Assembly (NCBI RefSeq): GCF_964355755.1 | Contig: NC_092672.1 | Location: 186,001 to 250,000, forward strand | Direction: 5' to 3' | Source of the DNA: Antedon mediterranea | Taxonomy: Eukaryota > Echinodermata > Crinoidea > Comatulida > Antedonidae | DNA length: 64,000 nt | Part shown: positions 1 to 64,000 of the stretch, piece after piece | Numbering within the stretch: position 1 is the stretch's first letter | Layout of the letters: each line of letters opens with the position of its first letter | Notes under the pieces: model-generated | The model's database searches: none | Told to the model about the DNA's origin: nothing | What the model saw: the letters and a program-made list of their open reading frames with translations, nothing else | Program-made: the position numbers and the translations under genes

Positions 1-3000
1 GATGACTAGTATACCTTTGTTGTTACAAATAAGCAAATCAATACGAGGATTGTTAACTAGTATTGCGGTAACATTACTATGTTTTTGAGATACAGCATCA
101 TGGAGTGCTGTGTCTCCATCATTATCCTATTAAACAAAATTAATTAAGAACATGGAAAAGTTAATTCATCAAATAGATAAGAACATTTTTTGGTACAGTA
201 GTAAAGAAAAAAGACGTCCGTGTAACAATTAAAAACTGTTGTATTTTGGTACTTAAAGATACACATATATTTACCAAACCAAAACAATTGTAAGAATGTA
301 AATGAAATGAAATTTTTTTCCCGTTACCTTTATGTTGGGATCACAATTGAAACGCGTTGCCATCAGAACTGTAACGCATTTGTCGAAACCTTTTCTTGAT
401 GCTAAATGCAGACACGTGCTTCCATTATTACTGCGAACATTTGCATTACAACTTTTAGAAAGGAGAAACTCGACGATATGAGGATGATTCCTGCAATTTA
501 AAGTCTTAAGTCAATATAAAATATAGAAAACGTTATATAATACACAAACCCACGATATATTTTAAAAATCGTTCACATAATGAAAAGAATAACTCACTCA
601 TTGACAGCAAAGAAAATAGCAGTCCATCTATCTTTGTCTGTTTTTTCGATGTTTGCCCCTCCTTGCAGAAGACGGTCGGCAATATTTTTGTGACCTTTAC
701 CAGCTGCTGCCATCAATGCTGTGACGTTCTGATGCATTGTATCCACCTATATAACATGCAATATTGTATTAATTTTACATCGTCTCGTAATTTCCAAATT
801 GCAAAGTATATATTGATACAAAAAGTGAAAGATTACCGAAGAAGGATTGCGTCTGATGCATTGGTCAACTGTAGAAAGGTCGCCGTTTGCAGCGGCAGCA
901 ACAATCAGTGATACTGTTGACTGGCCGATTAACAACCGAAGAAGTTCTCCCTCTATTCACGAAAAGAAATATTGGTTTATGAATAGTTTTATTAGTAACA
1001 TGCTATAAACAAATTGTTAGATGGTTAGGGTTAGGACTCACCTAGACTGCTACGACCTGTATAAGATGATGTACCATCTCCACGTGAGACCAGCTCCAGA
1101 CAAGCAGGGTTAAAGTAGAAATTACGGCCTGTTGAAAAGCTAACATGCACATCCCCATCACTGTCAACTTCCATTACATTTCCAGTTTCCCCAATAGTCT
1201 GACGATAACAAGTGATAAGTCGTTTTAAATAACATATAATTTGCTCCTGTCAATTTCCTTAAAGTAAGTTCATTAGGCCTATGTTTTGTGCACTATACCA
1301 TCACCCACAAAAGTTACATTACAACTGTAACGAAAAAAACTATATGAATTGAAATTCAGTCTTTAAATTGTAACAAATTACAAAGTAACTTCCATAAATG
1401 ATTCATATTATTTATATATACATATATATATATATAAAGGGCTAGTGTTGCCCGAAAGCTCTGCTAACTTTTCTGGCTGTTTTACTTCTCGTTTTGATTT
1501 ATCTTTTCGCTTTTATTTTGTATCTCCATTGAGATCCAGCCACTGATACCCACAGCATTGTCATTTGTTCAGTAATTTGCCTTTGGATTTATATTGGTAC
1601 GGCGGAACAGCACTAGTCCTATAAAATACAAATCAATAGCTACTTTAATTTGTTTACCTGTGTCAATTCAAGGACGAATCCTCCATGACCTGATTGAAGT
1701 TTCATCAATGAGTCCATACTTAAACTTGATTTAACTCGGACAACGTCTCCTCTTCGTATCGGTCCATCGTCCGTCTTTGTATCCGTTGTTGAAGATAAGG
1801 AGCCTGTGGTTATAAGTTATAGCATTATCTTTAAAACTTTGGCGAAGTACAGTACGTAGTTATAAAGAAAATCAATTGTTATTTTTTATTTTGTGAGGAA
1901 ATGAAATGCTTACCATAAAGTTTTTTTGATCGTGGACCTTGTTCAATTAGATTAATGCAAGCTGGGTTAAACTTGAATGACCTCCCTCCAAGTGACACAG
2001 TTACAGCTTTCGTATCGTCGTCGACGCCTAGAACAGTCCCTGTTTTACCACACACCTTGAATTGAATTATCCCAGTTTGTAAATTTTAGGTACATTTCTC
2101 TTATTAAATGTAAACACTGTAACTATGTTATGTATCTTTCTTTACGACTTATCAACTTACCGACTTCATATCTGCATCAAATTCAGTGTAATCTTTCTGC
2201 ATTTCACGCATTTGGTATTCTTCTATCTTTCTCACACGAACTTTATCCCCCGATGCGAATTTAGTTGTCTTGATTACCGGTGAATTACACTGTTCAGTTG
2301 GTTTTTCTTTTTGAGATTGACTCGGATAGGCTGGTGTAGAATAATGTTATGTTTACGTAAGGAAAATGTTAATGGAATAATCAAAATCAAAATGCTAATG
2401 AAATGCATAGAACTGCATACTTTAGAATGAAGACAAATGCAGGCTTAAAGTCTTGTTATACTGGGAATGACGACATCAACGGACATATATTTGTTGTTTA
2501 AGTAGATTAGTAGACATTAGTAGGCCTAAGTGTATCTAGTGGTTTTACACAACCATAAGTAATAAAACAACAATGCGCATATATAATCGACAATACAAAC
2601 TCACTAGTCTGAACAAAATCATCTGTTTCATCTGTTTTATTTGTTTTATTTACAAGCTCCAGGCACGCTGGATTGAGGTTCCAAACAGTCGAATCCTGGA
2701 ATAGTACATTTGGTACATTACCAGCTTTTATTGCTTGTACCGTACCGGTTTTACATCTGACCTATGGAAATTAAATAGCCCTTTGAATTTTACCATGTAA
2801 ATATTGACAGCAATGAATTTTGAAGGCCTAGACATTTACCTCGAGCATTTTGAACTAGGCCTAGACATTTACCTCAAGCATTTTGTCAACAAAACCACCG
2901 AATCCTTCTTGAAGTTCTTCAAATTCACTTTTGTTTATCCATTTTAAACGCACTTCATCACCAACCTTGTAAGATGTTTTAGATCGGGGCATGGATTTTT

Positions 3001-6000
3001 GTGGCATGGATTGTTGTGGCTTGCTGTGTGTATCTTGTCCCGTTGGTTTTGGATAGGTGCTTTCTATAAATGAAATAAAAAATGTTACAATTCGTCCACT
3101 AAAATCAACTCTTTCTAAACTAAGTAATTGAGGGCCTTTTAAATTTAGGAAGTTGCTCGGGCGGATAATACTCTTATTCGAAACTTTTGGAAGAAGTCAA
3201 ACAAGTTTTTTTAATGTTGCTTTTTACCATTTGATATTTTCTTTAGGAAATCATCATCCTCTGCTTTAGTGACTTTTTCCAAGAGTTTTGGATTGATAGT
3301 ATAAACTTGACCGTCTAATTTTATTCTCGGGTACACTTCACCCTTATGTGTCAGTATCGTTTCCACTGTACCAGTTTTACCAACAACCTGCAAGCAATCA
3401 TTAAGAACTATTGTTAGTGATTTGATTTAATTCAACGTATTTTCTTTTCAGTATAAGGAAGATTGCTGCTAACAATCTTAAATTTTTTCTCAATTATTAT
3501 GGTTTTATGATATTCATCTAGAGGTGCGTGAACTCACTGTATGTATTATTAAGTTTATTGTATGTTTCTACCTTAGATTTTCCTCAAGTTTGTTATGTAG
3601 TTTGATGTTGTCGTTTCACGAGTAGTATACGTATGGCCATGTGTGCCAACATAATTATATATTTACAAATATTAAGTCGAAATGCAGCTAGAACCTATTC
3701 TAGTACCTACTTTACCTTTGCTAGGTCATCTGAAAATCCTCCATAGTCTGACTGCATCATTCTAAATAGATCTATGCTGACTTTCTTTACAATAACTTGG
3801 TCCCCCTCAAGTAGTTCAGCAGACTTAGTCTGTGCTGCTGCTGCCTCAGATGCCTTTACATCTTTGTTGTCACGTGGTTCTAGTATTTAGAAAGTAAATG
3901 GAGTAGTATTAATTCTGTTCTCAATTATAAGGCTGGAACATGAAAACATAACTTGAAAGTAAATATCATTACTCGCATTATATTTTATATTTTTATACAG
4001 TAGTAGGCCTATTTGGGTTTTAAGCTAAATTCTCAGTTTTCCAAAAAAGTTTTTTTGTTGTAGTCTGCAAACATCTTTGTGCAGGTTTGATTAAATCAAT
4101 CGATATATTGTTTATCTTAGATTAGCCATTACCAAACTATTTTACACATAGGCATGGCATTGTCAATGTTTTGTGAAAGTACTTTATATGAGATGTGTTG
4201 TTATACATACTGACATAAGCAAGATGGTCTCGGTAATAGGTATCTCCTTTTCTCTCTTTGACAAATTTCAGGTCAACAGCACCATCATAGCCAACACGGT
4301 AGCCTTTAATACTACCATTCTTCCATTCAACTCTGGCACCGCTTCTCCAAGATGTCTTGTTCCAATTGGCAATCAATTTTACAACACCAGTGTCACCACC
4401 TGAAATAAAACCATTTCAAATATAGTTCCAATGCCATGTAAGTTTTCTTTTCATCGATATCTACCCCATCAATAATAATGTACAGATAAAATAAGTCGCA
4501 ATATTTGCGCATTCTTTGTACGCCAGTGGGTATACAAATAAATAGGCCTATAAATACCTCTCCAACGTATCTCTATTTTGTTTTCACATTCTCGCTAAGT
4601 ATACGAACTCAAAGGTCTGTAATTAATGCCGTTGCCTCATCATAAATCTGGTGATAAAACTTTGTTGGCAGTAAACTAACTAGATACGCATTTATCAGCT
4701 TCCTAAACAAATATTCTTTTGTCAACAATATTTATTAAGCTAAACAATTTCTAAGTAAATGTCAACGAGAAAGATAATACATAAATGATAATGCAGCACA
4801 GTGTAAGCACATAGTATCATACATCATGAATGAATTATAAATATTTAAAGAATGAAGAACGTATGAACATAATCAATCAATAATCGCGATAGTAAGCGAG
4901 ACATCCTCGATTCGATTCTTGTAATGCTATATGACGTCATGGCTGAATAGACAAAAAAGGTGTAAACCTACCATCCTGATCACCCCATTTCCAATGTTTT
5001 CCTCGAGTAACTTCTGCACCCGCACAAATGCCCCAAGCCTGCAACACCACTGATCCGTGTCGTTTACCAACAAAGACTCTAAAAAAGTAAATAAAGCATA
5101 ATGTTTTCCGCATTCCAGAATGTGGATTTTAACGCACTAATAATCACTAATAATGAATGTGGATTTTAACGCACTAATAATCACTAATAATGAATGTGGA
5201 TTTTAACGCACTAATAATCACTAATAATGAATCGCAATTTGGTGATCTAGTCCTAGTCTACCAGAGAAAAGTGGTGGAAGTACTAATTTTATTCTTCCAT
5301 GGTTTTACGCCTATTGACTTTTCTTATAGCATGGAGACGCTTATGTTGAATGCAATTTCTGATCTTTTTTGTGAAGAAAGCATACATGATTTCGTCTTTT
5401 TTATCTAATACCGTAATTAATATCAAAATAACCTTTGACCTCCATCATGAGTTATTCTGAGGAATTGATGATCCATTTCATGTTCTTGCTTCATGTAACA
5501 GAGATTACAAAGATCATAGTTTGAACAATCGTTGCATTTCCATCTTACACCAAGAAAAGCTTCCTTACTGCAGGCACCACAAGTCACATTTGCATGAGTA
5601 GCACCTACAACAAATAATAATGATACCTTATACAAATTAAATAATTTTATTGCAATCTTCATATAGTAGTTTATAATTGTTTTTATGAAATGCATTTTTG
5701 TACTGTACATGTATTGTCGAGGGCCCCATTGATCTTTGCTGGATCGGATAAGTTACCCTCATGAAACATGGTTGGATTTTTAGTTTGGGGTTTTCGTATT
5801 CATCTTCCACAATCTTAATTTAGGAAAATAAGTTAGTGGTCTCTTTAAGAACTGCTCTCGTGTATACGGACCACCAAATTTTTATTTAAAAAATAATACT
5901 AAAATCTGAACAAGGGTTTTCATTTTTTAACTTTTTTTTCTATAAAAAGAATTGTCCATAATTACCCATCATACTAATGTCCAGGAACTATTTGGCCTAT

Positions 6001-6213
6001 CTTACCTGTTGGTGCGTTATCGTAGACCAGTAACTCTCCTTTCTCTCCGATTTCACAAACCGTTTCATTTCCGTTATCCCACACCACGTAGGATTTTTCT
6101 GAGAACGTTGGCTTGTCTTCTGGTTCGAAGATAGTTCCTAGGTGACCTTCACCTCCATCTAGTTTACCTTGCTTCCAAAAAGCACTGCGTACGACTCGAG
6201 TACCCGAACTCAT
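1..6213 (-). CDS. MIB-like gene A: Mind-bomb-type protein, 5' part (16 exons, 839 codons)
   Basis: Partial gene running off the left edge. Exons on the minus strand: 6213-6006, 5604-5433, 5078-4972, 4399-4211, 3879-3716, 3387-3228, 3063-2873, 2761-2605, 2330-2161, 2055-1914, 1803-1658, 1198-1042, 952-837, 746-598, 490-328, 126-1. All junctions are GT-AG and phases agree throughout. The start was chosen because MSSGTRVVR aligns with the starts of the two paralogues. Domains: MIB/HERC2 (residues 1-69, DGGEGHLGT motif), ZZ zinc finger (70-126, CxxC pairs CGAC, CNDC, CNLC), second MIB/HERC2 (127-225, ending YYRDHL), four SH3-like MIB repeats (226-654, each one exon with a GDxVRVK-type motif plus one with GKTGTV...NP; the fourth reads GETGNV), then ankyrin repeats. 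Family knowledge: MIB proteins are E3 ligases that ubiquitinate Notch ligands for endocytosis. Four SH3-like repeats exceed the two usual in MIB1. Any RING would lie outside the window, so ligase activity cannot be judged. Confidence 0.88.
5119..5229. repeat. 37-bp tandem repeat, 3 copies, intronic
   Basis: Three near-identical 37-bp units beginning AATGTGGATTTTAACGC lie in the intron between the ZZ exon and the next exon of MIB-like gene A. They lie about 40 bp upstream of the acceptor of the exon starting at 5078 (minus strand) and do not overlap it. Confidence 0.9.
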
Positions 6214-8295
6214 TTCGCCTCGAGTTTTTTTACATTTACATCAATTCTACCAAGTATTCAGTGTTTTTATATTACCAGTCAGTTTGTAAAGTCCACTAAA
6301 TGTACCGATATACTAGAACAGAAATTAGTATTATATATGGTAATATATTTTTAAATCAACATGCATATTGATATTCACAATTAAACGGATGGGCGCTGTA
6401 AAGAATATCTATGCGATTGTATTGGCAAACTAACCTAACTAGATAAATAGCATATCTAGACAAGTTGTGTCCCTTTACGTCAAAGGAGCATATTGTATCT
6501 ATTTAACCGGAATTGTGACCGAACAATAATTAATAAGTATAATACTGCAGATTTCAAAACCAGATCGTGGGTTTTTACATGTTCGTATTGCTATACAATT
6601 TGATGCTAAAAATAGATCATGTAATGTTGCATACGATTACCTTAACAAAGAGACGGCGTAGGCTGGCCTATAGTAAGGTTCGATTGCCTATTTAATGGCT
6701 TTATTCGCAGGTTTTATTAAATACAACCTCTAAATATATTCAAATGACGATAAGGCGAACCTATGCTTTTAATTGATTTTATATTGTAAATCATTATGAA
6801 GTGAGTTTCAGGTACGTAGTAGGTTTCGACGGCATTAATATGCTTTGCGAAATTTAGATTTAACGCATTTGCATCTGAATAATTACTGCAAAACCCGTAA
6901 ATTATCTATTGTAAATGAAAAATAATACATGCAAAACAACACAACTTACATATATGTATGCCTGTACAATGATAGTTGCCTGTGTTGCTATTGCGCTACG
7001 TTATGAAAAATAAAATGTACCAGGAATAACCCAATAATGACGTCATGTTTTGTTATATTCACTGACGAAGTCTCCTTTGTGATTGGCTATGAGCAGAACA
7101 ACACTTTCAACGCAATACATCTCTTATTTTGGGGGTGCGTTAATCCAAAAATATTTCTGGGAATATTAAGATCGATTACGGAGCTAGTGTTTACAAACAT
7201 CAAGGTAACGTAACATCATTATTTTCTTCTTTATTCAGCTTTGTACACAACACAACAGCAATATCAACATGAACCTGTTGCTCTAGCCTAATTGAATGAT
7301 CAGTAGACTTATACTCTAAATTGATAGAAAACATAAATGTATTAATTAAGGTTTATCTTAGGAGGAGAGTCTATCTTCACTCTGATTATTCTTACAACGC
7401 ATTTGATAAATTCTGTAAAAGCTATTTAAGCTTCTCATGGGAAAAACGGTCTTCGTTGAAATATTCCCAATGAATGGTATTGTTGCTTGTATAGTTTCAT
7501 TTTCTTTTAGTTTTTCTTTTTTTTTCTCTCACCGCACCGCATGTTGTGAGTGCCACCGATCAAAAGGTGAATGGGCCAACAAATAAATAAATAAATAGTA
7601 ATAGACTGGATTCCTATCAATAATTTGAATTCTTATGGCTAAAAACTGCTTTTCCAACAACCTTTATTCAGAACCTGCTTGTATGTGCTAATAAAAGAGT
7701 TAACATTACACCACCACCATTCCTTAATACGTTATATTTCATGTTAAAATCTTTTTTGATGGATTTATGAAAATTCTATAGTCCAAACTCCAGTTTAAAC
7801 ACATAGTCATCATCGGAACGTTTTAGATTGTCAATAGCATATAGTGTCTCAGCCTTTAGTTTCATTATAAATGTAGTTATTGTTGAACCAGAAGTTGAAC
7901 TTTGTACAATACAGACCCCCGATATGGTATCATACCATTATCGCGAGTTATTTGCATTCATTGTATACACTCAAGGAAACGGTGCGAAAATGATTGGTTT
8001 ATTTGCTCAGAATAAACGCCACAATAGAATATCAATAAACATGGATGCCGTTGTCTGGAATTCCCCATTATATGTTTATGAGTTATAAATAACTATACCT
8101 ATAGACGAATATGTATATTATAATCAATTCAGGTAAACAGTATAGTGTTATTTATACTTCTACAATTCAGCTAAACAGTGTTATTTATTATTGAAAGTAT
8201 GTCTTTTATTAGGAATAACTGCCAGACACTCATGCGTGTCTCATTCTGATCAGATCATTTTTGGTCGGACGTGTTTGTGTGTTGTTTTTAAAATC
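6214..8295. promoter_or_regulatory. Divergent intergenic region between MIB-like A and B; CRE with CCAAT boxes
   Basis: The two MIB-like genes point away from each other across this 2.08 kb. The only strong promoter-like cluster I see is a palindromic CRE, TGACGTCA, at 7038-7045, with CCAAT at 7031-7035 and an inverted CCAAT (ATTGG) at 7082-7086. A possible untranslated first exon of gene B ends near 7204 with a donor-like CAAG/GTAACG. No long open frame or repeat is recognised elsewhere in the interval. The assignment as a shared bidirectional promoter is inference. Confidence 0.4.
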
Positions 8296-11200
8296 ATGAG
8301 CGGAATTCGTGTTGTACGGGGCCCTGATTGGAATTGGGGCGTGCAAGATGGCGGTGAGGGTCATGTGGGTACTATCGTTTTTCCAAAGGAGACAGACGAG
8401 CGTAAGTCGGGTCTAATTATTTTTATATCACATTGTATCAATCCTAGATAGAATACTTTACTGCATTGAACAATGTATTTTGCTTGAGATATAATGTATA
8501 AATAATGTGGAGTAAAATCGCTGCCAATACATGTCAAGTTTACATAAATACCTTTTTTAATGACAGTTAAATCGAACGCAACTTTCGTAAATTGGGATAA
8601 GGGTTTGCGTGCAAATTACCGTACGGGACATGGTCAGAAGTTTGATTTGTTGGTGTTTGATACTGCCCCTGCAGGTGAGTTATGTTATTTAATTATATAA
8701 ATTTAAATATAATATTGACGAGACTCGGCATTGCAAGAAACACTGACTACTGTACTTTCCATCTGGAATAATAATTAAACACTAGAACATAATCATTTTG
8801 CATTCAGCATGATTCTATTGTTAGAAATGTGATTTTTTTTCCGTAATATATGTTATTGTGAAGGGCTATTTAACTGTGTCATCTTGATCAGTTTAATTCT
8901 ATTAACTGAATATGTATTAAACAGGAATCACACATAGCACTGTACAGTGTGATGGGTGTCAGTGTGATCCTCTTCGTGGGATGAGATGGAAATGTAATGA
9001 CTGCCATAACTATGACCTGTGTAGTGCTTGCTACATGTCAGACAAGCACGATAAATCGCATACATTCATGCGTTTTGACGCACCGCATCTTGATTGGTAT
9101 GTATATAGCAAATGCCGACTCTGTATCAAAGTATAGTATAGAACTACTGTGTGGTTAGCCCCATAGAGTAAAGATGCAACACACACAACAAAAACATGAC
9201 AAGCATGCAGATACATTTAGGACACCGCACTAAAATTACTGAGTCTACCTTATTGTAGAAAAGGGAAAAATCTCAATGTAGTCGATCCACCATAGTCACT
9301 GTCAGATGAAATTATCATAAGATTGTATCTTCTTCATCTTTTTCATTCTTTTATTTTATTTTGGTTTAAATTATTGTTTTGTTTGTTCACAGTGTTGCGG
9401 TCCCTAAACGTGTTGGTGCCGTTAAATGTCAAGCATGGGGTATATTCGAAGGAGCAACAGTTGTCAGGGGACCAGATTGGCAATATTCTGATCAAGATGG
9501 TAACGATAACATACGAATAATTAAATAATAAAACAAAACGATCAGTTGCTTAAATTTCATTATTTTTCATTTAATACAAAATTCTGAATTTTTTTATTTC
9601 TGAATATATATATATATCAATTTTCCTTTTTCAAATGTTGCATCAAATTTTAATAGGCTATATCATAAAAAACAATACTCTATATAATATTTGTAAGGTG
9701 GAACGGGTCAAGTTGGTGAAGTAAAATCAATTATGGATTGGAAGGAAAACTCACCAAAAAGTGGGGCAAAAGTGGACTGGCCAAACGGTAAATCCAATAA
9801 CTACCGTGTTGGATTTGGAGGAAAAGTAGACGTTGAGTACAGCATGGAGGCAAGTGGAGGATTCTTCTACAGAGATCACCTTCCAAAATTTGGTAATTCT
9901 ACTTTAATGTATTTACAACCATATGAACAAAAATGGACCGTTAATTGCCATCTGAAATTATTCCACCTGAATAAGCATATTGAATGCTTAGTAATGAATA
10001 TTTCTTTCGTTCGTGCTAAGGTAAATCATGCTGCCGTGGTTGGTTGATTGTATTGTTTCCAAACTCTAAAAAAATAACACATCAGTAATTATTGTTTATG
10101 CTATATTTATTTTCTTCGAACATTCTATTTCCAATTTATCCATTTACAATTTATACATTTACAGTATGGATAATCGCCAATAACATTACATAAGTACTTG
10201 CTCTATATTTATCTTTACTTATAAACCAGACTATATTATAGGGTCCAATAATATATGTTTTGACGTAGTGATATAAAATAAACTCTGAGGCAATGCATTA
10301 TGATATATGATATTTCAAACTTTATTTGTTCATCTTCAATCCTAATGATAATAAAATTATTTATCACATATTACAAATAGAGTACAGTAACTAAAAATAA
10401 CTAATATATAATATTGTGTATGTTTCTTATCTTGCAAAGATATGAAGTACTACCGGGTCCTTTTCCCAATGGATGCTTCTGTGACGGTGAGGGATTTACC
10501 ATTAGAGACACTGCGCAGACTCCAACAGGATCGGTGTGGATGGCAAGACGCTATGATTTCGGTTAGTTTGTTGTTCTATAACAACTTATTCAAAGTACAT
10601 AACAAAAGTAAACTTCTATGAAACATTGATTTTAAGATGCTAATGATCATTTATGATGTAATATAGCTTAACCTTAAATGTGCTTCTTATTCATATCTAA
10701 ACTTGCAATTGTTCGTTTAGGATAAATCTGGAATAGATAGGAATAGTTTCCTGTTTTTATATAATAGGGATTTTTGTTTTCTTGCTTTATATTAGAACCC
10801 ATTCATTGTATAATTATGCGAAAGATGTTTTCTTAACTATTTGACACAGACTGCAGGGAAAGACGGTACTGTTATAGCTGCTGCTAAAGACGGTGATATC
10901 AAAGTGAAAACCGAAGTTGGCACGTGGTTTTACAACCCAATCTGCTTAGAACCGACTGATGCTGGTGGTGACGATGGTAAGTCGTTGCTTGTGATGTCCT
11001 TGTGCGATTTGTGGTAAAACGACAACGAATGGCAATGGTTGCAGGGTTAAGTCTTGTTTTACAGTCAGCGATAGTGGAAGTCACACTCCATTGCATTGCC
11101 TTAAGTATATTCTGAACTTTATTAAGCATGGTTAGGCCTACTAATAATATAACATACATTGTTTCTTAGGTGACCCTGATACTGGCGATCTTCTACGGGC

Positions 11201-14088
11201 TCTAGTGGGAATGGCACTAATTGAACGTTTGGGCCAAGATCTGTTAGGCGCACTCGATGGTGGGGTCCCAGACTCCGGACACGGAGCCATGATCAAAGCA
11301 GCTGCCGATGGTGATGCGGATGCTCTTAAACGCCTCATCGATTCTAATCCAACTTGGGTAAGTTTGTTTGGTCACTATATGGAGGCAATTTGTGAAGTCA
11401 ATCGACAATCGTCGTGACTTTTCCTACTCTAGCCTACTCTAAATGTTCTGTCTGGAAATTGTTAAATCTTCTACCATCAAACGCGTATTACAATTCAGTT
11501 TAACTGTTACATTATGTCTAACTATTTTTAGGTTGATAAGAAGACAAAGGACATGACTGCATTACATGTAGCGGCTCATCAAGGACACTTGGATTGCATA
11601 CGGACTTTGGTTAAGGCTAATGCCACATTGAATGTCCGTGACGAAAATCAGCTCACACCTCTTCATTTCTCCATTATTGGGTTGGTATATTGTCATGTTT
11701 GGCGCGGATCCTATGTCATAGATATTATATTTATAAAATACACCATAGACAAATATTATTAATATTATAGCAATATCTAATATTCAGAATTGAAGTGTGT
11801 AAAGGTCATCACTTTACATTTTATGATGGTAAAAATACAGTGTTTTTAAAAGTGTTTAGCAACATTAGATCATACAAATATCTTGTACATTAGCCTAAGG
11901 TAATCTCCACTTTGAAACCACGACTAGAGAACTAAAACATTTGCCATAACACTGATTCCATTGAATGGTTTGGAAAAGATAATTATTAATGACAATACAT
12001 GCTTACGTTTTCTCTCTCGTAGAAATGAAGCCAATGCTACCGAATTACTACTAAGTAGTGGTAGCACCGTTGACGCTGCCGACAAAAATGGTCTAACACC
12101 ACTCCACTTGTGTGCGCTCCAAGGCAAAACAGAGTGCGCACGATTGTTACTTAGAGATATGTTCTACTGCGACAGAAACGCTCAGGTAACAAAAAATAGT
12201 TTAACAAATTATTTGTTAATGTACATTTGAACTCGATGTGTACGTAGAATTCTTGAATTAGAACTACAGGTATATCCTTGTGTTTTTTTTTAAACACAAG
12301 GATATACCTGTAGTTCTAATTCAAAAATTTAAACATTGTTAATGATAAGTTTTTGTTATTCCTTTTTTAGGATAAGGATGGTGACACACCACTCCACTGC
12401 GCTATACTTAAAGATGAAAAAAACATGATCAATATATTGGTTCATGACAGAAACACTGATTGCAAAATCCAAAACAACCGAGGGTTTAATGCACTTCAAT
12501 GGGCCTCACTGAAAGATAATGTCCAGTAAGTAATCGTGGTAACGATGATGCCATAACGAAATCTGGTGATGTTTGTATATAGAGCATTTACAGGTTTGGT
12601 GAAATTGCTGTCCTCATTTCAACAAGAAATAGCTATTCGGTAGCTAATCGACTAAAGCCCCCGTATCACAAGTTTTATTTATTCATTCATTTATTCAAAA
12701 ATATCGTGGTCGCAGCACGAGGCTGAATTACAATTTATATTCATATAAACAATAATTTTAAAATACACATAAGAAATATCAAAAACATTCAAATATCAAA
12801 ATAATTATAAGTATACAAATAAAAAATAGAAAATTGCAAAAACCAAATGTTATTTAATCCTGGTTATCTTCTGACCTGCCTTAAAAACGACATACTTGCT
12901 GTAGGCTACTACTGTGTGGCGATCCATAGTATCATTACAAATAATTATCAGTTTACTCTGTGCATTTTGTTTACGAATATATTCCCATTTGTTGCGTGTA
13001 ATTATTAAATGTGTTTCATTTCAGTGCTGTCAGACGTATTTTGGACAAATGTCCTGACATTGCCAATTACAAGATGGACGACGGGGGACACGCTGCCCTT
13101 CACATTGCAGCAATCAATGACCACACTAACATTGTTAAAGTTCTGATTCAGCAGGTACGCTTGCCTTTTCCCTACGCGAAGTTGATTAACCACAAAAGAA
13201 CATATAGACAGCATTCATTCATATTGTTACGTTTCACGGAAGACTGTACCGTTAAATCTTTGTTATTATTATTTAAACATGGACCCTTTTAATTAAAGAT
13301 CCAAAACAAAACGGTGCCGTTTCCGTTCCGGAGCCTTTTTCTTGATTTCCTCTGATGCAAATGGTTGTTTATTATATTTGTCTTATTTCAAGGGTAAAGC
13401 CGATGTTGATGTACAAAATGCTAAGAAGCGAACACCGCTCCATCTCGCTGTTGAAAAAGGGATGCTGAAAATGATCGAATTACTGGTAAAAAATGGTGCA
13501 AATGTGAACGCACAGGACGAAGAAGGAGATACAGCACTTCACGAGTTACATATCAGAGCTTCTGGCAGACAGTTAATGGGAGGAGGCCTAGGCCTATTAG
13601 GATTGGTAAGTGTCACATAATACACAACGTAATGGAATTACGACATATAACAATTTACTGAGAGTAACTAAAAAGTAGGGCCTTATTGATAATATTAGAC
13701 ATTGTCCACCGTGATGTTTAATTGTTAAATAGTTCGTTTCATTAAATTGACTATTTTACAGCTTTTGAACGCGGCTGGTGGTGATGATGCTCTTGGCAAG
13801 GAAAAGGCTATTGCCATCGGTAAATATCTTATTGAAAATGGCGCTGATATTTATCTGAAAAATAAAAAAAATATGTCAATACTGGATTGCATAATTGACC
13901 GCCAAACCAAGGAAGCAGTTAAAGTTGCCTATGAAAACAGCAGGTTGGTTATTATCATTTGTCTGTTTCTATAGATTACATATTTTAAATACCGAATATT
14001 AGTAACTATGTGTTTTTCTTTATACAAATAACTTATTTTTATTTTATTCCTCAGAAAGCAAAAAGCATCAAAATGTCTCGTTATGTAA
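8296..14088 (+). CDS. MIB-like gene B: complete RING-less Mind-bomb-type protein (15 exons, 716 codons)
   Basis: Exons: 8296-8401, 8567-8674, 8925-9096, 9393-9499, 9698-9892, 10440-10561, 10850-10976, 11170-11357, 11532-11680, 12023-12185, 12371-12525, 13025-13154, 13393-13605, 13762-13943, 14055-14088; total 2151 nt. The start at MSGIRVVRG matches the paralogues. Domains: MIB/HERC2 (1-71, split by an intron absent from A and C), ZZ finger (72-129, CDGC, CNDC, CSAC, then two His), second MIB/HERC2 (130-230), one SH3-like repeat (231-313), ankyrin repeats (about 320-700, e.g. [26 protein letters not shown]). The last exon adds only [10 protein letters not shown] and a stop. MIB1 and MIB2 end in RING fingers that transfer ubiquitin. 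None is encoded here, and no RING-like Cys/His pattern was noticed downstream before 26 kb. The product may bind MIB substrates without being a ligase. The donor at 11680 (GG/GTTGGT) is weak but required by phase. Confidence 0.88.
12253..12324. repeat. Perfect 33-bp inverted repeat (hairpin) in intron 10 of MIB-like B
   Basis: Left arm 12253-12285 (starts TTGAATTAGAACTACAGG) and right arm 12292-12324 are exact reverse complements, separated by a six-T loop. It occupies much of a 185-nt intron (12186-12370). Transcription of gene B would give a perfect 33-bp RNA stem. It could be a very short fold-back transposon remnant or a small-RNA precursor; nothing here separates these. Confidence 0.95.
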
Positions 14089-14462
14089 AACAGCTCAGTT
14101 TCAGTTTACGAATTCCATCTTGAAGCAGAAGATCTTCACCCAAATAGAACATTCTCGTACAAATTTGGTTAAATTTACTAACAGAGCCTCTTCGCAACAT
14201 AAAGCAAATTAGGATAATAATGTATATACATAATATTATATTGTTTAAAGGTTTATGGAAATTTCCTTTTCGAAACAGATGATACTGCAAACTTACCTTT
14301 ATTAAAGTGTACATAATTGTTTGTAGTGAACTTAAAGTATTTTAAGCGGTAAGATCATGTTTAATGAATTTTAATTTGGATAGTACACACATCACACTCA
14401 TCACACTCATGACACACATAACATCATAATACATGACTATAGATTATTTTATTACGTGTAGA

Positions 14463-14468
14463 AATAAA
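14463..14468 (+). terminator. Candidate polyadenylation signal AATAAA of MIB-like B
   Basis: First canonical AATAAA after the stop codon at 14086-14088, giving a 3' UTR of about 400 nt. It is assigned only by position. Confidence 0.4.
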
Positions 14469-15160
14469 ACTTTGAAAATTAATATAAAATATAAGAGTCA
14501 AAATCGAACCCGTTTGTTGCGAACTAATATTTTTTAATATATATTTTATGTCTTTAGCAATATTTTATTTATTTTAATACATTTTAAACTGAGATTTTAA
14601 ATATGTATAACACTAGACTGTACAATATAATCACTATTATCCAATAAATAAAACACTAACTTATCATTGTTACGTTCGAGGAGTATAATGAATGACCTAT
14701 ACACCTACTGGGCTTTAAACAAATAATTATTATACCAATACTTTCAATTCAATTCAATTCAACTTTCGTATACGCCAGCTACTATTAAATTTAGTTTAAT
14801 ACAGTATATCTGTTCTATTGTTGAACATTTTTGAAACATAGAGATACCAGGTTTTCAGAAATTTATACTTGAATGTAGGCTTACATTACTGCTCTTCTCT
14901 GGTATCACAAAGTGCGAGCCAGTGAGGCATACAATTCATGCAGGTATAACGGTTATTCAACACAACAAGATCATAAAATATAAACAGCGTGAGCCATACA
15001 CAAGTCAATTTTTACAATTTATAATGACACTATAACGCGAGTGTTTTTAGGGCGCTAAATATAAAGTTTGTGAGATCGAATAAAAGTGGCGTGGCTCCCT
15101 GCTTAAACTTAAGAATGATTAATACAATCAGTATGTTCATAAACGTGATGTGAATACAAT
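14469..15160. other. Gene-free flank with an (AATTC)n-like tract
   Basis: No exon-like frame is seen. AATTC pentamers at about 14744-14762 resemble the tail of the LINE fragment at 19168, so an old LINE end may lie here. Nothing else is recognised. Confidence 0.4.
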
Positions 15161-15243
15161 GTACTCAAGTGCACCCAATTTGGCACCAGGCGAGCACAGT
15201 GGTATAAAATAGAAAAAATTCACGGAATGTTAATATCTTTTCG
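15161..15243 (+). repeat. Dispersed ~85-bp repeat, copy 1
   Basis: Shares the words CTCAAGTG, ACCCAA, TATAAAATAGAA and TAATATCTTTTCG with copies at 15258-15343 (same strand), 18584-18664 and 20031-20115 (opposite strand). No coding content. The family is not identified. Confidence 0.7.
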
Positions 15244-15257
15244 TATGTTAATACACT

Positions 15258-15343
15258 GTGCTCAAGTGGACCCAACTTGGAGCCAGTCTGGAGCACAGTT
15301 TTATAAAATAGAAATAAGTCACTGAATTTTAATATCTTTTCGT
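15258..15343 (+). repeat. Dispersed ~85-bp repeat, copy 2
   Basis: Direct neighbour of copy 1, same orientation, with the same terminal words (CTCAAGTG at one end, ATCTTTTCG at the other). Confidence 0.7.
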
Positions 15344-15611
15344 ATTAAGCATATTTGAATACCTACCGGTATGGTACCATGCATGTTCGACAATACAGTG
15401 TCAATATCTCTATTAAAAAAAAAACAATATTAAAAAAAAAAATTTCCGTCGAGGTTTGAACCCCAGCCGATAGCACTCAAAATTGACTGAGCATTCACCG
15501 ATTACGCCACCAAGTACATGACTGAAAAGCTGATAATAGTCTATTTATACGTGTATTACGTAATTGATCATTACGTCATAAATATCCTATTAACCTTGCT
15601 AAAACCAAAAT

Positions 15612-15890
15612 GATCAGTTAGCTCAGTCGTCTGAGCGTCGTGTTAACAACACGTATGTCGTGGGTTCGATTCCCACGCTGGTCGGTGGAATAGAGTTAAG
15701 GCTATGCGAGCCGCTGTGTTTGGGTTCACAGTACGGCCCCCTTTCCACCACACATCATGAGGCGACAACATCAATGCATCTGATGATGTGGTGGAAACGA
15801 CCCGAAAAGGCTGTGGCAGGGCCTTAGTGCTGAGGCAGGGCCTTAGTGCTGAGACAGGGAGAGCACATTTACCATCTTTTTTTTTGGCTC
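15612..15890 (+). mobile_element. tRNA-derived SINE, copy 1 (tRNA-Val-like head)
   Basis: The head 15612-15684 folds as a tRNA: a seven-pair acceptor stem with two G-U pairs, a D arm with GCTC/GAGC, an anticodon loop TTAACAA (anticodon AAC, valine) and a T arm GTGGG/CCCAC with TTCGATT loop. A mismatch sits in the anticodon stem. After the head comes a SINE body (GGTGGAATAGAGTTA...) that ends in a T-run near 15890. The body recurs on the other strand at 20180-20425, so this is a SINE and not a tRNA gene. The 19-bp stretch near 15816-15850 is duplicated. Confidence 0.82.
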
Positions 15891-16020
15891 TCGAAAACTG
15901 CTTTGGTGGTTTAAATTTTATGTTTAGCGCCCTCAATTTATTTTAATGTTAAAAAAGGGAATTAATTCTTTTCGTCGTTACGTGTTTAGAAGAGAATTAA
16001 TTTTATCTCATCGTAGTTTG

Positions 16021-16137
16021 GTATGCCGTGCGTTTGTTATGCAAATGAGTGTGCACATGTGCTGTGGGAAAGATGGTATTGTTAGTTATTCGCGATCAAA
16101 ACTGTTCAATTTTTATTTTGTTAATCTTTTACATTAG
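16021..16137 (+). repeat. Dispersed repeat with octamer ATGCAAAT, copy 1
   Basis: About 120 bp shared with 17640-17710, 18325-18450 and 22083-22205. Common words are GTTATGCAAATGAG, AAGATGGTAT, CATTCGCG(A/G)TCAA and TTACATTAGA. ATGCAAAT is at 16039-16046. Family unknown. Confidence 0.6.
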
Positions 16138-16339
16138 AATTATAATTCTACCGTTACACATTATAGTGTATTTTTAAATATCCGTTTCATGCAAGATATT
16201 GTATTGTAGGCCTACTAGTTGTGGATAAAAGTTTATGGCAGAATAAATAAATATGTTTTAAGCAGATCTTCGAAATTGAAGCATATATGAAGTCGATTTT
16301 TTTTTTAAACCCAACCTACAATTCGCATCTGGATAGTTG

Positions 16340-17240
16340 AAATTTCAAATTCAAATTCAAATATTCTTTATTCATCATCAATCATGAAAATATACAACAA
16401 TATATGAGAACATAAAATAAAGGTGAAAAAGAAACACATAAAAACTCAAAAGAGCTTGATTAATTGTGTCCCCCTACGTCCCTAACTAGCCTAAAAACTA
16501 AAACATAAATAATAAAAAAAAAGCTAAATCCTGCAACAAGTATTATTTTAAAATTATTTGTAAAATGATAATAAATGTTCTTTAAACAATGATTTAAATA
16601 TATATATATTGATTTGGTACTTTGTAGTTCGTAATTCAAGTCATTCCACAATTTAGGTCCCACACATGACACAGTAAAACTAGTAGAAGTACGATTACGT
16701 TTTCTGAGTCTCATTTTGTCTTTAGTTAACCATTTTTAATAAAGAGCGATGAAAAACGCACGTCCTGATTAGTAGTAACATTATACATGAAAAGCCCAAT
16801 TTGGTACCTATTGATATCCGCAATTTTAAGAAGTTTAAATTTATAGAAACATTCAGTCATTGAATCATTAAACTTTGACCATGTTATAGCTCGTAATGCC
16901 CTTTTCTGGAGTTTAAATAACTCATCTAGATAACTTGGAAATGTACTACACCATATTATGTTGCAATAACTTAATACTGGTTCTTATGAGTGATTTGTAT
17001 ATTGTCCAGAGAGCATAGGTTGGTAAAAAATGTCTTACTTTATAATAGTATGCCTACATATCGAGATATTTTCCTAGCTGTAACATTGATGTGATTCTTA
17101 TATGTGAGAAATTCATCAATATGTACTCCAAGGAATTTAGTCGATTTAACTCTATCTATTCTTTTATTGTTGACATAAATATTTACATTCTCTAATAATT
17201 TAACATTATAATTATCAAAGGTGATATGATAAATCTAATT
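16340..17240 (-). mobile_element. Decayed 5'-truncated LINE (non-LTR retrotransposon) fragment
   Basis: The frame at 16714-16460 (minus) reads SCVGPKLWNDLNYEL, followed by a short basic stretch. This matches the C-terminal end usual in CR1-like reverse transcriptase ORFs (LWN.LP....). The sequence to about 17240 is frameshifted reverse transcriptase C-terminal region. The 3' end is an AATTC/AAATTC-rich tail near 16345-16365. The clade is not certain. Confidence 0.6.
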
Positions 17241-17379
17241 GTTTTCTAAATTATAGAAATATTAAAATTAGTAAGTAGGCTTTTGTGTGCTAGCTCTGTT
17301 TGTATTTCATAATTTTGTTTTGTTGAATTACCGTCACGGCCGCGTGCATTGCATGTCTCACACTTGGTAAACAATCACC

Positions 17380-18310
17380 ATTGTATGGCTGGTACTGAAG
17401 ACTTTTATATTTCGTTTCATAAATTCCGAGGACTAAGCTTTCATTCTTAGTTCTGCCCCAACCATGGTGAGCTTATAACTGGAGACTTTATATATATTTT
17501 CATATTCCAATAAATATTTTTTTTCAAAATTGTCTTTGCTCAACCCCAATCATGGTGGGGTAGTGAAGACTCTCATATATCATGTTTCAAAATACTATAG
17601 GTGTCATTTCTGGAGACCTTGTAGCTATTTTAAACAGTTTGGTAAGCCGTGCGTTGTTATGCAAATGAGTTTGTGCAGGTGTAAGATGGTATTGTTAGTC
17701 ATTAGTAACGAAATGTCCGATTCTTCATAGTAGTTGGTCTGTATGGCCGCACCGTCCCAGAATATAAACATGTTTTAAACAGATAGTTTGTCTCTGATGG
17801 TTTTTGTATGGGGTTAATGGAGAGTGAAATAAGATCAAATAGAACAATTTTGCAAAGATACCGATTTCCAGACCAATTTCGAAGCTTAGACTAATTCCGC
17901 CGCCGGGCTAGGCCATGGGCATATACGAAGTCGAGTTTGTTAAAGTAGAAAACCCCACCTAAAATGTTGAAGTCGCATCTGGATAGTTGAAATTATAACA
18001 TTATCATAGGTGACTATGTATAGTAATAAGTATAAGTAAGTGCATTCATGAGCTCTATTTTCATTGCTCTGCCTCAACCATGGATGGGCTAGTACTGGAG
18101 ACATATTTAATTTTATATTTCAATGAATAGGTGCACTTTCCGGGGACAAGCTCATTATTGTCCTGGTGAGTCTTATTATAGTTTGTTTCATTCAAATCAT
18201 GTAACGCCTACTGTATACAGCTCTTTTTTCAAAATTGTCTTTGCTCAGCCCCAAGCATGGTGGGGTACTGAAGATTCTTATGCATGTTGTTTGAAAACAT
18301 AATAGATGTC
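17380..18310 (-). mobile_element. Old copy of the hAT-type internal repeat module (reverse orientation)
   Basis: Several roughly 100-125 bp units with the words CCAACCATGG, CTGGAGAC, ATATTTCATATT and CAAAATTGTCTTTGCTCA. They are the reverse complement of the units inside the hAT elements at 22322-23905 and 45621-47463. Terminal inverted repeats were not found, so this is probably a decayed relative. Repeat words from the 16021 family are interspersed at 17640 and 18325. Confidence 0.5.
17640..17710 (+). repeat. Dispersed octamer-bearing repeat, copy 2
   Basis: Short version of the 16021 family. ATGCAAAT lies at 17659-17666. Confidence 0.55.
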
Positions 18311-18324
18311 ATTTTAAACAGTTT

Positions 18325-18450
18325 GGTATGTGCGTGCGTTGTTATGCAAATGAGTCTGTGCAGGTGTATTATGGTAAAGATGGTATGTTAGTCATTCGCG
18401 GTCAACACGCCACACTTTTAAATTTTGATGCGGTTAATTATTTACATTAG
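18325..18450 (+). repeat. Dispersed octamer-bearing repeat, copy 3
   Basis: Same family as 16021. ATGCAAAT lies at 18344-18351, followed by GTTAGTCATTCGCGGTCAA and TTACATTAGA. Confidence 0.55.
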
Positions 18451-18583
18451 AAGATTTTTCAAATCATGTAAATAAAATATTTTCCTGGCGGGAAGCTAGC
18501 AATTCCCCTCGTTTAGTTTGCAAAAGTAATCTCGAAAAGAACTCCATGTGGAAAAGAAACCCACCCAAGAGTAGGCCTACATA

Positions 18584-18664
18584 CGAAAAGATTATAACTT
18601 GAGTGACTTTATTTCTATTTTATATCACTGCTCCCCTGGTACCAAATTGTGTCCACTTGAGCAC
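18584..18664 (-). repeat. Dispersed ~85-bp repeat, copy 3 (reverse)
   Basis: Reverse-complement match to 15161-15243 and 15258-15343, ending GTCCACTTGAGCAC. Confidence 0.7.
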
Positions 18665-18689
18665 ATAAAATTTAGTGACTTTATTTCTA

Positions 18690-20030
18690 TTTTATTTTTT
18701 TATTAAACCTTATTTTGTGAGGGTGACCCTAAACAGCATATGCAGACAGTCAAAAACATATATGAAAAAACGGATGAACTATGTTCAAAAAATATAAAAA
18801 TATATAATATAATATATGTATTTAATTTTTAAAATATAGCCTACAATACTATACAAAACGTTGAGTTTTTTCTTTTGGGATTAAATATTTTTTTAGAGCA
18901 GACTTAAAATTATATATTGTTACCGCATTCCTTAGTTTGGTGGGTAGCAAATTCAGGTATGTTGGTGCTCTATAGATGAAGCTGTTCTTAAAAGTTTCAG
19001 TTTAGGGAAAGGGGCGTCAAATTTCCTCTCACTGACACTTCGGGTACATCGATGATTTTGAATTCAGGCAAGACGCAGGGCAAGGTTTTCCGGAGCAAGA
19101 CCATTTGCAGACACGTAGGCAAGGCAGCCCAGTTGTAGATGCATGTGATCTTAGACTGTATGAAAATTCAATTCAATTCAATTCAAAATTCTTTAATCAT
19201 CCCACACGGGGCAATTCAAATAAAAAGGTCTGGATTAAAATGATCTTACAAAATATACAAAATATCACAATACACAGAACAAAATAGAAAAAAAGTCAAG
19301 TCAAGGTTCAAGAATTTAAGAGTCGAATAGCCACTGGCAAAAACGAATTCCTTTTCCGGTTTGTTCTACATGCCGGGCATCGAAAGCGACGCCCATGAGG
19401 CATGAGCTCGAAATCACTGAAAAAGGCATGGTTAATATTTTTTAGAATAGCTCTACTTTTTTCTAGAGTTTGCATGTCACAGAAAGAAGATAAGCTACGA
19501 AGTTGACAACCTATTAATTTAGAACTTAAGTTAACAATTCTTTGTAGTGAGTTTTTCTCTTTGACCCTAAGACTAACAAACCAGCATATAAAGGAAAAAG
19601 TTAAAACGTTCTCAATAAAGGAATTATAAAAAACCCTAAGAATTACTTTATCGACATTAAAATGGTTCAGCTTCCTTAACAGATAAAGTCTCATAAATGT
19701 ATGTATGTATGAAAATGTAAGGTGTTGTAAATGTTAGTTCGTGGTGTGCGAGGATGAGCTTTAAAAAGGATAATGCGAAATGCTCTATTTTGAATGGTCT
19801 GTATATTCGGTCAATAAAATTCGATCTGATTCCCCAAACACTACATCAATAGTCAATGTGTGGGAGGATTATAGTGTTATAGAGGAGTATGGATGTGTGT
19901 TTATTAATGAAATGACCGAGCACGCGATAAGTTTGGAACGGAGTTTATTTACATGAAAAGAAAAAGATAAATTTGAATCAATGTGAATGCCAAGATGTTT
20001 CTGTTTGTCAGTTTGTGATATGGGTATATA
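18690..20030 (-). mobile_element. Older LINE remnant, interrupted by a nested LINE
   Basis: AT-rich non-coding remains with LINE-like 3' ORF debris on the minus strand, on both sides of the insertion at 19168-19705. Joining the two sides across the insertion leaves one copy of the target duplication, which shows they were once continuous. Reading frames are badly broken. Confidence 0.45.
19168..19705 (-). mobile_element. Nested 5'-truncated LINE with 11-bp target duplication
   Basis: The frame 19694-19308 (128 codons, minus) encodes a reverse transcriptase C-terminus with LIGCQLRSLSSFCDMQTLEK and a terminal FLPVAIRLLNS, typical of CR1/L2-type LINEs. The 3' end is an (AATTC)n tail. TGTATGAAAAT flanks it on both sides (19157-19167 and 19706-19716), which is the target-site duplication. 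Confidence 0.85.
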
Positions 20031-20115
20031 CGAAACGATATTAAAAGTAGTGACTTTTATTTCTATTTTATATCACTGTGCTATCCTGGTGCTAAAAATT
20101 GGGTCCACTTGAGCA
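20031..20115 (-). repeat. Dispersed ~85-bp repeat, copy 4 (reverse)
   Basis: Same family as 15161-15243. Contains TTTCTATTTTATATCACTG and ends GGGTCCACTTGAGCA. Confidence 0.65.
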
Positions 20116-20179
20116 GAGAATGCTCCAGTCGTCAGAATGACACTCTGAATATACCTCAAAAAAGGTGGTACCGCCGCAG

Positions 20180-20425
20180 AAGAAAAAAAAATATGGTGTG
20201 CTCCCTTGCCTCTAATACGGTGAGGCCCTCTCACAACCTTGGATACACATCAAATGCCGTGATGTTATCGCCTCATGGTGTGTGGTGGAATGGGGGACGT
20301 TTAAATCTGTGAACCCCAAACACAGAAACTCGCATAGCTGTAACTCTATTCCACCGAGACCGGCATGGGGTTTGAACCCACGATAATCGTGTTCCACGAC
20401 GCTCTACCGACAGAGCTACCCGGTC
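20180..20425 (-). mobile_element. tRNA-derived SINE, copy 2
   Basis: The head on the minus strand, 20425-20358, retains GGGTAGCTC, GGTAGAGC and GTGGGTTCAAACCCC blocks and a pairing acceptor stem. The anticodon arm is degenerate. The body (GGTGGAATAGAGTTA, CTGTGTTTGGGGTTCAC, then ATGAGGCGATAAC) matches copy 1 at 15612-15890. Confidence 0.82.
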
Positions 20426-20574
20426 CTCTGATTCAAAGCCACGTAAAACTAATATTAGAATTCTAAAACAAATATTTGATTTTGAAGTTCCTCAACACTT
20501 TCAGACAGAACGTATTAGTATCAAGGTATGAATTCTGAAGTCTATGGGAATCTTCACCAATAGTCATTGGCGTA

Positions 20575-21657
20575 CTAAGGCCCGTAGCCGGCCCCAGAGG
20601 GGTTTTTATGGTTCGGGCGAACCCCCCCCCCCCCCCCACCTTTACAGCGAACCCCCCTTAACCGACTGCAAACCCCCATCCCCGACATGCCCAATACCTC
20701 ACCCTCATCTCCGAAAATCGTCCAAATACGTGCCCCACAGTACAAAAAGTTGTTCATAAATTAAAAAATTCGTAAACTCGTTCGGAATAACTCATACATA
20801 CAGTACCTTCTTCCCTGTATGAGCGTACTTCGAGCGATATAGTCTGTAAAGAGTTGCAAATGAATTGCCGATTTTAACCTGAAAAATAAATGTTTGGTCC
20901 CTGCATGTAACATGATATTGACGCGTCTCACAGCGAGCTGGGGGACGAACAATTCGTACAAAGGACACCGCCAGACAACTGCGTACCAATTGTTTAGATC
21001 ATCACTGGCAGTCAGGCAGCATGCATAAAGTATATAGCCTTCCGACATACATCAGTATTTATGTGTGGCTATGAAGTATAATGTATCATAGAGGATTATA
21101 GTGAATATTAATATTTTACACTATAATATCTATGGTATCATGTACTGTAGTTCACATTATGGCATCCGATTATTTTTTTCTAGACCACCAGCCGATACGT
21201 ACTCAAATGTATCAATATCACCTATTTACATTGGCACATTTAATTTCCTCAACAAATTGCTGTAAATAAATATTATAGATAGAGCTATAATAAGAATTGC
21301 ATTTGCCTTCACCCAGTGTTCTTTGGGCTTCTCCTAGACGTACGTTCGCATTGAACTTGAACGCAAAACAAAATATCGAGTAAATGATCAAACAATCGGC
21401 GGTTCCGCACAGAGCACGCGCATCTAAAATACGGCAACAAATGTTATCGTTTAAATAGTCCACGAGTCCGATCGTTTTGCTCATTGGTAGCATGCTGCAT
21501 GAGAGTGTCTTTTCCGGCCATCTAGGGGTGTCATTTAACAAAATTTGCTTCGCCTCAGGCCCCACCCCAGGGGGGGGGGGGGGTAGGTAAGGGGGAGGGG
21601 GTGACCCAAATACTTAGTGTGCGAACCTCCCCTTGACAGATCCTGGCTACGGCCCTG
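20575..21657. mobile_element. Non-autonomous DNA transposon, possibly hAT-like
   Basis: Imperfect terminal inverted repeats: the left end CTAAGGCCCGTAGCCGG pairs with the reverse complement of the right end CCTGGCTACGGCCCTG. Flanking octamers TTGGCGTA and TTGGAGGC match at only five of eight positions, so a target duplication is only suggestive. It has C-rich (about 20626-20638) and G-rich (about 21570-21582) tracts near the ends. A central stretch (about 20760-21030) is similar to the hAT elements at 22322 and 45621 (TGGTCCCTG, ACATGATAT, ATTCGTACAAAGG, CCGCCAGACAA). The 115-codon minus-strand frame at 21565-21218 is not recognised. Confidence 0.6.
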
Positions 21658-22082
21658 TTGGAGGCCATTTAAGTTTTAAAATACCTTCATGGTTACCCGT
21701 TGCTCTAGAACACTAATCTACTAAGTTCAATATAGATATACTAAAGTTTAATAAGTAATTGACTGACTTAACTTGATCAAATGCTTTAGCAAAGTCGGTA
21801 TAGCCGGGACTAACATAACAACATTCTAAAATCGTTAATTGTAAAACAGTAAAAAGGATCAGAGACTATAGAGAGGCAATAAGTGCAAGAACGGAAGGGG
21901 TAAAACCATATTTGGCTGATCATCCGTGGACCGTGAGGATTGGGGGAATGATTAAAAATTAAATTGAATTAGAAAAAATGAGTTCAATGTTTTGGAAAAA
22001 GCGACGGTAAGCCAGGTCTTACAAAAGCCAACAATGTTGTATACATTGTTTAACAACACACGCAAAATGCAGTTTATTTAGC

Positions 22083-22205
22083 TTGGTACTGTATTGCCGT
22101 GCGCTGTTATTTAAATAAGATTATGCAGGTGTAGTGGACTCGTTGTCATTCGCGGTCAACATGTCACACGTAAATTTTGCTTGGTTAATCTTTTACATTA
22201 GATTG
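22083..22205 (+). repeat. Dispersed repeat, copy 4 (octamer lost)
   Basis: Aligns with 18325-18450 through GTGCAGGTGT-like, TCATTCGCGGTCAACA and TTTTACATTAGA. The ATGCAAAT position is mutated. Confidence 0.5.
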
Positions 22206-22321
22206 TGCCTCATTAGGCCTTTGTATTGTTTTGATTCTAGTATATTATTTTAACTTAACCATTTCTGTTTCATGAAAAAATATACATATATTTTTTTGGT
22301 TACGTACAGTGCGCTCTTGAC

Positions 22322-23905
22322 CAGGGGTGGCGCCAGGATCTTCCCGACGCGGGGGCTACATTCCCCGATGAGGGGGCTATGCGAGCAAAGCGAGCATCAC
22401 AAGGCTGGGGGCCAGGGGGCCGCCAAGGGCCCCGGGTGGGGGTCCAGGGGGCGAAGCCCCCGGAAGCAACGCGTTCTAGCGTCATTTGAGGTCATTTTAA
22501 TCAGATTTAGGGTAGCAATTTTTTCCATTTTTTATAATGCATAAATAAAATACTGCGTGCAAAAAAACGATGCGCGATGACTGTTTCAATCCATCTTTTT
22601 CAATTTAAAAAATAAAAGTTCAAAGAAAATTTAGAAAAATAGAGTTGGAGGTCCTGGAAATTGGACTTATTATACTTCAAAACATGAAACAAAAATAATA
22701 TATAAGTCCCTATCATGGTTGTGACTGACCTAAGAAATGTTTGAAAAATAGAGATGTTAGGTCCCGGAAAATGCACTTCTTGTACTTCGAAATATGACCA
22801 GCTTTATTGTTGGGGCTGAGCTAAGAAAATGTTTAAAACTAGAGCTGCAGGTTATCAAAAAATTGCATTTTATACTTTGGAAACATCAGGCCCAGAGGCT
22901 TAAAAAACGCAAGCGTAGACCTTTTTCAGTCGGGGAAATAAGTTTATTCCTCCCAAGTGTATGCCTGCGTACCATCTGGACTTCCGAGTGGTGAGAAATT
23001 CATGACATACAGGACATTGAAAATTTAATAACTTAGCTATAATAAGATGTTGGCTAAGCGAAAATGGCATGTTTTTTTGTTTAGTAATGGATGAAATATT
23101 TATTTTAGGTGCCCCACGGTACAGAAGGTTACTTGTAAATTAAAAAATTGGTGAACATACGAACAATGAACATAATTCGTTTTTGCTGTAACTAGTGTAG
23201 CGTACGTCGACACAGTACACGACGTAACCGTCGGTAAACTTCGCCTGGAAAATAACTACAGTACACATTTTGGTCCCTGGATGGAACATGATATCACGAC
23301 CCAACGTTGAACGATTCGTACAAAGGGATACCGCCAGACAAGTGCGTACCTATAGCTATTGTTTATAGTAGTAATTTAGATCGCTGGCAATAATGAATGC
23401 ATATAAAGTGCATAATTTCACTCTGACGTACTCTCACGGTCAATGAAACGTCAAGGTTTTCTAGGCGCTGAAGCTACGAAGTGAACGCGAACGAATTATA
23501 TTCCCCGACAAAAAGTACCCGAACCGTCGGTAAACTCCGCCTGGAAAATAACTACATTACACATTTTGGTCCCTGGATGGAACATGATATCACGCGTCTC
23601 GACCCAACGTTGAACGATTCGTACAAAGGGATACCGCCAAACAAGTGCGTACTAGCTATTGTTTAGTAGTTAGATCTCTGGCAATAATGAATGCATAAAA
23701 GTGCATAATAGCCCTCTGACGTACTCTCACGGTCAATGGAACGTCGTGGTTTTCTAGGCGCTGAAGCTATATGAAGTGAACGCGAACGTTTTTTACTGTA
23801 TGTTATATTCCCCGACAAAAAGTACCCGTGTTCCCCGACGAGGGGGCTAGGCTCCCCGACGAGGGGGCTAGAGCCCCCGTAGCCCCCCCGCTGGCGCCGC
23901 CACTG
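22322..23905. mobile_element. Non-autonomous hAT-type element, copy 1 (1584 bp)
   Basis: Ends begin CAGGGGTGGCGCCAG and end CTGGCGCCGCCACTG, forming terminal inverted repeats. The 8-bp target duplication CTCTTGAC is at 22314-22321 and 23906-23913. Eight-base duplications and CA...TG ends are hAT hallmarks. It has no transposase frame. Inside are three diverged subterminal units (from about 22637, 22745 and 22833) and a 296-bp tandem duplication. Confidence 0.9.
23226..23828. repeat. 296-bp tandem duplication inside hAT copy 1
   Basis: AACCGTCGGTAAACT begins at 23226 and again at 23522. The two halves stay similar up to the ACAAAAAGTACCCG end of each. The hAT copy at 45621 carries one such segment. 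Confidence 0.85.
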
Positions 23906-23913
23906 CTCTTGAC

Positions 23914-25822
23914 ATTGGAGCTATTAATATATTATTTCAAAACATGGTTGCTCGGTCGCCAGCGGGCCGGTACAAATTTCCAGATATTTTTCCCCTATGT
24001 TTTCGCCTATCCCAAGGTTAAAAATAGTGTTTTATTGTTTGAAAACAATGAGAGTTGGAATTAAAAATAATCAGATTCTCACCTAAGGTATTTAAATTTG
24101 GCTTAATTTTTATTTTTTATGAAAAGTAAATACACAATAGTAAGACAATGTAATTTTGCTTAAATTTAATTTGTAATGATTTAGAAAAGAATTATTCGTT
24201 GTTATATTTGTATGTATTGACTGGCGTGTGTGGCCGCACCGTTCCAGATAAATAAAAATATTTAAAACAATATAGTTTGTTTTCGTTTGTTGTAAGTTTT
24301 GGTGTTAGAAATTCACATCACATACTTATATGAACATGCTGATGGATTCATCATTCTTAAGTTTAAATCCGGGCCAAAGCCACTTAAGAATGGGTCAAAT
24401 GTCAAAATAGGTTAATTCAATGTTAATTAATATTTTAAGTAGGCTAACATCGACCAAACCAATTAATTAAAAATGTTCCTTTACCTCAGGAATCAAGATC
24501 CGTAGTCTTATGGACCATTCCTGTGCTCAATTAACTTAAGAACGCCCTTATTAGTGCTAATTAGACATTTAATTAGCATTTTGAGCCTACACATAATGCT
24601 ATTAAATTCGACGCCATTTGGAACATCGGCAACAAGAGAACAATATTTTTAATTTTGTCTACCAATAACGATTTTAGAATTAAAGTTAATACAACAAGTA
24701 TTTTATATGATATTTTAGGTAAATATGTTTTGCAGTAAAACAATGAATGTACTGATATAAAACTGTGCGTGGTATAGCTTTCCAAAGAAGGAAGAAACTA
24801 TAAATTAAATACCTTTACAAAGAAAAAGATTTTTTTAAATAAAAATAGTAAATTACAAAGCCTCCGATTTTAGACTCTTGTTCCTCATCCGGGGTTGGAA
24901 AATGTGATTGGTTGATAGATATCATGTGACATAACATACATAAGGTGTCTGCCATATTGAATTCTGCGAAGTGTCTTTCGTCCTGGAAATCCCGAGGCAT
25001 TTTAACATAATTTTATCATAATTTCGGTCAAATTTCACTAAATGTGAGTATTATAGGATATTTAAGATATTAATTTTGGCAAATATGAATACCGTCAGTC
25101 ATAAATAGACGGGCTTAGTTGTATGACAGTGACAAGACCAGCTTCGTCGTGTCGCTGGTGCACGTCGTGGTCTGTCTGGCATACATGACCAAATCAGGGG
25201 ACGTTCTCAAAATGTAGGCCTATGTCGATGTTGGACGGTAAAGTTATAGATATTTTCACATCATCCTCATATATTACAGATTTTACCGTTTAGAGCTTAT
25301 GTCTAGGAAATATGGGCCTGGTAGTTAGCTATGTTTTTACTGGATTATTTACAATTTAATTACAATTTACATGGATAAAGTATGAACTATTTATTATATT
25401 AATTGAATTCAATAATAAAACCCCAACCAATCCACATTTGTTAGCCTAGCCTAGGCCTAGCCTACACTCGCTTAATAGGCTAGTACGGGGTACTGCCTAA
25501 TCATACACTGCTTCAATGGCAATCAACCAGGCATACTAGCAGCAGTATTTTTGGTGGCTCCTCTCCCTACCACTCTACTACTAGGCTAGGCCTAGGCTCT
25601 ACAGTAAATAACTAGACCCAAACATCGTTATTAGGCCTGGCGAGGTCTATAATAACCTAGTTAGTATTAGTTAGTATTAAATATACACTCGGTGACAGAT
25701 GAAATAAGTTGCATGGGGTCACCATAATCAACTCCTGTAGGACGCTAAATTGATCATATTGTGCCATCTTGTCAACATTATCAAATTTAAGTCTTAAGTC
25801 GGTTTTACCCACTATGATCTTT
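23914..25822. other. Gene-free interval upstream of GIGYF
   Basis: No coding exon recognised. A stretch near 24220-24290 (GTGTGGCCGCACCGTTCCAG) matches 17740-17790, another dispersed repeat. The untranslated first exon and promoter of GIGYF should lie in this interval, because its first coding exon opens with an acceptor. A donor-like ATG/TGAGTATT near 25042 does not fit GT, so I cannot place the exon. Confidence 0.4.
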
Positions 25823-25823
25823 A

Positions 25824-26161
25824 TGCACTTGTCAATTGTATGACCCACTATACGACCCCCGGGAGAGGTGCATCATGGGTGCGTCATTTACAAATAATTA
25901 CTGACGCAGGGGTGCGTCAAAAAACCTAGATGGTACGTCACATCAATGAACAAGGTGTGTCAATGTCCGTCACTTTACCACCCACAATATCATAAACAAC
26001 ATGGTAATAGTGCGTCAAAATGGGTGCGTTATGGTCACCTAAAGGTAAGTCACATTTTTTACGCACGGGTGCGTCATGGTATTCAATGGTATGACGCACA
26101 TCGAACAAATGACGCACCTCTCCCGGGGGTCGTATAGTGGGTCATACAATTGACAAGTGCA
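25824..26161. mobile_element. Harbinger/PIF-like MITE with 48-bp perfect TIRs
   Basis: The terminal arms are exact reverse complements over 48 bp (left starts TGCACTTGTCAATTG, right ends CAAGTGCA), flanked by TTA on both sides (25821-25823, 26162-26164), the TWA-type duplication of PIF/Harbinger elements. The core carries many copies of GTGCGTCA or TGACGCAC variants. No coding frame. Confidence 0.85.
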
Positions 26162-26454
26162 TTACTCGCATTGCCTGGAGGTAAATTTGGGGATAAGTAT
26201 GTTCTTTTGAACAGCAGCAACTGATATGATCAAAAGCATAGCTATCGACACTCTGTACAAAATGAAGTTGATTTTATCACTACCAAATGTGAAACATATA
26301 TACTGTAAGCCAGAGCTTATACTAACTATCAATTAATTTAAAGTGTTCCTTTTTAAGTAAAATATGCACCGTAAAAACAAAAGTTATTTTTCACCAAGAA
26401 TTAAAATTTGCATTTAAATTTAACTAAAATGTATTTATTTTCAGTAATAGTATC

Positions 26455-29400
26455 ATGTCAGAGACATTAAACTTCGGTCCACAGTGGCTACGGGCTTTGT
26501 CTGGTGGTGGCAGTGGTGGTACCACAACCAGTAGTGTGACGTCACCCCCACCGTCGCCAGGAATAACTCAGTTTAAACTAGCGGAGTTCCGCTATGGTCG
26601 TGAAGAGATGTTAGCTCTATTTAAGAAATCCAACCAACCTCCGTCAGGGCTAGAAGAATTCTTGTCCATTTGTCGGAAGGATAGTGCCTTGCCTATGGCT
26701 TTGACTTCATTATCTGAAGAGGAGCAGGTTTGTTATTATTACAACAGTTTTTATTATTGTTAAATTCCATTTTGGACTCTATGCAACAATTTATGAAGAA
26801 ATAATAATAAAAGCCAGAACAGCAATAAAAAAAGAAAAATAAACATGTGACTATTTGATTTACAGTGAAATAAGATTTTTTATTGCACAATTAGTGCCAC
26901 AGCACTTGATATGCAAATACTAATTTAATAAATTTAACAATAATATTAGTAAAGTGAAAATATTTATTCTGTGTAGTCTCCTTGAAACTGGATTCTTTTA
27001 AAATAATGATAATCTTAAATTCAAATTTTTTGGAAAACAACCCAGAAGGGTGTTTTATTTTTTCAAGAATGAATTCAACAACTTTGTTTTAATCATCTTT
27101 TGACAGCATGCTCTTTCACAGTGTGTGAATTCCACGTTGGTGCTACGCTTAACAGGGCGAGGAACAGGGGGTACGGGTACAAGGGGAAGAGGTGGCACGA
27201 CAAGAGGAAGGGGTAAGTTTTACAGGGAGGAACAATCGATGACTAGGAAGAAGGAAGTTAAATTTATAACATCCTGGTTATTGAGCTTACAACTACGGAA
27301 TCTTATTTCTTTGTTTTTAGGTAGAGGAAGGGGAGAGTTTATGAGGAGTAGCTATGATGAAGAGGGTGGTGGAGGAGGAGGTGGAGCATTTTCACGTAAT
27401 TTCAATAGGACTCAAAGTTGGGATGAAAGGTATGTTTTGCTGTTAATTAATTTATTGAAAACAAACCATGTTTAACTATGTTTACTGATTGTATTAATAT
27501 CAGCACATCTAATGACATTTTGTCTATTCATCTTTGCACCATTTAAAATGAAGGCATTTATTGTAAGCTGTGCAATGCTGAGAAGGAGTACAATGATGTA
27601 ACATACTGTACTTAGCTAACCCTCAGTGTGTGGAACTAACAGGAATTAGTTTGTTCTGAATTATTATGTACTAATAGGGTTAGGGTTAGGAGAAGGAGTA
27701 CAATGATGTAACATACTGTACTTAGCTAACCCTCAGTGTGTGGAACTAACAGGAATTAGTTTGTTCTGAATTATTATGTACTAATAGGGTGTATTTATTA
27801 TTACCATAATTTACTTAATATTCAAGTCTACCAATAAGGTTCTTTCGTACTTTCTCACTGTTACTGTCTGGTACTGTATGTTACTGTCTGGTACTGTATG
27901 TTACTGTATGTTATTGTCTGGTACTGTCTGTTACTGTCTGGTACTGTCTGTTACTGTATGTCTAGGCTCGCACTGGCCGATCGCCAAGTCGCCATGGGCG
28001 AAAACGTTTCTAGATTGGCGAAAAATAAAACGGCTACTTTAGCCATTTTGGCGATGACATATGATAAAATAGATAATTCAATAATCATTTTGGCGAAAGC
28101 ATAAAGTCCAACTAAAAGGTCCATTTGTCGATCTCCAAGCATTTATTTTGTTCGTTATCACGTTGTTTACTTCAAGCTCCATTTTTCGTCAACTTGTTTC
28201 GGTGTACCAGGCGTCTCTTTGTTATTTCGAAGATGGAGATAGCAGAGGTAGACTGCACAGAGAGACAGACTTTACACGACACATGGATGATGAAGTCTAC
28301 CCAAACTATCACGTGTTGTGCGCTGCACAAACGATCGACTACGTAGCCGACGGTCGGCTAATTACCGGGATTGTCTATATTTCGATAGGGGTGTACTTTT
28401 CAGATTAAAAAGAAACATTACTGTATAGTATCTTCGATGAATGACGTCTTAATCTTATCGAAATGAAAAATGTATGCGTTATGCATTTTAGAGTCTTCCA
28501 ATTTAATGTAGTTTCATATTTTACCCTTAATAAACTTCGCTCGTGCGTCAGTGTAAACAAAACAACATGTGGGAAATGGTAGAGTCTAACGGGGATTTAG
28601 CTAAACACACACGTGCATCTGAGCGGGGCCGGCCGCCGGCTTCTGTGTTGTTGTGTAAATAAATAATAATCGGGATAGATTTCTCGCCCTGACAGAAACG
28701 CTTCGGCGCAGCCTTGACGTACGTGTACTCTGTGCTTTGGCCTATATTATCTTACGTTTAACAACGATACAAGTGTTCGTTTGCTAGGAATTTTCCTCAA
28801 TATTTTTAGCATACGATAGACCGTTGCGTTGTTGTACATAATTTTGTAGGCCTAGGCCGGTGGTTCTGCACTTTCGCACCTCTTGAGCATACCCAATTTA
28901 AAAACATTAACCCGCTGCGCGGCGGTGATTCTGAGTGATTCTAGGACACGATTTTCGCCTGGTACGCCATGGAAGCCGTAATCATACAGTGATTTAGGCA
29001 TGGTTCTTTATCTCAATGCCTTACAAAAATCTTCAGGGAACAGTGTATAGACTTGTTGACATAGATAAATTGACTAAAATGTTTTTACCACTATATTTCA
29101 AAAATTTTAAATTTTGGCTATAAACCGATTCATTTGGCTAAATAAAAAAATTTGACTTTAGCCATTTTGACTATAGATAAACTGATTTGACTAAAAAAAA
29201 TATTTTGACTTTCGCCAAATGGCTAAACAAAATGAAATGTTAGTGCTACCCCAGTAGTATGTTACTGTATGTTACTGTCTGGTACTGTATGTTCTTTTGG
29301 AGTAAAATATAAAATATCTTGCAATTCTTAAGAAAAATGAGCTGATCTGATTGGTGGATGTAAATCTCTCCTGGGCATTACACAGACAGCCTGGATGAAG

Positions 29401-32400
29401 TTTGTGAGGAAGGAAGTTGAATTGACAATTATAATTGCTATTTCTCTATCCAATTCCTACTGTAAAATTGAATATTATATTCATTGATGGATATTATTAT
29501 AAAAACGCTCTTTACAGAATATTTAAATTTGTAAAGAAAACCGATTTCCAAAGTATGTATACTTAACTGACAATAAAGCAAGCTAAGATATAGTAACAGT
29601 GTTTCAACGCTAATGATAGTACAGTAGTATTCAATAAAAGAAGGTGATCTTGATTTTCTGTTCTAATTTTTTTTTTTTTTGGTCAATACAGTATTCAATT
29701 TAGCAGATTTATTTTGGGTTAATTTCAGTCGTGATTCAAGGTTTCGTAATTTTGAAGAGTCCGGTCCACCGTCGCCTAGGAAGCATTTTGATCGTAGTAT
29801 TAGTGAGAATTGGCGTTCGCGTAGTGAGAGGGGATCAACTAGAGAGAATGGGGAAGAGGATGGAGGTTGGAGACAAGCCCCCTCAAGGACATCTCGTTCA
29901 ACTCGTGATGACGACAATTGGAGGTCGGGGGGAGGTAAGACGTTTGTGATTTTAAGATTTGATTGATATATTCAGTTAAAAGAATAAAAAAGAATTTTTA
30001 AAATGTCCAGTTATTGTGATAAATGTACGGGTTTGTTTATTAGGAGGACCAAGAACAAGTTGGCGGCATCCACGAGAACGTAATGCATCGTTTAATGAGT
30101 ATGACGAAGAACAAGAACGAGACAGGGGTGAGCGCCCAGAAAGGAGGTACAGTTCACGTAATCGACGAGACAGTTTTGAGGATGCTGCGGAAGATTTGCC
30201 AGAATGGGCGATGGATGACGCATTTGAAGGGGACGCAATGATTAGTTCTTTTGATTCCTCTGGAGCCTTTTTCTCAATGAAGGCAAGTACATTATATTTA
30301 TAGAGTTATTACCATGTATGATATGGTATTAAAACTCAAGTTTGATACCAGCCCATTTGAGATTTGGTTTTTATGTCCCTTTTATTTTTATCCTATTGTG
30401 ATGAATCAATTTGAATTTATAAAGTGAAAAATCCTTGTGTAGTAACATGATTTGGAAATTGATTTTTTGCAGAAAGAGGAGAAAGATGAAAATAAAAAAG
30501 AAAATAAAAGCGAAGATGATTCCAAGTCTGATACAAAGACCACTGATAGTAATAAAGAACAAAATGCCTTGAAAGTAATTCATAAAAAAGACAAAGAAAC
30601 TAAGACTGCTAATAGTGCCAAAGTAGATAAAAACTCATCAAAAACTAGTATTTCAAATATTGATTCAACCAAAGATACCAAATCTGAAACGAAGGAAGAC
30701 GTTAGTAGAAAGACTCCTGGTGAGTTGTTGTTGGCAGAAATTACAAGTAAAAAACCTTTAACAAAAAGAATAGAAGAAGAACAACATCAAACACTAGAGA
30801 GTGTGGAAAAGGGCCTATTAGCTATAACAGAGAGTGAACCACCTGATTGCAAACAAGCGGAGGAAATGAAAGATGAGAAAGTAAAGGAAGAACAGGTGGA
30901 AGAAGAGGATCCATTAGCAAGGATAGAGAAAGAAGCAGCAGAGGACATTGTCAAGATGACTGAAGAAGTAGGATATTTTATATCAATCTTTTTATAATAA
31001 ATTTTTTCAGTTTCTTTCTCTTATATGCAGTAAAATATCCTGGATTTGTAAAACATTTAATGTTGTGAAACCCCTAAGTGCTGTACAAGACACATGGAGG
31101 AAAAAAAAAAGAAGCTAAACCTTAACCAAAGTATGAGGATACGCCCTCATTGCTTACCTCGAGTCGGTCTAAAATTAAATTCATTTTGTCTCGGTCATCT
31201 CCGACTTGCCCGCCTCCTACCCTAAAAAAAAGTATATGCAGTATTTTCATTTCATTTTAATAATTGTTTTCATTGTCATTTGGAAACAAATTGATGACTT
31301 GTCTATTTGTGTAATGATACTAATGTTGTATGTATATGTTCTAATTATTTTACTAAATATATATTGTGTTTTGTAATATTAACTAATGATTAATTATTGT
31401 GATAGGACGATGATGACAAACTGTTACGAACCCTTACTGGTAAACTTCATTATCAACAACAGCAGCAGCAGCAAGCTGCAAGCAAAGTTGCAGCTGCAAC
31501 TGCAGACATTCCTCGTATGTGGTACTACAAAGATCCTCAAGGTGCTGTACAAGGCCCATTCAGTGCTGGGGAGATGGCAGATTGGTTTGGGGCTGGCTAT
31601 TTTACTATGACACTTCTTGTTAAACGCAGCTTTGATGATGTCTTCCTTCCTTTAGGTGAATTAATTAAACAATGGGGACGAGTCCCATTTATACAGGGTC
31701 CAGAACCAATGCCAACAAAGGTAATAATATGTAAAATATATATGATACAATGGGGACGAGTCCCATTTATACAGGGCCCAGAACCAATGCCAACAAAGGT
31801 AATAATATATAAAATATATATGATACAATGGGGACGAGTCCCATTTATACAGGGTCCAGAACCAATGCCAACAAAGGTAATAATATGTAAAATATATATG
31901 ATACAATGGGGACGAGTCCCATTTATACAGGGCCCAGAACCAATGCCAACAAAGGTAATAATATGTAACATATATATGATACAATGGGGACGAGTCCCAT
32001 TTATACAGGGCCCAGAACCAATGCCAACAAAGGTAATAATATGTAACATATATATGATACAATGGGGACGAGTCCCATTTATACAGGGCCCAGAACCAAT
32101 GCCAACAAAGGTAATAATATGTAACATATATATGATACAATGGGGACGAGTCCCATTTATACAGGGCCCAGAACCAATGCCAACAAAGGTAATAATATAT
32201 AAAATATATATGATACAATGGGGACGAGTCCCATTTATACAGGGTCCAGAACCAATGCCAACAAAGGTAATAATATGTAAAATATATATGATACAATGGG
32301 GACGAGTCCCATTTATACAGGGCCCAGAACCAATGCCAACAAAGGTAATAATATGTAACATATATATGATACAATGGGGACGAGTCCCATTTATACAGGG

Positions 32401-35400
32401 CCCAGAACCAATGCCAACAAAGGTAATAATATGTAAAATATATATGATACAATGGGGACGAGTCCCATTTATACAGGGTCCAGAACCAATGCCAACAAAG
32501 GTAATAATATGTAAAATATATATGATACAATGGGGACGAGTCCCATTTATACAGGGCCCAGAACCAATGCCAACAAAGGTAATAATATGTAACATATATA
32601 TGATACAATGGGGACGAGTCCCATTTATACAGGGCCCAGAACCAATGCCAACAAAGGTAATAATATGTAAAATATATATGATACAATGGGGACGAGTCCC
32701 ATTTATACAGGGCCCAGAACCAATGCCAACAAAGGTAATAATATGTAACATATATATGATACAATGGGGACGAGTCCCATTTATACAGGGCCCAGAACCA
32801 ATGCCAACAAAGGTAATAATATGTAAAATATATATGATACAATGGGGACGAGTCCCATTTATACAGGGCCCAGAACCAATGCCAACAAAGGTAATAATAT
32901 GTAAAATATATATGATACAATGGGGACGAGTCCCATTTATACAGGGCCCAGAACCAATGCCAACAAAGGTAATAATATATAAAATATATATGATACAATG
33001 GGGACGAGTCCCATTTATACAGGGTCCAGAACCAATGCCAACAAAGGTAATAATATGTAAAATATATATGATACAATGGGGACGAGTCCCATTTATACAG
33101 GGCCCAGAACCAATGCCAACAAAGGTAATAATATGTAAAATATATATGATACAATGGGGACGAGTCCCATTTATACAGGGCCCAGAACCAATGCCAACAA
33201 AGGTAATAATATGTAAAATATATATGATACAATGGGGACGAGTCCCATTTATACAGGGCCCAGAACCAATGCCAACAAAGGTAATAATATATAAAATATA
33301 TATGATACAATGGGGACGAGTCCCATTTATACAGGGTCCAGAACCAATGCCAACAAAGGTAATAATATGTAAAATATATATGATACAATGGGGACGAGTC
33401 CCATTTATACAGGGCCCAGAACCAATGCCAACAAAGGTAATAATATGTAAAATATATATGATACAATGGGGACGAGTCCCATTTATACAGGGTCCAGAAC
33501 CAATGCCAACAAAGGTAATAATATGTAACATATATATGATACAATGGGGACGAGTCCCATTTATACAGGGCCCAGAACCAATGCCAACAAAGGTAATAAT
33601 ATGTAAAATATATATGATACAATGGGGACGAGTCCCATTTATACAGGGCCCAGAACCAATGCCAACAAAGGTAATAATATGTAACATATATATGATACAA
33701 TGGGGACGAGTCCCATTTATACAGGGCCCAGAACCAATGCCAACAAAGGTAATAATATGTAAAATATATATGATACAATGGGGACGAGTCCCATTTATAC
33801 AGGGTCCAGAACCAATGCCAACAAAGGTAATAATATGTAAAATATATATGATACAATGGGGACGAGTCCCATTTATACAGGGCCCAGAACCAATGCCAAC
33901 AAAGGTAATAATATGTAAAATATATATGATACAATGGGGACGAGTCCCATTTATACAGGGTCCAGAACCAATGCCAACAAAGGTAATAATATGTAAAATA
34001 TATATGATACAATGGGGACGAGTCCCATTTATACAGGGTCCAGAACCAATGCCAACAAAGGTAATATGTAAAATATATATGATACAATGGGGACGAGTCC
34101 CATTTATACAGGGCCCAGAACCAATGCCAACAAAGGTAATAATATGTAAAATATATATGATACAATGGGGACGAGTCCCATTTATACAGGGTCCAGAACC
34201 AATGCCAACAAAGGTAATAATATGTAAAATATATATGATACAATGGGGACGAGTCCCATTTATACAGGGTCCAGAACCAATGCCAACAAAGGTAATAATA
34301 TGTAAAATATATATGATACAATGGGGACGAGTCCCATTTATACAGGGTCCAGAACCAATGCCAACAAAGGTAATAATATGTAAAATATATATGATACAAT
34401 GGGGACGAGTCCCATTTATACAGGGCCCAGAACCAATGCCAACAAAGGTAATAATATGTAAAATATATATGATACAATGGGGACGAGTCCCATTTATACA
34501 GGGCCCAGAACCAATGCCAACAAAGGTAATAATATGTAACATATATATGATACAATGGGGACGAGTCCCATTTATACAGGGTCCAGAACCAATGCCAACA
34601 AAGGTAATAATATGTAAAATATATATGATACAATGGGGACGAGTCCCATTTATACAGGGTCCAGAACCAATGCCAACAAAGGTAATAATATGTAAAATAT
34701 ATATGATACAATGGGGACGAGTCCCATTTATACAGGGCCCAGAACCAATGCCAACAAAGGTAATAATATGTAAAATATATATGATACAATGGGGACGAGT
34801 CCCATTTATACAGGGTCCAGAACCAATGCCAACAAAGGTAATAATATGTAAAATATATATGATACAATGGGGACGAGTCCCATTTATACAGGGTCCAGAA
34901 CCAATGCCAACAAAGGTAATAATATGTAAAATATATATGATACAATGGGGACGAGTCCCATTTATACAGGGTCCAGAACCAATGCCAACAAAGGTAATAA
35001 TATGTAAAATATATATGATACAATGGGGACGAGTCCCATTTATACAGGGTCCAGAACCAATGCCAACAAAGGTAATAATATGTAAAATATATATGATACA
35101 ATGGGGACGAGTCCCATTTATACAGGGCCCAGAACCAATGCCAACAAAGGTAATAATATGTAAAATATATATGATACAATGGGGACGAGTCCCATTTATA
35201 CAGGGCCCAGAACCAATGCCAACAAAGGTAATAATATGTAAAATATATATGATACAATGGGGACGAGTCCCATTTATACAGGGTCCAGAACCAATGCCAA
35301 CAAAGGTAATAATATGTAAAATATATATGATACAATGGGGACGAGTCCCATTTATACAGGGTCCAGAACCAATGCCAACAAAGGTAATAATATGTAAAAT

Positions 35401-38400
35401 ATATATGATACAATGGGGACGAGTCCCATTTATACAGGGCCCAGAACCAATGCCAACAAAGGTAATAATATGTAAAATATATATGATACAATGGGGACGA
35501 GTCCCATTTATACAGGGCCCAGAACCAATGCCAACAAAGGTAATAATATGTAAAATATATATGATACAATGGGGACGAGTCCCATTTATACAGGGCCCAG
35601 AACCAATGCCAACAAAGGTAATAATATGTAAAATATATATGATACAATGGGGACGAGTCCCATTTATACAGGGTCCAGAACCAATGCCAACAAAGGTAAT
35701 AATATGTAAAATATATATGATACAATGGGGACGAGTCCCATTTATACAGGGTCCAGAACCAATGCCAACAAAGGTAATAATATGTAAAATATATATGATA
35801 CAATGGGGACGAGTCCCATTTATACAGGGTCCAGAACCAATGCCAACAAAGGTAATAATATGTAAAATATATATGATACAATGGGGACGAGTCCCATTTA
35901 TACAGGGCCCAGAACCAATGCCAACAAAGGTAATAATATGTAAAATATATATGATACAATGGGGACGAGTCCCATTTATACAGGGTCCAGAACCAATGCC
36001 AACAAAGGTAATAATATGTAAAATATATATGATACAATGGGGACGAGTCCCATTTATACAGGGCCCAGAACCAATGCCAACAAAGGTAATAATATGTAAA
36101 ATATATATGATACAATGGGGACGAGTCCCATTTATACAGGGTCCAGAACCAATGCCAACAAAGGTAATAATATGTAAAATATATATGATACAATGGGGAC
36201 GAGTCCCATTTATACAGGGCCCAGAACCAATGCCAACAAAGGTAATAATATGTAAAATATATATGATACAATGGGGACGAGTCCCATTTATACAGGGTCC
36301 AGAACCAATGCCAACAAAGGTAATAATATGTAAAATATATATGATACAATGGGGACGAGTCCCATTTATACAGGGTCCAGAACCAATGCCAACAAAGGTA
36401 ATAATATGTAAAATATATATGATACAATGGGGACGAGTCCCATTTATACAGGGCCCAGAACCAATGCCAACAAAGGTAATAATATGTAAAATATATATGA
36501 TACAATGGGGACGAGTCCCATTTATACAGGGCCCAGAACCAATGCCAACAAAGGTAATAATATGTAAAATATATATGATACAATGGGGACGAGTCCCATT
36601 TATACAGGGCCCAGAACCAATGCCAACAAAGGTAATAATATGTAAAATATATATGATACAATGGGGACGAGTCCCATTTATACAGGGTCCAGAACCAATG
36701 CCAACAAAGGTAATAATATGTAAAATATATATGATACAATGGGGACGAGTCCCATTTATACAGGGTCCAGAACCAATGCCAACAAAGGTAATAATATGTA
36801 AAATATATATGATACAATGGGGACGAGTCCCATTTATACAGGGTCCAGAACCAATGCCAACAAAGGTAATAATATGTAAAATATATATGATACAATGGGG
36901 ACGAGTCCCATTTATACAGGGCCCAGAACCAATGCCAACAAAGGTAATAATATGTAAAATATATATGATACAATGGGGACGAGTCCCATTTATACAGGGT
37001 CCAGAACCAATGCCAACAAAGGTAATAATATGTAAAATATATATGATACAATGGGGACGAGTCCCATTTATACAGGGCCCAGAACCAATGCCAACAAAGG
37101 TAATAATATGTAAAATATATATGATACAATGGGGACGAGTCCCATTTATACAGGGTCCAGAACCAATGCCAACAAAGGTAATAATATGTAAAATATATAT
37201 GATACAATGGGGACGAGTCCCATTTATACAGGGTCCAGAACCAATGCCAACAAAGGTAATAATATGTAAAATATATATGATACAATGGGGACGAGTCCCA
37301 TTTATACAGGGCCCAGAACCAATGCCAACAAAGGTAATAATATGTAAAATATATATGATACAATGGGGACGAGTCCCATTTATACAGGGCCCAGAACCAA
37401 TGCCAACAAAGGTAATAATATGTAAAATATATATGATACAATGGGGACGAGTCCCATTTATACAGGGTCCAGAACCAATGCCAACAAAGGTAATAATATG
37501 TAAAATATATATGATACAATGGGGACGAGTCCCATTTATACAGGGTCCAGAACCAATGCCAACAAAGGTAATAATATGTAAAATATATATGATACAATGG
37601 GGACGAGTCCCATTTATACAGGGTCCAGAACCAATGCCAACAAAGGTAATAATATGTAAAATATATATGATACAATGGGGACGAGTCCCATTTATACAGG
37701 GTCCAGAACCAATGCCAACAAAGGTAATAATATGTAAAATATATATGATACAATGGGGACGAGTCCCATTTATACAGGGCCCAGAACCAATGCCAACAAA
37801 GGTAATAATATGTAAAATATATATGATACAATGGGGACGAGTCCCATTTATACAGGGTCCAGAACCAATGCCAACAAAGGTAATAATATGTAAAATATAT
37901 ATGATACAATGGGGACGAGTCCCATTTATACAGGGCCCAGAACCAATGCCAACAAAGGTAATAATATGTAAAATATATATGATACAATGGGGACGAGTCC
38001 CATTTATACAGGGTCCAGAACCAATGCCAACAAAGGTAATAATATGTAAAATATATATGATACAATGGGGACGAGTCCCATTTATACAGGGTCCAGAACC
38101 AATGCCAACAAAGGTAATAATATGTAAAATATATATGATACAATGGGGACGAGTCCCATTTATACAGGGCCCAGAACCAATGCCAACAAAGGTAATAATA
38201 TGTAAAATATATATGATACAATGGGGACGAGTCCCATTTATACAGGGTCCAGAACCAATGCCAACAAAGGTAATAATATGTAAAATATATATGATACAAT
38301 GGGGACGAGTCCCATTTATACAGGGCCCAGAACCAATGCCAACAAAGGTAATAATATGTAAAATATATATGATACAATGGGGACGAGTCCCATTTATACA

Positions 38401-41400
38401 GGGTCCAGAACCAATGCCAACAAAGGTAATAATATGTAAAATATATATGATACAATGGGGACGAGTCCCATTTATACAGGGTCCAGAACCAATGCCAACA
38501 AAGGTAATAATATGTAAAATATATATGATACAATGGGGACGAGTCCCATTTATACAGGGCCCAGAACCAATGCCAACAAAGGTAATAATATGTAAAATAT
38601 ATATGATACAATGGGGACGAGTCCCATTTATACAGGGTCCAGAACCAATGCCAACAAAGGTAATAATATGTAAAATATATATGATACAATGGGGACGAGT
38701 CCCATTTATACAGGGTCCAGAACCAATGCCAACAAAGGTAATAATATGTAAAATATATATGATACAATGGGGACGAGTCCCATTTATACAGGGCCCAGAA
38801 CCAATGCCAACAAAGGTAATAATATGTAAAATATATATGATGATCAGTTATATTATACTATTAAGCAGTTTTCAGAAAGTATATATTTTGATGTTTGAAT
38901 TCAATGTCATCATTTCAGGTTCCGGCTAGTCCACAAGTAAAGATGCCTTCTAGAAAAGAACTAACTCCTGAACAACAACTCGTACTACAACAACAATTGC
39001 TGCAACAACAGATGATGCAGCTCATGGCTCATCAGCAACAACAAATTCTAATGAGGTCAGTCTTTAGATCATTAATTAGTCTAAGGTCATTGGTTAGTCT
39101 AGGTTTATCATATGTTTTCAGACCATTTGCTGTGTACCATTGCACTTATAGAATACGTAGATATAAAATACAATTAAATTTGTTCATTTACTTTTTGTGT
39201 CACAGATCTTTTCAAATTCAACAACAGTTTGCACAGAAGGGTCAAATCCTGACCCCACAACAACAACAATTTCTCTTGCAACAACTGCTGTCTAAGATGC
39301 GGCAACATCAATATGTACTTCAGAAACAACAACAAGCACAGCAACACCCTGGCCAACAACCTCCTCCCCAATTACAGCGTCAAATCAGTGGAGCTGGTAG
39401 AGACCGCGCACTAACGCCTGAAGAATTAGCAAAAGGTATGAAGAAAGGTGATGAAGATGGTCCTATTATATCTGTATGGGGAAGTAGCCCCGGTGAAGAA
39501 GTCAAGAAAAGAAGAGAAGGTAAGTGATTTCAGTAAAAGTTTTTAGTAAAAAAAAAGTGTTTAATCCTATAAAGCAATCAATGAAAAAACCAAACTGAAT
39601 TACTAATCCACTTGTTTTAGGTAGAATTGAATTTGGTTCAATTTTGTCAATTCTAGGTCCAAGTGACAGCCAGGCTTGATTTCTGTTATCATAGACAGAC
39701 AGGTTTGAACATTTGTTAGTTAGGTACAGATCTGGAGAAAAACTTGACATAATGCATAATTTACATGTCGTTGCCAATCGAAAGTTAAGTTTTAAATATT
39801 TCTAGTATAACAATGAAAATATAAGTTTACAAAAATAATGCTGTATGTTTAAGATTATGAAATTGGTGTTTGGCAACCAGAGGGTGGAGCTTGTCAAGTC
39901 GGACGTCCTGGTTTTGGTAATGATAACTGGGAGGTTGGTGTATGGGATCCATCGGTTGGAGATCCAAACTTTGCTCTTAAGAAACAGATGATGAATGCAG
40001 CAGAAGGCTGGGATATTGGAGTCTGGGATCCGTCCAAACCACAGGAAAAAATATTAACTGAAGAAGTAAGAGAAATCTACAGTTTAGTATTTACAGAATG
40101 CTTTGCACATTGCAGCCCAATGCAGTGATAAATGACATGGACTGTAATGGACCAGAACACTGGTGTAACCTATACTCTTTCCAAAAGATAAATGACATGG
40201 ACTGTAATGGACCAGAACACTGGTGTAACCTATACTCTTTCCAAAAGATAAATGACATGGACTGTAATGGACCAGAACACTGGTGTAACCTATACTCTTT
40301 CCAAAAGATAAATGACATGGACTGTAATGGACCAGAACACTGGTGTAACCTATACTCTTTCCAAAAGATAAATGACATGGACTGTAATGGACCAGAACAC
40401 TGGTGTAACCTATACTCTTTCCAAAAGATGTACTGGGTTCTTTAAAGTGAACACAAATTAGATGTTGAAAAAGTCCTTGTTCTACCACCAGAACAAAATG
40501 TGCCTTGGACCTATGCCAATATTATGGCTGTGTTTTACAGTGCTCCTTTTTTGGTGTTTTTTAGGCTTTTAATGAAAGAATAAGAAAACTTTACTTTGAA
40601 ACTCAAGCTGCAGAAAGAATGCAAGCCTTAGCTAGGCAACAGGGTGATATCAAGTAAGTAATCAACAGTCGCATGCCTCTAGCATGTTGTTTTCGCACTT
40701 ATTTTGTAAGCCTTTGATTCGTGATAGATTTACATAAATTGTATGTGTTGGAGTATGTATTCTTTTTTATTCAACTAATGTGCTTACTGTTGCTTTAAAA
40801 GATTAAAAGAAGAACTTAAACGAAAAGAGGAGGAACTTAAAAAGCAACAAGAAGAACTGCAAAGAAGAGAGGATGAAATAAGGAGACAGGAGGAACAGAG
40901 AATTGAAGAAATGAGAAGACGTGAGGATGAAGAAAAAAGGCGGATAGAACAAAGACAACAACAAATTGTAAGTATTGTGTATTTCATGTAACATCACCAC
41001 TAAATACAAATCAGCTTTCCCGCATAATTAATTTACTATACTGCTATTTAATTTGACTTTTATTTGATCATTTAATATACAGAGACAAGAAGAATTATTA
41101 CGACAAAAAGAAGAAGCGAATCGACGAGTTGCTGAAGAAGAAAGAAAAAGGAAAGAACAAGAGATGTTGAGGCAACAGGAGAAAGATATGCAACAAAATG
41201 AGATGAAAAAGTAAGAGCAAAAAAGTTACTTAATTTGATCTCAATAGTTACTAGTTATAAGGAATTATTGTATTGGTTACTAAGATCTACTCTTTGACAT
41301 TCACAGGAATGAAATGATGAATCAAGAATTATTGCAAAGGCAACAAGAGCAAGTACTGAGGAGGTTGCAGCAGCAGCAGCAACGACAGCAGCAACAGCAG

Positions 41401-44400
41401 CAACAACAACAGCAGCAGCAGCAACAACAGTCAGATCCAGTGAAAGTAAGCAGACTCGTACTTTAAACCCATTACAGAATTATTATCCATATATACACAC
41501 AAGAAGCATAGTTTATAATAAATTAGCATAACAATTCTGGGTTTTTACAATATTGATGTAATTGAAATGTACTAGTGGTGAAACATGTGATTATTTTGTA
41601 CACAGTTACCATCTACTGCTATGTGGGGCCAAGTGACCACCAGTGTACCAACAACTAGCAATAACAGTAGTTCACAAACAAGCCCAAGCTTATCTCAAAT
41701 ACAGAACCTACAGGCACAGCAGGAGGAGCGTGATAGACATGAGGTATACTTTTTCTTTTCTTATTTTTAATAATTTAATTCAGAATTCTAATGTAGTTTC
41801 AATAGATATTTGTATTAATTAAGTATTAACTAATCTTGTTTTTTTTTTATATAGAAACAACGACGAATGCAAGCTCAGTTACAAGAACAGCAGCAGCAGA
41901 ACAGAGCAGGAGGATGGGCTGCTAAAGTGTCAAGGTAAATATTACAATGCGAGATTCGAAGTTGCTGTAGAAAGAGCATTTTCTATGTTGGGCTGCTGAG
42001 TCGAAGCTGCTTAATATGTAGAAAGAGCATTTTCTATGTTGGGCTGCTGAGTCGAAGCTGCTTAATATGTAGAAAGAGCATTTTCTATGTTGGGCTGCTG
42101 AGTCGAAGCTGCTTAATATGTAGAAAGAGCATTTTCTATGTGGGGCTGCTGAGTCGAAGCTGCTTAATATGTAGAAAGAGCATTTTCTATGTTGGGCTGC
42201 TGAGTCGAAGCTGCTTAATATGTAGAAAGAGCATTTTCTATGTGGGGCTGCTGAGTCGAAGCTGCTTAATATGTAGAAAGAGCATTTTCTATGTGGGGCT
42301 GCTGAGTCGAAGCTGCTTAATATGTAGAAAGAGCCTTTTCTATGTGGGGCTGCTGAGTCGAAGCTGCTTAATATGTAGAAAGAGCATTTTCTATGTGGGG
42401 CTGCTGAGTCGAAGCTGCTTAATATGTAGAAAGAGCATTTTCTATGTGGGGCTGCTGAGTCGAAGCTGCTTAATATGTAGAAAGAGCATTTTCTATGTGG
42501 GGCTGCTGAGTCGAAGCTGCTTAATATGTAGAAAGAGCATTTTCTATGTTGGGCTGCTGAGTCGAAGCTGCTTAATATGTAGAAAGAGCATTTTCTATGT
42601 TGGGCTGCTGAGTCGAAGCTGCTTAATATGTAGAAAGAGCATTTTCTATGTGGGGCTGCTGAGTCGAAGCTGCTTAATATGTAGAAAGAGCATTTTCTAT
42701 GTTGGGCTGCTGAGTCGAAGCTGCTTAATATGTAGAAAGAGCATTTTCTATGTGGGGCTGCTGAGTCGAAGCTGCTTAATATGTAGAAAGAGCATTTTCT
42801 ATGTGGGGCTGCTGAGTCGAAGCTGCTTAATATGTAGAAAGAGCCTTTTCTATGTGGGGCTGCTGAGTCGAAGCTGCTTAATATGTAGAAAGAGCATTTT
42901 CTATGTGGGGCTGCTGAGTCGAAGCTGCTTAATATGTAGAAAGAGCATTTTCTATGTTGGGCTGCTGAGTCGAAGCTGCTTAATATGTAGAAAGAGCATT
43001 TTCTATGTTGGGCTGCTGAGTCGAAGCTGCTTAATATGTAGAAAGAGCATTTTCTATGTTGGGCTGCTGAGTCGAAGCTGCTTAATATGTAGAAAGAGCA
43101 TTTTCTATGTGGGGCTGCTGAGTCGAAGCTGCTTAATATGTAGAAAGAGCATTTTCTATGTGGGGCTGCTGAGTCGAAGCTGCTTAATATGTAGAAAGAG
43201 CATTTTCTATGTGGGGCTGCTGAGTCGAAGCTGCTTAATATGTAGAAAGAGCATTTTCTATGTTGGGCTGCTGAGTCGAAGCTGCTTAATATGTAGAAAG
43301 AGCATTTTCTATGTGGGGCTGCTGAGTCGAAGCTGCTTAATATGTAGAAAGAGCCTTTTCTATGTGGGGCTGCTGAGTCGAAGCTGCTTAATATGTAGAA
43401 AGAGCCTTTTCTATGTGGGGCTGCTGAGTCGAAGCTGCTTAATATGTAGAAAGAGCATTTTCTATGTGGGGCTGCTGAGTCAAAGCTGCTTAATATGTAG
43501 AAAGAGCATTTTCTATGTTGGGCTGCTGAGTCGAAGCTGCTTAATATGTAGAAAGAGCATTTTCTATGTTGGGCTGCTGAGTCGAAGCTGCTTAATATGT
43601 AGAAAGAGCATTTTCTATGTTGGGCTGCTGAGTCGAAGCTGCTTAATATGTAGAAAGAGCATTTTCTATGTTGGGCTGCTGAGTCGAAGCTGCTTAATAT
43701 GTAGAAAGAGCATTTTCTATGTTGGGCTACTGAAGTGTCAATAGAACCATTACTACAATTAATAGAATACTTCATTATCCGTTTTTCCTCATATTTGATT
43801 TAAATCAAACAGTAATGTGAATGGCAAAGGAAGTACAAAATCTTTACGTGAGATTCAAGAGGAACAGTCAAGACAGCAGAAGCACAAGACTACTGACCCT
43901 TCTCAATCAAAATCACAACCAGTGAGTATGATACACTAATACAATCAAACATAGTATACTCTATACTTCTCTAACAAAACATTTCAATCTTCCAACCATT
44001 GATTTGGAACAGCATTTTTAGGTTGTTTGTGCTTAGGCAAATTGTCCTATCATGGTCATACCACTTACAGTGTGGCAAGAAACATATCCAATTCTTTCCA
44101 TTCTTGCACAGAGTCTGCCATTGACATCAGCAGCAGTGTGGAGAGGCAATACACAAAACACATTGAGTTGGGGGTCTGGGTCTAGTGATCATACACTACT
44201 AACATGTGATGTTTAACCTTTAAACTCTTTCCATTCTTACACAGAGTCTGCCATTGACATCAGCAGCTGTATGGAGAGGCAATACACAAAACACATTGAG
44301 TTGGGGGTCTGGGTCTAGTGATCATACACTACTAACATGTGATGTTTAACCTTTAAACTCTTTCCATTCTTACACAGAGTCTGCCATTGACATCAGCAGC

Positions 44401-47400
44401 TGTATGGAGAGGCAATACACAAAACACATTGAGTTGGGGGTCTGGGTCTAGTGATCATACACTACTAACATGTGATGTTTAACCTTTAAACTCTTTCCAT
44501 TCTTACACAGAGTCTGCCATTGACATCAGCAGCAGTGTGGAGAGGCAATACACAAAACACATTGAGTTGGGGGTCTGGGTCTAGTGATCATACACTACTA
44601 ACATGTGATGTTTAACCTTTAAACTCTTTCCATTCTTGCACAGAGTCTGCCATTGACATCAGCAGCTGTGTGGAGAGGCAATACACAAAACACATTGAGT
44701 TGGGAATCTGGGTCTAGTGATCATACACTACTAACATGTGATGTTTAACATTTAAACTCTTTCCATTCTTACACAGAGTCTGCCATTGACATCAGCAGCT
44801 GTATGGAGAGGCAATACACAAAACACATTGAGTTGGGGGTCTGGGTCTAGTGATCATACACTACTAACATGTGATGTTTAACATTTAAACTCTTTCCATT
44901 CTTACACAGAGTCTGCCATTGACATCAGCAGCTGTATGGAGAGGCAATACACAAAACACATTGAGTTGGGGGTCTGGGTCTAGTGATCATACCCCTACTA
45001 ACATGTGATGTTTAACCTTTAAACTCTTTCCATTCTTACACAGAGTCTGCCATTGACATCAGCAGCAGTGTGGAGAGGCAATACACAAAACACATTGAGT
45101 TGGGGGTCTGGGTCTAGTGATAACAGCAATAATGTATGGGGATCATCATCTAATAGCAGCAATTCAGGAGGCTTCTGGGATGAATGTGCACGAGAGAGCC
45201 CTGTCATTCAAAAGCCTAAAGCAAGGTAACTATATTTATTCACAATACACAATATCTACAATAGAAATAGCATAGCTCAACTGGAGATTAATAAAATGAT
45301 TACAAAAGCCTATAGCAAGGTAAATGTATGTATTCACAATACCTGTATACAATATATCTTAGCTAGAAATAATAGCATAGCAGTCATACTAGAAGGTGGT
45401 TTGCATCTGATCTTTAACTTGCTTCTACCTTTGTAGTGACAGTCATTTTCCAACATTAAGGGCAACTGCACCAAATCCAAATGTAGCACAGCAGCAACAG
45501 CAACACACACAATCTAACTCAAAATCAAGGACGGCCAAGGAAGAGGTAATACCATTATTCTACATTTCAATGATAAAATGATGATGATGCTAATATTAAT
45601 AACCTGCATATATTGAGCTGCAGCGGTGGCGCCAGGATCTTTCCGACGTGGGGGGCTAAATTCCCCGACGGGGGCTGGGGAAAGGGGGCCCTCTGTGGGG
45701 GTCCAGAGGGCGAGGCCACCAGAAGCAACGCGTTATAGCGTAATTTGATGCCGTTTTAATCAGATTTAGGGTAGGCCTATAGCCAACTTTTTCCATTTTG
45801 TATGGTACATAAATAAAATATATGAATAGTATCATAAAACATACGCGAACGTAAAACCTACCCACGGGCCAAGAGGTATATCGTTTTAATCGCAGAGGCG
45901 TAGGCAGGTTGCTGTCTGGGGGTGCGAAAATTGTAAATGCGCGAGACTAACACCCATGGGCTAATCTGTAAGAACATTTTGAAAAAATAGAGCCTGCTAG
46001 GTCCCCGGAAATTGCAATTATACATTGATATAAAATGAAATTACAAGTCTATCTGAGAACCAGCCCACCGAGGTTGGGATGGAGCAGTTAAACAAAATAG
46101 AGTTGTTAGGTCCCCGGATATTGGATTATAGTATTTCGAAAAAAAGAAAAAAAATATATAAGTCTCCAGGACCAGTACTACCATTAGGGTTGAGCTGCTC
46201 AGAAAATTATGAAAAATAGACCTGCTAGGTACCTGGAAATTGCACTTATATAGGCCCTTATTGATAAATGAAACAAAATTATAAGTCTATACAGAACCAG
46301 CCCGCCATGGATGGTTGGGTGGAGCTAAGAAAATTGTCAAAAATAGAGCAGCTAGGTCCCTGCAAAACATTGAAATATGAAACGAAATTATAGGTCCAGC
46401 CCACCATGGTTGAGGTGTAAGAACATTTTGAAAAATAGAGTTGCTAGGTCTCGGAAATTTAACTTATTATACTTCGAAGCATAAAACAAAATATATACCG
46501 GTACGTCTCCAGAACCAGCCCTACCATGGATATAAAATAAAAATAAAATAAAATTGAAAAAATAGAGTTCTAGGTTCCCAGACAATGCACTGACTATATT
46601 GTACATCGAAATATGAAACGAAATGTATAAGTATCCATGACCAGCTCTATAATTGGGGACGGTTGAGCTAAGACAATTTTGAAACTAGAGCTTCAGGTCT
46701 TCAAAAATTACACTTATACTTTAAAAAAATTTAGGCCTAGAGGCCTAAAAAAGTGACCCTTTTTACCTTTTATTTGGAGGGGAATGCGTCCGCAAGCGTA
46801 GACCATTTTCCGTCTGGGAAATCAGTTTATTTCCCAGATGTGAATCTGGAACTTCGATGTACGATAAGCAGTTCATGACGTACAGGACATTGGAATAACT
46901 TAGCTTTAATAAGATGTTGGCTAAACGAAAATGGCATGTTTTTTGTTTAGTAATGTAGGCGAGCCTACAGTGAAACGTCTATTTTAGGTACCCCACAGTA
47001 CAGAGGGTTAATCGTAAATTAAAAAATTGAACATACGAACAATAAAATAGATCGCGAACATAATTCGTACCCTTTTCTGTATACATAGTACACAACGTAA
47101 CGCGTCTGTAAACTTCCCCTGGAAAGTAACTACAGTACACATTCTGGTCCGTGGATGGAACATGATATCACGCGTAAACCGCAATGGGCCGGGGCCCAAT
47201 GTTAAACGATTCGTACAAAGGGACACCGCCAGACATTAGATTAGATTGCTGGCAATAATGCATGCATATAAAGTGCAATAGCCCTCAGACGTACTTAATG
47301 GAACGTTGCGGTTTTCTAGAAGCTGAAGCTACGAAGTGAACACGAATGATTTTTACTGTATATTATATTCACTGACGAAAAGTACTGGCGTTCCCCGACG

Positions 47401-48735
47401 GGGGAGGCTAGGCTCCCCGACGAGGGTGCTACAGCCCCCCACCCCCCGCTGGCGCCACCACTGTTGAGCTGTATATTATTATTATAGTAATATTATTATT
47501 ATTATACTTATTTATGGATACTATTTTGTTTGTTCTTACAGGAGAATGTGAAGAGGCTTTTCCAAAGTAATATTGTCAGTGATGAGTTCACTGCATGGTG
47601 TGAGATGAGTTTACGTGGCATGTCTGCTTCTGTTGATAGTAAGTCACTTCTTCACTCTTTAATTTCTTATTTCAGTTTTACCAGTGATGCTTGTTTTTGG
47701 AATTCTGTCCCTCGACAAATTACTAAATCAACATCTATTGCTATTTTTAAAAAGAACTTAAAATGCATCTTTTTAACATCTAATACAAGCATATAAAGTT
47801 TGATAGTGTAGACTGAGCGTTAAATTGATAACTTTTGAATACTTGTTTTTTATTTTAGTACCAACTTTCATAACATTCTTGCAAGATGTAGACTCTCCAT
47901 ATGAGCTTCATGACTATGTTAAAATGTATCTTGGTGAATCTCGTGAAACAGCAGAGTTTGCCCGTCAGTTCTTAGAACGCCGTCAGAAAATGAGACAAAT
48001 GGTAAGTCCACGTCCATGTTAAAATGTATCTTGGTGAATCTCGTGAAACAGCAGAGTTCGCCTGTCAGTTCTTAGAACGCCGTCACAAAATGAGACAAAT
48101 GGTAAGTCCACGTCTATGTTAAAATTTATCTTGGTGAATCTCGTGAAACAGCAGAGTTTGCCCGTCAGTTCTTAGAACGCCGTCAGAAAATGAGACAAAT
48201 GGTAAGTCCACGTCTATGTTAAAATTTATCTTGGTGAATCTCGTGAAACAGCAGAGTTTGCCCGTCAGTTCTTAGAACGCCGTCAGAAAATGAGACAAAT
48301 GGTAAGTCCACGTCTATGTTAAAATTTATCTTGGTGAATCTCGTGAAACAGCAGAGTTCGCCCGTCAGTTCTTAGAACGCCGTCAGAAAATGAGACAAAT
48401 GGTAAGTCCACGTCCAAGTCTGTTTTTACTATGATGTGGGAAAATGAGAAAACGTTTTGTTGTGCATTTTTTACCAAATTTTTGTTCAGATTTCCATATA
48501 AGGATATATTTATAAATTAAGAATTTACTTTTTTATTTAGGAAAATCCTTGGATGGTTCAAGGAAAGTCTTCTCAGATTACTTCTTATGGAGACTGGGAA
48601 TCGGATTCGATGAGAAAGTCTGTCGGAGGAAAGAAAAAGAAACGTTTCCAGACTTTAGACCCTAGCATCCTGGGCTTCAGCGTAAATCCTGCTGATAGGA
48701 TAAACATGGGTGAAATCCAAACCGTTGACGATTGA
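26455..48735 (+). CDS. GIGYF: GIGYF: GYF-domain translational repressor (22 coding exons, 1326 codons)
   Basis: Exons: 26455-26727, 27107-27212, 27321-27429, 29729-29934, 30044-30282, 30473-30967, 31406-31720, 38919-39055, 39206-39519, 39854-40065, 40565-40653, 40802-40967, 41083-41210, 41307-41445, 41606-41743, 41855-41934, 43813-43921, 45044-45225, 45437-45545, 47542-47638, 47859-48001, 48541-48735 (3981 nt with stop). Domains: 4EHP-binding motif FRYGREEML (45-53), RGG-rich and acidic region with LPEWAMDD, GYF domain (about 514-575), Q-rich region, long charged coiled coil, Trp-rich GVWDP repeats, and the typical C-terminus ending in NMGEIQTVDD. Length is near vertebrate GIGYF2 (about 1300). 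Family role: with 4EHP it silences mRNAs, including during ribosome quality control; the GYF domain binds proline-rich ligands. One intron is GC-AG (30283). Several junctions carry tandem arrays. The protein given assumes the first donor after the GYF exon. Confidence 0.93.
26587..26613 (+). other. 4EHP (eIF4E2)-binding motif of GIGYF
   Basis: Codons 45-53 read FRYGREEML, followed by ALF. The family motif is Y-x-Y-x4-(L/M)-hydrophobic. The second Tyr (residue 47) and Met-Leu (52-53) are kept, while the first Tyr is Phe. It supports an eIF4E2-type partner; the assignment rests on recall of the family. Confidence 0.75.
27581..27790. repeat. 110-bp tandem duplication in GIGYF intron 3
   Basis: Two almost identical units start AGAAGGAGTACAATG at 27581 and 27691. 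The first ends in GGGTTAGGGTTAGG. It is purely intronic. Confidence 0.92.
27850..27961. repeat. Minisatellite of TTACTGT(A/C)TG units
   Basis: 10-bp units alternating TTACTGTATG, TTACTGTCTG and GTACTGT(A/C)TG. The same array resumes at 29255-29290, so it was split by the element at 27962-29254. Confidence 0.85.
27962..29254. mobile_element. hAT-like element inserted in a minisatellite (GIGYF intron 3)
   Basis: Left end CTAGGCTCGCACTGGC and the reverse complement of the right end (CTGGGGTAGCACTAAC) match at most positions. Flanking octamers CTGTATGT and TAGTATGT match at six of eight. Both ends contain GGCGAAA and TTTAGCCATTTTG blocks. The minisatellite continues on each side. The frame 28148-28408 is not recognised. 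Assignment to hAT is by end structure only. Confidence 0.55.
30283..30472 (+). other. GC-AG intron of GIGYF
   Basis: The exon ends ATGAAG at 30282 and the intron begins GCAAGT, ending TTTTTTGCAG at 30472. Phase 0 on both sides and the continuing acidic reading frame support it. No GT donor nearby keeps the frame. GC donors with otherwise perfect U1 complementarity are the known minor class. Confidence 0.8.
31406..31720 (+). other. GYF-domain exon of GIGYF
   Basis: 105 codons: an acidic start (DDDDK), seven Gln, then the GYF domain from codon 514. The signature is present: WYYKDPQGAVQGPF, later EMADWFGAGYF. These aromatic and glycine residues form the pocket for proline-rich peptides in the family. 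The last 51 nt of the exon and its donor (AAG/GTAATA at 31720/31721) form the first unit of the 92-copy array downstream. Confidence 0.92.
31670..38842 (+). repeat. 92-copy, 78-bp array of GYF-exon 3' end plus splice donor
   Basis: Each unit has 51 nt of exon (from CAATGGGGACGAGTCCC to ACAAAG) and 27 nt of intron (GTAATAATATGTAAAAT...). Donors run from 31721 to 38816. One unit, near 34062, is 75 bp. Both sizes are multiples of three and the unit has no stop in the GIGYF frame, so the frame is open from the GYF domain to 38929. Variants: GGTCC or GGCCC in the exon part; TGTAAA, TGTAAC or TATAAA in the intron part. No acceptor-like sequence lies between units. Frames on the other strand are open only because the unit is open. 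Confidence 0.97.
40131..40430. repeat. 60-bp tandem repeat, 5 copies, intronic
   Basis: Five identical 60-bp units starting AATGACATGGACTGTAATGG, in the intron after the exon ending 40065. The array does not touch a splice junction. Open frames across it follow from the unit length. Confidence 0.97.
41939..43740 (+). repeat. 51-bp array, 34 copies, just after a GIGYF donor
   Basis: Exact 51-bp periodicity from 41990 to 43724 (34 units, starting GGGCTGCTGAGTCGAAGC). The unit resembles the exon end itself (GGGCTGCTAAAGTGTCAAG) fused to the first intron bases, but has lost the GTAAAT donor. A last partial unit reads GGGCTACTGAAGTGTCAATAG, closer to the exon. Only the true donor at 41934/41935 keeps a consensus. 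Variation is mainly GTTGG/GTGGG and CATTT/CCTTT. Confidence 0.95.
44092..45121 (+). repeat. 133-bp array, 8 copies of branch point, acceptor and exon start
   Basis: Acceptor AGs end at 44111, 44244, 44377, 44510, 44643, 44776, 44909 and 45043 (the last step is 134 because of one extra C). Each complete interval between acceptors includes the branch-point consensus TACTAAC, a pyrimidine-rich stretch, TTCTTACACAG or TTCTTGCACAG, and the first 78 nt of the exon. The seven upstream copies read into TAA or TGA soon after the exon part. Only the eighth continues into the rest of the exon (45044-45225). Confidence 0.95.
45226..45345 (+). repeat. Decayed two-copy duplication of an exon end and donor
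   Basis: The exon end AAAAGCCTAAAGCAAG/GTAACT at 45225 is echoed by AAAAGCCTATAGCAAG/GTAAAT ending at about 45319, followed in both by TATTCACAATAC and a similar run to AATAGCATAGC. It is an older, diverged version of the junction-spanning duplications. Confidence 0.8.
45621..47463. mobile_element. Non-autonomous hAT-type element, copy 2 (1843 bp), in GIGYF intron 19
   Basis: Ends CAGCGGTGGCGCCAG and CTGGCGCCACCACTG; the 8-bp target duplication TTGAGCTG lies at 45613-45620 and 47464-47471. Inside are about seven diverged units of roughly 100-125 bp, each with AAAATAGAG...CTAGGTC, compared with three in copy 1, which explains much of the length difference. No transposase frame. Confidence 0.92.
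47660..47796 (+). mobile_element. LINE 3' ORF fragment in GIGYF intron 20
   Basis: The open stretch encodes FWNSVPRQITKSTS followed by AIFKKNLKCIFL, which resembles the C-terminal end of LINE reverse transcriptase ORFs. It lies between the donor at 47638 and the acceptor at 47858. It is short, so the evidence is limited. Confidence 0.5.
47795..47823 (-). mobile_element. Solo terminal repeat of the CTCTGTCTACACTATC MITE family
   Basis: ATAAAGTTTGATAGTGTAGA and the following bases match the right end of the MITE at 56875-57037, with one substitution. Only this end is present. Confidence 0.6.
47916..48415 (+). repeat. 100-bp array, 5 copies of exon 3' end plus donor (GIGYF exon 21)
   Basis: Donors ATG/GTAAGT have their last exon base at 48001, 48101, 48201, 48301 and 48401, an exact 100-bp period. 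The unit holds 86 nt of exon and 14 nt of intron. Because 100 is not a multiple of three, use of a later donor reads GTAAGTCCACG... into TAA within a few codons. The first donor gives the frame that joins 48541. Confidence 0.97.
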
Positions 48736-50785
48736 AGGTGACATCAGAATATTTGTTATTAATGGCTGCTGCGTTCAAATATAAGTATACTCTTTTTCAA
48801 ATGCAGGAAAATTTGTTGTGATTGTATCTGCAATAAAATTAAGAAAATGTGACAGAACTGAAAAGTGACGTACATGCATGAATTGCGTGCGCCTGAAGTC
48901 CGCGCATGGTTGTCCGGCCGTAAGTGTCTGCCAGAGACTGTGGTACTTTACTGCAGTTGCAATAAAATGGTTTAGTTGTGGTAAAAACCATACTGTAAGG
49001 TGGTGTTGTTATTTTACCATTATGGTGAAGCCATACATACTAGACGTGATCCTATTGACATACTTCATCTAGTGAAGTCTGATACTAAAGTCAGAATTCC
49101 ATTAGTGTAATTTCTTTATTTTACCATGGTTCCAGAATTATTATATAGTAGGTTTAAAAGTTTCAGACTTGGTTGTTATTTGCTAAGAACTATTCCATTA
49201 AAATTAAATAAGTTTAATTTTCAAATATTTTATTGAAATAATCATGCTTTTTAAAGTTTTTATTTAGTTATTTTAAATTGAAATCACTGTTTTTGTAAAC
49301 AGAAAAACATTTTTGGTATCTGCGAGAAAAAAAACATTGCTTTTCCTGTACAAAATTCAATTTGATTATATCATTCCAATAGCCATAACTAGAGTAGGTT
49401 ATCCTACTTTAAATTAACCTAATACCATGCCATTTCAATACAGCTGTAGATAAATTACTATTGATAGGACAGTATAGAAATTTCAAACAATATTGGCTCT
49501 GTAGATTAACTATAACATTTAGACATGCTTTTAAGATCTAGTTTTTCTTCCAGAGTGTGTGTAAATGACCAAAAGACTAGAATTCAACCAAATTGTTGTT
49601 TCCCCGGCCTAGAAAAGATTCTTAAATGTTTTCCAAACTCAATAGTAGTTTTTCTTTACCACAGAAAAAATCTGAAAAATCACAAGACACATTAAATATC
49701 ATGAAAGATCACATAAGGCACTCTATTAGTAGATATTTTTTAATTACTTTTTTTTTTTGTGTGGTTGTTCCAATTATTCTACTGCTAGTGTTCTGTAGTA
49801 CATATCTTCTGTCTACCATTAACTTATAGATAAAAATGTTCACACTTATGAGTCTATATTCAGATCTGGTGACTACATATTATTCATGTGTAATGCTAGA
49901 ACCATTCACACTGTTGTAGTAGTAATATTCATTGGCTAATTATGTGTCTGCATGGAGGAGATAACTCCCTCTTTCATTGTATATATCCGTAAGGATACTT
50001 ACAAATAGTTGTACTATTCGAGAATTTATCAAGCATTATCGGGTTCCTCTTATTTATTCTGTATGTGATATAACAAGGTTGAACTGTGAACCTAGCTCTT
50101 TGAATTATCTAGTGTATTGCTCAATCCTTTGTTTTGTTTACTCTTTTATCATTATTCTACCAATTTTGTGGTGTAAGTGATGTTAAATGCAAATAAATTG
50201 CAATTTCTTGAATGTGTGTGAGCCATGCTCTAATGTGCCAGTGTGTATCTTGTTTGTATGACCCTTGACCCTCAGTTAATCTATGCAACGTTTACAAGGT
50301 GCTTGATGATAACCTTTCAATTACTCTGTTCTTTTGGCAAATGTTTTGCTGTAATTGGGTTTTTTTTATTTATCAAGGTATTTTAAGATCATTAATTACC
50401 CTCAACAGTACATGAAACATAGTGTCGTCATTTAAACCGGTTACATGAACCCCATATTTAGTGCAACTTGGTTCATACTTAGTGCAACTTGGTTCATACT
50501 TAGTGCAACTTGGTTTATATTTAGTGCAACTTGGTTCATACTTAGTGCAACTTGGTTCATACTTAGTGCAACTTGGTTCATACTTAGTGCAACTTGGTTC
50601 ATACTTAGTGCAACTTGGTTCATACTTAGTGCAACTTAATTCATGATTGCAAACTATAGAATATTAATTATAATTACAAAAAAAATGTAAATTATTGAAA
50701 AAAAACAGTATTGTGTATTGGAAATATTGACCAATCAGCACAAAGCAGTTTAAACAATCTACAGACAACTCTTTTATTGAATAAA
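48736..50785 (+). terminator. GIGYF 3' UTR and candidate polyadenylation signals
   Basis: AATAAA occurs at 48832-48837, 48961-48966, 50192-50197 and 50780-50785. The last is followed by GT-rich sequence. Which are used cannot be told from sequence. No coding frame is supported here. The 21-bp array falls inside this stretch. Confidence 0.45.
50450..50641. repeat. 21-bp tandem repeat, 9 copies
   Basis: GTGCAACTTGG recurs every 21 bp from 50461 to 50629; most units read TTCATACTTAGTGCAACTTG. It may be within the long GIGYF 3' UTR. Confidence 0.95.
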
Positions 50786-52224
50786 GATTATACTTGAATC
50801 ATTGCCGTTGTTGTTGTTTATTTTTACACTCTTTGTAATCTGGATTTATTTATGTTCTAACTACTACAAATTATTAGAAGTATTAGACTAAAGGGAAAGA
50901 CTAAGGATGAAGTTAGATAGTATTATTACAGTATTAATATTAATAATAATAATTATTATAAACTAAGAATAATATTGTATGTAATCACTACAAATAAACT
51001 TCCGAAATAAGACATCAAACTTGCAAATAACGTTGACGACATTCAGGACGCAGTATAATATTCAAATTATCATGTTCTCAGAAGTTCCAATACAAAATAC
51101 TATGTGTAATAATGTTATTATTGTTGATCAACGAAATTATTTGTTTGTCGTTTGTTCATATTGGTATGCCATCGGATGGCATTTTTTAATTATTCATTTA
51201 AAATATTTTTAAAATACTGATTTTTCTGATGTGATTCTTACAAATTGGTGAAGCTGTTTGCTAATAAACTCAAATATTTTCAATCTTCTGTAAGTAATTG
51301 TTAAAACGGTATTGAACTTGATTCAATTTTTTCTGGATTTGATTATAATCAGAAATATCATTCGTTTATTACAATTAAGCTTGTTTTATTATATTATTTC
51401 TTTGCTTTGTAATACCAAATGTAGATTTGATTAATATGACCTTGCATCTTATACTGTAATAACTTTCAATACTATGCAACAGTACCCGAAATAATATTAT
51501 ACAATAACAAAAATATGCGATTGAAACTAACTTCTGAATAACGAAACAATACAATACAAGCACGAACACACAAAACATGATAAAACCTTAAAGATGTAAT
51601 TGTATTGTCCCTTTGTCAAATTCCAAACAAAAAATATAAAAGAATTTCGAAAAAAGTGGGTCATTTTGAAGTATCATAATAGTTATTAATTTTCACCAAA
51701 AATGAGTCGGAAAAAAAATCATTTAACTGAAATACAGACGTTTTTAGGTTCAAAAAATAACTTTGACTTCCAGTCAAAGTTTTCTATCAAAACATATCTC
51801 ATAATGCAACGCGCTTATTTGGCTATATGCATAATCATAAAACTTCCTATCGCTATCTGTGTGAAAACACCTTCTCATCTGTGACGAGTTGTAAACAATC
51901 CTAATTTAGCATCATGCATAATGTATAGGCCTACTCATGGTTTGAAAACTTTGTTTACTTTCGCTCGGGACGATCTAGGCCTAGACGAAATGTAATCAAA
52001 TTAATTTAGCTGTTTACGTAAAATTGTTGTTTTTGGCTCGAATTTTCGCTTATCGTGGTGAATCGGTTAAGGTGAATAACTTTAATTTTACTTTGATATG
52101 GCCTATTTAAATTTAGAATATTTTGACCTTCATTTAAGGACAATACATCTTTAAATAAAAACAACAATAACTCATTAAATTAATTTAATTAGATAAAACA
52201 TTTAAAATAAATTACAGACCAGTA
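50786..52224. other. Intergenic AT-rich DNA
   Basis: I see AATAAT microsatellite-like runs near 50930-50965 and no supported gene. The short frames here lack family resemblance. Confidence 0.4.
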
Positions 52225-54280
52225 CTATAATAATAATAATTTATTAGGAAATGACACCTTTGCATCGGTGGCACACACAGAAGTGGTGCATCCAATTTAA
52301 CATAATACATCAAAACAATACATTATATGACGGATACAGGTTCTTAAACTGTTTGCAAAAATATAAAAGAAAAATCAATACCAACATGGTAATATAGGTA
52401 CTGTATTAAATTGTCCTACGGTATCATAGGTTTGAGTTGATAAAGAGGTATATAAAAATAAACATAAAATATAGTAAAGAGTTTACATTACAAACCATTG
52501 TGTTTCAACATCAGGTACCGAAGACCTATAGTTGTTATCACAGGTGTATACTATTTACAAATCTAAATACAAATATATAAAAGCAACAATACAAAAGAAA
52601 AACAATCTATATATTGGGAGATTTAAGTTCTGACCGTTTCTCCCATGCAGCTCTTGTGTATTGTTTACAAAACAAATCAAAAAAGGTCTCAGATTCTTTA
52701 CAAATCGCGATAGAATCTCCACCTAAAATATACTGTAATTTATCATCAGCAGTTGCTGTTGTGTAACGATTCCATGTGTCATAATCATTACAGAGTACAA
52801 GATTATTTTGTAGATTGGATAATTCTTTCATTCTAATATTATCAAATGCTTTACAGTTTAATAAAAAATGTTTAATGTCTTCGATTTCGCCATTCCCACA
52901 TAAAGTACAAAGACCGGACACATCATTGGACCATTTATAAGTTTTACAATCTAAAGGTAGAGTGTTAGATCTTAATTTAAATTTCAGACTTGTCTCATAA
53001 AAATGTGTTTTATCAAGTAAATATTTTTCTAAATTAGGGAAAGGTTTCAATTTTGAGTATAAATTTAATGAGGTTTTTTGCATTATATTATTTGACCACT
53101 CTGATTTATATGATTCTGACAAACATCGCTCGACATTGCTAACTGAGAAAGGAACAAGAGTTAAACTATCATTATCAAAAACATTGTTGTAAAAGCCTAT
53201 ATCTGTACATTTTTCAAATATGTCAACACAACTACTAAGAAATTTATATTTTAAACGATCAAAATCACATTTCAATTGTAGCATAGAATTAAGTACAATA
53301 TTAGGCCACCTGTGGTCATCCATAGTTATAAAACGATTAAATAATTTAACTCTGGACAGTTTGTGTAACTTGGATAATGGAACCCACCCAAGGTCACCAT
53401 AGAGTGCCTCTTTTGGAGTATACCGTGGAGCTTTGAGAAGAAAGCGGGCCATTTGCAATTGCACTTTCTCTAGGTCTTCGTTATCCTTCTTGGATTTATT
53501 ATACCAAATGCTACAAGCATAATTTATTGAAGGAATTGCAATGGTTTTCCACAGTATGTTTCCATAGTACACCCGGTTAAAGTCATCAAGGTTAGCTATG
53601 ATACCTTTGATATAAGCTATAAGCCGGTTGCCCTTTTGGATAACATGTTCATAATGTGAATGTTCACTCATGTTTGAGGAAATATAGACCCCTAAATATT
53701 TATAACTATTTACTTCTTTTATCGATTTTTCACCTAATTTCCACTCTTTATCTTTATTTATGCGTTTTCCAACAACCATGACATTTGATTTTTCATGATT
53801 AAAACCAAGTTTCCATTCTTTGGCGAATATATTGGCAATTTCTAACATTTCAGTCATTTCCCTTTCATTATTAGCAATCAATATAACATCATCAGCCCAG
53901 AAGAGCCCTCCCATCCAGACACCATTCATTCTTACCCCGAAGTTGCTTTCACGAAGAAGTTTAACAAATTCATTAATAAATATAGAAAATAAAATTGGTG
54001 AGAGTACACACCCTTGTTTTACTCCTTTGTGGATATTAAACTCATTAGTCATGCTTTCCCCCACTTTTACTTTTGCTTTAACATTGTCATATAGTGAGCT
54101 TATTATTTTCCAAATTTTCCCTCTAACTCCCGTATCCCAGGCACATTTTAGGAGACCATCACGCCATACACTATCAAATGCTTTTCGGAAGTCCAGGAAA
54201 GCTAGATGTGTAGTTTTACCTTCAATACTGTAGGTGGCGCCAGTTATAAGCTTGTTCCTGGCTTGTTGTTGTTGATCGAT
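52225..54280 (-). mobile_element. 5'-truncated LINE with intact reverse transcriptase frame
   Basis: On the minus strand an uninterrupted frame from about 54277 to 52607 encodes a reverse transcriptase: AFLDFRKAFDSVWR, QGCVLSPILFSIFINE, and the catalytic motif FWADDVIL, where the usual first Tyr or Phe of (Y/F)ADD is Trp. The C-terminus has CTLCGNGE...HFLLNC, the zinc-knuckle-like end seen in LINE reverse transcriptases. The upstream endonuclease is absent. The 3' end has AATAAA and a TTATTATTATTA tail. The open frame suggests a recent insertion. Clade unresolved (Jockey/CR1-like). Confidence 0.85.
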
Positions 54281-55009
54281 CGAGAAAAGGGGAATCCCCA
54301 ACCAATGTGCTATTTTCACACACACTAACCTAAGTTGGAAAATCCGTTTGTTAAAAATTAAAACACTTAAAAACGTCAAGAAGCATATCTAAAGAGAAAA
54401 AATGATTAATCTGTCTGAAATTTAGGTAATTAGACAATTTATTGAATATCGTCTGAACTTTAAAAAGTGAGTACAGAGTGTTTTTATTTTATTTAGAATT
54501 TTAGGCTACACTCTCTCTATCTAGCTTCTAACCTAGTAGCTAGATAAAGAGGCCAGGCCGACGTGCCGGATGGTTTAACAATAAACAACAGCAGAAGCTA
54601 CTAACTATAATAAAAAGGCTCCTGGGGCCTAGTCCCTGGTAATATAAGTAGTAAGCCTTTGGTTTATCCTAAGCCGATAACTACTTTACTGGGCTTATTA
54701 GAAATGCTAAAAAGTAAACAACCAGCTTAGATTTAATTGTTTGTAGTTTAGGGGTGATCTAATCTAGATTTTAGACAATATGATGAGAATTACATTCATT
54801 AATTATTTATTAGGCCTAGGTCAAAAAAAGAATTGACTTGGTATAGGTTAACAATATTGGAAGTGCATGAAGTAAATGTTTATTATTCAATTTCTTGATT
54901 GAAAAATAAGTAGTATAAGTATACTATTTAAATATTTTATGCAGTTATTATTATTTTTATACTTTTTAACAACAATATTAAATAGTTTACTTGATAGACA
55001 CACCGCAAG
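54281..55009 (+). other. 5' flank of MIB-like C
   Basis: No repeat family or exon is recognised. The promoter of MIB-like C should be here. No CRE/CCAAT cluster like the one between A and B was seen. Confidence 0.35.
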
Positions 55010-58000
55010 ATGATAATTGGATGCAGAGTGGTCAGAGGTCCAGATTGGCAATGGAACAACCAGGACGGAGGAGAAGGTCACTTAGGAACAGTCGTAGAAG
55101 CAAAGAAATCAAGCTCAGAAGGAAGCATCTGGATTCAGTGGGATATGGGTATTAGAAATAAGTATCGAAATGGTCATGGCGGAAAGTTTGATATCAGATT
55201 GTATGACACAACATCTGCAGGTATTTCATTTTCTACTTTTTTCCCCCACCTAAAACAATATTGGGAATACAATATTGGAATCCCTATAATAATTGACTGA
55301 AACAAAACCATTTTAATATTTTGTTTTTAGGTAAACTGTTATTGCGGTATGTAAAACATTATTTTAGTAATCACTACAATGTTTATTTTAGGAGCAATTC
55401 ATCCACGTATTACATGCGATGCTTGTCTTCAAGAACAAATTACTGGGATTCGATGGAAATGCGTTGACTGTTTAGATTACGACCTATGCCACAAATGTTA
55501 CATGACCGACAAGCACAATCTAAAACATACATTTAAAAGATTTGATTTTGTAAACTCAGAAGGGTATGTCATTTGTGTACACATTTCATAAATATCAAAA
55601 AGACTTAATTTAACATGTACTTATAACCATCACAAGATATTGTACAAAACTTAGATTTTGAAAGGTATTCTGGATGAACTTGAGAACATGAACTATCACT
55701 AATACAGAATTGGAGGGAAATTTGGCATATGCTGATAGGTACAGTAGGCTACAGTAGGTCAATGTTTACAAAATATTTATATTTTTTAGAGTGGCTGTTC
55801 CATGTAGACTTGGAGCTGTCAAGTTAAAAGCTTATGGAATAGTTGAAGGCGCAAAAGTTGAACGAAAAAAAGATGCCAATATGAAAGGTATAATTTCTTT
55901 AAAATTGTTTTGATGCGAGGATTATGTTACAGCTACATTTCCGAGCGAGGTTGATTGTTTGTTATAAGAGAAAGAAACTACTAGATTAAATGAGCCATTG
56001 AATTGGAATTATTCAACACTACTAGATTAAATGAGCCATTGAATGGAATATTTCAACAATGATTCTGAATTTTTTATTTTTGTAAACTCATTTCAGGTCA
56101 AGTTGTGAAGGTAAAGAACATAGAGAATGTTCGCTGTAGTGGTGTCGAAGTAAAATGGGACAATGGTCTAGTTAGTACTTGTAAAGTTGGTTTTGAAGGC
56201 GTAGTTGAGTTAAAGTGCACAGTTGAAGCAGAATGTGGCTCATACTACAGAGATCACCTTGCAACAGTTAGTAAGTATCTTAACTACTACAGGAATTTAG
56301 TAACTATCTTAACTACTACAAGCATGTTTTTGTGTGTTTGTGATGAGGGATTTAATATATTAATTGCTGTATTTGATCATGATTCTTTGATACTATTATT
56401 AGTGTTAAATTATTACTTTTAACCAGCAAGTACTATAGATATCATAGGTTTATATACATAAATACATAGGGTATTATGTTTACACAAGGAATTCAAATGA
56501 ACTTTAGTCATGCTATATGAGCATATGTGTTTACATAGAACACAAACAAGTTATAAAGTTTTACATTGGAATAGATTGTTACACTGCTTACACCCAGATT
56601 TTAATTAGATGTATATCATCAGTTCAAATTTATAGGCTCAACAAATTTTAAACATTACTATAATTTCAGTTTTGTAGAGTCACAAACCCAATACACATCT
56701 GGGAGGCATTTAATGCTGAGTATCATAGCAACAAAGGCATGTCACACAGTACCATACAGTATCTTACCATGCTATCCATAACTCTACATTCACAATTGTT
56801 CCATTTCACAGTGCCGTTGGACCACGTTTATTGTTATTGTATCCTAATATCGTTCCAATATCTTGAAGTTTCTTAAACTCTGTCTACACTATCAAACTAG
56901 TTTGACAAAAAAAGTGTGATGTGCCCAAATATGGTAGTGATATGCCCAAATTAGGTATTGGTATGACATCATCATGTACATATATGGGCACATCACATTT
57001 TTTGTCACATAAAGTTTGATAGTGTAGACAGAGCTTAGTTTCTATTACAGACACATCTTATCTTATTGTTTTTGCTGCAATTTGTTTTTTTAGTAAATGA
57101 AAAAGAAGATAAATTGTTAGATGGATTAAAACAAATACAAGTGCGGGATGATCCTGGTAAAAGAAAATTAAAGGGAGGAGACAAAGTGCGTGTTAAGGAT
57201 TTACCTGTTTCAGTAATGGAAGTGGCCCAAGATGGCCATGGAGGATGGAATGATGAAATGAAAAAGGTATGATAATATGCTGATGTGATTAAAACAAATG
57301 ATGAAATAAAAAAGGTATGATAATAAGCTGTAGAAGATACAAGAAACTTTATTTGTCTTTGTAAAAACAAAGAAATGTTAGCAAATCCGATTAAAAGATA
57401 CATATATAAACGGACTAAAAATGACAAAAAATGTAAAAGTATAAAACATTAAAAAGGTTCAAAACATATTAGGTACAAACATAGAGATATTATATAATAT
57501 CTCTATGGTACAAATTACATTCTAGAGAAATTAGTGTTAAAACAAACTATGAAACAAAAAAGATAATAATACTGATATTATATTAATTTTTTTTCCAGGC
57601 AATGGGTTTAGAAGGAGTGGTTATTAAAGCTGATCCTGACGGAGACGTCCATGTGGCTGTCGGAGGTCACATGTGGTGTTTCAACTCTGACCTGATTGAG
57701 TTTGTACAAGCAGGCAATATAGATGATGTTGGTAAGAATATACAGTATATAGATCAATGATATTTTAAATTATTAGTATTATAATAATATTTTTTTTTCA
57801 ATGTCATTGTATTTATTTATCAAATAGCAATAAAATGTCAAAAGTATATCAAAAAACCCTGAACAAGTTGGTTTATATGACTTATATAGCACAAAAAATG
57901 ACTTTGGCTGGGAGGAAATAGTTTGTAATAATAGATAAAAAAATAAAATGTTCACAATTTCACAAAAATGTTGACCATTTGCTGCAAAGATACTGTGCCC

Positions 58001-61000
58001 TTTTTTGTTATTATATTATAATATTTTAATTAAAAGAAAGAATAAATATGTTGATGTATATAGGTATGAGGTTACTTAGCGACTTGTATACTGAGGCTGT
58101 GCAAAATGCAATTGGTGCCGAGCGTGGCCCTAAAGTCATTGCAGCAGCTGCCAAACTTAATTTAGTTTAAAAGAAAGAATAAATATGTTGATGTATATAT
58201 AGGTATGGGGTTACTTAGCGAATTGTATACTGAGGCTGTGCAAAATGCAATTGGTGCCGAGGGTGGCCCTAAAGTCATTGCAGCAGCTGCCAAACAAGGT
58301 GACTTGCCTCTTATTAAAAAACTGCTAGAAGAACATGAGGAATGGGTAAGACATTTATCAGTATAATTTTTTTAGAAATGAAATGTCTTCTTCAAAAGAA
58401 AAACTGTATTTATGGTAATTTTGATCAGTTAGTTAAAAATCAAAAGATACTCTAATAACCAAATAATAATGTGAATTTTCAGTTTCATTCAAAATAGGTT
58501 TTAATAGTTTCATAATCTCATGAATTAGTGTTGAAACATTAATATGGGTTAAAACAGTTTAAGGTTATGATTTCGCTAAAAATCTTGTTCACATCATTGA
58601 GTAATTTACGTTGAAGATGTTTAATTAAAACTTATATCAATCTTAAATCATATTTGTGTTAATTTTACTGAAGGTTAACCATCAGAACTCTCCAGGTGAA
58701 CTGACAGCATTGCAGATTGCAGCTCATGAAGGTCATTTAGAGGTCGTTGATTACTTGATTGCCATGCAGGCAGATCTTAACATGAGGGACAGTGATGGTG
58801 ATAGTGCATTGCTGTGTGCTGCACATAAGTAAGTACATATTGGTTCCCACTAGCAACACAACGGAGCAACGCAATGCAAGGGATTTGGCCAATCACAATC
58901 AATTGATTATTCGACTGTCGCTTGTCATTTGTTACCTTGCTTGCATTGCCTCTACGTCCTTGCATTGTAATGTTATTTTATTTATTTATTTATTCATTCT
59001 TTCTTTATTCTGCAGGCACTTTCAGTACTAGTGCACTGATTTCCAAAGTGGTACAGTAATTGAAAATATAACAAACATAATAAAATAAAGACAAAGAGTA
59101 ATTGAAATATACATTAAAAATAGCAATCAATTTTAGAAAACAAAAAATTCAGTTAAAAATGTTGAGTACTAATTGTATTTTGGAATGAAGTTATTGAAAA
59201 ATCTTTAAAGTTAATTTTTAATTCATTTGGAAGTTCATTCCAGCTTTTGGATGAACGATAAGTAAAGGTTTTTTTGCCTTGACAAATGTTCCAGGTGGGG
59301 ACAACTAAATTGTTATGGCTTTGGCTTTGTGTGCCTTTAGAATGGGTAGTGTTATTAAAAGTCAATTTTGAAGTCAAATATGGAGGAGCACACCCTTTTA
59401 AACACTTGAAAGTCATTAATAATAATTTTTTATTCCAGAGTACATTTAGTCTTTTCCAGCCAAGGTTATTTAAAATAAAATCAATTGAGGTCTTAATATC
59501 AACAGAAAGCAAAATTCTACCTAATCTATTCATGAGTACTTGAAAACAATTAGTATTTTGAACATTACAATTAGACCATACACAACAACAATAATAAAAA
59601 AGGGGAAAAACAAGAGCGTTAGCTAACATTTTAAGCGTATATGACGGAAGAAAACATTTTACACGCCGGATGACACCAATACGTTTTGAAACATTTGAGG
59701 ATACCTTGCTTATGTGATCATTCCAATTTAATTGCGAATCAAATGTGACCCCAAGATATTTAAAAGAGTCAACTCGTTCAATAATATCTCCATTATAAGA
59801 TATTGAAATATCTTTAAATTTAGGAAGAGTGTGGTTTGTCCCAAAAGTCATAAGTTTTGTCTTTTTGATGTTCAATGTTAGTTTATTAGTTTTAAACCAA
59901 TTAGCAATTGTATTTAAATAGGCATTAAGCTCGTATTGAAGAGTGACTGGGTCAGAAGAATTACAAAGTATAGTGGTGTCATCTGCATACATAACACATT
60001 TGCATGGCATAATATCTGGTAGGGAGTTAACATGAATAATAAACAAAAGAGGACCTAAAATTGAGCCCTGTGGTATACCAATATTTATATTCATAAAATC
60101 TGATTGAGAAGTGTTAATATTTACAACTTGTGATCTGTTTCTTAAATATGATATAAACCAATCTAGTTCATTATTACTGACTCCATAACATTTGAGTTTA
60201 TTTCATGATCAACTGTATCGAAGGCTTTCTTAAGATCCATAAATATTGCTTCTGTAGCCTTACCATCATTCAAATTATTTAGTATAATAGTCAGACACGT
60301 CTATTAATGTAGTGTCAGTAGAATGGTTTTTTCTAAACCCTGATTGAGATGCATTAATAATTTTATTAACAGTTAAAAAGTTATACAGTTGATCATGAAC
60401 TGCTCGTTCAATTATTTTGGAAATAATTGGCAGCACAGAGATTGGTCTATAATTGCTTGGGTCGTTTTTATCACCATCTTTGAATACTGGAGTTACTTTT
60501 GCTTTCTTCCATTCAGATGCAAAGATTGAAGAAAATAAAGATAAATTACAGATATAAGCAATTGTATCACAAATCACTGGTGCGGCCAATTTTACCAATT
60601 TACAATCTAAGCCATCTATACCAGTGGCTTTGTTACCAGAAAGTTTACAAAGTTCATCAAACACATACTGTGGTGATATAAAATCAAATTTAAATTGGTT
60701 TTCAATATTTACATTTACATTAGTGTTGTTAGTAGTAGTGTTTAAAGAATTGTTTGAAAATTTTGAGCCGAGGATATTTCCTATCGAAGTAAAGTGTTCA
60801 TTTAATTTATTTGCTATATCTTTATCACATGAAGAATTTGAGACTTTACCAACATTTACAATATTCTTTGGAATTAGTTTATGAATTGTACTCCAAAGTT
60901 TCTTGGGGTTTTTAACATTTTCACTGATTGATTTTGTGCAGTATTTCCTTTTTAGGTCTATATTTAAATTGTTTACTTTATTTCTCAGTGATTTTGCTTG

Positions 61001-64000
61001 TTTCCAATCTTGGGCACTATTAGTCTTGTGGGCTTTGTTATAATGATAATCTTGATCTTTTGTTAGTCTTATGTAATCACTACTAATCGATTCAGGAAGT
61101 GAGCCTTTTATTCTCTTTGTTTTAAGGAGAGCATGGGTGTTACAGATGTTCTCGAATAAACATTTCCAAACTGACCAAGCAGTGTTAACATCAGAAACAC
61201 TTTTAATTTGATCCCAATTGGCAAATTTATTATCATTAATAAAGGCATTTGCATTAAAGTTTTTATAAGATCGCGATTTTATAACTTTAGGAGGGGCCTT
61301 TATTTTTTTATTTTTTTTTACGAACTAAATAAATTAAAGAATGGTCACTAAGACCTAGACTATGGACACCAGCAGAGGAGATATTTTGATTTGTAACAAA
61401 TATTAAATCTATTGTTGTTTTAGTAATTTCAGTTATCCTTGTAAAATCCTTTACAATTTGGTGTAGGCTACTTTGTTTTGCCAAATTATTAATTTTTCTT
61501 AGGTTAGTTTGTTTATTAATATCAAAATTAAAGTCTCCTAAAATTACAACATCCTCATATAGTGTGGTACATTGCTGGAACATCAAATCTAGTTTAGATA
61601 AATAGTCTGCATTTGCACTGGGTGGTCTATATACAGTTCCAGCTAGCATAGGTTTTGTACAGGGTAGATTAACTTCAACACAGAGAGCCTCAATATCATC
61701 ATGTTATGAGAGAATCAACTTTGGATTTTAAAGTTATTGGTACTGTAGTAGTAGAATAGTAGACTGCTATTTATTTGTTTGTCATTTTTACCATGATAGA
61801 GACAGACCTGAAGTGATCAAGAGTTTGCTGTCTTGTGGTGCTGATGCAAATCTTATTAACAACAGACTACAAACTGGTATTTACATTGCAGCTGGAAAAG
61901 GTTATCACAATTGCGTAGCAGAGTTTTTAGTGGAACATGTTCTGTGTGATCCAAACATGCAAGTAAGTTTAGTGAAATATATAAAATAAAAGTAAGCATC
62001 AAAATAATGGAATTGATGTATTAAGCAGATTCCTAATTGGATTTGTCTAATATAGTATCAGGGAAATATCACCCTGTACATAGTGAACTAATACTCTTAG
62101 TTTTCACATCTGCATAAATTGTTACCAACTTGTACCAATAATATTTTCAAACATGCATACGCGGACCTTGCGCTATTTGATTACTATGATTGGTCAGTTA
62201 ATACCAGGGCAATACATGCGCGCGCAGTAAGAACTCGGAACATCTCGGAACAAAAACACAGTCCTCTGTCCTTGAGATTTCACAGGGGACCCCTGTGAAA
62301 TCTCGAGAGAAAATTTTCTTCACGCTATGCAAACCTAGTTACAACTTGTAACAAGTTGTTACAATTTGCAGATGTGAATAGGGTATTAGCTTTATATAAT
62401 GCAACTAATAAGTATCATGAGTGTATTATTACTGCGAGGTGTTTTCTTGATTGATTGTAACATTAAAATGGTACTATCAATGAGTACTATTATAAAAGTA
62501 ATTGATTAGCATACATATTCATCATTGATAATTTTAACTTGTTTTATAAGGATGCAGATGGGGATACACCACTACATGTTGCCATTAACAAAAATCAAGA
62601 TAAAGTTATAGAAGTCATGCTGAAATCACCTAAGGTTGACATAAGTGTGAGCAATGGAAGAGGTTTTAATACCTTACAGTATGCTGCACTCAGAGGGTGC
62701 ACTAAGTAAGTACTAAGTCATGCTGAAATCACCTAAGGTTGACATAAGTGTGAGCAATGGAAGAGGTTTTAATACCTTACAGTATGCTGCACTCAGAGGG
62801 TGCACTAAGTAAGTACTAAGTCATGCTTAAATCACTTAAGGTTGACATAAGTGTGAGCAATGGAAGAGGTTTTAATACCTTACAGTATGCTGCACTCAGA
62901 GGGTGCACTAAGTAAGTACTAAGTCATGCTTAAATCACTTAAGGTTGACATAAGTGTGAGCAATGGAAAAGGTTTTAATACCTTACAGTATGCTGCACTC
63001 AGAGGGTGCACTAAGTAAGTACTAAGTCATGCTTAAATCACTTAAGGTTGACATAAGTGTGAGCAATGGAAGAGGTTTTAATACCTTACAGTATGCTGCA
63101 CTCAGGGGGTGCACTAAGTAAGTACTAAGTCTTGCTTAAATCACTTAAGGTTGACATTAGTGTAAGTGATGCTTAAATCATTAATTTTTGTACTTAAATT
63201 TTCCAGAGCGGTTGAACTTATTTTGTCGCAAACAGAAGGCAAACAATTAGTAAACAGTAAAAAGAAAGATGGCTTCACAGCTCTGCATGTTGCCGCTGTA
63301 AATGACCATGTAGAAGTTGCTAAACTTCTCATACAAAAGGTAACGATTTTAATTTGGTTTTTATTGATCTTATCATTTTGTATTACTTAGTTGGAATTGA
63401 AAACAATTCTAATGTCAAATGGCAGATACAGAATTAGTACTACCATTGCAAATTATCAACATACTCTCTTTCTTAACATGTGCAGGGTAAAGCAGATTTG
63501 GAAATTAAAAATAACAAAGGGGCAACACCATTAATGTGTGCTGTGGATGAATTTCATGTTAAAGTTGTTGGTGTGTTGGTTGAAGCAGGGTCAAATGTCA
63601 ACTGCACGGACAATGATGGTGATACGTGCCTACACAATTTAATGATAAAGAATACAATCAATGACCTGCAAGGGTCGTTGTCAGGTGAAGATGACATAAT
63701 GCGCTCAGTAAGCCATCATTTTATTTCTATATAATAGACAACATTTATTTTAAATTAAAACTTTTAGAATTGATTGTTACATGGGTTACAATGTCTATAC
63801 TTCAATTCACCCTTATAATTCTTCATTATCAGTATATTTCGGTATATTCAACTGCCACACTTTAGTGGCATTGTATATTTATATCCAATCTAACCTCAGC
63901 ATACTATAAAAACACCAGTGACAGTGACAACCAATCACACTGAGACATTTCCTTTGAATTGAATACTAACTATTTTACTCAATCAAAGTGTATGAATATT
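55010..64000 (+). CDS. MIB-like gene C: Mind-bomb-type protein, 5' part (12 exons, 644 codons)
   Basis: Exons: 55010-55220, 55392-55563, 55790-55887, 56097-56270, 57094-57266, 57599-57731, 58203-58345, 58674-58828, 61800-61962, 62551-62705, 63207-63339, 63486-63707; the gene continues past the edge. The start [13 protein letters not shown] matches the paralogues. Domains: MIB/HERC2 (1-70), ZZ finger (71-127; CDAC, CVDC, CHKC), a second MIB/HERC2 (128-218) whose first half is degenerate, one SH3-like repeat (219-320), ankyrin repeats (321 onward, e.g. [28 protein letters not shown]). The exon at 55790 is 98 nt, against 107 in A and B, and lacks the WxxxDQDG motif. One acceptor (58203) and one donor (62705) lie in junction-spanning tandem arrays, and a LINE sits in the intron after 58828. 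Family role is Notch-ligand ubiquitination; whether a RING follows is unknown. Confidence 0.87.
56875..57037. mobile_element. Short MITE with ~48-bp TIRs
   Basis: Left arm CTCTGTCTACACTATCAAAC and right arm GTTTGATAGTGTAGACAGAG are inverted and continue with TTTGACA(A)n and GTGATGTGCCCA blocks. TAA/TTA at the ends suggests a TA-type target. A solo end lies at 47795-47823 in GIGYF. Confidence 0.8.
58031..58294 (+). repeat. Two-copy duplication of acceptor and exon start (MIB-like C)
   Basis: The first copy starts TAAAAGAAAGAATAAATATG at 58031, with acceptor AG ending at 58063. The second starts at 58168, with acceptor AG at 58202. Copy 1 follows the exon for about 95 nt, then reads AAACTTAATTTAGTTTAA and stops. 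Only copy 2 continues into the ankyrin exon (58203-58345). Confidence 0.93.
58977..61700 (-). mobile_element. CR1-like LINE in an intron of MIB-like C
   Basis: Minus-strand fragments in order: an endonuclease C-terminal part (61649-61308; [18 protein letters not shown]), reverse transcriptase start (60664-60275; [25 protein letters not shown]) and the rest (from about 60180 to 59153; [29 protein letters not shown]). Frameshifts near 60300 and 60200 break the frame. It is 5'-truncated in the endonuclease. ATGTTAT at 58970-58976 and 61701-61707 is the probable target duplication. It lies antisense to the host gene. Confidence 0.85.
62103..62378. mobile_element. MITE with imperfect TIRs and a central palindrome
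   Basis: Left end TTCACATCTGCA and right end TGCAGATGTGAA are inverted. The next bases are related (TTGTTACC / AACTTGTAACAAG). A perfect 15-bp-arm palindrome, GAGATTTCACAGGGG and its complement around one A, lies at 62274-62304. Target duplication unclear. Intronic in MIB-like C. Confidence 0.65.
62612..63126 (+). repeat. 103-bp array, 5 copies of exon 3' end plus donor (MIB-like C)
   Basis: Last exon bases before AA/GTAAGT lie at 62705, 62808, 62911, 63014 and 63117, an exact 103-bp period. Later donors read ACTAAGTAA and stop at once. The first donor joins 63207 in frame (phase 2). Copies 3 to 5 share changes (CTTAAATCACTTAAGG) absent from copies 1 and 2. Confidence 0.97.
63708..64000 (+). 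other. Intron of MIB-like C at the window edge
   Basis: Starts GTAAGC after the exon ending 63707. No acceptor or exon was recognised before the edge. Confidence 0.6.

Follow-up and report, generated by a model that had tools for sequence, protein, structure and literature searches.

Results

The window, that is, the whole 64,000-nt stretch of Antedon mediterranea DNA that was analysed (C3:186001-250000, in an assembly of 354 Mb in 18 contigs), contains a GIGYF gene and a MIB-like gene, both interrupted by tandem arrays (Table 1). The contig opens with CCCTAA repeats, which places the largest of these arrays, at the GYF exon, about 218 kb from the telomere. A GYF family search returned two genome matches, one in GIGYF and the other in a separate gene that we take to be CD2BP2-like, and GIGYF appears to be single-copy in this genome. 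The GYF exon aligns with the human GIGYF1 and GIGYF2 GYF constructs (7ruq, 7rup) through WGRVPFxxGP, reaching residues inside the first unit of the array; the first unit is therefore genuine exon. For the last exon of the gene, presumably the conserved GIGYF C-terminal part, Pfam gave just a sub-threshold hit to another family. Elsewhere in the window, at 27580-27790, a 110-bp unit is repeated 1.9 times without mismatch and contains the telomere-like motif GGGTTAGGGTTAG.

In the GYF array, 91 units measure 78 bp and a single unit measures 75 bp. Every unit comprises the last 52 nt of the GYF exon, the donor, and 26 nt of intron (23 nt in the 75-bp unit). The initial annotation had arrived at the same unit count and lengths, while its bounds (31670-38842) are corrected here to 31669-38841 and its exonic share of 51 nt was measured as 52 nt. 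The donor, AAAG/GTAATA (slash at the splice point), is intact in 92 of 92 units. With tandem units in the range of roughly 10-100 bp and high identity (78 bp x 92, 98%), the array has the form of a minisatellite, and exon, splice site, and intron follow one another in native order within the unit, as in a tandem duplication that spans an exon-intron boundary. Chance does not account for 7 kb of repeats at 98% identity. When a two-unit query was run against the genome, all 41 matches listed, a lower bound on their number, fell inside the array, which gives no indication of an introner, meaning related intron copies in many genes. An RNA fold analysis gave z = -2.71.

Table 1. Features of the window and the two dynein ladders elsewhere in the genome. 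Bit scores come from a splice-site model trained on sites chosen partly by consensus and are biased in that direction.
Feature	Location	Strand	Observation
GIGYF exon with GYF domain; final 52 nt form the exonic part of unit 1	31406-31720	+	Pfam GYF E 2e-19; human GIGYF1/2 GYF constructs match; acceptor 6.3 bits
Donor ladder at the GYF exon, 92 head-to-tail units	31669-38841	+	TRF: 92.0 copies, 98% matches, score 13912
First donor GT, putatively the one used	31721-31722	+	Exon end at 31720; donor score 8.7 bits (median 8.6)
Next GIGYF exon, phase 0	38919-39054	+	Open joint with each of 92 donors; acceptor 7.6 bits
Intronic array without donors, 60 bp x 5.1	40127-40429
Intronic array without donors, 51 bp x 34.7	41966-43733		Starts a few dozen nt past a donor
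Acceptor ladder, GIGYF by position, 133 bp x 7.7, with 8 acceptors whose exons would begin at 44112 to 45044	44093-45121	+	Last acceptor alone gives an open frame
Second donor ladder of GIGYF (by position), 100 bp x 5: 88 nt exon end + GTAAGT + intron	47914-48414	+	Donor 1 alone of 5 keeps the frame
MIB-like gene, two-copy duplication of acceptor + exon start	58030-58295	+	Only the second copy continues into the exon (by eye)
MIB-like gene donor ladder, 103 bp x 5.4: 94 nt ankyrin exon end + GTAAGT + intron	62612-63163	+	Donor 1 alone of 5 keeps the frame; ankyrin hits flank the joint
DNAH1 donor ladder, 61 bp x 19	C2:40837154-40838320 (L037:2154-3320)		Frame kept by donor 1 of 19 only
DNAH3 donor ladder, 68 bp, about 82 copies by length	C1:19363243-19368751	-	Frame kept by donor 1 of 56 examined only

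Four sites vary along the GYF ladder. One is exonic and synonymous (GGT/GGC), and the other three are intronic, two of them substitutions and one a 3-bp deletion; together the four yield six unit types arranged in an irregular series. Types C, D, and E, which carry the intronic substitutions, account for 13 of the first 46 units and for none of the last 46, so that the 3' half looks younger. Although the array is known from one assembly, this irregular series argues against an artefact in which the copy number is wrong or the array false, as do the similar ladders on two other chromosomes; we regard an assembly error as highly unlikely, the count of 92 being that of the assembly.

The + frame is open from 31406 to 38929, across the GYF ladder, and joint-by-joint translation confirmed the earlier claim that every one of the 92 donors, when joined to the exon at 38919, gives an open frame. 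Use of the last donor would insert 7095 nt (38815-31720), or 2365 codons, and would leave an intron of 103 nt (38816-38918); under intron definition, so compact an intron could in principle be preferred, with the entire array included. These properties, together with the synonymous nature of the sole exonic variant, would suit a ladder in which several donors are used, giving GIGYF proteins with anywhere from 0 to 91 copies of a 26-residue block behind the GYF domain. The 92 in-frame donors would then be a real choice, with block number differing by tissue or individual and array length serving as a heritable dial on the GIGYF protein. Both the variable protein and the dial seem very unlikely to us, however, since human GIGYF1/2 share the end of the domain that the block would directly follow, the sister ladders described below are incapable of such use, and an open frame may arise by chance. 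At 43 of 111 paralogue-supported dynein donors, the frame remains open over the next 26 nt of intron, and multiplication by 1/3 for a period divisible by three gives a chance of about 13% that a unit with 26 nt of intron is both open and a multiple of three. Summed over the five donor ladders, the chance values predict about 0.86 in-frame open ladders, and one was seen.

The suggestion in the initial annotation that the protein may contain 0 to 91 blocks thus loses ground to its own caveat that the open frame may be passive, which we judge the better reading given the chance estimate and the frame breaks past donor 1 in four sister ladders. As part of the first-donor explanation developed below, the open frame across the GYF array is in all likelihood the chance result of one open 78-bp unit, and an open frame across a junction-spanning array is no evidence of coding. 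The GYF and DNAH3 ladders each have only a synonymous exonic variable site, which does not decide the matter of selection; in the GYF ladder this is what protein selection would give, but one exonic site of four is too few to be decisive.

Each unit could in principle also be spliced as a 24-nt exon (GPEPMPTK), as an AG within TTTATACAG precedes this in-frame piece in every unit. With 1.95 bits, however, that acceptor ranks at the 2nd percentile of the 117 training acceptors of the consensus-biased model, and a repeated microexon is extremely improbable. With regard to intron gain from duplicated splice signals, the native donor and acceptor suffice for the GYF joint, and the same internal acceptor is the weak one offered by the unit.

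Four further donor ladders were found in the genome, at a later GIGYF exon, in the MIB-like gene, in DNAH1, and in DNAH3. Their periods (100, 103, 61, and 68 bp) are not multiples of three and break the frame, so that those genes depend on the first donor. In each of these four ladders it alone keeps the frame (in DNAH3, among the 56 donors examined), and only the last of eight acceptors does so in the acceptor ladder; the viable site in these five cases is thus the one adjoining the exon body. Later copies carry amino-acid changes in the 100-bp ladder (Y>H, R>C, Q>H, M>I), the MIB-like ladder (P>L, R>K), and the DNAH1 ladder (T>S, R>Q, R>T), and these copies are not constrained to a protein sequence. 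The intronic share of the unit, determined by alignment to the flanks, is short in all five donor ladders (26, 12, 9, 12, and about 17 nt), which may reflect a real bias or a bias in recognition.

Within the window, five arrays of at least five copies occupy one short stretch of the GIGYF gene. The MIB-like gene was named from an exon matching MIB1 (4xi6, E 1.5e-9), with Pfam MIB_HERC2 below the cut-off, and its ankyrin exons (Pfam) were assigned to the same gene by position. Opposite this gene, on the - strand, reverse transcriptase domains (Pfam RVT_1) are encoded by open frames at 52607-54388, 59153-60202, and 60275-61324, which are probably of LINE type.

The DNAH1 ladder was found in one of 12 stretches with dynein heavy chain genes, picked from 91 exon matches, and the DNAH3 ladder through a donor-pair scan; the gene identities DNAH1 and DNAH3 come from PDB matches. 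The DNAH3 ladder was assembled from four stretches (L040, L039, L043, L044), with about 22 of its roughly 82 copies known solely from hits of that scan. Past the first donor, the frame is broken at 18 of 18 donors in DNAH1 and at 55 of 55 examined in DNAH3. The exons flanking the DNAH1 ladder end at human residue 1009 and start at 1010 (8j07_g6), and those flanking the DNAH3 ladder end at 2899 and start at 2900 (8j07_g3), with nothing inserted in either case; first-donor splicing thus yields the conserved protein without insertion. Inspection by eye of the 91 dynein exon matches revealed no tandem repeats of whole exons, partial repeats being below the reach of the search. Contig C2 ends about 84 kb from the DNAH1 ladder, and its last 300 bases are without telomere repeat; the DNAH3 ladder occupies an interior position on its contig.

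Sampling was targeted and covered the window, 13 random 8-kb stretches, four neighbouring 10-kb stretches, the 12 dynein stretches, and two pattern scans. No ladder was recognised in the 13 random stretches, which are unannotated, so that some may have been missed. Pairs of AGGTAAGT 50-80 nt apart numbered 156+396 (552) against 1730+189 (1919) for the backward motif, and the first places listed comprise eight distinct ones, all on C1. One of these is the DNAH3 ladder, and two others (L041, L042) had no coding sequence in their flanks by eye. The CAGGTAAGT pair scan gave 37+48 (85) pairs, at 19 places, against 8+22 (30) for the backward motif. The two scans thus give no clear excess of donor pairs. 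Since single large arrays dominate the scan counts, we claim recurrence of donor ladders and make no claim of enrichment. Of the 19 CAGGTAAGT-pair places, five are no more than 1 Mb from a large contig's end, against a genome share of about 6% for such terminal regions, a count taken without a control.

Five other arrays were read by eye (L021:5692, L024:7261, L024:8943, and two in the joined L038/L036 stretch). No coding sequence was seen at L021:5692 and L024:7261; one of the two in L038/L036 adjoins a coding stretch. At L024:8943-9074 (- strand), a 63-bp in-frame duplication lies inside an exon that we take to belong to a subtilisin-type protease. A 69-bp array at C11:839562-839846 has units in which an acceptor-like tract, TTTGTTTCACAG, is joined directly to a donor (GTAAGT), with no exon between them.

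Discussion

The GYF ladder is most probably a minisatellite born across a splice junction and hidden from the mRNA by use of the donor on the exon side, an explanation in which we place high confidence. The ladder would have been founded when a segment that took in both the 3' end of the GYF exon and the beginning of the next intron was duplicated in tandem, and would later have expanded to 92 copies by minisatellite growth. In the pre-mRNA, the upstream acceptor would pair with the first donor transcribed, at the exon end at 31720, and the remaining 91 donors would fall in one long intron, spliced out by joining to 38919. The mRNA and protein would stay normal despite the ladder, and with its copies hidden from the mRNA the array would be free to grow, presumably neutrally.

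Older duplicated-site assays showed a preference opposite to this proposal, for the intron-proximal donor. Designed human reporters with two donors 2-77 nt apart, both of them consensus, predominantly used the first, which lends independent support to first-donor use, and no such rule was found for tandem acceptors (PMC6783452). The same paper states that its result resolves conflicting evidence.

The 91 spare donors might instead bind U1, for instance to shield the long intron from early polyadenylation, while the first alone is spliced. Their scores are those of average real donors (8.7 bits on the consensus-biased scale) and all 92 are intact, yet intact donors also follow from the high identity of the array, and the donor-less arrays in neighbouring introns (40127-40429, 41966-43733) indicate that donors are not required for growth. 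Such a U1 platform is very unlikely.

The sister repeats in three other genes suggest that the first donor alone is used and the others are removed, which would make the GYF ladder a natural experiment on the choice among identical splice sites rather than a protein-length switch. If the first donor is indeed used, the ladders constitute natural splice-site competition experiments beyond the scale of two-donor reporters, with up to 92 near-identical donors in one gene and, in DNAH1 and DNAH3, the first donor alone keeping the frame. The ladders would then measure in vivo the strictness of the first come, first served rule and of exon definition. First-donor use would likewise mean that minisatellite growth over a conserved gene's splice junction can leave the protein unaltered.

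It had been stated earlier that no described gene has such a layout. Limited literature searches, with most subscription papers out of reach, are in keeping with this, as they listed no account of a live donor repeated dozens of times, but the layout recurs within the same genome and is not peculiar to one gene. The closest relatives are minisatellites (VNTRs), which the GYF ladder resembles in unit length, high identity, tandem growth, and nearness to a chromosome end, but its unit contains the live splice junction of a conserved gene; we class the junction-spanning donor ladder as a minisatellite of a new variety.

Three other systems share features with the ladders. In the potato RdRp gene, a tandem duplication spans an intron-exon boundary, so that in this protein gene, as here, a splice junction lies within the duplicated segment (PMC4974935); there, a single duplication over an acceptor made a new intron, whereas the GYF ladder repeats a donor 92 times and shows no sign of intron gain. 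Two fission yeast genes have introns made of tandem repeat units (PMC3629103), which likewise carry splice-site-like motifs beside similar exon sequence, but those units are exonic, with AGGC proto-sites and few copies, whereas the unit described here, present in dozens of copies, includes a genuine exon end together with its genuine donor. Tandem alternative donors (PMC6783452; TASS catalogue, PMC8055015) resemble the ladders as donors competing on a first come, first served basis; the known cases involve few sites at short spacing, whereas the ladders present 5 to 92 near-identical donors 61-103 nt apart.
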